52,478 bases of DNA from Sulfuricurvum sp. GTDB lineage: Bacteria > Campylobacterota > Campylobacteria > Campylobacterales > Sulfurimonadaceae. The translations under genes and the position numbers were made by a program. Of this stretch, positions 1-52,478 are shown in pieces; positions within the stretch are counted from its first letter, which is position 1; each line of letters starts with the position of its first letter. The notes under the pieces were generated by a model. The model ran no database searches, was not told the DNA's origin, and saw only the letters and a program-made list of their open reading frames with translations. The DNA lies in the NCBI GenBank assembly GCA_028710885.1, contig JAQTTG010000009.1, positions 1 to 52,478 on the forward strand, read 5' to 3'.

Positions 1-637
1 CCTGCCCCGCTTCCCAGTACCCATCGAGTGAGGTGGAGAGATCGGGAAGCGCATAGGTCTCAAACCCGAAATCCTCACAAAACGCTTTGATCTTCTCCAC
101 CTCGATCGGTTGCATACTCAGATGTGGGAGAAAAACGAGTTTATCGGGTTTCGTTTCGGTAGCACTTTGGGTGAGTTGTTCGATCATTGCCGTGACCGTG
201 AGCGCCCATCCGCTCTCCATTCCCCCCTCGTAATCGGGAGTATTGACAAACACGTAGGGGATCTCGATATGGGTTCCCACACCGCGTACATCGTCCCCTT
301 TGGTCTCGGTGAGTCCCGTCGTGTGCAGACCGATCATGGAGGGTTTGAGGTTTTTCTCTTTGTTTTGGATATTCTCTATCGCCATGAGTATCGAGTAATC
401 TCCCCCATCGAGGACGGCGGTGATGTCGCTCACGGAAGTGTTGTTGATCGCGATGGGCTCGTTAAAATGGCGGGTAAAAAAGACTTTGGTGTACGAAGCG
501 CACCCTTGGGCTGAGTGCATGAGAGGCATACAATCTTTGACCCCTAAAAATGCGAGGGTCGCTCCCATCGGCTGGGAATGTTTGATCGGGTTGACTTGAA
601 GCGGTTTGTGCTCGTGTTTAGAGAGGGAGAATTCCAT
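1..637 (-). CDS. nifN: Nitrogenase cofactor scaffold NifN, N-terminal part (3' end off the window)
   Basis: About 212 residues are visible, from an ATG at 637 preceded by AAGGAG with 5-nt spacing; the frame runs open off the left edge. NifN pairs with NifE to form the cytoplasmic scaffold on which the FeMo-cofactor precursor is finished. The visible part has the NifN start pattern: SQPMGATLAFLGV near residue 22, then a segment with Cys and SAQGCASYTK (the P-cluster-like cysteine region), TSVSDITAVLDGGDY, and a later VNTPDYEGGMESGW segment typical of NifN/NifK. It lies on the same strand as nifE but is separated from it by two opposite-strand genes, so it must have its own promoter (see 664-679). 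DNA here is visibly richer in G+C than the chemotaxis region. The C-terminal half cannot be judged. Confidence 0.93.
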   Translation of the reverse strand, partial: MEFSLSKHEHKPLQVNPIKHSQPMGATLAFLGVKDCMPLMHSAQGCASYTKVFFTRHFNEPIAINNTSVSDITAVLDGGDYSILMAIENIQNKEKNLKPSMIGLHTTGLTETKGDDVRGVGTHIEIPYVFVNTPDYEGGMESGWALTVTAMIEQLTQSATETKPDKLVFLPHLSMQPIEVEKIKAFCEDFGFETYALPDLSTSLDGYWEAGQ

Positions 638-663
638 GACAACTCCTTAGTTATCATGGATAT

Positions 664-679
664 TGCAAGAAATGTGCGA
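664..679 (-). promoter_or_regulatory. Sigma-54-like promoter of nifN
   Basis: Read on the minus strand the site is TCGCAC-ATTTC-TTGCA. The sigma-54 consensus is TGGCAC-N5-TTGCA, so spacing and the -12 element fit exactly and the -24 element has one change (GG to CG). It ends 27 nt upstream of the nifN start codon. The same arrangement with the same change occurs upstream of nifE (3877-3892), which argues against chance. Sigma-54 control of nif genes is established in other bacteria; use of this site is inferred. Confidence 0.6.
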
Positions 680-743
680 GAAGAGGGTTTTTTATTATTT
701 CTTTTGCAATTACGCTAAAATTAATCAAAAAAAAGAGTAAATA

Positions 744-1196
744 ATGATTCAACAATGTAAAACACTACTATTTGGTATGCTATTCGCAAGTACCATGGCA
801 TTCGCCGAATCTACCCCCGTAGGCGTATGGCTCACCATCGATGACAGCACCCATCAGCCCAAATCACTCATACAGATCACCCGCAACAATGACGGTACAC
901 TCAACGGAAAAGTTCTGCGCGGAATGCCGATCGACCATCCTGAACGTGTTTGCAGTAAATGCACCGATGATCGCAAAGATCAAAAGATCAAAGGGATGAA
1001 CATTATCCGCAATATGAAAAAAGATGGTGATGAATGGGACGGGGGCAAAATTCTCGATCCCGACAACGGCAAAGAGTATAGCTGTAAAATGCACCTCGAA
1101 GAGAACGGTGCAAAACTGGTTGTGCGCGGGTATATCGGTTTTTCACTGCTCGGACGTTCTCAAACATGGATCCGCCAAAGTGATGATTTAGAGTAA
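744..1196 (+). CDS. DUF2147-family exported protein
   Basis: 150 residues. The first 21 residues form a signal peptide (basic Lys, hydrophobic LLFGMLFASTMAFA, likely cleavage after AFA). The rest is the DUF2147 pattern: PVGVWLTIDD at the mature start, NNDGTLNGKVLRG, a Cys pair CSKC, a MKKDGDEWDGGKILDPDNGKEY block and a final GFSLLGRSQTW. DUF2147 proteins are small periplasmic beta-barrel-like proteins of unknown function. An AAGAG ribosome site precedes the ATG. It is divergent from nifN, with 106 bp between the starts; TAAAAT at 716-721 is a possible -10 box. trpB follows 64 bp downstream on the same strand and may be cotranscribed. No functional link to nitrogen fixation is evident. Confidence 0.85.
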   Translation: MIQQCKTLLFGMLFASTMAFAESTPVGVWLTIDDSTHQPKSLIQITRNNDGTLNGKVLRGMPIDHPERVCSKCTDDRKDQKIKGMNIIRNMKKDGDEWDGGKILDPDNGKEYSCKMHLEENGAKLVVRGYIGFSLLGRSQTWIRQSDDLE

Positions 1197-1260
1197 ATAT
1201 CAAATCTAAATTACCATTTTTTTCGTATAATCCATCAAACCATACTACATAGGAATACCA

Positions 1261-2478
1261 ATGAATGCTTCGTATCTTGAATCTCATCCTGACGAAAACG
1301 GATATTTTGGAAAATTCGGAGGTTCGTATATCCCTCCGATTCTCGAAAAACCCTTTAGTGAAATCACACAAGCCTATCAAGAACTAAAAAATTCTCCAGA
1401 ATTTATCAATGAGCTCAAATATGTCCGAAAACATTTTCAAGGACGCCCTACCCCAATCACTTTTGCACAAAATCTTACACGTCATTGCGGGGGTGCGAAA
1501 ATTTATCTCAAACGAGAAGACCTCAATCACACCGGAGCACACAAACTCAACCATTGTATGGCAGAAGTAATCCTCGCAAAACATTTAGGAAAGAAAAAAG
1601 TGATCGCCGAAACCGGTGCGGGTCAACACGGTGTTGCACTGGCTACCGCCGCAGCCTATTTCGGTTTGGAGTGTGAAATCCACATGGGCGAAGTTGATAT
1701 TGCAAAAGAGCATCCCAACGTCGTACGGATGAAAATACTCGGAGCCAAAGTTGTCCCTGCAACTCACGGTCTCAAAACCCTCAAAGAAGCGGTTGACTCG
1801 GCTTTTGACGCATATGTAAAAGATCCCGAAAACACGATCTACTGTATAGGATCGGTCGTCGGTCCTCATCCGTTTCCGATGATGGTACGCGATTTTCAAT
1901 CCGTTATCGGTTTTGAATCCAAAGAGCAGTTTATGGAACATGAAGGAAAACTCCCCGATAACGTAGTTGCCTGTGTTGGAGGAGGCTCAAATGCGATGGG
2001 GCTTTTCTCCGCCTTTATCGATGAGCCGAGTGTCAAACTTTACGGAGTTGAACCGCTCGGAAAAGGGGAAAAACTCGGAGACCACGCCGCAACGCTCACC
2101 TACGGTGAAGAGGGGATTATGCATGGATTCAACTCTATCATGCTCAAAGATGCCGAAGGAAACCCTGCTCCAGTCCACTCTATCGGATCGGGTATCGACT
2201 ACCCATCCGTCGGACCTGAACACGCCTATCTCAAAGAGATCGGAAGAAGCAATGTCGGACTTTGCAACGATGATGAAGCGGTCGACGCATTTTATACCCT
2301 TTCTCAACTAGAGGGGATCATTCCGGCTCTTGAATCGGCACATGCAGTTGCTTTTGCTATGAAACTTGCAAAAACACTCTCTAGCGATCAAACAATCTTG
2401 GTCAATCTCAGCGGACGCGGCGATAAAGATATTGATTATGTGATTGAGCACTATCCCGTTCCAAACGCCAAGTTTTAA
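1261..2478 (+). CDS. trpB: Tryptophan synthase beta chain (TrpB), standalone copy
   Basis: 405 residues, the usual TrpB length. TrpB is a PLP enzyme that joins indole and serine to give tryptophan. Visible landmarks in order: [21 protein letters not shown] containing the PLP lysine, ETGAGQHG with the catalytic Glu, the COMM-type segment with [21 protein letters not shown], the phosphate-binding [24 protein letters not shown] and the final NLSGRGDKD. All core residues look intact, so it should be an active enzyme. The segment [17 protein letters not shown] departs from the usual YMGA-D form. No trpA or other trp gene is adjacent; it lies between nifN and nifE on the opposite strand. Its stop codon interlocks with that of nifE in the four bases at 2475-2478. 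It could be a second TrpB acting on free indole; the main trp operon is not in view. Confidence 0.93.
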
Positions 2479-3842
2479 TCCTCAGCACTCTCCCACGGTG
2501 CGGGCTTACCGACATTTGCAAAGACGGGATTACGGAACGCATATTTTAAATCTATTGCGAGGTTGAGTAATCCGCCGTATCCTCCATAACTCGTCTTTTT
2601 CTCCTGATTGACATCGATAAAACTGATCTTTTTCTTGATCGCGGTATAGAGGCTTCGCCCTCCTGCGAGGAGAATATGCGCCCCCGTTTGATCGATGATT
2701 TTCCCCTGTTCGGAAGCGGGTTTTTTCATCAATACTCCGTTTTCTCCCAGATATTCCCGCGCTTTGTCGATGTCATCCTGCGTCGATTTGGCGATGCTCG
2801 TCGCAACTACTTCGATCCCCAAATCCTGCAATCCAGAGGCTATCGACCACGCTTTGTTTCCGCCGGTGTTTAGTACCGCTTTTTTGCCCGCAAAGAGTGC
2901 TTTGTACGGAGCGATTTTTTCTTCCAACGCCGCTTCTTCTTCGGCGATTACTGCTTCAGCGCGCGCGATCAGCTCAGGATCACCCAATGCAGCGACAATT
3001 TCGCGGATAGCAAACGTCGTATCGCGTTTCCCGTAAAACGAAACGGAAATCCACGGAATGCCGTATTGCTCTTGCATCTTGCGCGTGAGGGTAATCAGTG
3101 ATTTGGCACAAACGATGACGTTGAGTTTCGCACGGTGCGCACAGCGGATGTCCCCCACCCGACCGTCTCCGCTCATCGAACTGAGTATACGAAGTCCGAT
3201 CTTCTCGAAAATAGGGAGATACTGCCACATATCCCCTGTCACGTTATAATCGCCGATCAGATTGATGTCATAAGGGGTAGTAAATTCAGGCTCTTTGGTA
3301 CCGATCAGATGTTCCAATACCGCTTCCCCCGCGAGGCGCGAACCGAGGTTTTTGCTCCCGACAAACCCAGCGGCATGAACAGGGACAATAGGAACACCGT
3401 ATTTTTCACTCCCTTTTTTACACGTCATATCGATGTCATCACCCACCAATGCGGTAACACAGGTTGAATAGACGAAAATTGCCTCAGGTTTGTAATGATC
3501 CATTATGTAATCTATCGATTCTGCAAGCCGTTTGTCCCCGCCAAAGATTACATCATTAGTATTGATCCCCGTTGTGAAACCCATCTGTGTATGATCCACA
3601 CCAGTATACGACGTTTTTGTCTCACGTGTTTCCCACGATGAGCCCAGACAGGTTTGTGGACCGTGCACCAAATGGACAGCATCCGCATAAGGAAAAAGGG
3701 ATATTTGTGCACCATCAAAGGCACATCCTCCGGCAGCCAGCCCCGGTTTGGGCTTGTCACACCCTTCTCCTGGTTTTTTGTCTTTGCTATGAGAGCAGGC
3801 GCTCTCATTCATAAGTTCTTTGATTTTAGCGCGGCTGACCAT
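2475..3842 (-). CDS. nifE: Nitrogenase cofactor scaffold NifE
   Basis: 455 residues, full family length. NifE with NifN forms the scaffold that converts the NifB product into the FeMo-cofactor precursor. Landmarks: a Cys-containing leader ([22 protein letters not shown]), [18 protein letters not shown] and [17 protein letters not shown] near residues 38-72, [15 protein letters not shown], a NVTGDMWQ segment, [15 protein letters not shown] and the closing [12 protein letters not shown]. The start ATG has AGGAG 6 nt upstream. A sigma-54-like site is just upstream at 3877-3892, inside the short gap to the methyltransferase gene, so nifE probably has its own nitrogen-regulated transcript. Downstream it collides with trpB with no room for a terminator, and nifN is about 1.8 kb further on, whereas nifE and nifN normally sit side by side. 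Confidence 0.95.
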
Positions 3843-3876
3843 CGGATACTCCTAAGAGTGAAGTTATCCAACAGTA

Positions 3877-3892
3877 TGCAAGAAGCGTGCGA
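3877..3892 (-). promoter_or_regulatory. Sigma-54-like promoter of nifE
   Basis: Minus-strand sequence TCGCAC-GCTTC-TTGCA, with correct 5-nt spacing and a perfect TTGCA. The -24 element again has TC instead of TG, exactly as at nifN (664-679). The flanking C before TCGCAC and the TTC before TTGCA are also shared. It lies 35 nt upstream of the nifE start. The repetition in front of two separated nif genes is the main support; use by RpoN is inferred. Confidence 0.62.
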
Positions 3893-3893
3893 G

Positions 3894-4499
3894 TTACAAC
3901 TTTTTGGTTGCGGTTATAAGGAAAATAGGATAATTTTGAGTCTCTTTTTCGACGGTATAGGCATGATGAAAGCGAACGTGCTCAAATCCTGCTTGTTCAA
4001 TGATCTCGCGTAACGGTTCACGCTCAAATCCAAAATGGTACACACCGTCATTACCGTGACTGTGAAATGTACCGTCTTCTGCTTCCAAATCAGCAATTGC
4101 AATAAATCCGTCACGTTTTAAATGATCATGAAACGATTTAAATAGCCCAGCGGTATCTTCAACATGATGCATTGCCATTGAGCTGACGATACCGTTGAAT
4201 TTTCTTTCCAATGGTATCTCACAAATATCATGACACAGTGCTTCTACCCGCAGTGTATCACTGTTTTTACCCTCTAGCTGTTCAAGCATTTTTTCGGAGA
4301 GATCGACACCGACCACCTCTTTTACCAACTGTGCAATTTTAAAGCTGAGTAATCCAGTTCCTGCACCAAAATCCATAATACTCATATTATTTAATAGTGA
4401 AATGCGATTGCTAATGGTTTGGAATACGCTGTGGGCGATATTTTGGCGCATATCCCCTTTATCCCATCCTTCGGCTGCTTGATTAAAACGTTCAGTCAT
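3894..4499 (-). CDS. Class I SAM-dependent methyltransferase
   Basis: 201 residues. The Rossmann-fold SAM site is clear: MDFGAGTGLLSFKIA (motif I) near residue 42, VVGVDLSEKML (acidic ribose-binding loop) near 63, then HDICEIPLERKFNGIVSSMAMHHV, where the MHHV pattern is common in UbiE/BioC-like small-molecule methyltransferases, and GFIAIADLEAEDG. The C-terminus carries FGFEREPLREIIEQAGFEHV, also usual in this group. The substrate cannot be told. The start ATG follows AGAGAG. It is on the nifE strand with a 51-bp gap that contains the nifE promoter, and 11 bp downstream of the MscS gene, so it probably belongs with the mscS unit. Confidence 0.85.
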   Translation of the reverse strand: MTERFNQAAEGWDKGDMRQNIAHSVFQTISNRISLLNNMSIMDFGAGTGLLSFKIAQLVKEVVGVDLSEKMLEQLEGKNSDTLRVEALCHDICEIPLERKFNGIVSSMAMHHVEDTAGLFKSFHDHLKRDGFIAIADLEAEDGTFHSHGNDGVYHFGFEREPLREIIEQAGFEHVRFHHAYTVEKETQNYPIFLITATKKL

Positions 4500-4510
4500 A
4501 TTATCTCTCT

Positions 4511-5332
4511 TTAGTGTTGTATCATCCGCACTTCACGTTGTGGAAATGGAATCGTAATATGAGCCTCATTTAGCGCTTTATAGATCGCTAAATTAACATC
4601 ATATTGAATTTTAAAATAGTTACGTGTCGGAACCCAATATCGTATTCCAATCTCTACAGAACTTTCAGCAAATTTTTGAATACCGATGATTGCTTTGGTC
4701 TCTTTGGAAACACTCTCAAATTGTTCTATTACTGATCGTATTAGTTCTATAACCTCTTCAGCATCTGTATTATAGGCTATACCAACATTAGATTCTACAA
4801 CGCGATATTTGAAAGAGTTAACAATAACTTCACCGATCATATGCTTGTTAGGAACCGTAATCAGCTCTTCATCTTCAGTACGAAGCGTCGTATAAGCGAG
4901 ACGTATCTCTTCAACTTCGCCATAAACTTTGTTAATCAAAATCGTATCACCGATTTTAAAAGGCCGGGTGATAATAAGCGATATTCCAGCGGCGTAGTTT
5001 GCTACACTCCCCTGTATTGCCAATCCTGCTGTTAAAAACACTGCCCCGACTGCCGCAATAAAAGGTGCAATCGATATTCCTAATTTTCCGATTGCTACAA
5101 CTAACATTGCTCCAAAAATAAGTATTCGGGCACCATTGGCTGCAAATTTACCAAGTGTTTGGTCAAAATCATGTTTTTCAAAAAATTTTATCAACACATT
5201 AAAAATATATTTGGAAAAAAACCATCCAATGGTTACGATAATCACTGCACCGATGATTTGAAAACTATAATTGGCTAAAAAATCAATTATTTTGGTATAA
5301 AATTGATTGATATACGCTAATTGTTCATTCAT
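4511..5332 (-). CDS. mscS: MscS-family small-conductance mechanosensitive channel
   Basis: 273 residues, close to the size of E. coli MscS. Three hydrophobic segments are visible: about 20-40, 65-85 and 90-118. The third has the Gly/Ala-rich pore helix pattern (GAVFLTAGLAIQGSVANYAAG) that lines the MscS pore. It continues into ITRPFKIGDTI and the cytoplasmic beta domain with ITVPNKHMIGEVIVN. It should sit in the inner membrane and release solutes on hypo-osmotic shock. Its start is only 3 bp from the stop of the upstream membrane sensor gene, suggesting translational coupling of the two. Confidence 0.92.
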   Translation of the reverse strand: MNEQLAYINQFYTKIIDFLANYSFQIIGAVIIVTIGWFFSKYIFNVLIKFFEKHDFDQTLGKFAANGARILIFGAMLVVAIGKLGISIAPFIAAVGAVFLTAGLAIQGSVANYAAGISLIITRPFKIGDTILINKVYGEVEEIRLAYTTLRTEDEELITVPNKHMIGEVIVNSFKYRVVESNVGIAYNTDAEEVIELIRSVIEQFESVSKETKAIIGIQKFAESSVEIGIRYWVPTRNYFKIQYDVNLAIYKALNEAHITIPFPQREVRMIQH

Positions 5333-5335
5333 AAT

Positions 5336-6205
5336 TTACTCATGTCCTTCGTGCTTTTTTCGGCTAACAAAATTTAAAATCGCCATTGAAATAATTAAAA
5401 TCCCTACACCACTTATAAGGTAAAATGCGTAATTCATGTTACGGATATCGTCAATTGCCACTTTAAAAACTACCATCAATGATTCAATGGAAAGTGCAAT
5501 GATAATTGATGTCAAAAATTTGGTTAAAGTTTTATATTCGCTCCCCTCTTCTAGTGTCAAAGATCGATAAAACACCTCTTGTTCCAATATTGTTTTAGCC
5601 AAATCATAGATCGCAATTGCCAATGTTATTCCAATAATTGATTTAAATACATAATGAAGTGTTTCATCGCCATAATACATGATTGCTTTAACAAATCCGA
5701 TCAATCCATATATGCCTAAAAAAAGCGCCAGCAAAACGAGTCCACCGCCTAAGAGTGCGTACACTGACACGGAGAGTTTAGAAATCAGTCGATTTGTATC
5801 TATCAGATGCATTTTCCCCAATACTGCAACGAGATCGAGGTCAAATACGGCAATTTTTCCATCCGTGTATTTACGGGCAACGGATACTTTGGGCTGACCA
5901 CTGTTAGCACAAATATACGGGCTTGATATATAATTACCTTTGTCATCAAACTGGATACGATTGATAAAATAAGATCTATCGGAACCTTTTAACGATACAT
6001 CATGGTCATTTCGTCGCCATGTTGGGGTAATTTGTTCTCCTTTTTCATCCATCAAATACATATCAGTTAGACACGGGAGGCGTTTAAAAAACTTACGTAC
6101 CTGTAGGTCATCAAAATCATGCTGAGGATTATCACTGATCGTAGTGAGTAAAAATCCCTCTACCGCTTCTCTATTTGTTCGGTATATCTGCATCATTTGT
6201 TTCAT
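5336..6205 (-). CDS. Membrane protein with PDC-type sensor segment
   Basis: 289 residues from the ATG at 6205, which has GGAT upstream; an in-frame GTG at 6217 is a less likely start. Residues 1 to about 125 look like the distal part of a PDC/Cache sensor (LTDMYLMDEKGEQI, a GSDRSYF segment, SSPYICANSGQPKVSVARKY, IAVFDLDL) but with no N-terminal membrane anchor. It is followed by four hydrophobic segments near 145-168, 185-205, 230-250 and 262-280. The architecture, soluble sensor-like domain first and membrane bundle last, is unusual. No signalling output domain is present. The gene abuts mscS, so a role in membrane stress or osmotic sensing is possible but only inferred. Function unknown. 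Confidence 0.7.
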   Translation of the reverse strand: MKQMMQIYRTNREAVEGFLLTTISDNPQHDFDDLQVRKFFKRLPCLTDMYLMDEKGEQITPTWRRNDHDVSLKGSDRSYFINRIQFDDKGNYISSPYICANSGQPKVSVARKYTDGKIAVFDLDLVAVLGKMHLIDTNRLISKLSVSVYALLGGGLVLLALFLGIYGLIGFVKAIMYYGDETLHYVFKSIIGITLAIAIYDLAKTILEQEVFYRSLTLEEGSEYKTLTKFLTSIIIALSIESLMVVFKVAIDDIRNMNYAFYLISGVGILIISMAILNFVSRKKHEGHE

Positions 6206-6272
6206 TATTTTATCCACTGTATAAAGTTATTTTAGTGTACCCAAATCATTGTAATGATGTCAAAAAATACGC

Positions 6273-8387
6273 TCAGACTTCACGTAAACTCAATGCTACT
6301 TTACCTTTGGCAACATCTACTTCTACTACACGAATATGACTAAGCTGTTGATTGACACTAAGCACTTCTAGCGGATGGGATATCCGCTTCTCTGACATCT
6401 GAGAGATATGAATTAGCCCATCATTTTTGAGTCCGATATCTACAAAAGCACCAAAATCGGCAATATTTCGAACTACACCTGATACGATAGAACCCTCACG
6501 CAGTTCTTTAATATCCGTTAAATCAGAGCGAAAATTTATCGCTGGCAAATTTTCACGTGGATCAAATCCCGGTTTTCTCAATTCCAAAATGATATCTTCA
6601 AGTGTAGCTTCCCCTATTCCCAACGTCTTTGCAATATTTGGAATTTGTTCTTTCGTGATGGAAGAAAGGGTATATTGCTTTATCAAAGTATTTACAACGT
6701 CATAGCTCTCAGGATGAATACCGGTATTATCCAATACACTTTTCCCCTCGCGTATCCGAAAAAATCCTGCACACTGTTCATACGCTTTTGCTCCGAGCCC
6801 TTTTACCTTTAAAAGTTCCTGTTTACTTTTAAAGGTTCCGACGTGTTCACGGTGTTCAATAATCGATTTTGCAAGCTTTCCCCCCACTCCGGCAACATAT
6901 GACAATAGAGATGCTGATGCACTGTTAGGATCAACACCGATTCGATTCACCAAATCTTCGGTCACTTCATGAAGCTTTTTTTCAAGCTGTTTTTGATCGA
7001 CATCGTGCTGATACTGTCCAACACCGAGCGATTTAGGATCTATTTTAACCAATGCCGCCATCGGATCACGTAGACGCTGAGCAATAGATATAGCACCCCG
7101 AATCGTCACATCGAGCTGTGGATACTCATCTTGCGCTATTTTAGAAGCAGAATAAACTGATGCCCCTGCTTCAGAAACGACGGTATAAGTCAGGTTAAGC
7201 CCCTCTTCTTTGTTAAGTCTTGCAAAAAATTCTTGAGATTCCCTTGAACCAGTCCCATTTCCGATGGCAACACCCGTAATTTTATATTTTAATGCCAACT
7301 CTTTGATTACGTTAGCACTTTTTTCATAATCACTCTGTGGAGGTGTAGGATAAATCACCCTATGATCCTGATACGTTCCATGTTCGTCTATTACGGCGAG
7401 TTTACACCCTGTCCGATACGCAGGATCTACTCCTAAAATAATACGTTTTGTGACGGGTGGCGAGCCCAATAGCTGTGATAAATTCTTGCCAAACGTATTG
7501 ATCGCCTGAAAATCAGATTTCTCTTTGATGATGGAATGTATTTCACGTTCCAATGATGGAAATAACAACCGCTTAAAACCATCAAGATAACTATTAAGAA
7601 TCAAACTCTGAGAACTTTTTGCGAATTTGGGAATTTTGTAGCGAACAAGAGTATTTTCAACACGATCCATATCAAGAGTTATTTTAACACTCAACTCTTT
7701 TTCGCTCACTCCTCGCATAATAGCAAGATAGCGGTGTGAAGGAATAGAAGATATCTTCTCATTTTTTCCGGCAAGCTTGACAAAAAGCCCCTCTTCTTTA
7801 AGCGTTTTAGTCCCTTTTATCTCAAATGCAGAATAATCCAGTATCTGCTTTCTCCAATAATCTCGTTCGCGAGGATCATCGCTGTATCGCTCCGCTAAAA
7901 TATCTTGAGACCCTTTTATAGCGTCTTCGACAGACCCTATAGAACCTTTGACAAAGTTTTCAGCCCTCTTTGAAAATTCACTCAGTTCCAAACGTCCGCT
8001 CTGCAGTAAATCAGCTAATGGTTCAAGCCCTGCAGCAATTGCCATAGCGGCACGGGTATTTTTTTTCTCTTTAAAAGGTCTATAAATATCTTCAATCTCT
8101 TGAAGTGTTGAGGCCATCTCTAATCGTCGAGATATATCATCGCTCAAATACCCACGTTCAGTAATTAACCGCGAAATCTCTTCTTTACGGTCTAACAGTT
8201 TTTTTGAGTAGCTATAAACTGTATCAAAATCACGTAACTGTTCATCTGAAGCGCCGCCTGTCATCTCTTTGCGATAACGAGCTATAAAAGGGATGGTTGA
8301 GCCTTCTTCAAGAAGTTTGAGAATATTGATTATAAAATTTGGACTGATAGCGGTTTTTTCATGTAAAAGTGTAATAAGAGGGGTCAT
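6273..8387 (-). CDS. tex: Tex-family RNA-binding transcription accessory protein
   Basis: 704 residues, the normal Tex length. Order of parts: N-terminal helical Tex domain with FIARYRKEMTGGASDEQLR near 35-55, the YqgF-like RNase H fold containing GVDPAYRTGCKLAVID near 320, a helix-hairpin-helix pair with NSASASLLSYVAGVGGKLAKSI and KVKGLGAKAYEQCAGFFRI, and a C-terminal S1 domain starting GSIVSGVVRNIADFGAFVD with GLIHISQMSEKRI. Tex is a conserved cytoplasmic nucleic-acid-binding protein implicated in transcription and, in some pathogens, toxin or virulence gene expression. The start ATG follows AGGATA. Extended -10-like TGTAAAAT lies at 8412-8419 on the minus strand. Confidence 0.96.
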   Translation of the reverse strand: MTPLITLLHEKTAISPNFIINILKLLEEGSTIPFIARYRKEMTGGASDEQLRDFDTVYSYSKKLLDRKEEISRLITERGYLSDDISRRLEMASTLQEIEDIYRPFKEKKNTRAAMAIAAGLEPLADLLQSGRLELSEFSKRAENFVKGSIGSVEDAIKGSQDILAERYSDDPRERDYWRKQILDYSAFEIKGTKTLKEEGLFVKLAGKNEKISSIPSHRYLAIMRGVSEKELSVKITLDMDRVENTLVRYKIPKFAKSSQSLILNSYLDGFKRLLFPSLEREIHSIIKEKSDFQAINTFGKNLSQLLGSPPVTKRIILGVDPAYRTGCKLAVIDEHGTYQDHRVIYPTPPQSDYEKSANVIKELALKYKITGVAIGNGTGSRESQEFFARLNKEEGLNLTYTVVSEAGASVYSASKIAQDEYPQLDVTIRGAISIAQRLRDPMAALVKIDPKSLGVGQYQHDVDQKQLEKKLHEVTEDLVNRIGVDPNSASASLLSYVAGVGGKLAKSIIEHREHVGTFKSKQELLKVKGLGAKAYEQCAGFFRIREGKSVLDNTGIHPESYDVVNTLIKQYTLSSITKEQIPNIAKTLGIGEATLEDIILELRKPGFDPRENLPAINFRSDLTDIKELREGSIVSGVVRNIADFGAFVDIGLKNDGLIHISQMSEKRISHPLEVLSVNQQLSHIRVVEVDVAKGKVALSLREV

Positions 8388-8411
8388 AAATATCCTATTT
8401 AGAATTCTAGG

Positions 8412-8420
8412 ATTTTACAC
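8412..8420 (-). promoter_or_regulatory. Possible extended -10 box for tex
   Basis: Minus strand GTGTAAAAT lies about 25 nt upstream of the tex start codon; TGnTAAAAT-like extended -10 boxes are common in Campylobacterota, which often lack a clear -35. It lies between the long inverted repeat (8453-8534) and tex. Confidence 0.4.
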
Positions 8421-8452
8421 TATCGCAGCTTTAGATTGATTATTACAGACAA

Positions 8453-8534
8453 CGCTAAAGCACGATGTATTGATCTAAAGTACACACTGTGTACTGTTAA
8501 TCATGATACACCGTGTATAGGTTACGCTTTAGCG
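8453..8534. repeat. Long imperfect inverted repeat (hairpin/cruciform) between the EF-hand gene and tex
   Basis: Outer arms CGCTAAAG (8453-8460) and CTTTAGCG (8527-8534) are exact complements. Inside, CACG pairs with CGTG, TGTAT with ATACA, TGAT with ATCA, TAA with TTA, and the core AGTACACA-C-TGTGTACT (8479-8495) is a perfect 17-bp palindrome. A second small palindrome, ATACAC-C-GTGTAT, sits at 8506-8518. Together this gives an almost 80-bp stem with a few bulges on the right arm. The right end overlaps the last codons and stop of the EF-hand gene. No run of T follows on the minus strand, so it is not a standard terminator; it may be an RNA processing/attenuation structure or a small non-coding mobile repeat. 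Confidence 0.65.
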
Positions 8535-9037
8535 AGTGTCGTTGAGCTAGGGGTAGTAGCCGTACTTGCATACGCCGAAAGGATCCGATCCATAAGGATA
8601 GATTGCAATTTTGCGGCTCCTGATGTATCCGTTGCTGAAGCGGTAGTTGTTTGCAATGTTTGAGACGATTGCTGCGTACTAGATGCTGTATGCTTTTTGT
8701 TTTCACGCTGCGCTTGTGATTGTTTTAACGCATTCATAAGCTCATCCGCGCTGATAGAACCATCACTGTTTTTATCGATAGCGCTAAATGCTGTATCGGT
8801 ATTGTACGTATTACCTGTTTTTTGAGCAAGAGCCTCAGCTGCTTGTGAAAACTCAGTTTTATCGATCGTGCCGTTATTGTTAGTATCCAATGAAGCAATA
8901 AGTGCATTTCCTGCTTCCTGCATCATGGAACTGTAGTTTGTTGGTGCCATAGCGCTTGCGCTGCTTTGACTTTGAACATTTCCTCCACTGTAAGATTGTG
9001 TTGAGGTTGCCCATACTGATCCGCCATTGATTGTCAT
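8522..9037 (-). CDS. EF-hand calcium-binding protein
   Basis: 171 residues. Two textbook EF-hand loops: DTNNNGTIDKTE (about residues 51-62) and DKNSDGSISADE (about 87-98), with acidic residues at loop positions 1, 3, 5 and 12. The N-terminus is Ser/Gln-rich and low in complexity, with no hydrophobic signal peptide, and the tail after residue 110 is a Ser/Thr/Gln/Ala-rich linker. It probably binds calcium in the cytoplasm, or is exported by a route not recognisable here. AAAGGAGA precedes the ATG at good spacing. The 3' end is part of the long inverted repeat. Similar short EF-hand proteins occur in Campylobacterota, but I know of no assigned function. Confidence 0.82.
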   Translation of the reverse strand: MTINGGSVWATSTQSYSGGNVQSQSSASAMAPTNYSSMMQEAGNALIASLDTNNNGTIDKTEFSQAAEALAQKTGNTYNTDTAFSAIDKNSDGSISADELMNALKQSQAQRENKKHTASSTQQSSQTLQTTTASATDTSGAAKLQSILMDRILSAYASTATTPSSTTLAKA

Positions 9038-9234
9038 GGTGTCTCCTTTGAAAAATTAAAGACATATGAGAAATTAAAAAATCTTACAAGATCCATCTTA
9101 CGACATTTAAAGTTTCGAATATGTTCATTAATGCAAGCAAAAATCATACCGTTTTATTTGAAATAGCTATTCATATTAAATTCACAAATCCTGCTTATAC
9201 TGTTTTTCAATTATCTTATAAACTAGGAGATCAA

Positions 9235-9636
9235 ATGAAAAAAATACTCTTAATCTTGACAACACTTATTATCACATCGGGATCAATTCAAGCTGGTGGG
9301 TGGGGACATAGCGGAGGTGGTTATCACGGTGGAGGCGGTTATCATGGTGGAAGTTATCGCGGTGGCACCTGGGGATGGGGAGGATGGTTTGCACCAATGT
9401 TTTTGGGTGGAATAATCGGCTATGCAGCATCTAGACCAACAGTAGTTTATGATTCTCCCGCCGTTATATATAATGCACCGTCTACCGTCATTGTACAAGA
9501 TGCACCCACTGAGACTTCTGTTGTCACGCAAGAAGATTCAAATCTCTCAGCCCACATGCCAATATATGAAGAACGTTTTGTCTATTTTGAAGATTGCCAA
9601 TGCGAACGAAAAGTTTTGGTCAAAATTCAAGAATAA
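9235..9636 (+). CDS. Gly/His-rich exported protein
   Basis: 133 residues from the ATG at 9235, which has AGGAG 5 nt upstream; the frame is open further 5' but without a ribosome site. Residues 1-20 form a signal peptide ending SIQA. The mature start is a Gly/His/Tyr/Trp-rich stretch with repeats of the form GGGYHGG, which could bind metal ions, then one hydrophobic Gly/Ala segment (WFAPMFLGGIIGYAAS), a Pro/Val/Thr-rich part and a tail with one CQC motif. It is probably periplasmic or outer-membrane associated. Similar GGYHGG proteins are common in proteobacteria without known function. The downstream NYN gene converges on it with a 3-bp gap. Confidence 0.72.
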   Translation: MKKILLILTTLIITSGSIQAGGWGHSGGGYHGGGGYHGGSYRGGTWGWGGWFAPMFLGGIIGYAASRPTVVYDSPAVIYNAPSTVIVQDAPTETSVVTQEDSNLSAHMPIYEERFVYFEDCQCERKVLVKIQE

Positions 9637-9639
9637 AAT

Positions 9640-10362
9640 TTATTGCATCATGTACAGATTGTTGCTAGGATCACACGCCCTTATAAAAAATTCTTTGAGC
9701 TCACGATCAAATGTCATCAAATAAATATCAGTAGATTTTAAATCTAATTGCTTGAAGTATTCAAGCAATACAGTATCTGCAACATTCTTGCCATGATCAC
9801 ATTTAGTGAAATTAAAAGATCGAAGCGTTTTACCATAATCATACAAATCTGCTTCCCATTCATCTTTAAAAAGATAAAGTGAATCTGGATTTGCAGCTAT
9901 ATAGATATGATCATCTCTCACCCCATATTTTTCAATTACATCATTAAACATCGGACCTATATTCGAAAAATTTTCTATATCCCAAAAAAGATAGACATCA
10001 TACGTAAGCGTTTTATCTTTTTTATTTACCAAAGCTAATCGTTTAGAAATATTAAAATGATTGTGTGCTATGTCATTAATAAGTTCTATGGAATTTTTCA
10101 GTTTTACAGCATCTTCCGTATTAAAATGCAAAATCTTTCCCAACTCAATATACAACTCTATATCAAGCAATTCCTGCCATGCACCACCGGTTTGATAATA
10201 ACCAAGAGCTCTTATTTTAGCAGGAGAAAAAAGGATGTTTATATTCATTGTTTTTTTGACCGCAATAGCGTTTTTAACAATGCTAAAAACTCTTTTTGCA
10301 GAGTCATTCTGCGGTAATTCTATTGATCCGCAGTATTTTTGGTTAATAAAAATTTTTTGCAT
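9640..10362 (-). CDS. NYN (PIN-like) domain putative ribonuclease
   Basis: 240 residues. The C-terminal part from about 115 has the NYN pattern of acidic metal-binding residues: DVYLFWDIENFSNIGPMF near 122 (D and EN), the aspartate in KNVADTVLLEYF near 195, and LMTFDRELKEFF near 215 in place of the usual SGDSDF. NYN domains are PIN-fold nucleases that usually act on RNA. The N-terminal 110 residues (MNINILFSPAKIRALGYYQ, then a helical region with Asn and His) match no family I recognise and may be a substrate or partner domain. Its unusual N-terminus suggests a lineage-specific protein. No partner antitoxin gene is visible, so a toxin role is not supported. Confidence 0.68.
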   Translation of the reverse strand: MQKIFINQKYCGSIELPQNDSAKRVFSIVKNAIAVKKTMNINILFSPAKIRALGYYQTGGAWQELLDIELYIELGKILHFNTEDAVKLKNSIELINDIAHNHFNISKRLALVNKKDKTLTYDVYLFWDIENFSNIGPMFNDVIEKYGVRDDHIYIAANPDSLYLFKDEWEADLYDYGKTLRSFNFTKCDHGKNVADTVLLEYFKQLDLKSTDIYLMTFDRELKEFFIRACDPSNNLYMMQ

Positions 10363-10412
10363 ATTTTCCCTAGTTTACTATTTAACAAAATTTCAAAAAT
10401 ATGTACATTTTC

Positions 10413-10441
10413 ATTTTAGCTCAATATTTTTTTGCCGATAT
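10413..10441 (+). promoter_or_regulatory. Sigma-28-like promoter for the YjfB-like gene
   Basis: GCCGATAT at 10434-10441 matches the flagellar sigma-28 -10 element (GCCGATAA; Campylobacter versions often end CGATWT). It is preceded at 15-nt spacing by a weak TTTTA in the -35 position. The start codon at 10469 is about 28 nt downstream. The downstream product belongs to a putative motility family, consistent with FliA control. Confidence 0.5.
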
Positions 10442-10468
10442 ATATATCACTCCAAAAAGGAGGAAACA

Positions 10469-10651
10469 ATGAATTCCATCAATACAAATTCAGATACGTT
10501 GCCAGGACTTTACGCAATGAAAAAAGCGATAGACGTTCAGAGCCAAGGGATTATGAAAATGCTCGAGAGCATTGCACCTTCCCCTCAAACCAACAGTGTA
10601 TCTGGTACTGATTTAACAGGTCTAGGTAAAAATCTCGACATAAAAGCTTGA
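10469..10651 (+). CDS. Small YjfB-like putative motility protein
   Basis: 60 residues, starting at an ATG with GGAGG 5 nt upstream. The core LYAMKKAIDVQSQGIMKML matches the YjfB_motility family pattern, in which a short helix with KKAxDxQxxxxxxML is the conserved part; the tail is Ser/Thr/Gly-rich. YjfB-type proteins are 50-60-residue proteins linked to motility in Bacillus by regulon membership, with no known mechanism. Here the gene has a sigma-28-like promoter and converges on the end of the chemotaxis/two-component locus. The reading frame is open further upstream, but the strong ribosome site fixes the start. Confidence 0.7.
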   Translation: MNSINTNSDTLPGLYAMKKAIDVQSQGIMKMLESIAPSPQTNSVSGTDLTGLGKNLDIKA

Positions 10652-10655
10652 CTCG

Positions 10656-10672
10656 CAGCCCTATAGCGGCTG
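10656..10672. terminator. Short hairpin between convergent genes, possible terminator
   Basis: CAGCC and GGCTG form a 5-bp stem with a 7-nt loop immediately after the YjfB-like stop codon and 22 bp from the stop of the converging regulator gene. T-runs are weak on both strands, so termination is uncertain. Confidence 0.3.
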
Positions 10673-10694
10673 GGGTCACTCAAAAAAATTCTTT

Positions 10695-11375
10695 TTAGAC
10701 CAGTGTGTATCCAATTTTTGCAAGATTGCGAAGATTACTATCGTCTTTCATTTTTTTCCGAATTCTAAGAATCAGATTCTTCAATGCACCATCACTCATC
10801 TCTTCGTCTAATACCTGTGAAAATGTATCATATTGAACAATATTACCACGATTGGAAAGAAGTAATTCTATTGCATATATTTCATTTTTTGTTAATAAAG
10901 TTTTTTCGCCGTTACTGTGTAAAAAAGCTTTAGAAAAATGGTCATAGGATACACTTTCATTAATTTTAGCGACCAACAGTCCATGTGATCGAAGTCGATC
11001 AACGGCAGAATAAAGTACTTTTATTAGTACATTGAACTCAATAGGTTTATGGATATAATCGATGAGATTTAGTGTACATGCTGCCAATAAATCTTGCGTT
11101 GCAATAGAGCCTGACACGATTACAATCGGTACTTTATCATTCTTTTCCCGTATTTTTTTTGCTACATCTATCCCGCTTATAGATCCCATATGAATATCAA
11201 GTATCACTATGTCTACAGGGTTTTTATTATAAATTTTTATGGCATCCATGCCATCAGAAACGGCATACACTTTACCCACAATCATCTGAAGTGTTTTTTC
11301 GGTAATTTGTCTCAGTTGTGCATCATCTTCAGCATATAAGACAGAAAGGTTTTTAAATTCACTAAATTTTGCCAT
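10695..11375 (-). CDS. OmpR-type response regulator
   Basis: 226 residues. Receiver domain 1-125 with the acidic pair in LYAEDD near 17, phosphoacceptor Asp about 60 in VILDIHMG, and the conserved Lys in IHKPIE near 110. The C-terminal part from 140 is a winged-helix DNA-binding domain: LLTKNEIYAIELLLSN, IVQYDTFSQVL and LKNLILRIRKKM followed by IGYTLV, the standard OmpR ending. It is the last gene of a unit that begins at 16125 and sits 12 bp behind the REC-PAS-HD-GYP gene; the MASE3 histidine kinase two genes upstream is its likely partner. Targets unknown. Confidence 0.9.
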   Translation of the reverse strand: MAKFSEFKNLSVLYAEDDAQLRQITEKTLQMIVGKVYAVSDGMDAIKIYNKNPVDIVILDIHMGSISGIDVAKKIREKNDKVPIVIVSGSIATQDLLAACTLNLIDYIHKPIEFNVLIKVLYSAVDRLRSHGLLVAKINESVSYDHFSKAFLHSNGEKTLLTKNEIYAIELLLSNRGNIVQYDTFSQVLDEEMSDGALKNLILRIRKKMKDDSNLRNLAKIGYTLV

Positions 11376-11387
11376 ATAATTACTCTC

Positions 11388-12821
11388 TTAATCTTTTAAA
11401 TGTATTGCTATTTCTATAAAGTCATCGACATTTTCAACAAAAAGATCAACCAATTTCGGATCAAACTGTTTTTCGCGTTGGGATTTAATATAGTCAATGA
11501 TTTCATCCATAGGCCAAGAACGTTTATAAATTCTTTCGCAACTTAAAGCATCAAATACGTCTGCCAGAGCCGTAATACGACCATAAATATGTATCTCATC
11601 CCCCTTAATCGCATGAGGGTAGCCTGTGCCATCCCATTTTTCATGATGTTCACGCGCAATAATAGCCGCTGCCTGTAAAAGTGGCCGTTTTGAATTTTTT
11701 AAAATATTATGTCCAATATCACTGTGTTTCTTCATAATCTCAAATTCATGATCTTCTAAACGACCCGGCTTTAAAAGTATCGCATCCGGAATACCTATTT
11801 TGCCAATATCATGCATAGGGGCAGCACTATAAAGCAATCGTACATCTTCTTCATCTAATCCATGCAATTCACCAAGCAATTTAGCGTATTTAGCTACACG
11901 TCGAACATGATTTCCGGTTTCTTGAGATCGTGTCTCTCCTACCTCTCCTAATAATGAGAGCATTTCATGTTGTGTTTGCCATATCTCTTCATTTAAATCA
12001 TACATTTCAGTCACATCATGGCTAATACTAATATAATCAATAGTGTCACCAAACTCGTCCAAAATAGGTTTTATGGTTGTATCTGCAATATAATATCCAC
12101 CATCTTTTTTCATATTTTTGATGGTTCCACTCCACGTCTCTTTATTGAGGATCTTTTTCCATAAATGTTCATAAAACTCAGATGACATCTCTGAATGCCG
12201 TAAGATATTGTGTCCAGAAAATTTTATTTCATCAAAATCAAACCCGCTCTTTTGAGAAAAAAGATCATTAACGTAAATAATATTTCCCTGTAGATCTGTT
12301 TTAGTTACGATAGATGAGACATCTACTACCTCTTTGTATTGTTCCAAAAGTATGGTTTGATGAATGAGTTCTTGTTTTATATTACTATTTAATTCATCTA
12401 CTTTGCGTTGATTGTAGATGTTAGTGACCACTTCATAAAGATTTTGAATAATGTGATTTGTCTGGATCGGTTTTAATAAAAATTGTGCAATCCCTAAATT
12501 TATAAGTTCCAATAAATAATTGCTCTCTTCACACGCCGAAGTGACAATAATCTGCTGCTTAAAATTTATCTCTTTAATCTTTTTAATCATTTCAATGCCA
12601 TTCATCTCAGGCATTAAAATATCGGTAATGACAATGTCAAACTTATTCATTTGATATTTGTTCAGTCCATCTAAACCATCGGATGCAACTTCAATCTCAC
12701 TGAATATTGTCGATAACAGCCATCGGGTATGTTCACGAATAGACGGTTCATCTTCAACATATAAAATCCGCATTCCTATTGCAGCTTCTGTGAGCTGTCC
12801 CATAATCTCTTTTAGTGTCAT
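11388..12821 (-). CDS. REC-PAS-HD-GYP cyclic-di-GMP phosphodiesterase
   Basis: 477 residues. Receiver domain about 15-135 with phosphoacceptor Asp near 67 (IVITDILMP); a PAS domain about 165-280 with the Aer-like ILRHSEMSSEFYEHLW and WSGTIKNMKKDG pattern; then HD-GYP about 290-470. The HD-GYP active site looks complete: GNHVRRV, HDIGKIGIPD, KKHSDIG, REHHEKWDGTGYP and ITALADVFDAL. It should hydrolyse c-di-GMP in the cytoplasm when its receiver domain is phosphorylated. Its ATG overlaps the stop of the upstream kinase by 4 bp, so the two are translationally coupled and probably form a two-component pair. Confidence 0.94.
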   Translation of the reverse strand: MTLKEIMGQLTEAAIGMRILYVEDEPSIREHTRWLLSTIFSEIEVASDGLDGLNKYQMNKFDIVITDILMPEMNGIEMIKKIKEINFKQQIIVTSACEESNYLLELINLGIAQFLLKPIQTNHIIQNLYEVVTNIYNQRKVDELNSNIKQELIHQTILLEQYKEVVDVSSIVTKTDLQGNIIYVNDLFSQKSGFDFDEIKFSGHNILRHSEMSSEFYEHLWKKILNKETWSGTIKNMKKDGGYYIADTTIKPILDEFGDTIDYISISHDVTEMYDLNEEIWQTQHEMLSLLGEVGETRSQETGNHVRRVAKYAKLLGELHGLDEEDVRLLYSAAPMHDIGKIGIPDAILLKPGRLEDHEFEIMKKHSDIGHNILKNSKRPLLQAAAIIAREHHEKWDGTGYPHAIKGDEIHIYGRITALADVFDALSCERIYKRSWPMDEIIDYIKSQREKQFDPKLVDLFVENVDDFIEIAIHLKD

Positions 12822-15037
12822 TTTTCTTCCTTGAGATAAGGTAGTTTGATAGAAAAAATTGTCTCCTGATCTTGACTAAAGACTTCAATTTCTCCTTGGC
12901 AATGTTCCTGAATTATAATTTTGCTCATATAAAGTCCTAATCCCGTACCTTGGCTTTTATGTTTAGTTGTAAAATACGGTACAAAAAGCTTGTTGATAAT
13001 ATCTGGCGGAATCCCCCCTGCATTATCATAAACACTCACAACGCAATAGCGATCATCCCTCTCTACCGTAATGGTGATCTTGCCATTTACCATTTTAGTT
13101 TCTACAAACTTATCAAGTGCATTTTTTAAAAGTACAATCAGTACCTGAAGCACTTCATTTCGATAGGTAAACAGTATCGATTCATGTACAATAATTTGTT
13201 TTATCTCTATCGAATAGCTTTTGAGTGTATAGTCAATCAAACTGATCGCTTTATTCAAAAGAGTAGTGATATTAAATTCTTCTTTCGGTTTATCAGGACG
13301 GAAAAAATCTCTGTAATCTGAAATGGTTTGAGAAAGATGGGCGCTTTGATGCTCAATTTTTATTAGATTATCTATATAGGGCTGATCCTCAATCTCTGAA
13401 AGTAATGCTTTAAGGCGCATCTGCGTTGTAATAGCATTAATAATAGCCAATGGCTGACGCCATTGATGTGCAATCATGGAGATCATTTCTCCCATCTGAG
13501 CTTGTCGAGCATTCATGATAAATAATTTTTCTTCTTCTGTTTGACGTGTAATATCACGGGCAATCATGATGAGAGTATTATTTTTATTTTCTCCAAAACC
13601 TGATAATGTAAATTCTACAATTTTTGGTTCTCTATCATTGCTTTGCAGTTTCAAAGAGCATTCAGCCAATCCATATTCCCCTTTGTACGCTGAATTAATG
13701 TAATCAGCTAGAGCATATTCACGACACTCAATCTCATAAGCTGTTTCAAAAATTGTTTTACCGATGAAATTTTTTCGTGTAGTTTCAAATAAAGTTAATG
13801 CTGCTTTATTGCAATCAACAATCGTATTTTGATTTAGAACAATAACCGCTTCATTGAGTGATGAAAATACTGTTTCATAAAAAACTTGATCCTCTTTCAA
13901 TTTTTTTTCAGCCATACGAATATCAGTAACATCCGTACAAATTTGGAGTGTCCCCGTTATGTGATCATGCGTTTTGATGGGACTTATCGTGTATTGTTTA
14001 TGCAGTTCACCATAACTAATCTCAAGTGCTGAATAAACCCCTTGATCAATTGCTTTACAAATTTCACATTCTTCTTTCTCAATTCCATATGGGTGTAATA
14101 GATCATGATTGTCATGTCCTAAAATATCATCATCCATTTTTGATTGATTGTCTGCCAAAGTTGCCTGATTAATCTGACGTATAACACCTTCACTATCAAC
14201 TATCACAACCGGAACAGGAATCGTGTCATAACTGTTTGCAGATTTTGACATATGAGAAAAAGGCTCTTTTAATGCCGTAACAACTACTCCTCTAAAAATC
14301 ATCCAATATGAGAGAAATTTGAATATATGTCCCGTAAAATTCATAATCCCGTATATATCGCTATAAAGGGTGAAAGAGCACTCAGCCAAGACCGCATAAA
14401 CGAGTGATGCACGAATCATTTGATACATTAACGGATGAAAATTATTTCGTTTCTTGTGATACATCCAAAGTGCTGTAAATGAAAAAAGAATCACTCCATA
14501 TTCTAAAACAATTTTTGTTGATGTCAACCCTTCGTGCGGAATATACATCAAAGGGGTTAGTCCCATAATCGTAGCAATATACAATAATATGGAAACACTA
14601 CCAAAAAAGAGAAAAACCAGCCTAGATGAGATTTTTTTAAAGTTAACAAAAGGAGCAATTAATATCGTAGCAATTTCCAAAATTCTCGCAAATATCCATA
14701 ATGTTGTCGAAATATTTGGAGAATCTATAGAAGAATACACATTCATCCCATAGTAGCTAATCATATGAAAAAGATCAAAAAAAGCTATCCAAAAAAATCC
14801 TATCCCTAAAAAACGCAAAAAATCGTTTCGGGTAAATTTATACATATAGTAAGTGATTACTGTAATTATTACGCCAACAATAACAGAGAAGAGCTCAATC
14901 AGGACATGGACTAATAAAAACCCTTCTAATATGCGGAGTATGATTAATCCAAAAATAAGAAAAAAAGGAAATATAATTCCTATTAAATCACATTGCTCAT
15001 ATTTTTCAACTAATCTAGCAAGCATATGTACTCTCAT
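12818..15037 (-). CDS. MASE3-PAS-PAS sensor histidine kinase
   Basis: 739 residues. The first 250 hold seven or eight hydrophobic helices with DLFHMISYYGM, characteristic of the MASE3 membrane sensor. Two PAS domains follow (about 275-375 and 385-500); the first contains a paired-cysteine CEIC segment. The HisKA box is MISMIAHQWRQPLAIINAI near 515-533, the form common in Campylobacterota, and the ATPase domain shows LIVLLKNALDKF, YDNAGGI and GTGLGLYMSKI. The catalytic set is intact. A start at the internal ATG 15025 is also possible, because GAGAG lies just upstream of it. The REC protein gene lies 38 bp upstream and the HD-GYP regulator overlaps downstream. The stimulus is unknown. Confidence 0.93.
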   Translation of the reverse strand: MRVHMLARLVEKYEQCDLIGIIFPFFLIFGLIILRILEGFLLVHVLIELFSVIVGVIITVITYYMYKFTRNDFLRFLGIGFFWIAFFDLFHMISYYGMNVYSSIDSPNISTTLWIFARILEIATILIAPFVNFKKISSRLVFLFFGSVSILLYIATIMGLTPLMYIPHEGLTSTKIVLEYGVILFSFTALWMYHKKRNNFHPLMYQMIRASLVYAVLAECSFTLYSDIYGIMNFTGHIFKFLSYWMIFRGVVVTALKEPFSHMSKSANSYDTIPVPVVIVDSEGVIRQINQATLADNQSKMDDDILGHDNHDLLHPYGIEKEECEICKAIDQGVYSALEISYGELHKQYTISPIKTHDHITGTLQICTDVTDIRMAEKKLKEDQVFYETVFSSLNEAVIVLNQNTIVDCNKAALTLFETTRKNFIGKTIFETAYEIECREYALADYINSAYKGEYGLAECSLKLQSNDREPKIVEFTLSGFGENKNNTLIMIARDITRQTEEEKLFIMNARQAQMGEMISMIAHQWRQPLAIINAITTQMRLKALLSEIEDQPYIDNLIKIEHQSAHLSQTISDYRDFFRPDKPKEEFNITTLLNKAISLIDYTLKSYSIEIKQIIVHESILFTYRNEVLQVLIVLLKNALDKFVETKMVNGKITITVERDDRYCVVSVYDNAGGIPPDIINKLFVPYFTTKHKSQGTGLGLYMSKIIIQEHCQGEIEVFSQDQETIFSIKLPYLKEEK

Positions 15038-15075
15038 TTGCTATCGATTTAGAGAAATCTAAAGAATATTTTTCC

Positions 15076-16125
15076 TTAAAAGAATTCAATATCATTTCCT
15101 TCGTCACTTGGTATGGGTTTAATCAAGCTGATAATCTGCTCAATACTCAAAGAAGTCGGTTGATGAATATGGTGAATATTCTTCATTGCCATACTTTCTT
15201 GTGAAAATCGCTTTACATACATACTTAAATCAATACATACCGCATCAAATAATTTTAAAATATGTTCAGGTTTATTTTTAAGTGCAGCGATAAAATCATT
15301 CTCTTCACTGACCAGACGTGAAAGATCTTCGAGATTTTTGGCTAATGGATCTAAAAATGGGGTATATCGAAATAATATATTGGCTATTTTTGCAATTGCT
15401 GCATGCGTATTATGAATATGTACGATGTCATAATTGGTCGTATATTGCGCTAATTCATCCGGAATATCATTGAGTAACTCGGTGATCTCTTCACAATCAT
15501 CCCAAATAAAAACAACTTTTTCATCACCTTGATCTTCATCTTTTGCAAAATATTCATCTAAAATTTTTGATTTATCTTTATGTTGAGTTTGAGAATAAAG
15601 TTCGCCGATTTGTTCATTTTTAATATCTACGGTATGAAGATGGGAAGCCAACTCTTTGACCATATGTTTTAATTTTTTACGCTCATTTTGTAGTTCTTCA
15701 AAAAGTTCCACATTGACATTTTGAGCATCTGCATCTCGACACACAGGATAAAGAACGGTTACGATATCATCAAGATTAATTGGTTTTAAAATAAAGCTGC
15801 TGACTCCATTTTGAATAATATCAATTAATATGTCAGATTCATCATGTGCAGATATAGCGATAATTTTTTGTTCAGGATTGATCTCTCTCATATGAGCAAT
15901 CATCTCAATCCCGTTCATTATCGGCATATTAATATCGGTAATGACAATATCATAAATATTGTTGTTATATTTAGCTAAACCAGCCTCACCATTTTCTGCC
16001 ATGTCAATATGTGCAAACAAGGGAGCAAAAACTTTTGACGTCTCTTCTCTAACCTGATCATTGTCTTCTACATACAATACATTTAAACGGTGCGAAAATT
16101 TATATAAATCTTTGATCGTTTTCAT
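15076..16125 (-). CDS. Response regulator with uncharacterised C-terminal domain
   Basis: 349 residues. Receiver domain about 10-130 with LYVEDN, Asp about 64 in IVITDINMP and Lys in FILKPINLDD. A coiled-coil-like helix follows (about 138-185), then an acidic linker and a C-terminal domain of about 155 residues, mostly helical, beginning VVFIWDDCEEITELL and containing HIHNTHAAIAKIANIL. No HxLKG phosphotransfer signature is present and I recognise no family for this half. It opens the second unit of the locus (REC, kinase, HD-GYP, OmpR regulator) and has the shared promoter-like motif at 16164-16196 directly upstream. Confidence 0.82.
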   Translation of the reverse strand: MKTIKDLYKFSHRLNVLYVEDNDQVREETSKVFAPLFAHIDMAENGEAGLAKYNNNIYDIVITDINMPIMNGIEMIAHMREINPEQKIIAISAHDESDILIDIIQNGVSSFILKPINLDDIVTVLYPVCRDADAQNVNVELFEELQNERKKLKHMVKELASHLHTVDIKNEQIGELYSQTQHKDKSKILDEYFAKDEDQGDEKVVFIWDDCEEITELLNDIPDELAQYTTNYDIVHIHNTHAAIAKIANILFRYTPFLDPLAKNLEDLSRLVSEENDFIAALKNKPEHILKLFDAVCIDLSMYVKRFSQESMAMKNIHHIHQPTSLSIEQIISLIKPIPSDEGNDIEFF

Positions 16126-16163
16126 AATCTGTTCTGCCTTCTCGCATAATTACCAAGTAAAAT

Positions 16164-16196
16164 ATCTTATCTCTATAAAATCATAAAACAATCACA
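16164..16196 (-). promoter_or_regulatory. Shared promoter motif, copy A (upstream of the REC-protein gene)
   Basis: Minus strand begins TGTGATTGTTTTATGA, continues with a T/A-rich stretch and ends with the -10-like TAAGAT at motif positions 28-33. The same layout with nearly the same bases occurs at 26885-26917 and 30836-30868. It ends 39 nt upstream of the start codon at 16125. Positions 1-16 are the most conserved; TGTGA resembles a CRP/FNR-family half-site but no second half is seen. Confidence 0.6.
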
Positions 16197-16198
16197 GA

Positions 16199-17293
16199 CT
16201 ATTGTTTTTCATGCAGCATTTGATCTAAAATCGTAAATACTCCATCGCTTGCACGTTCCATATCTTCGAATGTTTTAATATACTGCTCAGAACCGATACT
16301 TTCTGTTTTTAAAAGATCAAATATTTTATGGGTAGAGTTATGAACGATAGAATGAGGAGATTCAAGAGACGCGTAACTGGATGTATTTTTAAAATATTCA
16401 GATCCTTCTCCCTCATAATACCATTTCCCAAGACGACAATTATGATGATCAACAAATGAAAACTGCTCTTTATTTGTTACCACAGAAAGATAGGTATTGA
16501 CTTTCCATATTATGTGATCTAATTTTGCCAAACTCATAAAAACACGTTCTGCTGTATGTGATGTATGTGCAAATGTTTGGCGCATCATAGAGGCATTCTG
16601 TTCCATATTATCATTAAAATTCATAACTGATTCATTGGATTCACGGATATTTTCGCGAATATTTTCAAATTTCTCTCCGATTGTATTCACGTCTTGTTTC
16701 ATCGATTGTAATGAAATATTTATTTCAGAAATTGCTTTATCGGTTCGATCAGCCAATTTTCGTACCTCATCAGCTACTACGGCAAAACCACGACCATGTT
16801 CACCCGCACGCGCTGCTTCAATAGCCGCATTGAGTGCCAATAAATTGGTTTGATCGGAAATGTCTTTTATCAAACCCAAAATACTTGCAACATCCTGTGC
16901 CCGTACCGACAGAGCTTCTACCGTCCCCATAGAGTCAACTGCAAGTTCATTTAACCCCTCAAGCGTATCTGAAATTTTAGAGGCTTTGCTCCCAAGCTCC
17001 ACAATATTCTCCAAAAGCGAGGTTGATTGCGCAATATTTTCTTTGGATGAAGATACCGAAGATGCCATGTTCCCCTGTATATCTATCAGATTTTTTTTAA
17101 GCTGCTGATTTTGGTATATCATTACCGTTGATGCATTTTCACATTTATGTTTATCAACCTGATTACGCATGATTATTTCTTGTTCATTAAAACGTTCAGA
17201 CAATTCTTGATTATCACGCTTAAGTTTTTCATTTTCTGCTTTTAACATTGCTAATTCATGTTCGACTGCCTCGTTATTTCCAAACCAACCCAT
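16199..17293 (-). CDS. Soluble chemoreceptor with C-terminal CZB zinc-binding domain
   Basis: 364 residues with no membrane segment, so cytoplasmic. N-terminal coiled coil (1-55), then a receptor signalling domain with the intact tip [20 protein letters not shown] near 155, and a C-terminal CZB domain from about 255: [11 protein letters not shown] (His), [14 protein letters not shown] (His and Cys) and [14 protein letters not shown] (His). CZB domains bind zinc through 3 His/1 Cys and in known cases sense hypochlorous acid or zinc. AAGGA precedes the ATG. It is 30 bp from cheB and appears to be the last gene of the che operon. It probably joins a cytoplasmic array with CheA/CheW. Confidence 0.93.
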
Positions 17294-17323
17294 TTTTTTT
17301 CCTTATAGTAATTTTATGCTCTT

Positions 17324-18346
17324 TTAGAGTAAGCCAAGAATCCCATTTGCGATTTTTGCTAAAGACAACTGTATCTCAACTGCCCCCAACTCATATGCAA
17401 CTTTTGGCATACCGTATACAATACAACTCTCTTCATTTTGTCCTATCGTTCTAGCACCTGCATTGCGCATAGATAATAATCCTCTAGCACCATCACCTCC
17501 CATACCTGTCAAAATCACTCCGATAGCATTCACTCCAGCAATTTTAGCAACAGAATTAAAGAGGACATCAACAGAGGGACGATGTCCTGATATTTTATCT
17601 CCACTTCCTATTTCAACATAATAACGTGCACCTGAACGACGAACTACCATGTGATAATCTCCAGGGGCAATCAAAACCACACCAGGGACAATCGAATCTC
17701 CATTGCGAGCCTCTCTTACCTCCATAGCACATAATGAGTTTAGTCTCTCTGCAAAAGGGGCAGTAAAGTTTGCCGGCATATGCTGTACGATGATTGTTCC
17801 GGGAGCATTTCTAGGTAAACCCATTAACACATCTTTAATCGCTTCCGTCCCACCTGTAGATGCACCGATCGCTAAAATTTTATTTGTGGTTTCTAAGAGT
17901 GAAGTCGTATTCGCTTGCTTAAGTGTACTTAGGTCACGTTTATAAACTTTTGCTCTTGCTGCTGTTTTTATTTTTGACAAAAGTTCATCGCGCATCTCCT
18001 CTTTTCCATCATAAATATAAGAATGCGGTTTTGCAACAAAATCGACAGCACCCGCATCAAGGGCTTCCAATGTTGTTTTAGCACCACTGTGTGTTAACGA
18101 AGATACCATAATAACCGGCATAGGCATATAATGCATCAGACGTTTCAAAAATGTTATCCCATCCATACGCGGCATTTCCACATCAAGACATATAAGATCA
18201 GGACGCAACTCTACAATCATATCTCGTGCTACATACGCATCAGAAGCAGTTCCGACAACTTCAATCGACAAATCTGATTCCAAAATATCCCGTAAAACAG
18301 CTCTTGCCGTCGCACTGTCATCGACAATCAAAACACGAATCGGCAT
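17324..18346 (-). CDS. cheB: Chemotaxis methylesterase CheB
   Basis: 340 residues, with receiver domain (Asp about 55 in ICLDVEMPRMDG, Lys in VAKPHS) and methylesterase domain. Catalytic triad visible: Ser about 163 in GASTGGTEA, His about 189 in QHMPANFT and Asp about 285 in MGGDGA. It demethylates and deamidates receptor glutamates/glutamines. A full-length CheB with receiver is notable, because the main chemotaxis CheB of Campylobacter lacks the receiver. It starts directly after the cheD stop codon, with TAGGAG upstream. Confidence 0.96.
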   Translation of the reverse strand: MPIRVLIVDDSATARAVLRDILESDLSIEVVGTASDAYVARDMIVELRPDLICLDVEMPRMDGITFLKRLMHYMPMPVIMVSSLTHSGAKTTLEALDAGAVDFVAKPHSYIYDGKEEMRDELLSKIKTAARAKVYKRDLSTLKQANTTSLLETTNKILAIGASTGGTEAIKDVLMGLPRNAPGTIIVQHMPANFTAPFAERLNSLCAMEVREARNGDSIVPGVVLIAPGDYHMVVRRSGARYYVEIGSGDKISGHRPSVDVLFNSVAKIAGVNAIGVILTGMGGDGARGLLSMRNAGARTIGQNEESCIVYGMPKVAYELGAVEIQLSLAKIANGILGLL

Positions 18347-18832
18347 TTATTCACTCCTACTTATCATATCACTGCGAGTTACGTATTTAAGTAACACTTT
18401 ACCACGTTCTATATCAAATTGTATTTTTCTCCCTTGCTGACCACCTACGTCTTCAGCGACTAATGCAATGTTGTACTCTTTTAAAATCTCTTTGGCAACT
18501 AATATGTTTTTTTGCCCGATCATCATTGCTTCGGTTACGCTAATATTCATCGAAGCTCCACCAAATATTTTTGCTTGTAATGTTCTTTCACTCGAACCAT
18601 GCATCATCATCGTTTCAATCAGTTTTGGAATAGCAATGTTCCCAAATTTTGGTGATTGGAGTCCATTACCATTCCAAAATGGGAGTAAATAATGGTTCAT
18701 ACCGCCAATCCCGAGCTTAATATCATACAAACAGACAGCTACGCATGATCCAAGTACAGTTGAAATAGCTGCTGGCGCACTATCTACATGTATTTGACCA
18801 ACATGGATAAATGTCGAATTTCCGTGTATCAT
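18347..18832 (-). CDS. cheD: Chemoreceptor glutamine deamidase CheD
   Basis: 161 residues. The active-site Cys is in TVLGSCVAVCLYD and the His in GGMNHYLLPF; the conserved Thr position is followed by IFGGASM, and DVGGQQGRKIQFD matches the family's DxGGxxGRK motif. CheD deamidates receptor glutamines to glutamates to adjust receptor activity. Its start codon overlaps the stop of the preceding pseudo-kinase gene by one base and it abuts cheB, consistent with coupled translation. Confidence 0.95.
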   Translation of the reverse strand: MIHGNSTFIHVGQIHVDSAPAAISTVLGSCVAVCLYDIKLGIGGMNHYLLPFWNGNGLQSPKFGNIAIPKLIETMMMHGSSERTLQAKIFGGASMNISVTEAMMIGQKNILVAKEILKEYNIALVAEDVGGQQGRKIQFDIERGKVLLKYVTRSDMISRSE

Positions 18833-19641
18833 TAAAGTTCAATCGCGTCATCAAATGATTCAAATAAAAATTCATTTGAACCATTCGCATCAGAAGTAGG
18901 TTCTGCGGTTTCTAATGGCAATGTCACTGTAAACGTAACACTCCCCTCTTTAACACTATAGTCGATACTACCGTCTAAGCGCTCACAAAAATCACGTACT
19001 ACACTTAGCCCTAATCCAAGTCCATGAACTCCTTGAGGACCTTCTGAAAAACGGGTATAGACTTGAGGCTTAAACTCTACATTAGGACCTTCGCCTTGAT
19101 TTTTGACATTAATGACAACTTTTTTATCATCTTGATGAATCCCAATATCGATTAGTCCACTTTCAATTCCATATAAACATCCATTTGATAGGAGATTTTT
19201 AATAATCAAATAAACTTTTTTCGCATCCGTTACAATTTTTTTATCCAATGTATTTTCTATACTGACTAAAATATTTTTTGCTTCTATGGCATATTTCAAT
19301 GCTTCAATAGCCTCTTTGGCTAAAACACTAACATCCACAGAAGAATAGCTTATATCGATTTCACCACTCTCTATTTCTGCTGCAGCAACAATGTTTTGAA
19401 CACGAAAATCTAGCATCAAGGCTTCTTCGTGAACTAAATGAAAAGTTTTTTCACGTGGATCACCACTATCAGGGATTAAATGAGGAATCATTCCCAACAA
19501 TGCTGTCATCGGATTATTTAACTCACTCGCTACCAATGATAAAAATCTGGATTTGACTTTATCGCTTTCAATAAGCTTTTTATTCAGTTCGAGAATTTTT
19601 CGACTCAAAAATGCAACTTCTTGATTTTTAATATCTTCCAT
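18832..19641 (-). CDS. Histidine-kinase-like protein lacking the phosphoacceptor His (pseudo-kinase)
   Basis: 269 residues, no membrane segment. N-terminal helix (about 1-30), then an H-box-like region reading KSRFLSLVASELNNPMTALL where canonical kinases have KSEFLANMSHELRTPL: the phosphoacceptor His is replaced by Ser (about residue 39). The ATPase domain retains NLLSNGCLYG (N-box) and GVHGLGLGLSVV (G2), but the G1 DxGxG reads NQGEGP, so ATP binding is doubtful. A 25-residue acidic tail ends the protein. The position between the PAS/receptor-like gene and cheD suggests a structural or regulatory partner of the array instead of a phosphodonor. Alternatively it could use another residue for phosphorylation. 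Confidence 0.8.
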   Translation of the reverse strand: MEDIKNQEVAFLSRKILELNKKLIESDKVKSRFLSLVASELNNPMTALLGMIPHLIPDSGDPREKTFHLVHEEALMLDFRVQNIVAAAEIESGEIDISYSSVDVSVLAKEAIEALKYAIEAKNILVSIENTLDKKIVTDAKKVYLIIKNLLSNGCLYGIESGLIDIGIHQDDKKVVINVKNQGEGPNVEFKPQVYTRFSEGPQGVHGLGLGLSVVRDFCERLDGSIDYSVKEGSVTFTVTLPLETAEPTSDANGSNEFLFESFDDAIEL

Positions 19642-19644
19642 TAT

Positions 19645-21024
19645 TTACTCTTTCATCATTTTTATCATGGATAATTCTTCATGCAATTGTTCCAATATTG
19701 CAGATATTCCACGCGATTCATTCATTAAAGATCGATTTTCACTGTTATAATTTTCACCCATTTTTTCCATTGAAATAACTTCTTGCGATGTTGTTTCAAT
19801 CAAATTTTTCAATTGAGCAAAAATGCCTGCAAATCCCATGCTGCTGCTGTCATTGCTTGCCGATTCGATGATTCCATAAACCTGTATGTATCCGAGATAC
19901 ATCACCTGACGTTCCAGCTGAGCGAGATATTTTAAATTTTCATTGATGTATAGGTCCGTTTTTATCTGTAGCTCAGTCAATTTTTTCCCGTATTCGGTGA
20001 CCAACGTAATCAAAATACCCAAATTATTTCCTAATTCATCCATGAAAATACCATTTGTCTGATGCAATGTTTCATCAATGAAATACGCTACCATTTCAAT
20101 CTGGATACGAATAGCCGAAACCACAAAAATAATCTCATTTAATGTCTCAGAGAGTAATTGAGATTTTGCATGGATTGCTTCTATCAAGGTATCGTTTTCT
20201 TTTGCATTAATCCGGATATCACTTGCTAAAACGCCAAATGTCTCACCTCCGCTTTCTACTTTATACGACGCCACAGATGCATTCAGCGATAAAAAAACGA
20301 TATCTCTAGCTAAATGACGAAGTAAAACCCCTTTTTCTTCAAACATTAATTTAACATTACTGAACATATTGATTTTATCAAACCACTTGTCATACAAACT
20401 CATAAGTGATTGAGCGTATCCATGAACTGCCTGTAGTCGTAATTTCAAAGGAGTAGATCCATCCATAAGTTCAACATTATGAACTTCACGCGATTGCATA
20501 AGTGTTTTTCTCTCTGTTAATTCAGACAAAAGAGCATTACTCATAAATTGATTATAATTGTCATATCCGGCTACTTTTAACAGTTCAGAAAAGTGCTTAT
20601 CACGCCCCTCTATCCCCTCGTTGTTTTCACTCATCAACAATTTAAAATAGAGTTCTCTCACTACGCTGAATATTGGGGAAACAGGTTTAATGCGTATCGA
20701 AACGTATTGACCATTTAGAGGGAAAACAGCAGCCAAAACCCAATAGTACGCACCCTCTTTTGTTTTATTTTTGACATAAGCTACGATAGGCTTATCTGCT
20801 TTGATATAATCCCAAAATGTTTTAAATACAATTCGTGGCATATCAGGATGACGAATGATATTGTGAAATTGACCAATCAATTCCTCTTTTTTATAACCGC
20901 TGATCCGCACAAAAACTTCATTACCTGAGAGTATCGTACTGGCATGATCGGTCACAGAGAAAAAAAGCTCGTTTATATCAAATTTGGCTTCTTTCATTGT
21001 AATGGCATACTCTTTATTTTCCAT
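19645..21024 (-). CDS. PAS domain protein with degenerate chemoreceptor signalling region
   Basis: 459 residues, no membrane segment. PAS domain about 15-130 of the Aer type (IIRHPDMPRIVFKTFWDYI, then KTKEGAYYWVLA). A middle helical region follows, and about 245-275 reads VFLSLNASVASYKVES-GGETFGVLASDIRINA. This lines up position by position with the receptor hairpin tip ([30 protein letters not shown]), but the CheA/CheW contact residues E, R and several Ala are changed. Long helices follow to the end. It looks like a receptor descendant that kept the fold but probably not normal kinase control. It lies between cheR and the pseudo-kinase; AAGGG precedes the ATG. Confidence 0.75.
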   Translation of the reverse strand: MENKEYAITMKEAKFDINELFFSVTDHASTILSGNEVFVRISGYKKEELIGQFHNIIRHPDMPRIVFKTFWDYIKADKPIVAYVKNKTKEGAYYWVLAAVFPLNGQYVSIRIKPVSPIFSVVRELYFKLLMSENNEGIEGRDKHFSELLKVAGYDNYNQFMSNALLSELTERKTLMQSREVHNVELMDGSTPLKLRLQAVHGYAQSLMSLYDKWFDKINMFSNVKLMFEEKGVLLRHLARDIVFLSLNASVASYKVESGGETFGVLASDIRINAKENDTLIEAIHAKSQLLSETLNEIIFVVSAIRIQIEMVAYFIDETLHQTNGIFMDELGNNLGILITLVTEYGKKLTELQIKTDLYINENLKYLAQLERQVMYLGYIQVYGIIESASNDSSSMGFAGIFAQLKNLIETTSQEVISMEKMGENYNSENRSLMNESRGISAILEQLHEELSMIKMMKE

Positions 21025-21034
21025 ATTAAAGCCC

Positions 21035-21859
21035 TTATAAACGTTGATAAATCGATGAACCTAAAAGTTTTAAAGTTTCTCGATGGGTTGTCAGAGATTC
21101 TGAACTTCCCAAAAAAAGCGGTGCCCCTTTGGGCAACAATGTTGTAAACCTACCGATCAAACTGTGACGTGTGACATCATCAAAATAGATCATGACATTG
21201 CGACAAAAAATCATGTCAAATTTATTTTTGAAAAAAAATGGATCAGTCACAAGATTGTAGAGACGAAACAACACTTTTTCTCTCAAATGAGGAAGAATCT
21301 GATAATGTATCGTATGCTCCGTTCGTACTTTTTCAAATGATCGTAAAACTATCTCTCTTGGCATTGATTCGATATTTTTGGCTTCGTACTTGCCGGCTAT
21401 TGCATGTGAAAGTACTTTAGGTGAAATATCCGTCGCCAATATCTTGATATCCCATTGATCAAAATCGCTCAAATGATGTTGCAAGAACATCAAAATCGTA
21501 TACGGTTCTTCACCGCTAGAACATCCTGCTGACCAGATACGGATCTTTTTTTCACGTTTTGAGGCGATCATCTCGCCTAAATATCCTTCCAACCATTTCC
21601 ATTGTGCTCCTTCCCGAAAAAAAGAGGTGACATTGGTAGAAATTGCACTTACAAACAAAGCAAGTTCTTCGCCGCTTTGATCATTGAGCAAAAAATCGTA
21701 ATAATCCCGAAAAGATCGTAATGACAATTGATTCAACCGTTTATTCAGTCGCCCTCGTACAAGAGTGCTTTTTTGATCTGATAGGGCTATCCCAACCTTT
21801 TCGTAAATGTATTGACGAAAAAGCTTAAACTCTTCAGGCTTTAACTCAATTTCATGCAT
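21035..21859 (-). CDS. cheR: Chemoreceptor methyltransferase CheR
   Basis: 274 residues from the ATG at 21859, which overlaps the cheA stop by 8 bp; an in-frame TTG at 21871 is possible but less likely. The N-terminal helical CheR domain has GIALSDQKSTLVRGRL and SFRDYYDFLL, followed by TNVTSFFRE. The SAM-binding domain has IWSAGCSSGEEPYTILM, ILATDISPKVLSHA and FDMIFCRNVMIYFD. All family motifs are intact. It methylates receptor glutamates using SAM. No tetratricopeptide or beta-subdomain extension suggesting special docking was recognised. Confidence 0.96.
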   Translation of the reverse strand: MHEIELKPEEFKLFRQYIYEKVGIALSDQKSTLVRGRLNKRLNQLSLRSFRDYYDFLLNDQSGEELALFVSAISTNVTSFFREGAQWKWLEGYLGEMIASKREKKIRIWSAGCSSGEEPYTILMFLQHHLSDFDQWDIKILATDISPKVLSHAIAGKYEAKNIESMPREIVLRSFEKVRTEHTIHYQILPHLREKVLFRLYNLVTDPFFFKNKFDMIFCRNVMIYFDDVTRHSLIGRFTTLLPKGAPLFLGSSESLTTHRETLKLLGSSIYQRL

Positions 21860-23963
21860 GTGTTGTCTCAATTAATGGTCGAAGTTCATCTATATTGAGA
21901 ATAAGTGCTATATCACCGCTTCCCAAAATCGCTCCACCGGATATCTCTTTGAGTTTTGCCAACGATTTACCCAAAGGTTTGATAACGACTTGTTGACGAC
22001 CGACTAGCTCATCTACCATAATGGCGATACGACCAGCAGCTGTTTCAACGCACACTAAAATAGCGTCCCATGGTTCAATACGCCCTGTCGGAAGATCGAA
22101 AACATCGCTAAGACGTATAATAGGAAGATGTTGCCCGCGTAGAGATACGAACTCACCTTGTCCTTTGAGAGCATGGACAATTTCACGATCAGGTCGAAAT
22201 GATTCAACCACACTCAGCGTAGGTATAATATAAATTTCACCCGCGGTTTGAACCAACATTCCATCAATAATCGCTAATGTCAATGGAAGAACCATCGAAA
22301 ATGTTGTTCCCTCCCCTTCACGCGATTCAATTTCGATTTTGCCACGCAATTTTTCGATCGATGTTTTTACAACATCCAATCCGACCCCTCTACCTGAAAG
22401 ATCACTGATTGCGTCAGCAGTAGAGAAACCCGGTTGCATAATCAAACCAAAGATTTGAGAATCGGTTAAATTTTCATCGCCTGTGATGATCCCTCGCTCT
22501 ATGGCTTTACGAAATACTTTATCTTTGTTGATTCCACGCCCGTCATCACTGACACTGATAATGATACTGCCGCTTTTGTGATAGGCACGAAGAGTAATAT
22601 TTCCCTCCACTTTTTTACCCGCAGCAATCCGCTCATCCGCATCCGCTTCCAGACCATGGTCAATCGCATTGCGAATAATATGGATCAATGGATCAGAAAG
22701 GCTGTCAATCATCGTTTTATCAATCTCCGTATCTTCCCCCTGAACGTTCAGATGCAGTTCTTTTCCTGTCTTTTTCGAGGTATCGCGTACCACTCGCTTC
22801 ATCTTGTCAAAGGTATCACGAATGGCAACCATCCGAAGACTCATTACACGATCTTGAATCCTTTTCGTAATTTTGGAAAGCGTCTCTATCGTCCGTTTAA
22901 TCGATTCATCTTCTATCGCCTGTATTTTTTCATTTTGAGCAATAAAGTTTTGCGCTATAACCAATTCACCGACCGAATCGAACAATTCATCGAGTTTAAA
23001 AGTATCAATACGAATCGTCGATTTGGCTGACATAATAGTAGAGGTAGAATTTTCACCAGAAGAGGTTGTTTCACGTCTATTTACCTGTCTACGGTCCTCG
23101 CTTTTTCTCATGTCAATAATGACAGGAGCAACTTCCTCTTTTATAATGACAATAGGCTCAATTTCTACAATTTTATATTCGTTTTCAAATAAAAACTCAA
23201 AATTTTCTTCTAAATCTGTTTTGCTTTTTGAACTCAAAAGGATAACACTCACTTTTGCAATAGTATTCTCATCACAGATGAAAGAATCAATTGGCTTTAT
23301 CGTTTCCATGTTAAAAAAACTCTCCATAGAAACTGCCTCTTCTTTCAAAAGAGCAATAAACATCATATGATCAAATCCGCGTTTATATGCATCTGTATCA
23401 AGCATTAAATCGACGCGATAAAGCTTCAAGCCATTTTCTTGTGCGGTTTGAAGTGTTTGAATACCGTTTATTACACTGTTTTCAAATTCATCATCACAAT
23501 TGATACCAAATTCAGACGCCAAATCTGCTATAGGTTCCATCATCACTTCCACAACAGCTATAACTTCTTTATTTCTTTTAGTTGAAATCAACTCTTTAAT
23601 TTTTCCCAGACATACATCATAATCATCTGGCAATTCACTAAGAGCATCCATCTCACAAACCATGACTTCTTTGATAATATCTACACTTCCGACAAATAAT
23701 TCCAAATGGTGTTCTTCAACATCCTCTTTCGTACTGCGATAATGATCGAGAACATCTTCAAAGTGATGAACAAATTCGCCCAAACGGGAAAATCCAAATG
23801 CATTGGCATTCCCTTTAAGTGTATGCACTCCACGAAAAATTTCATTCAGCAGATCAAAATCACTAGAGTTTTCTTCGAATCGCAAGATATCAACATCGAG
23901 TTTTTCGATGATCTCACCTGCCTCTTCGATAAATATCGCTTTGACTTGTTCTTGTTTAGTCAT
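21852..23963 (-). CDS. cheA: Chemotaxis histidine kinase CheA (no receiver domain)
   Basis: 703 residues from the ATG at 23963 (MTKQEQ), which overlaps the end of the STAS gene by 8 bp; an ATG at 23987 is an alternative. Domains: HPt (His about 47 in VHTLKGNANAFGF), a long linker/P2-like region, a low-complexity Ser/Thr/Arg stretch near 305, dimerisation helices with ELVIAQNFIAQNE, ATPase with LIHIIRNAIDHGLE, SDDGRGIN and GRGVGLDVV, and a C-terminal CheW-like domain with PLTLAIIDGMLV. All kinase motifs are intact. Unlike the CheA-receiver fusion typical of the main Campylobacterota chemotaxis system, the protein stops after the CheW-like domain, marking this as a separate accessory system. 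Confidence 0.96.
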   Translation of the reverse strand: MTKQEQVKAIFIEEAGEIIEKLDVDILRFEENSSDFDLLNEIFRGVHTLKGNANAFGFSRLGEFVHHFEDVLDHYRSTKEDVEEHHLELFVGSVDIIKEVMVCEMDALSELPDDYDVCLGKIKELISTKRNKEVIAVVEVMMEPIADLASEFGINCDDEFENSVINGIQTLQTAQENGLKLYRVDLMLDTDAYKRGFDHMMFIALLKEEAVSMESFFNMETIKPIDSFICDENTIAKVSVILLSSKSKTDLEENFEFLFENEYKIVEIEPIVIIKEEVAPVIIDMRKSEDRRQVNRRETTSSGENSTSTIMSAKSTIRIDTFKLDELFDSVGELVIAQNFIAQNEKIQAIEDESIKRTIETLSKITKRIQDRVMSLRMVAIRDTFDKMKRVVRDTSKKTGKELHLNVQGEDTEIDKTMIDSLSDPLIHIIRNAIDHGLEADADERIAAGKKVEGNITLRAYHKSGSIIISVSDDGRGINKDKVFRKAIERGIITGDENLTDSQIFGLIMQPGFSTADAISDLSGRGVGLDVVKTSIEKLRGKIEIESREGEGTTFSMVLPLTLAIIDGMLVQTAGEIYIIPTLSVVESFRPDREIVHALKGQGEFVSLRGQHLPIIRLSDVFDLPTGRIEPWDAILVCVETAAGRIAIMVDELVGRQQVVIKPLGKSLAKLKEISGGAILGSGDIALILNIDELRPLIETTHA

Positions 23964-24219
23964 AACACATCCAATGCAATGTTCCATAGACGTCCATGTG
24001 TATTTTCCTTTTATCGAGAAAAGGGATACTGAGTTCAGGACGGCTTCGTTTTAAGCTCACCAACAGAGCCAAAAGTGCGCTACTTTTTAGAGGTTTTTCC
24101 CCCTCAATCTCTATCGTTTCAATGTACTCCAAACGTGGACGAACAAATGCTTCGAACTCCCGTATTTCTTCCATTGACATATCCAACGATAGTGTTAATG
24201 CATCACCATCAAATAGCAT
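23956..24219 (-). CDS. Small STAS-like protein in the che operon
   Basis: 87 residues. It starts directly after the receptor stop codon (AAAGAG ribosome site) and overlaps cheA by 8 bp. The pattern of a short beta strand (GDALTLSLD), a helix, YIETIEIEGEKPLKSSALLALLVSLKRS and a further strand LSIPFLDKR resembles a STAS domain; the SSALLALLVSL segment matches the helix that starts with the phosphorylatable Ser in SpoIIAA-type proteins. Small STAS proteins precede cheA in some accessory chemosensory operons. Function here is unknown; it might tune the array or link it to a partner switch such as the one at 45286-47004. Confidence 0.68.
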   Translation of the reverse strand: MLFDGDALTLSLDMSMEEIREFEAFVRPRLEYIETIEIEGEKPLKSSALLALLVSLKRSRPELSIPFLDKRKIHMDVYGTLHWMCYD

Positions 24220-25875
24220 TTAAAACTCTTTCAAATCATCCTCATGGAGAGGAAAAATATCTTCTGCATTTGAGGAAGTCCCTCTGTGCTGAGAAATTTG
24301 TATGGTTTTTTTAGGAGCTGATGGCTTTTTAATTTCAATAGCATGAAGATTATTAACTTTAACAGTTGTTCTTGCTCCCGCACTATGAGCTTGTGTCTCC
24401 ATCCCAACCATTTGAGCGAGGATACGTACTGTCTCCATCATCGATGTCGCTTGCGCATTGAGCTCTTCTGCGGCAGCAGCAGCCTCTTCGGAGTTTGCGG
24501 CTACTTGTTGAGTGACTTGGTCTACTTGACCCATCGCCTGATTGATTTGACCCATCCCCTCAGCCTGTTCTTTTCCAGCAATAGCAATTTCACCGATCAA
24601 ATCAGATACTTTTTTACTTTGTTCAACGATCTCTTGGAATGAAGTATGAGTTGCAAGAGCGATTTGATTCCCCTCTTTGATCTGAGAGACAACTTCTTCG
24701 ATAATTACGGAAGTCTCTTTGGCAGCCGAGGCAGCGCGTTGAGCGAGGTTACGTACTTCATCCGCAACAACTGCGAATCCGAGTCCATGTTCACCGGCGC
24801 GCGCTGCTTCAACAGCAGCATTAAGTGCCAAAAGATTGGTTTGAAATGCGATCTGATCGATAGTTTTGATAATACCGGAAATTTTCGCTGCTGATTCGGT
24901 TATCGCGTGCATCGAATGGGAGAGCTGTTCCCCTTTTTCATAACCTGCACGTGCTGAATCGTTTGCATTTTTCGCCAAAATATCGGCTTGACGTGCATTA
25001 TCAGTATTTTGAGTATTAATAGCAGTTGATTCTTCGAGTGTCGCACTAACCTCTTCTACACTGCTTGCCTGTTCGCTTGCACCTTGTGCCAAAGATGATG
25101 AAGATGAAGCAACCTGATCTGATGCAGACGTAATTTGCATCGCCCCATCACGGATAGAGGTGACACTTGCTCTGATTGATCGGGTAATAGATCGAATAAT
25201 CAAAATTGAAAGAAAAATTGATAATGAAAATGAAACACCAACAATCACAATAATCATATTTACTGCCGAAGATGCCCCAGATTGACCCGCTTCTGAAACC
25301 TCATTTGCTGTATCAATATTGATCTTTGTAATAACGTCGAAAGAGTCAATCATCTGCTTTCTCGGATCGCGACTCGCTTCAATAAAATCGGTCATTTTTA
25401 AATAAGCTTCATTGACCTCTTCGGGTGTTTTAGCCGATTTCAGAGGAATCAGAACATCCGTTTTTAAAGAGAGACTCATGCTTTTCCATATATCAAATGA
25501 CTCTTTAAACTTTTTCCATTCAATCGCTTCTTCGGGTGTTTGAGGCAATGGTGCGTAGAGTTTTTCCCCTTTTTCATAACGTTCCAACCCTTTATCTATG
25601 CGACTTATTGCGTCATCAAGCTTGTCATTGCGTTTTGGATCTTCTTTTAAACCCCGTACACGATTTTGCTGTATGATGATTTGATTCATCCCTGTTCTCA
25701 TATCCAAAACACCAACAATCGACGGGAGTTTTACACCGCCAAGTTCTTGCATATTCCCTTTCCAGTCTGCCGCTTCTTTATAGCCAACATAACCCAATAC
25801 GATCAATGAGATCATCATAATCGCCGTCAATAAGATTAGCTTGCTTTGCAATACCATATTCTCTAACCAATTCAT
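24220..25875 (-). CDS. Transmembrane chemoreceptor with four-helix-bundle sensor
   Basis: 551 residues. Membrane segments about 10-29 and 208-229 flank a roughly 175-residue helical periplasmic domain of the 4HB_MCP type. A recognisable HAMP is not obvious. The cytoplasmic part is a long coiled coil with the tip [23 protein letters not shown] near 345 and the return helix with EEAAAAAEELNAQA. The last residues, HEDDLKEF after a flexible linker, look like a tethering tail for CheR/CheB/CheD (inference). AAGGAG precedes the ATG, one base after the cheW stop. It is the only transmembrane receptor in the operon. Confidence 0.94.
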   Translation of the reverse strand: MNWLENMVLQSKLILLTAIMMISLIVLGYVGYKEAADWKGNMQELGGVKLPSIVGVLDMRTGMNQIIIQQNRVRGLKEDPKRNDKLDDAISRIDKGLERYEKGEKLYAPLPQTPEEAIEWKKFKESFDIWKSMSLSLKTDVLIPLKSAKTPEEVNEAYLKMTDFIEASRDPRKQMIDSFDVITKINIDTANEVSEAGQSGASSAVNMIIVIVGVSFSLSIFLSILIIRSITRSIRASVTSIRDGAMQITSASDQVASSSSSLAQGASEQASSVEEVSATLEESTAINTQNTDNARQADILAKNANDSARAGYEKGEQLSHSMHAITESAAKISGIIKTIDQIAFQTNLLALNAAVEAARAGEHGLGFAVVADEVRNLAQRAASAAKETSVIIEEVVSQIKEGNQIALATHTSFQEIVEQSKKVSDLIGEIAIAGKEQAEGMGQINQAMGQVDQVTQQVAANSEEAAAAAEELNAQATSMMETVRILAQMVGMETQAHSAGARTTVKVNNLHAIEIKKPSAPKKTIQISQHRGTSSNAEDIFPLHEDDLKEF

Positions 25876-25876
25876 T

Positions 25877-26374
25877 TTATTCTCCTTCGCTTGTTTGTAT
25901 TTTCTGAATCTGTTCCAGACTCACCAACTCATCTGCTTCAAAAAGTTTAAGTACATCCAAAATCATTACAACCTTCTCCTCTATCTGCGCCATAGAACAG
26001 ATAAAATCGGTATCGATATGACTGCCGAATTTAGGTGGTTCACTCATATGTGTCGAATCAATAGAGGCTACTTCTTCGACACGATCAACGATAAAACCGA
26101 TATTGACTTTTTCCACCTCGACAATGATGATTGCAGTATGCATATCCATCTCACGTTCTTCCATACCAAAGCGCAATCGTGTATCGACTACAGGAATAAT
26201 GGATCCGCGTAAATTAATAACGCCACGCATGTATTCTGGTGTTTTAGGGACATTTGTCACTTTCATCATCGCAATGATCTCTTTGATCTTATCAATAGCA
26301 ATCCCGTACTGCTCTTCTCCTAGAAAGAAAGTGAGGTAACGATCTCGTCTGACTTGAACACTGTTTGGTTCCAT
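25877..26374 (-). CDS. cheW: Chemotaxis coupling protein CheW
   Basis: 165 residues, single CheW domain: FFLGEEQYGIAIDKIKEI, VPKTPEYMRGVINLRGSIIPVVD, and IIVEVEKVNIGFIVDRVEEV, all standard. It links receptors to CheA. It begins 4 bp after cheY and is followed one base later by the receptor gene. A C-terminal extension of about 20 residues (LVSLEQIQKIQTSEGE) is somewhat longer than the minimal CheW. Confidence 0.96.
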   Translation of the reverse strand: MEPNSVQVRRDRYLTFFLGEEQYGIAIDKIKEIIAMMKVTNVPKTPEYMRGVINLRGSIIPVVDTRLRFGMEEREMDMHTAIIIVEVEKVNIGFIVDRVEEVASIDSTHMSEPPKFGSHIDTDFICSMAQIEEKVVMILDVLKLFEADELVSLEQIQKIQTSEGE

Positions 26375-26378
26375 CGTT

Positions 26379-26765
26379 CTATACCCCCAGTACCATTTTT
26401 ATCGATTTCACCAGTTTTTCATCATTAAAGGGCTTAACCATCCAGCCAGTTACACCGATCTCTTTTCCTACCATTTTCATATCTTCTGAACTCTCAGTTG
26501 TCAGGATTATGATGGGTTTTGTTTTATATCTCTCATCTGATTTTATTGATCTGGCAAGATCCAACCCATTTAATTGAGGCATATTTACATCGCTAATGAG
26601 TAAATCATAATTTTCACTTCCTGATTGGAGAGCACCTAAAAGTTCCATTGGATTCAAATATGATTTAAACTCAATCACACCACTGCTAATCAAACTATCC
26701 AATGCTAATTCTGCAGTCGCAATAACTGCTCTTGAATCATCCACTACGATCACTCTTTTTGCCAT
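26379..26765 (-). CDS. cheY: CheY-like single-domain response regulator
   Basis: 128 residues, a lone receiver domain: acidic pair in VIVVDDSRA, phosphoacceptor Asp about 59 in LLISDVNMPQLNG, Thr/Ser in ILTTES and Lys about 111 in WMVKPFNDEK. As first gene of the che operon it is the likely phosphoryl acceptor of CheA. The GWMVKPF ending is common in CheY proteins of alternative chemosensory systems, so the output need not be the flagellar motor. AAGGAG precedes the ATG; a 119-bp leader separates it from the promoter-like motif at 26885-26917. Confidence 0.94.
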   Translation of the reverse strand: MAKRVIVVDDSRAVIATAELALDSLISSGVIEFKSYLNPMELLGALQSGSENYDLLISDVNMPQLNGLDLARSIKSDERYKTKPIIILTTESSEDMKMVGKEIGVTGWMVKPFNDEKLVKSIKMVLGV

Positions 26766-26839
26766 TTTTTACTCCTTGGGTTATCCTAGAAATTTTGATC
26801 TCTTGCAAAAACAAACTTTACTTTTTTGACCTCTATAAG

Positions 26840-26872
26840 ACAATTACTTAAATTGTGATTGTTTTAAGATTT
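26840..26872 (+). promoter_or_regulatory. Dyad and inverted motif half in the cheY leader
   Basis: ACAATT (26840-26845) and AATTGT (26851-26856) form a dyad, and TGTGATTGTTTTAAGATTT starts at 26854 on the plus strand, facing the minus-strand motif copy C about 25 bp away. It lacks the correctly spaced -10 box, so it looks more like a second binding site for whatever reads the motif than a promoter. Confidence 0.45.
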
Positions 26873-26884
26873 CAAATTTGGGTA

Positions 26885-26917
26885 ATCATATTGATTAAAA
26901 ATCATAAAAAAGTCACA
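26885..26917 (-). promoter_or_regulatory. Shared promoter motif, copy C (che operon)
   Basis: Minus strand begins TGTGACTTTTTTATGA and ends with TATGAT at motif positions 28-33, a good -10 box. Spacing is identical to copies A and B. It lies about 120 nt upstream of cheY. It is the only strong promoter candidate for the che operon. Confidence 0.6.
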
Positions 26918-27055
26918 GGAAAGATTTTTGTATGGGGAAGCGGCTTACAGGCACTAAAAAGTTACCAAAGTATTACAAGCGATTAAGGATGGAATAGTAG
27001 AAAATCTTGCAGTTGTAGAAAATATTTGACGTAATAATTACCTAAAGAACAAGAT

Positions 27056-28699
27056 CTATTTTAAAAGATCTTGCGCCATACATTCGATAATATCGGTTCT
27101 TCCGATCAATGACGGCTTAGGCTCACCGATCAAATACCCTTGTGCGTACTCAACACCGATCTCTTTAATTTTGATCAAAATATTTTCATTAGAAACGAAT
27201 TCAGCAATAACCGGAATTTTTTTAATTTGAGCGAACGTAAGAATAGTTCGGACAATTGCTTCGGAATCGGGATCGGTGTCAATATTTTTAATTAATGACC
27301 CATCGATTTTGATGTAATCGGCATTGAGTTTCAAAAGATATTCAAAATTTGAATACCCTGTGCCAAAATCGTCAATTGCGATTTTACATCCGAGCGATTT
27401 AACCATTTCCACAAACTTGTTCATATCATCATAATTGTCAATGCCTTCGGACTCAACAATCTCCAATATCACTCCACCTTTACGTTCCATGCGTAACAAT
27501 TCAAATAATCGGTCGGTATAGACTCGATTTTTTATATCTTCATAGCAGAGGTTGATAGATATATCGTAGGGCTGATCTTGTATGATTTTAAATGTATCTT
27601 CGAGTAGTATCATGGAGATTTCCCCATACAAATTAGCTTGTTTGGCGATATCGAGAAAATTAAACGGCGTATAAATATCATCCCCATCAACAATACGCAT
27701 CAATGATTCAAATTTTTGTACTTTACCGGTTTTCATGTTGTAAATCGGTTGAAAAAACGGTTTGATTTGACGCTCATTCACTGCTTTTCGCAACTTTGCA
27801 GTCCAATAAAGATTTGCCTCATAATCTTTTGAAAAATCATTTTTATTATTGTAATAAACAAATGGCTGATGTTGCGAACGTGCATAATGCATTGCCATAT
27901 TGCAGCTCATAAACAGATGTTCTTTGGGCTCATCCGAACTGGCGATACTGATGTTGATATGGGTATCTTCACCACGAATCGAAATTCCATTTTTGTGAAT
28001 AAAATCCTGAATTTTCCCCATCTCTTCCAGAAAAGGGATAAAAGCCTCTTCCTCAGCCAGTATCGCAAATTCGTCCGCATGAATATGATACAAAGTGTAT
28101 TGCGAAGATTTTAATTTTGTTCCTATCAAAGCGGCGAGTGTGTGTATCATCTCATTTCCAAAAGTATATCCGTACAGATTGTTGAAAATTTTAAAATTGT
28201 TAATATTAATTAATGCCAAATATGGATGAGGATATTTTTCAATATCACGTATCAATGCTTCGGTATTTTGTATGTTCGCTACTGTGGATATAAATGCAGA
28301 TTCTTTGATCATCTCTTGTTGTTGTACATAATCAGTTACGTCATAACGGAGAGCAAGATACTCTGTTATCTCATTGTTATCGTCTAAAATAGGAGATATG
28401 CTCATATGAACATAATAAGCTTCACCGTCTTTTGCACGGTTACATAATGTACCGCTCCATATACGTTTGGATTGTATGGTTTCCCATAAATTTTTAAAGA
28501 CGTCGGATGAAACAGAGGGATGTCGTAAAAGACTATGAGGTTTTCCGATTAACTCTTCTCTGGAATATTTAGAAATTTCTACCAAATTATCATTTGCATA
28601 AGTAATACGGCCGGATAAATCACTGGTAGATACGATATAACTCGAATCTACTGCTCGGAAATATTCACTGGCAAATTTTTCTTGTTTTGGTGTGGACAT
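27056..28699 (-). CDS. PAS-GGDEF(degenerate)-EAL c-di-GMP phosphodiesterase
   Basis: 547 residues from the ATG at 28699, which has GAGAGAG upstream; an ATG at 28717 lacks a ribosome site. PAS domain about 10-130 (SLLRHPSVSSDVFKNLW, WSGTLCNRAKDG). The GGDEF domain, about 145-295, reads HADEF at the signature and is therefore not an active cyclase, though it might bind GTP. The EAL domain, about 310-540, reads ESL at the signature Glu and keeps the other metal/catalytic residues: NLCYEDI, EIVESEG, DDFGTGYSNFEYL, KIDGSLI, AEFV and QGYLIGEP. The net activity should be c-di-GMP breakdown. Cytoplasmic. It stands alone between the che promoter region and the Cache-GGDEF gene. Confidence 0.92.
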   Translation of the reverse strand: MSTPKQEKFASEYFRAVDSSYIVSTSDLSGRITYANDNLVEISKYSREELIGKPHSLLRHPSVSSDVFKNLWETIQSKRIWSGTLCNRAKDGEAYYVHMSISPILDDNNEITEYLALRYDVTDYVQQQEMIKESAFISTVANIQNTEALIRDIEKYPHPYLALININNFKIFNNLYGYTFGNEMIHTLAALIGTKLKSSQYTLYHIHADEFAILAEEEAFIPFLEEMGKIQDFIHKNGISIRGEDTHINISIASSDEPKEHLFMSCNMAMHYARSQHQPFVYYNNKNDFSKDYEANLYWTAKLRKAVNERQIKPFFQPIYNMKTGKVQKFESLMRIVDGDDIYTPFNFLDIAKQANLYGEISMILLEDTFKIIQDQPYDISINLCYEDIKNRVYTDRLFELLRMERKGGVILEIVESEGIDNYDDMNKFVEMVKSLGCKIAIDDFGTGYSNFEYLLKLNADYIKIDGSLIKNIDTDPDSEAIVRTILTFAQIKKIPVIAEFVSNENILIKIKEIGVEYAQGYLIGEPKPSLIGRTDIIECMAQDLLK

Positions 28700-28853
28700 A
28701 TTTGCTCTCTCAATCATACTGTATTAATTACTGATCCATGTATCATATCGTTGAACTATCACAGAAAAATCATCTATTATCTGTAATGATCAAAAATAAA
28801 CACAAAATATAGCTTTTCATTCTATAAAGATAGCTTATACTGAATATTTTTTA

Positions 28854-30782
28854 TCACTCAGTTCCAGATAAATAACAATGATCTTCCGTTAAATGTTTTG
28901 CGTGATACATTGCCTGATCGGCATTTTTCAACAATGCCGATACTTCAGACCCATCTTGCGGATAGAAAGCAATGCCGATACTGATAGACGGAGACAACTC
29001 ATGTCCATCAACAATTACCGGTTCATTTGTTTTAACAATTAAATTTTTTGCCACAACAATTGCTTCGTCTGCATTTCGGACAGATTCAACGATAACTACA
29101 AATTCATCTCCGCCGAGCCGTGCTACAAAATCATTTGAACGCAAATATTTTGTCAGGGTATTTGATACAACTTTTAAAATCGTATCGCCAGCCTCATGTC
29201 CAAAAGTATCATTAATCTCTTTAAATTTATTCAAGTCTATAAAAAAGAGTGCGAATGTAGATTTACTGCTTCTGGCTTTGAGGATTACACTCTCTAACTT
29301 ATCCGTAAACGACAATCGATTAGGCAATCCTGTCAGTGCATCTTTCCGAGCTTGATTGGATAATTGTTGTTCCAATGCTTTTTGCGCACTGATGTCGGTT
29401 AACAAAGAAACATATTTCGACACTTTCCCTTTTTCATCATAAATGACGGAAATACTTTGAAGTGATGGATAGATTTCTCCATTTTCCCTTTTATTCCAAA
29501 TTTCCCCTTTCCAAACGCCAGTTGTATGCATAACTTTGAACATCTCATGATAAAAAGCGGTATCATGCCGACCGGATTTCAATATTCTAGGGCTTTTACC
29601 GATAGCGTATTCCAGCGAATAGCCAGTAACTTGTTCAAAAGCTTTGTTCCCTTTGATAATGATCCCATTTTTATCGGTGATAAAGATCGCTTCGGCACTG
29701 TGTTCAAATGCGATGGAAGCGATTTTTAATCTGGTCTCTCTTCTTTTATACTCTTCAATGTTTTCAATACTGATCCAAATGTATCTATTACTATGTATAC
29801 CAATCATTTTGGCCGAAATTTTGACCGTTATTTTATTTCCCATCATATCAATACAACTACTCTCAAATGGTTCTAAAATATGATCCTCATCCATATTTAA
29901 AATGATCTGTTTACTCGTTTCATAATCTTCCCAATACATTGTTTCAAAAAAACTTTTTCCTTTTAACTTTTCTTCGCTCAATCTCAACATTGTGGTAAAC
30001 GTTTTATTGACACGCAAAATAGTTCCATCCGTTAGACAAAGAGCGAGTCCGGTTGTTGACTGCTCTATCAATAAATCGTTTAGATCATTTGTATCTTGAA
30101 GATTTTTAATCAGTAATCTGATGAAATACCAATACACAAAACTCCCTATGACAGAGATAATCATTGCTACCAGCAAAGCATACGCAGCAGCGATATAATA
30201 AGGTCTTTCTACCTCTGCCATATCGATTTTAGCAACCAAACCCCATCCGAGTGAGTCGATAGGCTCATACGCTGCAAGCACTTTTGCACCTCTGTAATCC
30301 AATAAAATATCAATTCCCCGCTGACCATTTAGTGCTCTTCGCATCGGTTCTGCCAGATTAGAGTGCCATGGTACGGGAGTGATTTCTTTCATAGTAGCAT
30401 GACGTTTTTTAAGCAAAAATCGAATTTGATCCCCATCATGAGTACCTAATGCAAACTCACCGCTCTCTCCAAATCCATGATATTTATTATGTGCCTGAGC
30501 TATTTGGCGAATAATTTTTTCTGATTGAATGGGAGTTAATTTACCACCTTCTGGTTCATGAGAATTTTTAACAACTATTTCAATCATTTTGGATTGTGTC
30601 TGAACCAATTCAACCAGTCTGTCTTTTTGTTGATTGTATCCGATAAATGAAAGGAGCACAATGGATGTCACAGCAACGGTAAAGGTGCTAAAAAAGATCA
30701 ACGAAATAAGGTAATAAGGAGAGTGTTGTATCCTGATGTAGAGTAGGAAAGTGTTAATTAAGTTTTTTGGGGACCAGTTCAT
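28854..30782 (-). CDS. Cache-PAS-PAS-GGDEF diguanylate cyclase
   Basis: 642 residues. Membrane segments about 24-46 and 198-222 enclose a periplasmic single Cache domain (FGESGEFALGTHDGD, DYRGAKVLAAYEPID, GWGLVAKID). Two PAS domains follow (about 235-345 and 355-475), the second with GKSPRILKSGRHD. The GGDEF domain has RLGGDEFVVIV near 555-565 and the upstream RSND inhibitory (I) site five residues before GGDEF, so it should be an active, product-inhibited cyclase. It has the shared promoter motif copy B 54 nt upstream of its start codon. Confidence 0.95.
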   Translation of the reverse strand: MNWSPKNLINTFLLYIRIQHSPYYLISLIFFSTFTVAVTSIVLLSFIGYNQQKDRLVELVQTQSKMIEIVVKNSHEPEGGKLTPIQSEKIIRQIAQAHNKYHGFGESGEFALGTHDGDQIRFLLKKRHATMKEITPVPWHSNLAEPMRRALNGQRGIDILLDYRGAKVLAAYEPIDSLGWGLVAKIDMAEVERPYYIAAAYALLVAMIISVIGSFVYWYFIRLLIKNLQDTNDLNDLLIEQSTTGLALCLTDGTILRVNKTFTTMLRLSEEKLKGKSFFETMYWEDYETSKQIILNMDEDHILEPFESSCIDMMGNKITVKISAKMIGIHSNRYIWISIENIEEYKRRETRLKIASIAFEHSAEAIFITDKNGIIIKGNKAFEQVTGYSLEYAIGKSPRILKSGRHDTAFYHEMFKVMHTTGVWKGEIWNKRENGEIYPSLQSISVIYDEKGKVSKYVSLLTDISAQKALEQQLSNQARKDALTGLPNRLSFTDKLESVILKARSSKSTFALFFIDLNKFKEINDTFGHEAGDTILKVVSNTLTKYLRSNDFVARLGGDEFVVIVESVRNADEAIVVAKNLIVKTNEPVIVDGHELSPSISIGIAFYPQDGSEVSALLKNADQAMYHAKHLTEDHCYLSGTE

Positions 30783-30835
30783 TTTGTACTTCTTTTTCGC
30801 TGCTAATTAATATGCAAAAAATCCGAAAACAAGGT

Positions 30836-30868
30836 AGCATACCTATATAAAGTCATAAAACAATCACA
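30836..30868 (-). promoter_or_regulatory. Shared promoter motif, copy B (Cache-GGDEF gene)
   Basis: Minus strand begins TGTGATTGTTTTATGA, identical to copy A over these 16 bases, and ends with TATGCT at positions 28-33. Copy A is more than 14 kb away. The matching spacing between the conserved block and the -10-like hexamer supports a real promoter class. Confidence 0.62.
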
Positions 30869-30924
30869 ATATACAAATAATAATAAAATTTTATGCTATG
30901 TTCAATCGTAATGTTGAAAATACT

Positions 30925-32175
30925 TTAACTATTTGATAAAACTACTCTGTTACGCCCTCTTTCTTTCGCATCATACAATGCTTCATCCACCAGTTTAAAA
31001 AGCATTTCCTGCGTATTATTCTCTGCATACTCGACAACACCAAAACTCGCTGTTTTATGACCAACAAATTCAAAATGAAACTGCTCAATTTTTTTACGTA
31101 AACTCTCCGCAAAAACTAATGCGCCATCTGCATTCGAATGTGGACAAAGAATCAAAAATTCTTCTCCGCCCCAGCGTCCTAGAAAATCACTTTCGCGTAT
31201 ATTTTCTGAAAGGAGTTTTGCAAACTCTTTTAAAACACTATCACCCGCTTGATGTCCGAACTTATCATTGACCTCTTTAAAATGGTCGATGTCTACCAAA
31301 ATAATAGAAAAAGGATAATCATAACGCTTAACCCGCTTTATTTCATTCAAAAGGACTTCATCAATTTTCGTTCTATTCATCAGCCCCGTCAACGAATCGG
31401 TTTGAGAATCTATTTTGTATTTTACTTTATCATCAACATTTTCATAAAAAGCAATATACCCCATATGGTTGTTTTTTTCATCATAATCCGGAGAAATAGT
31501 GACATGAAACCAATTCGTACCGCCGGAAAAATTTCGATCATGCATATCATGCGAAAATGTTTGTCCGGATTTGATTGTATTCCATAATTTTTTGTAAATA
31601 TTATCGGTCATATTTCCGGATTTTAGTACATTAATATTTTGACCGATCATACTCTCTTTTAAACATCCCAATTGTTTGCAAAAATTGGAGCTGATCTCTT
31701 GTACAATCCCCATCGGATCAACTTTCACAAAAGATACGTACTGATCTACGACTTCAAGCAAATGGGTATTTTTTTTGAGCGCTCTTTTCAGCTGTCGCTG
31801 TAAATGGTTGGTTTGAATTCGGTTATCGACGCGTACATTGAGCTCTTGTGGCTGAAACGGCTTAATAATATAATCAACAGCACCTGTTTCAAAGGCTTTT
31901 ACGATTGTTTCCTGAGCATTATCTGCCGTCAAAAAGATAAATGGAATATGCGCTGTTTTTAGATTATTTTTAAGTTCTTTTGCTACTTCAAATCCATCCA
32001 TCTCCGGCATACTAATATCCAACAAGATCAAATCTACATGATGGTTTTTCAGCAATTCAAGAGCTTCAATTCCACTGCGCACCACTAAAATATTGTAACG
32101 ATCATTTAAACTTTCAGCTACAAGTTTCAGATTGATAGGTTCATCATCAACAATCAAGATAGTAATATTATCCAT
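30925..32175 (-). CDS. REC-PAS-GGDEF diguanylate cyclase
   Basis: 416 residues. Receiver domain 1-120 (LIVDDEP, Asp about 53 in ILLDISMPEMDGF, Lys in IIKPFQPQE); a PAS domain about 140-245 (NVLKSGNMTDNIYKKLW, NWFHVTISPDYDEKN); GGDEF domain about 250-412 with GRWGGEEFLIL and an RESD I-site five residues before. It is a response-regulator cyclase of the WspR/PleD type in function. Its start codon lies inside the end of the giant hybrid kinase gene (8-bp overlap), so the two are translationally coupled and the kinase's HPt domain is the likely phosphodonor. Confidence 0.95.
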   Translation of the reverse strand: MDNITILIVDDEPINLKLVAESLNDRYNILVVRSGIEALELLKNHHVDLILLDISMPEMDGFEVAKELKNNLKTAHIPFIFLTADNAQETIVKAFETGAVDYIIKPFQPQELNVRVDNRIQTNHLQRQLKRALKKNTHLLEVVDQYVSFVKVDPMGIVQEISSNFCKQLGCLKESMIGQNINVLKSGNMTDNIYKKLWNTIKSGQTFSHDMHDRNFSGGTNWFHVTISPDYDEKNNHMGYIAFYENVDDKVKYKIDSQTDSLTGLMNRTKIDEVLLNEIKRVKRYDYPFSIILVDIDHFKEVNDKFGHQAGDSVLKEFAKLLSENIRESDFLGRWGGEEFLILCPHSNADGALVFAESLRKKIEQFHFEFVGHKTASFGVVEYAENNTQEMLFKLVDEALYDAKERGRNRVVLSNS

Positions 32176-35100
32176 TCAATACCCGCTTAACCTGTTGAAA
32201 CAATTCTATTGACCCCTCATAATCAAAGGTAGAAACAGAATTATTTATTTTTGAAATCATATCTTGTTCGACAAATTGTCCAAGTTTAGCCAAACAATCA
32301 TGTAAATATTTATCATCAATGAATTCTTTATTCTGAAGTTTATCCATTATCTCATTAATCGTCCCATTCATCTCTTCTGAGGTAATGTTTTGTACGGAAT
32401 CAATGGTGATTTTTGGAAAACGATGATCGATAGAGATAATGACTTGATTCAACTCTTCCAACATTGGTGTAAGCAATCTTTTTTGCATCTCATAATCATT
32501 ACATTCATCAATCGTTTTTGTGAGTTCATACACACGTGTAGCCGCTATGTTCCCACTAACCCCTTTTAATCCGTGTATAAGTTGTTTAAATGAATCGCTT
32601 CCGATTGGAGTACCGATAATTTTAGATGAAAAATCGCGATACCCCTCAGCAAACATCTGTAAAAATCTCTCTACCTGCTCGTGGGTTTTTACTTTTTTCT
32701 TCAACTCATTCATATTAAGACCATTGATTTTCTCTGCGTGTGTCAAATGGGCTTCTTCTTCCACCCATCCAGATTTGAGATACTGTTCAAGAATACGCTG
32801 TAATTCGTTGATATCAATCGGTTTAGCAATATGATCGTTCATCCCTGCTTCATGTGTCAGTTTTTTATCATGTTCCATGACAGCCGCACTGAGTGCAATA
32901 ATGGGAATATCACGATTAAATTCCCGTATGTGCCGTGTGGCTTCAAATCCATCCATAACCGGCATCTGCAAATCCATCAATACCAGATCATAAGCTCTTT
33001 CTTGGACAAGGTCAACAGCTTCTTTTCCATTACTAGCGATCCTAACATCCACACCAAACAACTCCAGCAAATCGTGTATAACCAATTGATTGATTTCATT
33101 GTCTTCTACAACCAAAACATTGCCTCGAGCAAAAAAGTGCATGTTTTCCATATTTCCTTCAAACTGTTCAATCAAATTTGTCTCAGTAATGGATTCAAAC
33201 AGTATGGATGATGTAACCGGCTTGTGTAGAATTTTTTCGATATGTACATGCCGATGCTCAGAAGCTTGTATCAACTCTTCTTTAACATGTGCAGTTACCA
33301 TAATCACTTTTGGAAAAGTGGTTTCTAACTCTTCATGAAGTGTTTTAATTACATCCAATCCATCGACTCCAGGCATCTGCCAATCAACGATCAAATAGTC
33401 AAATGGCTGATTTTCAGCCAATCTGATTGCATCTGCACCATTATCACAAAGTATTGCAACAGCACCCCATGACTCTAAAATAGATCCAATAAGCTCACGT
33501 TCGAGCTGATTATCATCAACCACCAAAAATCGCTGATCTCGCAAATACTGAGTATCAATAGTGTCTATCCCCTCAGATATATCTCTTTTCAGTTTTACCG
33601 TAAAATAAAACGTTGACCCTTTTGTTCTTTCGCTCACTTGCCATATATGTCCACCCATCATCTCTACGAGTTGCTGAGATATGGTTAAACCGAGTCCTGA
33701 CCCTCCATATTTTCGAGTATTGGAACTGTCTGTTTGTGAGAATGCTTTGAAAAGTTTTAATTGTTCCTCTTCGCTCATCCCTATACCGGTATCTTGAATC
33801 GAACATTCCAATTCAACGTCACGCTCAGAGATAATGGTAGGTTTAACACGGATGACGATATCCCCTGTTTCCGTAAATTTCACTGCATTTCCGACGAGAT
33901 TATTAAACACTTGTGATAAACGAAGAGGATCACCTTTGAGCATATCCGGCGTATCTGGATGAATATCAATATGCACTTCGAGCGATTTTTGCAAAATGGC
34001 GTACTCAAACAAATCGGAAACATTTCTCAAAAGCATCTCTAATGAAAACCCTTTTTCTTCAAATTCCAGTTTTCCTGCTTCTATTTTTGAGTAATCCAAA
34101 ATATCGTTAATAACGCTCAAAAGTGCTTTGGAAGACTGCTGCGCTTTGTTCAAATAATCTTGTTGAAGTGATGTCAAATCCGTTTTTAACAATAGATCGT
34201 TTAATCCGATGACACCATTGAGCGGCGTCCGTATTTCATGACTCATATTTGCCAAAAATTCACTTTTTGCTTTATTTGCTGCTTCAGCCGTTTCTTTTGC
34301 ATGAGCTAATTCGTGTTCAATCTTTTTTTGTTCGGTTATATCAAACGCAACCCCCATCGCCTCCGTAGTTGACCCGCGTAAAGCTGTCATACTTGCCATA
34401 ATGCTAATCGGTGTTCCGTCTTTTTTCACACCCTGTATCTCACGGGTATAGATTCCAACACTAGAGAGTGCAGCATAACCTTCTTGCGCATAGCTTTGAC
34501 ACTCTTCATCGCTGATATACATAATACGGGTAGGTTTTCCGTCTAATTCACCTTTTTCATATCCCAACATCCGCTCAAACGTTTCATTGACCCATACAAA
34601 GTGTCTATCTTTCAAATGAACGAATCCGGTAGTTTTGACTTCCAAAAGTGCTTCTTGCTCATCCAATGTCTCTTGCAGTAATTTACTGGTTTCAATAAGA
34701 GAACGCTCATATTTTCTCTGTTCCGTAACATCTTTGGCACTGATCAACATCCGTTTTTTACCTATCAATAGGGAAACCGACATATTGACCATCATCTCAT
34801 TTCCGTCTTTAGTAATGCATCTTTTTTCAAAATTATTAATTTCTCCATGCTCTAAAACGACTTGCATTGCTTCAGCAGCTCTTGCTCGATCATCTGGGGC
34901 ACTTAGATCTAAACACGATGTTGCTAGAAGCTCTTCACGTGTATACCCAATCATATTAAGATAAGCATCATTAAATTCCAAAAATTTGGACTCTAAATCC
35001 ACAATAGCAATACCGTCTCTTGAAATGTTAAAAATAGATTCAAATTCCTCTTTTTGATGTTGAAGTTCTAATTTTTGACGTTCGCTATCGGTGATATCTA

Positions 35101-37297
35101 TACCAATGGTTGCAATATAATCCATAGTACCGTCTGGTTTGTTGACGAGCATATTTGACCATTCAAAATAACGTTCTTCGCCTGAGCGTGAATGCCATCC
35201 ATTTTGAAAACTTGTACTCACAATACCGTGTCTGGCATTTTCCATTATAGCAACCACTTTTTCCTGCATCGATACATGAAGAAAACGTTTCCAGAAATAA
35301 GGTTCTGATCGAATCTCTTCCTCGTTATAACCGACAAACTCTTGACCGTAACGGTTCAGCTTAATCATAGTTCCGGTAGAATCGATTACTCCGATGATAG
35401 AGTTGGCATTATCGATAATGGTGGAAATAAAATTCTTCTCTTGAATAATTTGATCTTCTAATGTTTTTTGAGCGGTTACATCATGAAACGTGGCATGGAG
35501 ATACTGTTTTTCCGAGATACGCATAATTTTTACACTGACAAAAATATTTTTTAGTCTTCCGTTTTTTGTTTTATGTACCGTTTCAAAGCGATCCCATCCC
35601 TGCTCGAGTATCCGCTGCTGTCGATTTTTTATCTCATCTTCGCTCTCAATAACTTCTAAATCTTTTGTCAGTACATCTGCAAACTCATCTTTTGTATATC
35701 CGTACATCTCAAATGCTTTAGTATTAAAATCAACCATTTTTTGCGTTTCGATATCGATCAATACAATTCCATCGAGTGATTCTTCAAACAATGTATAAAA
35801 CTTCTCTTCCGCTTGTAATAGTGCAGCAGTATGCTGTTTTTCAAGCCTGATGTCTTTAGCTACACCGAGATATCCGAGTATCTCATCATTTTCATCGCGT
35901 ATGGCAGTCACTACCAGCGAAACAGGAATGTGAGTACCATCTTTAGCTATATATTCCCATTCATACTCATTATGAAGGTTGAGATTACTTTTAGCAACCA
36001 ATACTTTAAATCCCGGTTCAAGTTCGATTCCAATTTCATCTGAAATCTCTTTGGATCGTTTTGTCATTTCCGGCATAAAATGAAAAAGCTCAGGTGAATA
36101 TTTATCTGCCAACTCTTCATTGGTATACCCGAGTAAATTTTCTGCTTCTTTGTTGATGGTTTTAATCAATCCGTCTTTATCAGTATGGATAATGGCATAA
36201 CCAACATTGTCAAATATTGCTTTTTCAAAAAAGAGTGAATCGTGTATTTGTTTACTTTTTTCAGCGATTTCCAATCTTTGATGCATCTCCTCAAATTTGG
36301 CCTTCGACAATGCAGATATTAGATTTCTGAGCAGTCCCGATAAAAACCAACTGGCTATAAAAGAGAGCGCCATGACTATCAATCCAATAACAAAATATTC
36401 TTCAAGGGTATTTTTGTGTTCATTTATCAGATAGGAACTTTTGAGTTGTAAAATCAAATACAGATCACCGCTAATATTGACATCAAGTTTTCGAGAGACG
36501 ATAGAATCATCGGTATATAGCTTGCCCGAGAATATTGCATTAAATTTATCGCTGAATTCATCGATCAGGTTAATTTTCGGATTTTGATAAAACCCCCAAT
36601 TCTTTTCTTTTTGATAATGGATCAATGGAAATCCCGCTCCATCAGCCAAAATCATATCATACAGCGGTGCATTGAAAAACTGATCTAAAAACGGCCCCAT
36701 AAAATAGTTAATGATCACAATACCGTTAAACTTACCATTGTTATCACTGATCGGCAAAATAGCGCGCAAAGTAGGTTTATACGGTTTTTCAATTTGATCA
36801 TGTTCAATATTGAGATCTATTTTGCTAAACCACACTTTTTCAAGAGGCTTATGACGTGAATCTTTAAAATAATAACGATCTGATTTGTTTTGCAGAGCAT
36901 TCTCTTTTACAACAAAAGGATCGCTGCCTATATCATGGCGATCAATTCTGATTTTTTCCATTCCCTCTTTATCTAAATAGCGTAATTGCATTATGGATGA
37001 GTTGCTCTGAGCCATCATGAGAAATTGTGATTTTGAATCGACATTTTCCCCTCGTAAATAACTTTTAAAATTATCAGAATGGGCTATCGCTATGAGGATA
37101 TTGCCAGAATCAGCTAGAAATTTTTTTAGATAGGTTTCTCGTTCGGCAGTTTTTCCGATTGCATTATTTAAAGCAGTCTTTTTCACTTGATCCGAATAAA
37201 GCAATCGGTCGGTTGAAATAAATAATACGATCAAACCAACAGCAAAAAAGAAAAAAATCCAGGTTAATACTAACTGCCTTGGAACCATATTTTTCAT
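32168..37297 (-). CDS. Giant Cache-PAS5-HisKA-REC-REC-HPt hybrid histidine kinase
   Basis: 1709 residues from the ATG at 37297 (AAAGG upstream; a TTG two codons earlier is less likely). Membrane segments about 10-30 and 302-324 flank a double-Cache-like periplasmic domain (IRIDRHDIGSDPFVV, PILPISD-type strand, FYQNPKINL). Five PAS domains follow between about 355 and 1000. HisKA has NMSHEIRTPLNGVIG (His about 1020), the ATPase FNNLVGNAVKF, QDTGIGM and GGSGLGLTISQQL. Two receiver domains have Asp about 1305 (LIVDWQMPG) and 1442 (LVLMDLQMPVMDG), and the HPt has His about 1575 in HGLKGVSGN. A complete phosphorelay is on one chain, ending next to a GGDEF response regulator. It is among the longest kinases expected for the group. 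Confidence 0.95.
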   Translation of the reverse strand: MKNMVPRQLVLTWIFFFFAVGLIVLFISTDRLLYSDQVKKTALNNAIGKTAERETYLKKFLADSGNILIAIAHSDNFKSYLRGENVDSKSQFLMMAQSNSSIMQLRYLDKEGMEKIRIDRHDIGSDPFVVKENALQNKSDRYYFKDSRHKPLEKVWFSKIDLNIEHDQIEKPYKPTLRAILPISDNNGKFNGIVIINYFMGPFLDQFFNAPLYDMILADGAGFPLIHYQKEKNWGFYQNPKINLIDEFSDKFNAIFSGKLYTDDSIVSRKLDVNISGDLYLILQLKSSYLINEHKNTLEEYFVIGLIVMALSFIASWFLSGLLRNLISALSKAKFEEMHQRLEIAEKSKQIHDSLFFEKAIFDNVGYAIIHTDKDGLIKTINKEAENLLGYTNEELADKYSPELFHFMPEMTKRSKEISDEIGIELEPGFKVLVAKSNLNLHNEYEWEYIAKDGTHIPVSLVVTAIRDENDEILGYLGVAKDIRLEKQHTAALLQAEEKFYTLFEESLDGIVLIDIETQKMVDFNTKAFEMYGYTKDEFADVLTKDLEVIESEDEIKNRQQRILEQGWDRFETVHKTKNGRLKNIFVSVKIMRISEKQYLHATFHDVTAQKTLEDQIIQEKNFISTIIDNANSIIGVIDSTGTMIKLNRYGQEFVGYNEEEIRSEPYFWKRFLHVSMQEKVVAIMENARHGIVSTSFQNGWHSRSGEERYFEWSNMLVNKPDGTMDYIATIGIDITDSERQKLELQHQKEEFESIFNISRDGIAIVDLESKFLEFNDAYLNMIGYTREELLATSCLDLSAPDDRARAAEAMQVVLEHGEINNFEKRCITKDGNEMMVNMSVSLLIGKKRMLISAKDVTEQRKYERSLIETSKLLQETLDEQEALLEVKTTGFVHLKDRHFVWVNETFERMLGYEKGELDGKPTRIMYISDEECQSYAQEGYAALSSVGIYTREIQGVKKDGTPISIMASMTALRGSTTEAMGVAFDITEQKKIEHELAHAKETAEAANKAKSEFLANMSHEIRTPLNGVIGLNDLLLKTDLTSLQQDYLNKAQQSSKALLSVINDILDYSKIEAGKLEFEEKGFSLEMLLRNVSDLFEYAILQKSLEVHIDIHPDTPDMLKGDPLRLSQVFNNLVGNAVKFTETGDIVIRVKPTIISERDVELECSIQDTGIGMSEEEQLKLFKAFSQTDSSNTRKYGGSGLGLTISQQLVEMMGGHIWQVSERTKGSTFYFTVKLKRDISEGIDTIDTQYLRDQRFLVVDDNQLERELIGSILESWGAVAILCDNGADAIRLAENQPFDYLIVDWQMPGVDGLDVIKTLHEELETTFPKVIMVTAHVKEELIQASEHRHVHIEKILHKPVTSSILFESITETNLIEQFEGNMENMHFFARGNVLVVEDNEINQLVIHDLLELFGVDVRIASNGKEAVDLVQERAYDLVLMDLQMPVMDGFEATRHIREFNRDIPIIALSAAVMEHDKKLTHEAGMNDHIAKPIDINELQRILEQYLKSGWVEEEAHLTHAEKINGLNMNELKKKVKTHEQVERFLQMFAEGYRDFSSKIIGTPIGSDSFKQLIHGLKGVSGNIAATRVYELTKTIDECNDYEMQKRLLTPMLEELNQVIISIDHRFPKITIDSVQNITSEEMNGTINEIMDKLQNKEFIDDKYLHDCLAKLGQFVEQDMISKINNSVSTFDYEGSIELFQQVKRVLNG

Positions 37298-37313
37298 ATA
37301 CAAAACACCTTTT

Positions 37314-37327
37314 AAAATAGCTATTTT
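37314..37327. promoter_or_regulatory. 14-bp perfect palindrome upstream of the hybrid kinase
   Basis: AAAATAGCTATTTT is fully self-complementary and lies 17 bp upstream of the kinase start codon, between it and a possible minus-strand -10 box (TAAAAT just further upstream). It may be an operator; no regulator is known for it. Confidence 0.35.
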
Positions 37328-37452
37328 CTACAATTTTACAGCAATAGCGCTGAATCTCATGTGTATATTTTATCATTAACCTAGAGCACTACTTTTGTCA
37401 TGTAAAATTGAATGTTTATTTGAGATATATCACTCCATTTGAAAGATTAAAA

Positions 37453-37821
37453 ATGACCATTTCTCCTGAAAAATCGCAACAAATCAAAGAATCTACCGAA
37501 ATTTACAAACATGAGATAACGGCACTCAATGCTCTTATCAACAAAGAACAAAATGATGTACGGTTGGATATGCTTTATCATCTTCGTGCGCTCTCTACGA
37601 TAGAGCACTGCAGCCGTATCGGTTTAATGGATTCTGAAGATTTGGATGAAAGTTATGCTGAAGCTATCAGTAAAGAAGTGTCACGTTATTTCCCCCATAA
37701 AGATGATGCTGAATTATTTGATGATATCGCTATCTTAGATGATGAAATCAAAAATCGTTACTTTGATAATCCGCAAATGTCAAAAAAAACCATTATGGAT
37801 ACATTAAACATTGCACTCTAA
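37453..37821 (+). CDS. Conserved hypothetical protein
   Basis: 122 residues from the ATG at 37453 (MTISPEKSQQ), preceded by a weak GAAAG. The frame also holds an ATG at 37408, with no ribosome site, that would add 15 residues. The protein is acidic and mostly helical, with a stretch AEAISKEVSRYFPHKDDAELFDDIAILDDEI cut here into ordinary helices, and no membrane segment or known motif. It may bind another protein. It precedes the MFS gene by 15 bp on the same strand and could be its operon partner. I do not recognise the family. Confidence 0.55.
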   Translation: MTISPEKSQQIKESTEIYKHEITALNALINKEQNDVRLDMLYHLRALSTIEHCSRIGLMDSEDLDESYAEAISKEVSRYFPHKDDAELFDDIAILDDEIKNRYFDNPQMSKKTIMDTLNIAL

Positions 37822-37836
37822 GCAAATTTATACGCT

Positions 37837-38988
37837 ATGAATCAGATAAGCAAAGGTGTAAAAGCAGCCCTACTCGGTATTGCAATGCTTACAGTAATGT
37901 CCAATGCGGCTATTATCACCTCTCTTCCGCATTTAGGGGAACATTTTAAACATATTCCTAATATTGATTTGCTCTCTCGTCTCATGATTACCCTCCCTTC
38001 TATCGTAGTAGCTGTATTAGCACCGTTTTTAGGACATTTAATTCATAAAACCTCCACGATTAAAAGTGCATTATTCGGTTTGAGCCTTTTTGCAGTTGCA
38101 GGTAGTTCGGGATTGTATTTGAATGATATTTATCTCCTGCTGATTTCGAGAATGGTTTTAGGGATTGCTATAGCTGTTTTAATGATTGTAGGAACCTCTT
38201 TAGTCGGAAATTATTTTCAAGGACCTGCCAGACATAAATTTATGGGATTGCAAAGCGCATTTATCTCGATTGGAGGAGTCTTATTCATCGGAGGAGGTGG
38301 AATGCTGAGTGATCACCATTGGCGTTACCCTTTTGGAATATACCTCATCGGATTACTCATCTTGCCATTGGTCATACTCTTTTTAAAAGAACCTCACACC
38401 CTCATAAATGATGACGATTCGGGAGAAATCAGCACCCCGCTTTTTCGTGTATATCTTTTGGCATTTTTTATGATGCTGATTTTTTATACCTTACCGACAC
38501 AAATGCCTTTTTTAATCATAAACCATTTTAAAGCCAGTGGAACTTTGGCAGGATTTATTATCTCTTCTGCTATGGCTTCAAATGCTCTAGGTGCTCTAAG
38601 TTTTGCAAAGCTGAAAGAACATTTTGATTTTCAAAATATTTACCTGATTGGCTTAATTATCATGTCGATAGGTTTTATAGCTATCGGCAATATCCATAAT
38701 GTCTATCTATTTTTCTTGACGTCACCGATCATGGGATTTAGCGGTGGATTACTAATGACTACGACAACAGCATGGATGCTTCAAAAAGCACATCATACAA
38801 AGCGGATCAAGGCATCCGGCTATTTAACCAGCTCACTCTATGCAGGGCAATTTTGTTCACCGATTATTTTTCATCCCTTTGTACAGTTTTTTGGTTTGTC
38901 GATGTTTTTTGTCGCATTAGGCTCAATGATATTGGCAACTACAGCTCTTTTCAAATTTTATACTCTTTTATCCACTAAAAATCCATAA
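37837..38988 (+). CDS. Major facilitator superfamily exporter
   Basis: 383 residues with about twelve hydrophobic segments. N-terminal half: TM1 with AALLGIAMLTVMSNAAII, a loop carrying LSRLMITLPSIVVAVLAPFLGHLIHK (the MFS motif A region), then ISRMVLGIAIAVLMIVGTSLVGNYF and GGMLSDHHWRYPFGIYLIG, a pattern seen in drug/H+ antiporters of the 12-TM type. The central loop is near residue 195. It should export a small molecule across the inner membrane using the proton gradient; substrate unknown. No strong ribosome site precedes the ATG, so translation may be coupled to the gene before it. Confidence 0.88.
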   Translation: MNQISKGVKAALLGIAMLTVMSNAAIITSLPHLGEHFKHIPNIDLLSRLMITLPSIVVAVLAPFLGHLIHKTSTIKSALFGLSLFAVAGSSGLYLNDIYLLLISRMVLGIAIAVLMIVGTSLVGNYFQGPARHKFMGLQSAFISIGGVLFIGGGGMLSDHHWRYPFGIYLIGLLILPLVILFLKEPHTLINDDDSGEISTPLFRVYLLAFFMMLIFYTLPTQMPFLIINHFKASGTLAGFIISSAMASNALGALSFAKLKEHFDFQNIYLIGLIIMSIGFIAIGNIHNVYLFFLTSPIMGFSGGLLMTTTTAWMLQKAHHTKRIKASGYLTSSLYAGQFCSPIIFHPFVQFFGLSMFFVALGSMILATTALFKFYTLLSTKNP

Positions 38989-39011
38989 GCTGTAAACGGA
39001 TAAAAAATATC

Positions 39012-39431
39012 CTACTGCACGTATTCATCATCACCCTGATCTCTGATGACAAAATTTGCAAAAGCACCTTCGACACTCATAGTATTTTTATATTTAGTTG
39101 CTGTTAATTTAACGGCTTTAGTTTTTAAATTACATACAGCAATACGAAAATTTGATCCCATAAATGGTTCGACTATACATATGATATTTCCATCTACTTC
39201 GCGAGTAGCGTGTATTATCCCTTGTAGATTATGAAAAAAATATTTAGGATAGCTCAGTGGTGTGATTTCTACAACATCTGAAAATCTTTTCTTATCCAGA
39301 GTACTGGCAATCATAATAGCATCTTCAAAATTATCAAATTGCACACACCAATCATCAAATATTTTATTAAAATGATTTAAATCTTCATCTAAAAATCCGC
39401 CTGCGGGTGATTGTAATGCATAGATACTCAA
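39012..39431 (-). CDS. Hypothetical protein with probable TTG start
   Basis: 139 residues. The first possible start in frame is TTG at 39431, with AAAGG about 8 nt upstream; the next ATG would remove some 40 residues. The protein has no signal peptide or membrane segment. It contains beta-rich segments such as VVEITPLSYPKYFFH, DGNIICIVEPFMGSNFRIAVC and KAVKLTATKY, with two cysteines in the middle. I do not recognise a family. It converges on the MFS gene, and GGATA-AAAAA-TATCC (38998-39012) straddles the junction as a small hairpin. Confidence 0.55.
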   Translation of the reverse strand: MSIYALQSPAGGFLDEDLNHFNKIFDDWCVQFDNFEDAIMIASTLDKKRFSDVVEITPLSYPKYFFHNLQGIIHATREVDGNIICIVEPFMGSNFRIAVCNLKTKAVKLTATKYKNTMSVEGAFANFVIRDQGDDEYVQ

Positions 39432-39564
39432 TACATAAGCCTTTTGTGAGGTTTGCAGATCAAACCAATAAAATTTTTACAAATAATTATTTCATACTTG
39501 GAATTTTAACATGTATTTATTTCTATATATGAGATACAATTAAATCAAATCAAGGGGTATTAGC

Positions 39565-40512
39565 ATGAAACTTGCCATATCAGCATGTCTGTTAGGGGAA
39601 AGAATCCGTTTTGACGGAGGACATAAACACGACCATTTCATCACCGATGAGTTGGGGGCATATGCAGAATTTGTCCCTTTTTGCCCTGAAGACATTGCTT
39701 TTGGTACACCACGCCCTTCGGTGCGTCTGGTGAATCAAGCAGGTGATATAAGCGTCCATTCAAATAAAACAGGTGCTAATCTCACCGAATCGCTCCATAT
39801 AGCTTCTGAGTCAGAACTCTCAAAACTTGAGATGCACCATCTTTGCGGCATCATCTTTAAATCCAAATCTCCCAGCTGTGGAATGAAAAGTGCCAAACTC
39901 TATCTCGAAAACGGCATGGTTGAGTCCAAAGAGGATGGCGTGTTTGCGCGTATGTGCCGTGAACGATATCCACTGCTGCCAATGGAAGAAGAAGGGAGAT
40001 TGCAAGATGCATGGCTGCGTGAAAACTTCGTTATGCAGATTTTTGCTTATGATGCATTCGAGCGTTTCAAAGCTTCTCATCCCACACTAGGTGATCTCGT
40101 CCGTTTTCATACGATCAACAAATTTATGCTTCAATCCAAAGACGAAGCTCTCTACCGCGAACTTGGTAACGTTGTAGCCAATCGAGAAGAAAAATCACTC
40201 ACGACACTGCTAGCACTGTATGAGATGGGATTTAAAACGGCTATTTCACGCAAAAGCTCCATCAAACGAACCCGCAACGTCCTTGAACATCTGGTTGGAT
40301 TCTTCAAAAAAGAGCTGAGTAAAAGCGAAAAAGAGACCCTTCACACTCAAATTTCCGATTATGCGAATAAAATCATCCCTCTCATTGTCCCGGTGTCTAC
40401 GATACATCTCTATGCCAATAAATACAACACTATCTATCTGCTCGATCAGACATTTCTCAATCCCTATCCTAAAAATCTCTCTCTTCGCTCACACATCGAC
40501 GGCGGGAAATAA
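39565..40512 (+). CDS. ybgA: YbgA-type DUF523-DUF1722 protein
   Basis: 315 residues with two domains. DUF523 at 1-150: AISACLLGERIRFDGGHKHD, FVPFCPEDIAFGTPRPSVRLV and FKSKSPSCGM with conserved Cys residues that suggest metal or redox chemistry. DUF1722 from about 185 to the end: LVRFHTINKFMLQSKD, then YKN-like helical repeats and NKYNTIYLLDQTFLNPYPK. In E. coli ybgA is cotranscribed with the photolyase phrB, and here too it sits 2 bp before a photolyase gene. The biochemical role is not established; the linkage points to DNA repair or light-damage response. AAGGGG precedes the ATG. Confidence 0.88.
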   Translation: MKLAISACLLGERIRFDGGHKHDHFITDELGAYAEFVPFCPEDIAFGTPRPSVRLVNQAGDISVHSNKTGANLTESLHIASESELSKLEMHHLCGIIFKSKSPSCGMKSAKLYLENGMVESKEDGVFARMCRERYPLLPMEEEGRLQDAWLRENFVMQIFAYDAFERFKASHPTLGDLVRFHTINKFMLQSKDEALYRELGNVVANREEKSLTTLLALYEMGFKTAISRKSSIKRTRNVLEHLVGFFKKELSKSEKETLHTQISDYANKIIPLIVPVSTIHLYANKYNTIYLLDQTFLNPYPKNLSLRSHIDGGK

Positions 40513-40514
40513 CC

Positions 40515-41825
40515 ATGCGGCGAATTCTGTGGTTTCGACGTGATTTACGAGTAGAAGATAATCCCCTACTCCTTTTTGAGGGTGAAGTTCTTCCGATATT
40601 TATTTTTGACACCGAGATTCTATCGTCTCTCACGCATAATGATCGTAGAGTCGCATTTATTTTTCATGCTGTAGTACAGCTCAAATCTGCTCTCCAGACC
40701 ATCGGACTTGATTTAGCCATTTTTTACGGCAATCCTACCGATGTATTTAAAAGCATACTTCAAAATAGCCCGTACGATGAAGTGTGTGCTTCGGGAGATT
40801 ATGACAATTATGCATGTGAACGCGATCGTAATATTTCCCATTTGCTCCCTTTTACGTTTGTACACGACACCTATATCTTTAAACCCGATGAAATACTAAA
40901 AAATGACGATACCCCTTATCTCGTTTTTACCCCTTATTACAATCGTGCAAAAATACTCTTTCAACCCGTACATCAATATGAGTACAGGCATACATCTCAA
41001 CAGCTCATCTCTTTTGATTATCAAGTTCTCCATAAAATAGACGATACAAGGGAGACTTTTCATCCCATAAAACTTGAGCAAATTGGTTTTATCCCTCAAT
41101 CTTTAACACACGATCAGCTGACCTCACCACAACAGAAACTCGATCTCTTTGCCGCTCAGCTCTCCAACTACAGTGTTAAGCGTGATTTTATGGCACTCTC
41201 TGCCACCTCAGGTCTTAGTACCGATTTACGTTTTGGGACGATATCGATCCGTGCAATCCTCCGATGGCTTACAGCTCAAAAAGAAAAAGGGATTGATACC
41301 GAACCATTTTTTCGTCAGCTCATCTTTCGGGATTTTTACGCCATGCTTCTCTATCATTTTCCCCATCTCGCACACCAAAATTTCCGCTATAACTTTAGAG
41401 GAATTGAGAATAATGAGTTTTTCAATGCCTTTTGTGCTGCCAAGACAGGTGTCCCCATCGTCGATGCGGGGATTAGACAGTTACTAGAGACCGGAGAGAT
41501 GCATAACCGTGTTCGGATGATTGTTGCATCATTTTTTACGAAAAATCTCCTCCTACCATGGCAATGGGGAGAGGCATTTTTTGCAAAATATTTGATGGAT
41601 TACGACGCAGCGAGTAATATTCTCTCATGGCAATGGAGTGCCGGAACCGGCATTGATCCTCAACCTTATTTCAGAATTTTCAACCCCTACACTCAATCCC
41701 AAAAATTTGACAAAGATGGTCTCTATACCCACCGATGGCTCAAAGATGCCACACCTATCCCACAGATCGTTGATCATAAAGAGAGTTCCGAACGTGCACT
41801 AAAATATTTCAAAAGATCACTTTAA
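40515..41825 (+). CDS. phr: Deoxyribodipyrimidine photolyase
   Basis: 436 residues. N-terminal alpha/beta antenna domain starting RRILWFRRDLRVEDNPLL, then the helical FAD domain with STDLRFGTISIRAI, FFRQLIFRDFYAMLLY, TGVPIVDAGIRQL, MHNRVRMIVASFFTKNLLLPWQWGEAFFA, MDYDAASNILSWQWSAGTGIDPQPYFRIFNPYTQS (read as separate blocks). It repairs UV-made cyclobutane pyrimidine dimers using light. Just before TGVPIVDA the sequence is FNAFCAAK, where many class I enzymes as I recall have Trp in place of the second Phe; this may affect lesion stacking. Cytoplasmic. It starts 2 bp after the ybgA stop. Confidence 0.93.
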   Translation: MRRILWFRRDLRVEDNPLLLFEGEVLPIFIFDTEILSSLTHNDRRVAFIFHAVVQLKSALQTIGLDLAIFYGNPTDVFKSILQNSPYDEVCASGDYDNYACERDRNISHLLPFTFVHDTYIFKPDEILKNDDTPYLVFTPYYNRAKILFQPVHQYEYRHTSQQLISFDYQVLHKIDDTRETFHPIKLEQIGFIPQSLTHDQLTSPQQKLDLFAAQLSNYSVKRDFMALSATSGLSTDLRFGTISIRAILRWLTAQKEKGIDTEPFFRQLIFRDFYAMLLYHFPHLAHQNFRYNFRGIENNEFFNAFCAAKTGVPIVDAGIRQLLETGEMHNRVRMIVASFFTKNLLLPWQWGEAFFAKYLMDYDAASNILSWQWSAGTGIDPQPYFRIFNPYTQSQKFDKDGLYTHRWLKDATPIPQIVDHKESSERALKYFKRSL

Positions 41826-41838
41826 AGGAGATATTATC

Positions 41839-43260
41839 ATGAAAAAAATACTCTTAACCGGAGCCAACGGCTATATCGGCAGACGGCTCAAACATGCCCT
41901 TTTACATGTACCTGATATATCATTACGCTTAATGGTACGCAACGTTGAGAGTTTATCTAATAATCTCAATGTTGAAATTTTCGCTGCAGATGTTCTCCGT
42001 CCTGAAACCCTGGATAATGTTTTAGCAGATATTGATACGGCATATTATCTGATTCATGGTCTCAATAATGGCAATTTTAAAGAACTCGATCGTCAAAGCG
42101 CTCAAAACTTTCTCGATGCCTGCATACGTCAAAATGTAAAACGGATTATCTATCTCGGAGGGCTCGGTGACAAAGTAACCGGAAGTGAACATCTCCTCAG
42201 CCGTATCGAAACAGGAGAGATTCTCAGTTCACGTCCTGATAAGGTGCAGTGTATATGGCTAAGAGCCGGTGTAATCATCGGCTCTGGCAGTGCAAGTTTT
42301 GAAATCATCCGTAATCTTGTCCAAAAACTCCCGATTATGATTACCCCTAAGTGGGTAAACACTCCTATCACCCCGATTGGTGTTGATGATATCATCAGCT
42401 ATCTTGTCAATTCACTTTCAATAGAACCAAAAGAGAATCTCATGATAGACTTAGGCGAAGAGACTATGAGCTACGGTGAACTAATGCTTCGTGTCGGCAA
42501 AGCGATGGGACTAAAACGCACATTGATACCTGTAAATGTTCTAACACCGAAACTTTCATCTTATTGGCTTGCCCTTTTTACCCCTGTCCCTTACAGTGTT
42601 GCCAGTTCTCTAATCGAGGGTCTAAAAAGTGAAGTAATCGTCACAAATAATTTACGTCACATGTATTTTTCTATTACTCCTCGTACACTCGAAGAGTGCG
42701 TCACAACAGCTATCAAAGAGATTGAATCCAACCAAATACTTAGCCGATGGAGCGACAGCGGATCAGGAGTATGGGAGATACATCATCAATACGACATTGC
42801 TGATGCATTATTTATCGATCGACGAATCGTTGCACTCGAAACATATTCTCCTGAGCAAGTATATAAAAGCTTTTGTAAAATCGGAGGAGCACATGGATGG
42901 TTCGGTTATGATTGGCTCTGGAACATACGCGGTTTTATCGATAAACTTTTCAAAGGAGCAGGAATCAATCGCGGGCGACGCGATCCAGAGGGTCTACGCA
43001 TTGGTGACAGTGTTGATTTTTGGAAAGTGGTGGATTTGGTTGAAAATGAAAGGCTGCTTCTGTTCGCCCAAATGAAATTGCCGGGAAAAGCATGGCTGGA
43101 ATTTAAAATTCATGACGGGAAATTGGTCCAAAGTGCCTATTTTTATCCCGATGGAATTGCCGGTCGGCTCTACTGGTACATTCTTATCCCGTTACATTAC
43201 TTGATATTTACCAATATGGCTCATTCGATTATTAAGCGTTCATCTGAAATGAATAGATAA
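41839..43260 (+). CDS. NAD(P)-binding SDR/NmrA-like protein with DUF2867 domain
   Basis: 473 residues. The N-terminal Rossmann fold opens with ILLTGANGYIGRRL (glycine-rich dinucleotide loop) and continues FAADVLRPETLDNVLADIDTAYYLIHG and IIYLGGLGD, the pattern of extended short-chain dehydrogenases. From about 320 to the end is a DUF2867 domain with GGAHGWFGYDWLWNIRG, RDPEGLRIGDSVDFWKV and DGIAGRLYWYILIPLHYLIF. The fusion is found in many bacteria, often beside photolyase or ybgA genes, and the function is not established. AAAGGAG precedes the ATG, 14 bp after the photolyase stop, so the three form one operon. Confidence 0.87.
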   Translation: MKKILLTGANGYIGRRLKHALLHVPDISLRLMVRNVESLSNNLNVEIFAADVLRPETLDNVLADIDTAYYLIHGLNNGNFKELDRQSAQNFLDACIRQNVKRIIYLGGLGDKVTGSEHLLSRIETGEILSSRPDKVQCIWLRAGVIIGSGSASFEIIRNLVQKLPIMITPKWVNTPITPIGVDDIISYLVNSLSIEPKENLMIDLGEETMSYGELMLRVGKAMGLKRTLIPVNVLTPKLSSYWLALFTPVPYSVASSLIEGLKSEVIVTNNLRHMYFSITPRTLEECVTTAIKEIESNQILSRWSDSGSGVWEIHHQYDIADALFIDRRIVALETYSPEQVYKSFCKIGGAHGWFGYDWLWNIRGFIDKLFKGAGINRGRRDPEGLRIGDSVDFWKVVDLVENERLLLFAQMKLPGKAWLEFKIHDGKLVQSAYFYPDGIAGRLYWYILIPLHYLIFTNMAHSIIKRSSEMNR

Positions 43261-43306
43261 ACAGCATATTAATCGATATAAATTTAATAAATCAAAATGT
43301 GCTTCT

Positions 43307-43329
43307 AAAACTAGGGACTTAATAGTTTT
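43307..43329. terminator. Hairpin between convergent genes, possible bidirectional terminator
   Basis: AAAACTA (43307-43313) and TAGTTTT (43323-43329) form a 7-bp stem with a 9-nt loop between the SDR gene and the end of the heme receptor gene; the arms provide A- and T-tracts on both strands. Stem G+C is low, so strength is uncertain. Confidence 0.4.
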
Positions 43330-44920
43330 AAACCTTGAAAGCACCCAGTTCGTGAGTAAGATCACGTGTCACTTGATCAAGTTTACCCGCAATTTGCTGA
43401 AGCTCATTGGCTATATGTTCATTTTCTGCTGCCAGATGAGATGTTTCATTCATTTTGCTCATTAGCTCTTTCGTTCGCTGACCAATCGATACAACTTCCA
43501 TGGATGCTTTTTTTGCAATCTCACTGGTATCTTTGTTAGTATTTTTTGTTTCATCTGCCTGATCTTTTACCATTGTAGCTTCTACGCTAATATGGTTTAT
43601 ACGTTCTGCATTCTCATGCATCGTTTTGCTAACATCCTCAACACTTTGAACAACAATATTTACAGTCGCATCTATCTCAGATAAACTTTTTTGTGTCCGC
43701 TCTGCAAGTTTACGCACTTCATCTGCGACTACGGCAAATCCCCGTCCATGCTCTCCAGCACGAGCTGCTTCAATCGCTGCATTTAGGGCCAATAGATTAG
43801 TTTGGTCTGCAATATCACGAATAATGGTAAGGATTGTTTTAATTTCTACCGTCTGTTGCGCTGTTTGCACAACTTTATCACTGGTTTCAATCTCTCGTGA
43901 ACTGGCAGTCAAAATATTAGAAACTACATCATCCAAAGAAACAACCATTGTTTCAAGTGCCTGATAGCTTTTATACATCTCTTCTGCTGTTTGAATTGAA
44001 TACTCTTCACTTCGATCAAGATCTTTTTCAACAAGCTCTGTGAGCTTTTTAGACTCTTCAACTTTAGTACTTTGTGTAATGGTACTGCTTTGCAAGGAAA
44101 TAGCATGTGCAGATAAAACTGACGCTATCTTTTGAGATTCAGATGCCGTAGCAAGAACTGTTTCGACGACTTGTCGTATTTTCTCTATAAAGAGATTAAT
44201 ATTTTTGGCTATCTCTCCCAGTTCATCTTCACTGTTTACGCTAAGCCGAGCGGTTAAGTCCCCTTCCCCACCGGAAAGATCTTTCACACGCTGAAGTAGT
44301 TCATTTAGTGGTGTGCCAATAATTCGGCGCAATATCATCATTAAAATAAGAATGGTGAAAATTGCTCCTATTATCATAGTAAGAACCGTTTTTGTCGTCA
44401 TCACTGAAATATCTTTTTCAAGATCTTCTAATGAATATTCCAAATCCATAACCCCAAGCACATCTCCTACTTTTGCATTTGTATGACACATCATGCATTC
44501 ATCAGTAGCAATAAGTGGACTAAGAATTTTCATTGTATGCCCATCTTCGCTGACAATTGTTGCTGCCTGAGAATTTTTGAATACATTGTCAACTTCTTGT
44601 GGAAGTGGAGATGGTTTTGGAAGTTTAAATAACTCAATTACTTGGGGAGATTTGTAAATTGTAAGTTCTTTTACCCCTTTAATTTCACCTGCTTTTTTGA
44701 GAGTTGCTTCAACTACTTCCGGATCACCCAAATTCATCGCACCGCGAATAGTTTGAAAAACAGATGCGCTAAGCATTTGAAGATGTTTTTTTCCTGATTC
44801 CAGCTGAGATTCTTCAAATTCTTGTGTTACCACCCATTGTAATCCAGCAGAAGTAATCAGCAAAATAGCTATCAAAGAGAGTACTATTTTGAGTCCGATT
44901 GAACGGCGAATACTGGTCAT
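43328..44920 (-). CDS. Chemoreceptor with periplasmic c-type heme motif
   Basis: 530 residues. Membrane segments about 10-28 and 176-198 flank a periplasmic domain of about 145 residues that contains [10 protein letters not shown] near 141-150: a CxxCH motif for covalent heme c attachment, shortly before the second membrane segment. HAMP follows ([21 protein letters not shown]), then the signalling domain with tip [23 protein letters not shown] near 390. It should sense redox state, oxygen, NO or a similar ligand at a periplasmic heme and report to CheA/CheW. It is the last gene of a four-gene operon with a STAS protein 9 bp upstream. AAGGG precedes the ATG. Confidence 0.93.
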
Positions 44921-44929
44921 TGTTTCCCT

Positions 44930-45241
44930 TTATCCCATTTTTTGAATAACATTAAATTGTGTTGTCAAACATAGATTGTCTAGCAATTCATATAATTGAG
45001 GTACTCTTGCAATCACTGAGATTTGAGCGTTATCACTAAGTATAAATTTTTGCAATGTCCCTATAAGTGCTGAGGGGATGACAAATGTATCTATGAAATC
45101 AATTACGATTTTTTTTTGGGGATCACGTTGCAGTAATGTTCCAATTTGTTCTTTCAATATTACAGTCTCAGCAATCGTTTTAACTATTCCCGTTACTGTT
45201 ACCACACTATGACTATGTGCATCGGTAATTTTGCTCTCCAT
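44930..45241 (-). CDS. STAS-domain anti-sigma-factor-antagonist-like protein
   Basis: 103 residues from the ATG at 45241, with AGGA 6 nt upstream; a TTG at 45247 is a weaker alternative. STAS fold: SVVTVTGIVKTI, a helix, then KKIVIDFIDTFVIPSALIGTLQKF, where the Ser after VIP (about residue 57) is in the position phosphorylated in SpoIIAA/RsbV proteins, and ISVIARVPQLYELLDNL. It is the expected substrate of the kinase and phosphatase domains encoded just upstream (45286-47004). Its downstream partner is unknown; candidates are an anti-sigma factor, a cyclase or the array itself. Confidence 0.85.
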   Translation of the reverse strand: MESKITDAHSHSVVTVTGIVKTIAETVILKEQIGTLLQRDPQKKIVIDFIDTFVIPSALIGTLQKFILSDNAQISVIARVPQLYELLDNLCLTTQFNVIQKMG

Positions 45242-45285
45242 ATCCAATCCTTTTACATAAATTAATTGTAGCGTTTTTTTTATTA

Positions 45286-47004
45286 TTATGATATTTTATG
45301 TAAAAACATAACAGAATTTCCAACCTTATTGTAATAAAGTCCCATAGATGCCTGTCGAGATAAATAAACGCCCTTACCATTATACTGAGCTGTGTTTCTA
45401 AAAATTTTACTGAGTGTTTTTGTGTCAAAACCAGCCCCCTCATCCGTAATCTGCGTCACAAGATAACGATTTGTCTCTTTCTCTATCAAATAAATTTTTA
45501 CATCAATCTGCTTAACACAATAAATTTCTCGTTCCATCAATATATCAATATAAGAATCTTTTGCTATTAATTCGTGTTTTGCTTGTGATCCTATTCCAAG
45601 ATTTCCATGTTCATAAGCATTCATCATTAATTCTGTAAAAACAATCTGAGCATTGGCAATCATGGTCATATCATCCGGAACATTTTTTTTCCAAAGTAAC
45701 TCATACCAACTTCCAGCTTCATCAAGCGCACTAAGTGCTGTCGTAAAATGACGATGATATAGCATCTTGTTTTCAAAAGCAAAACAATTAATAAAAATAA
45801 AGGTCACATCATCTTCTTGAACATCAATTCTTTCAAAAAAATACTTTTTCAATTCCTCTTTCGTGTAAGAATTTAAAAAATCTTCATCCAAATGATCCGC
45901 ATAAATCCCCTTACCGCCTTTGAGCGTATTTTCAACCACACCATCGGTACAAAAAAGAAATTTTATAATAGAAGATATATCTATTTGAGCAATTTCAAAT
46001 GTACGTATATACTTATTCATTGGTGGATTATTCGATTTTAATTTTGTGATTTTTTTTGATAAATTTTGTAACAATGACGGTGGCATTGCAAATTTTGCAT
46101 ACTCCATTTTATTCTCATTTTGATCTATCACAATAAAATCGATAGACAGCATTTCATCATCCAACAATATCGGTCGAATATAGTTCATTGCATCACTGAT
46201 CAAATCACGTAAATCAAACTGCTTATTTTCAAGCATGATGTCAATACTATAGTTGATATGCGCTGTCATCAGCATCGCACTTAGCGATGCTGAGACACCT
46301 TTACCCATCCCATCAACAAGTAAATAGAGAGTTCGATGGTTATCGATCATACGTGCAGAATAAGCATCACCGCTGAGTATGTCAAGAGGACGATAAATAA
46401 AATCAGGGATAAGAACACTCTCATCGGAGCAACATTCACATTCCAATCTCTGATAATAAAAGTCATTTCGTAAAATTGCAAGTTCTTTATCAAATGCAAT
46501 CTGTTCTTGATAGAGACTGTATCGCTCTTTTTCTTGAAGTTCATGAATTTTTTTACTTCGTTCTGCTTCTATGTAGCGCTCGCCGATAACAATTTTTGCA
46601 GCCATAACAACTGCTTCAAAAACTTCTTCTGTATCAATCGGTTTACGAATAAAATTAGATACGTGTAACTTTAATGCCTCAATAATAACATCTGAAATAT
46701 CGATAGCTGTAACAAGTATAATAGGGATAAAAGGATTTTCAAGACGGATTTTTCGAATCATTTCAAGACCGTCAAGACGAGGCATATGATAATCTGTAAT
46801 AATTATATCTACATGATTCTTTTGATACTGCTCATACCCCTCTTCTCCATCATTCGCAACAATGACTTTTGATACGATATCTTCAAAAAGCAAGGGATAG
46901 AGCATTTGTGAAAATTTGTCATCTTCGACACACAGCAATGTCATATCCCCAAGATACTCTTTATATAAATCGTATAAAGGGTTATACGAAGATGGATTAT
47001 TCAT
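45286..47004 (-). CDS. REC-PP2C phosphatase-HATPase kinase partner-switch protein (HsbR-like)
   Basis: 572 residues. Receiver domain about 20-140: LLCVEDDK, Asp about 71 in IIITDYHMPRLDG, Lys in FIRKPID. A coiled coil follows (about 145-185), then a SpoIIE/RsbU-type PP2C domain about 200-395 with ILSGDAYSARM, LLVDGMGKGVSASL, FLFCTDGVVEN and EDDVTFIFI. The C-terminal RsbW-like ATPase domain, about 425-565, has IVFTELMMNAYEHGN, ITDEGAGFD and GKGVYLSRQA. Phosphatase and serine kinase for the STAS protein are thus on one chain, controlled by a receiver. The same order is known for HsbR of Pseudomonas aeruginosa (with STAS partner HsbA). It is 15 bp downstream of the EAL-HDOD gene. Confidence 0.92.
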   Translation of the reverse strand: MNNPSSYNPLYDLYKEYLGDMTLLCVEDDKFSQMLYPLLFEDIVSKVIVANDGEEGYEQYQKNHVDIIITDYHMPRLDGLEMIRKIRLENPFIPIILVTAIDISDVIIEALKLHVSNFIRKPIDTEEVFEAVVMAAKIVIGERYIEAERSKKIHELQEKERYSLYQEQIAFDKELAILRNDFYYQRLECECCSDESVLIPDFIYRPLDILSGDAYSARMIDNHRTLYLLVDGMGKGVSASLSAMLMTAHINYSIDIMLENKQFDLRDLISDAMNYIRPILLDDEMLSIDFIVIDQNENKMEYAKFAMPPSLLQNLSKKITKLKSNNPPMNKYIRTFEIAQIDISSIIKFLFCTDGVVENTLKGGKGIYADHLDEDFLNSYTKEELKKYFFERIDVQEDDVTFIFINCFAFENKMLYHRHFTTALSALDEAGSWYELLWKKNVPDDMTMIANAQIVFTELMMNAYEHGNLGIGSQAKHELIAKDSYIDILMEREIYCVKQIDVKIYLIEKETNRYLVTQITDEGAGFDTKTLSKIFRNTAQYNGKGVYLSRQASMGLYYNKVGNSVMFLHKIS

Positions 47005-47019
47005 AAAATCTCTCTATCA

Positions 47020-48237
47020 TTAAAACTTAGTGCTGATGTCTGACATGAGTCGTAAAAATGGTGTAGTCTCTATAGAGTATTTTGCTATAAACTCTCTAAT
47101 TTTTTCTACATCGAACTTCTCAATCGCTTCAACTGCTATCAATAACTCTCCATAAACCCCTGTTTGTTCAAGTAAAGCATTATTAACATCATCCGAGAGA
47201 TTAATCTCTTTTAATATGAGATTTAATGGCATTGACATAACCGTGCTAGACAATGACATAACCCCTACAAAAAATGCTTTATCTTCATCAGATTGCTTGG
47301 AATTAGGATACATCAGTTTATAGAGACCTTTCATTAATGCCGAGCGTTTAGAAACCATTTGCATTAATGCCGATTGGGACTTAGAGTGATTAACCGATTT
47401 ACCATAAAGCAATAATAACAACCAATTGGAAAGAGGTTCACGGCCTAATAACGTTAGAACTTGATGTATGGATGAGACTTCTTTTGAAAAGAAAAAAGAA
47501 CTTGAATTTATGTATTGCAACAACTGTATTGTAAGTTCATGATTCGATTCAAATGTAGATATTAATTCTTCAATCGATATATCCGATTTAAGCATATTAT
47601 AGAGTTGAATAATCGCCATCGCTTTTGGCTCTATTGTTTTATGTTCAATGATTACCGGTTCACTAAAAAAATATCCTTCTACATATTTGTAGTCAAAAGC
47701 TTTTGCAATCGCGTATTCTTCATTAGTATTGATATTTGTGGCAATAAAATCGACCTGATATGCTTTAAATGTTTCTGTAAGTTTTGCCAGATATTCCTGA
47801 GGCAAATTTTTTAAATTTATCTTTATATAACTCAAAAATGGGATAACTGTAGCAAAACGTCTAATGGTACCGGTGGTTTTAAAGTCAATATCATGAAGAG
47901 CAAATAGATACCCTTGTGCATGAAGTTCTCTAATACGTTCATGAGTTTCTTTAGTAATATTAATACTACCTAGTAAAGAGAAAACAAATAAATTTTTAGG
48001 AACGGAATTAATAAACGTACTCATTAAAAAAGTTTCATCTATTTTGATAAATCCCAACGTGTTTCCCAAAATTGTTTTAACACTAAATGTATCAATAAGA
48101 GACGCTACAATAACAGATGCCTGAGTAGATTCTGATTTTTTTTGCTGCAGTGAAGAGGATTCATAAAATAGCTCATAAGCTACTATGTCTCCGTGATGAT
48201 CAATAATCGGCTGTCGCCCTATCAGTTGTGATGACAT
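47020..48237 (-). CDS. EAL-HDOD protein (catalytically degenerate EAL)
   Basis: 405 residues. N-terminal EAL-like domain 1-200: GRQPIIDHHGDIVAYELFYES at the start, but the later signature motifs are lost: the DDFG position reads HDIDF and the AExVE position reads ATNINT. It should therefore bind partners or c-di-GMP instead of cleaving it. The C-terminal HDOD domain, 205-400, has SIEELISTFESNHELTIQLLQYINS and SIHQVLTLLGREPLSNWLLLLLYGK. EAL-HDOD proteins of this YuxH/CdgJ type regulate motility or surface attachment in several bacteria by unknown means. AAAGG precedes the ATG; it is the first gene of the heme receptor operon. Confidence 0.92.
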   Translation of the reverse strand: MSSQLIGRQPIIDHHGDIVAYELFYESSSLQQKKSESTQASVIVASLIDTFSVKTILGNTLGFIKIDETFLMSTFINSVPKNLFVFSLLGSINITKETHERIRELHAQGYLFALHDIDFKTTGTIRRFATVIPFLSYIKINLKNLPQEYLAKLTETFKAYQVDFIATNINTNEEYAIAKAFDYKYVEGYFFSEPVIIEHKTIEPKAMAIIQLYNMLKSDISIEELISTFESNHELTIQLLQYINSSSFFFSKEVSSIHQVLTLLGREPLSNWLLLLLYGKSVNHSKSQSALMQMVSKRSALMKGLYKLMYPNSKQSDEDKAFFVGVMSLSSTVMSMPLNLILKEINLSDDVNNALLEQTGVYGELLIAVEAIEKFDVEKIREFIAKYSIETTPFLRLMSDISTKF

Positions 48238-48260
48238 TAGGAATACCTTTTAAAACTTAT

Positions 48261-48352
48261 CGCATTGATTATTTTAATAGACTATACACTATCAATTCTT
48301 TATCTTAACTCTATTTTAATTAATCAAATACGCTTCTCGCGCATTGATTATT
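48261..48352. repeat. Pair of 13-bp direct repeats upstream of the EAL-HDOD operon
   Basis: CGCATTGATTATT occurs at 48261-48273 and 48340-48352, 79 bp apart, in the AT-rich gap between the adhesin stop codon and the EAL-HDOD start. Both are followed by similar bases (TTAATAG versus CTAATCA). They may be binding sites for a regulator of the operon, or the upstream copy may be part of the adhesin transcript end. Confidence 0.4.
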
Positions 48353-48359
48353 CTAATCA

Positions 48360-51300
48360 TTAAACAAGATGCTGATCGATTGTCTGTTCAACATAAAGAG
48401 TAACGGTTGGGTCAAGATTATTTTGATACACATTCATCATGTGACCAACACTGTGTGTATCTGTCACCGTAGCTGTCCCATTCGTAAACCAATCGTTATG
48501 AGCTGTATTTGTTTTGATTGTTACGTGATCTGTAGAATCTCCAAATATAATTAATTGTTTATTCGAATCCGTAAGATCAATAACATCTTGAAGTGAAAGA
48601 TTCGTTATTGAATGATCCCCATTTAATGTCAAATCAATAATTTCCATATTTTTAATAGGATTATTCGTGGAATCAAGTAAGCTAAAATCGATAGATGAGC
48701 CCAAAGACAATACGAGAGAATCTGAACCTAAACCACCATCCAAAACAAGATCTGTGGTGTTATACGTGAGTTGATCATTACCTGCTTCTCCATAGATAGA
48801 GTTATTACCGGCTCCGCCATCTAAAATATCATTCCCATCCCCACCGTATAAAGTATCATCACCCGCATCTCCACGAAGAGTATCGTTTCCTGCTCCGCCG
48901 TATAAAATATCATTTCCTGCTCCACCTGAGAGGGTATCATTATCGGCTTCACCGTACAATGTATCATTACCATCTCCACCTTGGATAATATCATTCCCAG
49001 TTCCACCATATAGGATATCATCTCCACCCAGACCTGCAATAGCATCATTCCCATTACTACCCGTAATTGTTTCACCTGCAGAAGTACCGGCATAATGGTT
49101 CGTTTCAATATTGAGTGTCAATGTAGTCGATGATGTATTACCATGTGAGTCGGTCAGCGTATAATCAATAATTTCCGAGTTTATAGGGGTCGCCGAAGCA
49201 TTATTAGTCGGCACATCAAATTCGAGCTGATAAAGACGAACAGCCGTCCCGGTATCGGATAGCATTACAACGGAGCCTACATTACTGTATTTACCACTCA
49301 GGGCAAACAGTGCTGTTGATGTTGCGGCAATCGTTTCTTGTCCGAGCTCCTGACCATCAATACCGTAAACAGTGTAAGTTACTGCTTCAGTTGCGCCACT
49401 ATTGGTAATTGCAAATCGTAAATTTTGAACCCCAAGAGCATAGGTAGCATGATTAAACGTAATTACTAATGACTCAAGATTATCAAGCATATTATTAGTA
49501 CCGCCCGTTACAGCAACACCCCCTGATGTTCCGGTAGTATAGTTTAATGCAGCGGAACCAGGTACGGTGCTGCTTGGTAGTTCTCCTTGCAAGGTAATTC
49601 CATCAGCTACAAGCGGAGCTGCTGTCAAGGTAATCAGTTTATTTATCAAACTCGTTGAAGGTACTGGGACATCAACAGTCGGAGGAGTATATTTATAGTA
49701 GCCATTTTCAGCAAAAATGAGTGTGCTTCCCGTGGTACTGTTCGTCCATGTTAATTTGCCAGATGCGATCGAATATGTACCTCCTAATACTGTTCCACTG
49801 CTATTGGTAGTTAAATCAAAAACCGTACCTTTAAAGTTTATAGAAGAGACAAATGCACCATTCACAATAGAATCTGCACCTGATCCTTGCACAGCAAAAT
49901 TAGTCAATTGCGACCCTAGCTGTGTTCCCCCATCCGTTCCCAAACCGGTGATAACATTACCATCAAAAAAGGTATTAATTGCGTAAAGTGTATCAGTATC
50001 AGCATTTGCAAAAGGTTTTCCATCAATAATTGTAATGGTTTGAACAGCTTGTGCATTATCACCCTCATTATCTACCGCGATAAATGATAAATTAAATGAT
50101 GTACCCTGAGGAGTAGTGTCGGTAAAATATTTATAGGTACCTGTAATAAAATCAAAGACCAAAGTACCATTTTTAAACCCAATAGTCTGATTGAGTGTCA
50201 ACGTATCCGCATTCAACGGCAATCCGGTTAATGGAACACTGCTTGTAATTTGATTCGTTGCTTTATCGTACGTAAACGTTACATCGATATCGGGTGTTGC
50301 ACTGTTATTATCAGTATCTAAAGAGAGCGTAATCGATTGGATATAACCACCATCCGCACCAAAAGAAACCTTTTGTGTACCGGTTGTTGCAGTAACAATA
50401 CTGCCTCCAAAAGCAGAGGGTACCGTAGACAATAATGTATTTTCTAATTGATTAACATCCGCTACAATAGTCGCAGGATCTTTTACACCATCACCCATAG
50501 CATCAACATTATTTATTTGATTTAAAAAAGTTGTATTGGTAATTCCAGAACCAACTCCGATTGCATACGAATGTACCGATGGATTATTATTAAGGTACGT
50601 CGTATAATTTGGAGTATACGTAGCTGTAGAAACTGGGTTAGTAGTATCTCCAGCTGTCGGATCACCATCCGACATAAAATAGACATAGTTCTCTCTACCT
50701 GCGACAGGAGTTGTTCCTACAGCTGTCATGGTTTTAGCCAATGCATCTGAATAATTAGTGCTTCCACCCGTAACTAATCCGTTAATAGCTGCTAAAACAG
50801 ATGCTTTTGTCGTATATGCAGCGCCACCATTCATAATGTTAGCAGTTGAATTAAAATTTACAATTTTAATTTGAATATCAGAAGCCTGATTAAAGTATTC
50901 AGTAATTAAAGAGTTCAATGCTGTTTTTTCAGCTGCCAAACGTGTCGTAAGCGTAACGCTGCCATCCGCATTCACTAATTTTACTAAATCAGCCATACTT
51001 CCAGATGTATCTATGACAAAGACCAAAGAATATTTTGGTGTATTACTTTGTGCAACGGTAACAACTTGATCCGAGGCCGTAGGTGCATCATCAACAATCG
51101 TCACATTTAAATTTGCCGATGAACCATTGGCATTGTAGGTGAAAACATCTTGAGCACTGTAGTTAGTTGTAGACGTATTAGTTGCTGCGTGCAGTAATGT
51201 ATAAGTGTAGTCACCTGCATTAGCACCTGTGGTTTGGACAACAAAATTTCCATACGTTGAGTTTGCACCTATGTATCCGGCTCGTGCATCTGTATCATTC

Positions 51301-52478
51301 ACACTGCCATCTGTAATTGTCGTTCCGCCATTTACTTGAATACTAGTGATAGATGTATTACCAATATCATTGGTAAATAAATTACCAGTAGCGATTGTTG
51401 TTCCTCCACCTGTCCCGTTAGACAATGCCGATTCGTTGACTGTTGCTAAATCATCACCTGCATTATAGGTAATAATCGAATCTGTAGCTGTTGATGTATC
51501 ACCATTGTCATCTATCAGTGTATAGGTAAATGTTGCCGTTCCTATTGCCGAAGGGGTATAAGTATACGTGCCATCTAGATTATCAACCAAGGAACCGCTT
51601 GATGGTGTTCCTATCGAGAGGATATGAGCATGATCCGGAAGAGAATCATTAGCAAGTAATGAAGCCTGTGTAATGATAAGTGGTGTACCTAAATATGATC
51701 CAAAAGATTCGCTCGATGCTACCGGAGTTCCATCATTTACAGGTAAAACATGTATTGTACCTAGTACAGATGAAGATGAAAGCCCTATATTATCAATTGC
51801 TTTATAATTAAAAGTTGTATCCCCATTCCAGTTGCTATCTGGCAAAAAGTAAAGTGAAATTGCATTTGAACTTGCTGTATATGCAGTATCTGTAACAACA
51901 ATTTGAGTCATTGCAGCATCTAAGTACAATACACCGTTAAGTGGTTGTGAGGTAATTACAAAACTTGCAATTGTCCCATCAACATCACTTCCTGTCAAAA
52001 TAAGCGGTATTTCAGTATCTTCATTGCCAGTTACCGTAACAGCGTTTGGTATTGGAGCATCATTGACGGGGGTAACACCGATGTTGACCGTTGATGTTGC
52101 TGTGCCGCCATTGCCATCTGAGATGGTAACGCTAAAGCTATCGCCTCCGTTGTAGTTTAGGCTCGGGGTGTAGGTCCATGTTCCATCAGGGTTAACAACG
52201 ACCACTCCGTGTACCGGATCCGTTGCTTTTGCATAGGTTAATGTATCTCCATCCACGTCGCTTCCGACTACTTGTCCCGATACTGCGGTATCTTCTGGTG
52301 TACTAACGCTGTAATTTCCGGTGGTAGGATCGAAGGTCGGGTTGGTTGGATCGTTTGGTATTGGAGCATCATTGACGGGGGTAACACCGATGTTGACCGT
52401 TGATGTTGCTGTGCCGCCATTGCCATCTGAGATGGTAACGCTAAAGCTATCGCCTCCGTTGTAGTTTAGGCTCGGGGT
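48360..52478 (-). CDS. Giant type I-secreted adhesin, C-terminal part (5' end off the window)
   Basis: About 1372 residues are visible; the frame is open to the right edge, so the true start lies outside. From N to C: two or more near-identical 103-residue cadherin/VCBS-like repeats (DGDTLTYA, GTWTYTP, NDAP motifs), further Ig-like repeats of the T1SS repeat type, a von Willebrand A domain (50400-51035) with the metal-site motif DTSGS and SDGDP, more beta-rich repeats, then RTX nonapeptide repeats (48772-49066) and a C-terminal region of about 110 residues ending in a hydrophobic/acidic tail expected of type I secretion signals. It should be exported by an ABC/HlyD/TolC system and bind calcium outside the cell, mediating attachment or biofilm growth. 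The secretion genes are not in the window. Confidence 0.93.
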   Translation of the reverse strand, partial: TPSLNYNGGDSFSVTISDGNGGTATSTVNIGVTPVNDAPIPNDPTNPTFDPTTGNYSVSTPEDTAVSGQVVGSDVDGDTLTYAKATDPVHGVVVVNPDGTWTYTPSLNYNGGDSFSVTISDGNGGTATSTVNIGVTPVNDAPIPNAVTVTGNEDTEIPLILTGSDVDGTIASFVITSQPLNGVLYLDAAMTQIVVTDTAYTASSNAISLYFLPDSNWNGDTTFNYKAIDNIGLSSSSVLGTIHVLPVNDGTPVASSESFGSYLGTPLIITQASLLANDSLPDHAHILSIGTPSSGSLVDNLDGTYTYTPSAIGTATFTYTLIDDNGDTSTATDSIITYNAGDDLATVNESALSNGTGGGTTIATGNLFTNDIGNTSITSIQVNGGTTITDGSVNDTDARAGYIGANSTYGNFVVQTTGANAGDYTYTLLHAATNTSTTNYSAQDVFTYNANGSSANLNVTIVDDAPTASDQVVTVAQSNTPKYSLVFVIDTSGSMADLVKLVNADGSVTLTTRLAAEKTALNSLITEYFNQASDIQIKIVNFNSTANIMNGGAAYTTKASVLAAINGLVTGGSTNYSDALAKTMTAVGTTPVAGRENYVYFMSDGDPTAGDTTNPVSTATYTPNYTTYLNNNPSVHSYAIGVGSGITNTTFLNQINNVDAMGDGVKDPATIVADVNQLENTLLSTVPSAFGGSIVTATTGTQKVSFGADGGYIQSITLSLDTDNNSATPDIDVTFTYDKATNQITSSVPLTGLPLNADTLTLNQTIGFKNGTLVFDFITGTYKYFTDTTPQGTSFNLSFIAVDNEGDNAQAVQTITIIDGKPFANADTDTLYAINTFFDGNVITGLGTDGGTQLGSQLTNFAVQGSGADSIVNGAFVSSINFKGTVFDLTTNSSGTVLGGTYSIASGKLTWTNSTTGSTLIFAENGYYKYTPPTVDVPVPSTSLINKLITLTAAPLVADGITLQGELPSSTVPGSAALNYTTGTSGGVAVTGGTNNMLDNLESLVITFNHATYALGVQNLRFAITNSGATEAVTYTVYGIDGQELGQETIAATSTALFALSGKYSNVGSVVMLSDTGTAVRLYQLEFDVPTNNASATPINSEIIDYTLTDSHGNTSSTTLTLNIETNHYAGTSAGETITGSNGNDAIAGLGGDDILYGGTGNDIIQGGDGNDTLYGEADNDTLSGGAGNDILYGGAGNDTLRGDAGDDTLYGGDGNDILDGGAGNNSIYGEAGNDQLTYNTTDLVLDGGLGSDSLVLSLGSSIDFSLLDSTNNPIKNMEIIDLTLNGDHSITNLSLQDVIDLTDSNKQLIIFGDSTDHVTIKTNTAHNDWFTNGTATVTDTHSVGHMMNVYQNNLDPTVTLYVEQTIDQHLV
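48772..49066 (-). repeat. RTX calcium-binding nonapeptide repeats
   Basis: About eleven tandem units of the form GGxGNDxLY, for example GGTGNDIIQ, GGAGNDILY and GGDGNDTLY, form the usual calcium-filled beta roll near the C-terminus of the adhesin. The DNA shows matching near-repeats of about 27 bp. Confidence 0.93.
50400..51035 (-). other. von Willebrand factor A domain within the adhesin
   Basis: The domain starts YSLVFVIDTSGSMADL, which gives the DxSxS metal-ion-dependent adhesion site, continues with FNSTANIMNGGAAY, has the conserved Thr in GGSTNYSDAL and Asp in FMSDGDPTAG, and ends near FLNQINNVDAMG. All MIDAS residues are present, so it should bind a divalent ion and a protein or surface ligand. 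Confidence 0.88.
52043..52478 (-). repeat. 309-bp tandem repeat in the adhesin gene, cut by the window edge
   Basis: The 127 bases at 52043-52169 are repeated without a mismatch at 52352-52478, an offset of 309 bp, which equals 103 codons. The identity runs to the last base of the window, so more copies probably follow. Near-identical repeats of this kind expand and contract by recombination and are often miscounted in short-read assemblies. Confidence 0.9.

Follow-up and report, generated by a model that had tools for sequence, protein, structure and literature searches.

The window analysed here, by which we mean the whole stretch of 52,478 nt from a Sulfuricurvum sp. contig (JAQTTG010000009.1), carries four consecutive minus-strand genes encoding an EAL-HDOD protein, a REC-PP2C-HATPase protein, a STAS protein and a chemoreceptor. 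The open reading frames and Pfam confirm their order and spacing as given in a preliminary description of this DNA, the intergenic gaps being 15, 44 and 9 nt (the second is counted from an ATG at 45241 and becomes 38 nt if translation starts at the TTG at 45247). An adhesin gene lies next to them. The genes and the features referred to below are as follows.

48360–52478, minus strand: RTX/VWA/cadherin-like adhesin, a neighbour only, running off the contig (Pfam and homology search)
47020–48237, minus strand: EAL-HDOD protein, 405 aa (ORF and Pfam EAL and HDOD); local neighbour outside the conserved core
45286–47004, minus strand: REC-PP2C(SpoIIE)-HATPase protein, 572 aa (Pfam); predicted to phosphorylate and dephosphorylate the STAS protein
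46792–46794, minus strand: codon of the receiver phospho-acceptor Asp71 (nearly invariant)
44930–45247, minus strand: STAS protein, 105 aa counted from the TTG, the ATG at 45241 being the likelier start (family profile, model and conservation)
45071–45073, minus strand: codon for Ser59, the residue of the STAS protein predicted to be phosphorylated (invariant; a helix of the model begins with it)
43328–44920, minus strand: methyl-accepting chemotaxis receptor, 530 aa, with HAMP and a signalling domain with canonical tip (ORF and Pfam HAMP and MCPsignal)
44381–44842, minus strand: periplasmic single-Cache sensor domain of heme type, receptor residues 27–180 (profile match and model)
44483–44497, minus strand: predicted heme-attachment motif CMMCH, receptor residues 142–146 (no change at either Cys or at the His in 12 homologs)
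43979–44020, minus strand: module-specific receptor motif, residues 301–314 (alignment columns)

The operon structure is deduced from the spacing of the genes, since promoter and terminator scans at the locus gave no excess over chance, with the exact sigma-54 consensus absent. Family searches of this genome found one SpoIIE gene, 16 receptors and three CheA genes. A second chemosensory cluster occupies 16199–26374 of the window (minus strand), with genes for CheW, a 4HB receptor, CheA, CheR, a PAS protein, a histidine-kinase-like protein, CheD, CheB and another receptor, and is followed at 10695–16125 by receiver, MASE3-PAS kinase and HD-GYP-type genes. A row of c-di-GMP genes (GGDEF-EAL, PAS-GGDEF and REC-PAS-GGDEF) at 27056–37303 (minus strand) also includes a hybrid histidine kinase (1711 aa) that has several PAS and receiver domains.

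Components of the switch and the sensor

Judged by their residues, the switch proteins are real and look active. Pfam assigns Response_reg, SpoIIE and HATPase_c_2 to the REC-PP2C-HATPase protein, the last weakly (E 0.0015). No variation was found at the PP2C metal-binding residues or the ATP-binding residues (N-box and G-box) among 13 aligned homologs, and hardly any at Asp71 and Lys121 of the receiver. RssB (3eq2) is a close solved relative of the REC-PP2C part and ‘SenB’ (9qih) the best one of the HATPase part. No Pfam model matched the STAS protein; the profile of its family reached RsbV (E 0.003) with Ser59 placed on the RsbV phosphoserine, while viral spike chains among the profile matches were discarded as chance matches. 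The AlphaFold model of the STAS protein (pLDDT 94) has a fold like SpoIIAA, RsbV and TM1442, and Ser59 opens a helix in it; in SpoIIAA the phosphoserine likewise stands at the start of a helix. The phosphorylatable serine proposed earlier is upheld by this alignment to RsbV and by its invariance in 27/27 homologs and in 73/73 members of a wider STAS set. The earlier likening to HsbR/HsbA also holds as regards the parts, REC, PP2C and HATPase being joined in one protein beside a single-domain STAS protein, with all catalytic residues present. In such families the HATPase domain phosphorylates the STAS serine, the PP2C domain dephosphorylates it and receivers of this type bias the balance. The receiver, along with any other input domain, is absent from several of the related PP2C-HATPase proteins (L035, L036, L063–L067).

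The CMMCH of the receptor is located between its transmembrane segments (residues 8–26 and 179–197), and the Cys, Cys and His of the CxxCH, together with a second His, are invariant in 12 homologs. The sensor profile reached GSU0582 (3b47; E 7.8e-6) and the sensor model matched WalK, GSU0935 (3b42) and GSU0582, and weakly Tll0287. The two GSU crystal structures are described as swapped dimers in PMC3460858, and this swapping may explain the high rmsd between them and the model. Because PF11845 did not match the receptor at E up to 1, the sensor is placed by profile and fold, as a divergent relative of the heme Cache family. Motif invariance, profile and fold thus support the periplasmic c-heme-type sensor that had been read from the CxxCH; of the heme redox signal proposed with it, the heme-type sensor stands and the signal may be NO instead. 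A 2026 preprint (PMC12889525) presents these domains as heme Cache domains, those fused to signalling modules showing NO-sensor properties, and given the relationship of our sensor to those of GSU0582 and GSU0935, NO and redox would be equally plausible signals. The same CxxCH sensor type is also present, on an ordinary cytoplasmic half and with no switch, in L170, a further receptor of this genome (contig C5 of G000); the sensor is therefore not specific to the locus described here, and this second receptor represents a useful control.

A three-gene module in several Campylobacterota families

The STAS protein was searched for in 100 relatives, its profile was next run against 397 genomes of this phylum, and relatives of the PP2C-kinase were searched independently of STAS in named genomes (Sulfurimonas, Sulfurospirillum, Nautiliaceae, Nitrospirota and others). 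The resulting gene maps were reduced to 83 distinct STAS proteins, many of which are close relatives, so that they do not represent 83 independent events. A same-strand chemoreceptor gene stands directly beside the STAS gene in 55/83 (at −16 to +32 nt in 54 of these), a PP2C/HATPase gene is its immediate neighbour in 32/83, and a receptor and/or PP2C/HATPase gene accompanies it in 79/83; many of the other loci have the order STAS-receptor-PP2C. With 10–38 MCP genes per genome, chance adjacency of STAS and receptor genes would be expected in about 1–3% of cases; the observed frequency is far beyond this, and the genetic link between receptor and switch is real. The pair even remains together in G079 and G056, in which the PP2C-HATPase gene sits elsewhere in the genome. 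REC-PP2C-HATPase, STAS and receptor constitute a real module, present in several Campylobacterota families and smaller than the four genes of the preliminary description: the three-gene core is conserved in relatives, the order of all four is not, which for the full set is the outcome that the description had named as a refutation.

The module is patchy within the genus, a close STAS ortholog being found in only one (G016) of the 40 congeners searched, and PMC9239204 reports the same for such genes. Three genomes (G440, G396 and G057) keep STAS and PP2C-HATPase genes and have no module-type receptor at E 1e-40; either STAS has another target there or the genes are remnants. The mapped neighbourhoods contain no output gene, such as an anti-sigma factor or a diguanylate cyclase, conserved beside the module, and no cheA, cheW, cheR, cheB or cheD next to it, the che cluster of the window being about 17 kb away. 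The neighbours of the trio vary by clade and are housekeeping genes (MgsA, RluA, SIS/CBS, AICARFT, hydrogenase, FlhB). Weak STAS matches of one further family (f14) in four genomes were rejected as members of the module: L244, L246 and L247 have neither MCP nor PP2C genes nearby, and L245 has a receptor one gene away that lacks the motif described below. One genome (G041) holds a second STAS switch (L053), composed of a STAS protein, a FIST-PAS histidine kinase, a REC-PP2C protein and a REC..EAL protein, which suggests a c-di-GMP output for that switch.

The EAL-HDOD protein and the adhesin are local and do not belong to the core. In G016 the trio is flanked by ApbE and other genes, with neither an EAL-HDOD nor an adhesin gene beside it, and the genome has no homolog of the adhesin at E 1e-20. 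The EAL half of the EAL-HDOD protein is degenerate, falling under the Pfam cut-off with metal motifs that seem substituted by eye. The protein has four further relatives in the genome of the window, and its best orthologs are in two congeners (G026 and G038) in which the STAS search found no STAS protein; it is probably an independent c-di-GMP-related neighbour. HDOD genes beside such a switch were found only at this locus and at two Nitrospirota loci (L069 and L071), too few cases for EAL-HDOD to be called a member of the system, and some link of HDOD proteins to such switches may exist. At the two Nitrospirota loci the HDOD gene is directly upstream of REC-PP2C-HATPase and STAS genes, with no receptor and with large FG-GAP repeat proteins nearby, an arrangement that echoes the upstream position of EAL-HDOD in the window. 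The adhesin frame reaches the contig end amid near-identical repeats and has a paralog of about 48–55% identity on another contig (G000:C29:71027-75229). Control of the adhesin by the switch, as suggested by the preliminary description, finds no support, nothing beyond adjacency in this single genome speaking for it.

The cytoplasmic domain of the linked receptors

The module receptor has a canonical tip and a C-arm extending 124 aa past the tip motif, both the tip and this length being those of most transmembrane receptors of these genomes. Mainly 40H receptors feeding the flagellar F3 system have been reported in these genera (PMC9321776), and by analogy with that study we class the module receptor as 40H-like. 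In a tree of the cytoplasmic domains of 23 linked and 33 unlinked receptors, a single branch sets all the linked 40H-like receptors apart (support 87/44; in 84% of bootstrap trees), linkage to the switch requiring one change on the tree versus about 18 for shuffled labels. The receptors of this single-branch group carry at least three kinds of sensor.

The linked receptors share a motif, LDxxEE(x)6(T/V/A)E(D/E), at residues 301–314 and in constant register to the tip, Glu305 being 83 residues before the tip stretch. Counted by alignment columns and not by pattern search, the motif occurs in 23/23 linked and whole in 0/33 unlinked receptors, two divergent Nautiliaceae receptors keeping EE with the final acidic pair changed to T/K-T. 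Glu305 itself is present in 23/23 linked versus 2/33 unlinked receptors, and an acidic residue at 306 in 23/23 versus 9/33. The receptor of the window has AEE where others have TED. Seven linked receptors outside the defining set (L036, L038, L039, L249, L253, L254 and L261) also have the motif, and another linked receptor, L255, is unmatched by the motif pattern. The nearest unlinked homolog (L265, G079:C1:433945), an orphan without STAS that shares 45% identity with the module receptor of Sulfurimonas, has a degenerate motif, LDGIEKASNATTDD, with the second Glu changed; this single case provides a natural test case for the motif.

Conversely, Glu or Gln at position 281 is found in 26/33 unlinked versus 3/23 linked receptors, and at position 505 in 25/33 versus 2/21, the unlinked glutamates at 505–506 belonging to an SVEEI stretch. 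By analogy with enteric receptors these positions would lie in the methylation helix zone, and the usual methylation glutamates are thus apparently mostly lost in the linked receptors. In a control clade of 11 unlinked receptors the clade-specific positions are mostly at 261–277 and 501–513 and not at 293–318 and 469–490; the location at 293–318 and 469–490 is therefore a property of the linked group, whose private patch, as read from the alignment, lies closer to the tip than the zone that is usually methylated.

A second class of receptors is associated with such switches at L033, L051 and L250, in which a STAS/PP2C switch is found with a 167-aa PAS protein and an MCP, and similarly at L049 and L085. 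These receptors are soluble-looking, with a longer C-arm and no LDxxEE motif, and a zinc-binding CZB domain was confirmed in L033. As they are paired with switches without having the motif, linkage to such switches arose in more than one receptor class.

Direction of signalling and relation to known systems

The reading we prefer, to which we would give slightly less than an even chance, is that the partner switch is dedicated to a single chemoreceptor, on which its STAS protein acts. The REC-PP2C-HATPase protein would set the state of Ser59, its HATPase half phosphorylating and its PP2C half dephosphorylating the serine (activities taken from the family), and the receiver would bias this balance when acted on by some histidine kinase or CheA. 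One phospho-form of the STAS protein, probably the unphosphorylated one, would bind the heme-Cache receptor encoded next door, on its cytoplasmic bundle and close to residues 293–318 and 469–490, and change the way in which the receptor drives CheA. Within the flagellar array, one receptor would thereby have its gain or its state of adaptation set by a second input. The binding, its site, its direction from STAS to receptor and the effect on swimming are what we infer from the patterns described above. This direction is favoured by the adjacency of STAS and MCP genes across several families, by the pairs left intact in the two genomes with a distant PP2C-HATPase gene and by the gathering of linked receptors on one branch despite their differing sensors. 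It is also favoured by Glu305, by the seven additional carriers of the motif and by the scarcity of Glu/Gln at 281 and 505, together with the different positions specific to the control clade and the degenerate motif of the orphan homolog. The canonical tip and the invariant or nearly invariant residues of STAS, PP2C, REC and HATPase point the same way, and the same flow is proposed in PMC9239204. Against it stand the three genomes keeping the switch without a module-type receptor, and a comparison of STAS proteins, made in search of a receptor-binding patch, in which those accompanied by a linked receptor showed no residues distinguishing them from those without one. In addition, the carriers of the motif form one clade on a branch of moderate support (87/44), and the motif may reflect mere ancestry. 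In its most specific form, which we consider unlikely, the proposal would have the partner switch run receptor adaptation, through docking of the STAS protein, dependent on serine phosphorylation, on the LDxxEE...TED patch of the N-arm facing residues 469–490 of the C-arm. The patch would have evolved as the methylation glutamates were lost, the phosphatase/kinase balance replacing or supplementing methylation.

The modules with a PP2C-HATPase protein devoid of REC also argue against action of STAS on the receptor: in them only the receptor offers a sensory domain, and it may serve as sensor and not as target. Following this direction, which is that of the preliminary description and which we regard as a serious contender though somewhat unlikely, the heme-Cache domain would sense NO or redox and tip the PP2C/kinase balance, directly or via CheA on the receiver, and STAS would control an anti-sigma factor, a diguanylate cyclase or EAL-HDOD. 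HsbA and CrsA do act on other targets (PMC5085249, PMC6482189, PMC9855816), related switches are found beside REC..EAL proteins (L053 and L079), and the genome of the window has three CheA genes. However, the genes beside the module include no conserved output gene, the receiver, which would be the natural entry for CheA, is frequently missing, and a receptor with an ordinary tip should feed chemotaxis too.

The locus could also hold a conventional switch of HsbR/HsbA type acting on an anti-sigma factor or a c-di-GMP enzyme, the receptor being no more than a co-transcribed gene, an arrangement that would tie the expression of motility genes to that of attachment genes. The domain order is that of HsbR and CrsR, the Nitrospirota relatives associate HDOD, REC-PP2C-HATPase and STAS without a receptor, and some Campylobacterota have STAS and PP2C-HATPase without one. 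We nevertheless hold this explanation to be rather improbable, as near-overlapping STAS-receptor pairs recurring across families with different sensors and a specialised cytoplasmic half of the receptor are not predicted by co-expression alone. That the full four-gene operon and the adhesin form one attachment circuit, a view that the tight same-strand spacing in this genome would favour, appears very improbable: EAL-HDOD and the adhesin are absent beside the closest module, that of G016, a genome without a detected adhesin homolog at the threshold given above, and EAL-HDOD has its four other relatives here and its orthologs in congeners devoid of the module.

Methylation, deamidation and ligand-binding proteins are known means of tuning a chemoreceptor. 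If our preferred reading is true, a Ser/Thr partner switch tuning a receptor joins two signalling worlds considered separate and explains a gene set recurrent in Campylobacterota about which there have so far been only guesses. The receptor motif points to residues for mutation and would predict switch-linked receptors in any genome.

Several known systems share parts of this organization. In RssB/RssC of Pseudomonas and SypE/SypA of Vibrio fischeri, a protein with REC and PP2C (and kinase) domains controls a STAS protein, as proposed here, but there the switch is directed at sigma-factor control or biofilm genes instead of a receptor. The sensor resembles the sCache_heme receptors GSU0582 and GSU0935 (DUF3365/Tll0287), which have a periplasmic single Cache on an MCP, with CxxCH before the last strand; we know of no partner switch attached to these receptors. 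HsbR/HsbA of Pseudomonas aeruginosa similarly consists of a REC-PP2C-kinase and a single-domain STAS protein with a phosphorylatable Ser. Unlike the module described here, that unit is not known to include a dedicated receptor gene, and HsbA acts on FlgM, HsbD and RpoS regulation (in part after PMC5085249 and PMC6482189). Receptor, STAS and serine phosphatase genes are found together in gammaproteobacterial F7 clusters, as in CrsR/CrsA with McpA in the Shewanella che1 locus and in stage-1 F7 clusters, CrsR/CrsA controlling RpoS (PMC9855816, PMC7184735). These lie inside a complete, RpoS-linked F7 chemosensory cluster, whereas the present module is free-standing and the C-arm of its receptor is as long as in the main class of transmembrane receptors in these genomes, unlike the F7 setting.

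The closest precedent is the pathway from REC-PP2C/stas_STYK to STAS to chemoreceptor predicted for Campylobacterota (PMC9239204, mBio 2022). That study describes the same three parts, phylum, proposed logic and sporadic distribution, and our locus agrees with it in having REC-PP2C-kinase, STAS and chemoreceptor genes in one Campylobacterota neighbourhood. A change of receptor conformation brought about by STAS, which belongs to that pathway, may occur here too, the receptor clade and its specific residues giving indirect support. The earlier statement that no system with these parts had been described was thus not quite right, the core being already predicted there. As far as its accessible text goes, that prediction is made from gene neighbourhood only, and the receptor clade, the motif, the methylation-site loss and the heme sensor do not appear in it. 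What is new here is accordingly the receptor clade with its motif, the methylation sites that it seems to have lost and a heme-type sensor in such a setting.
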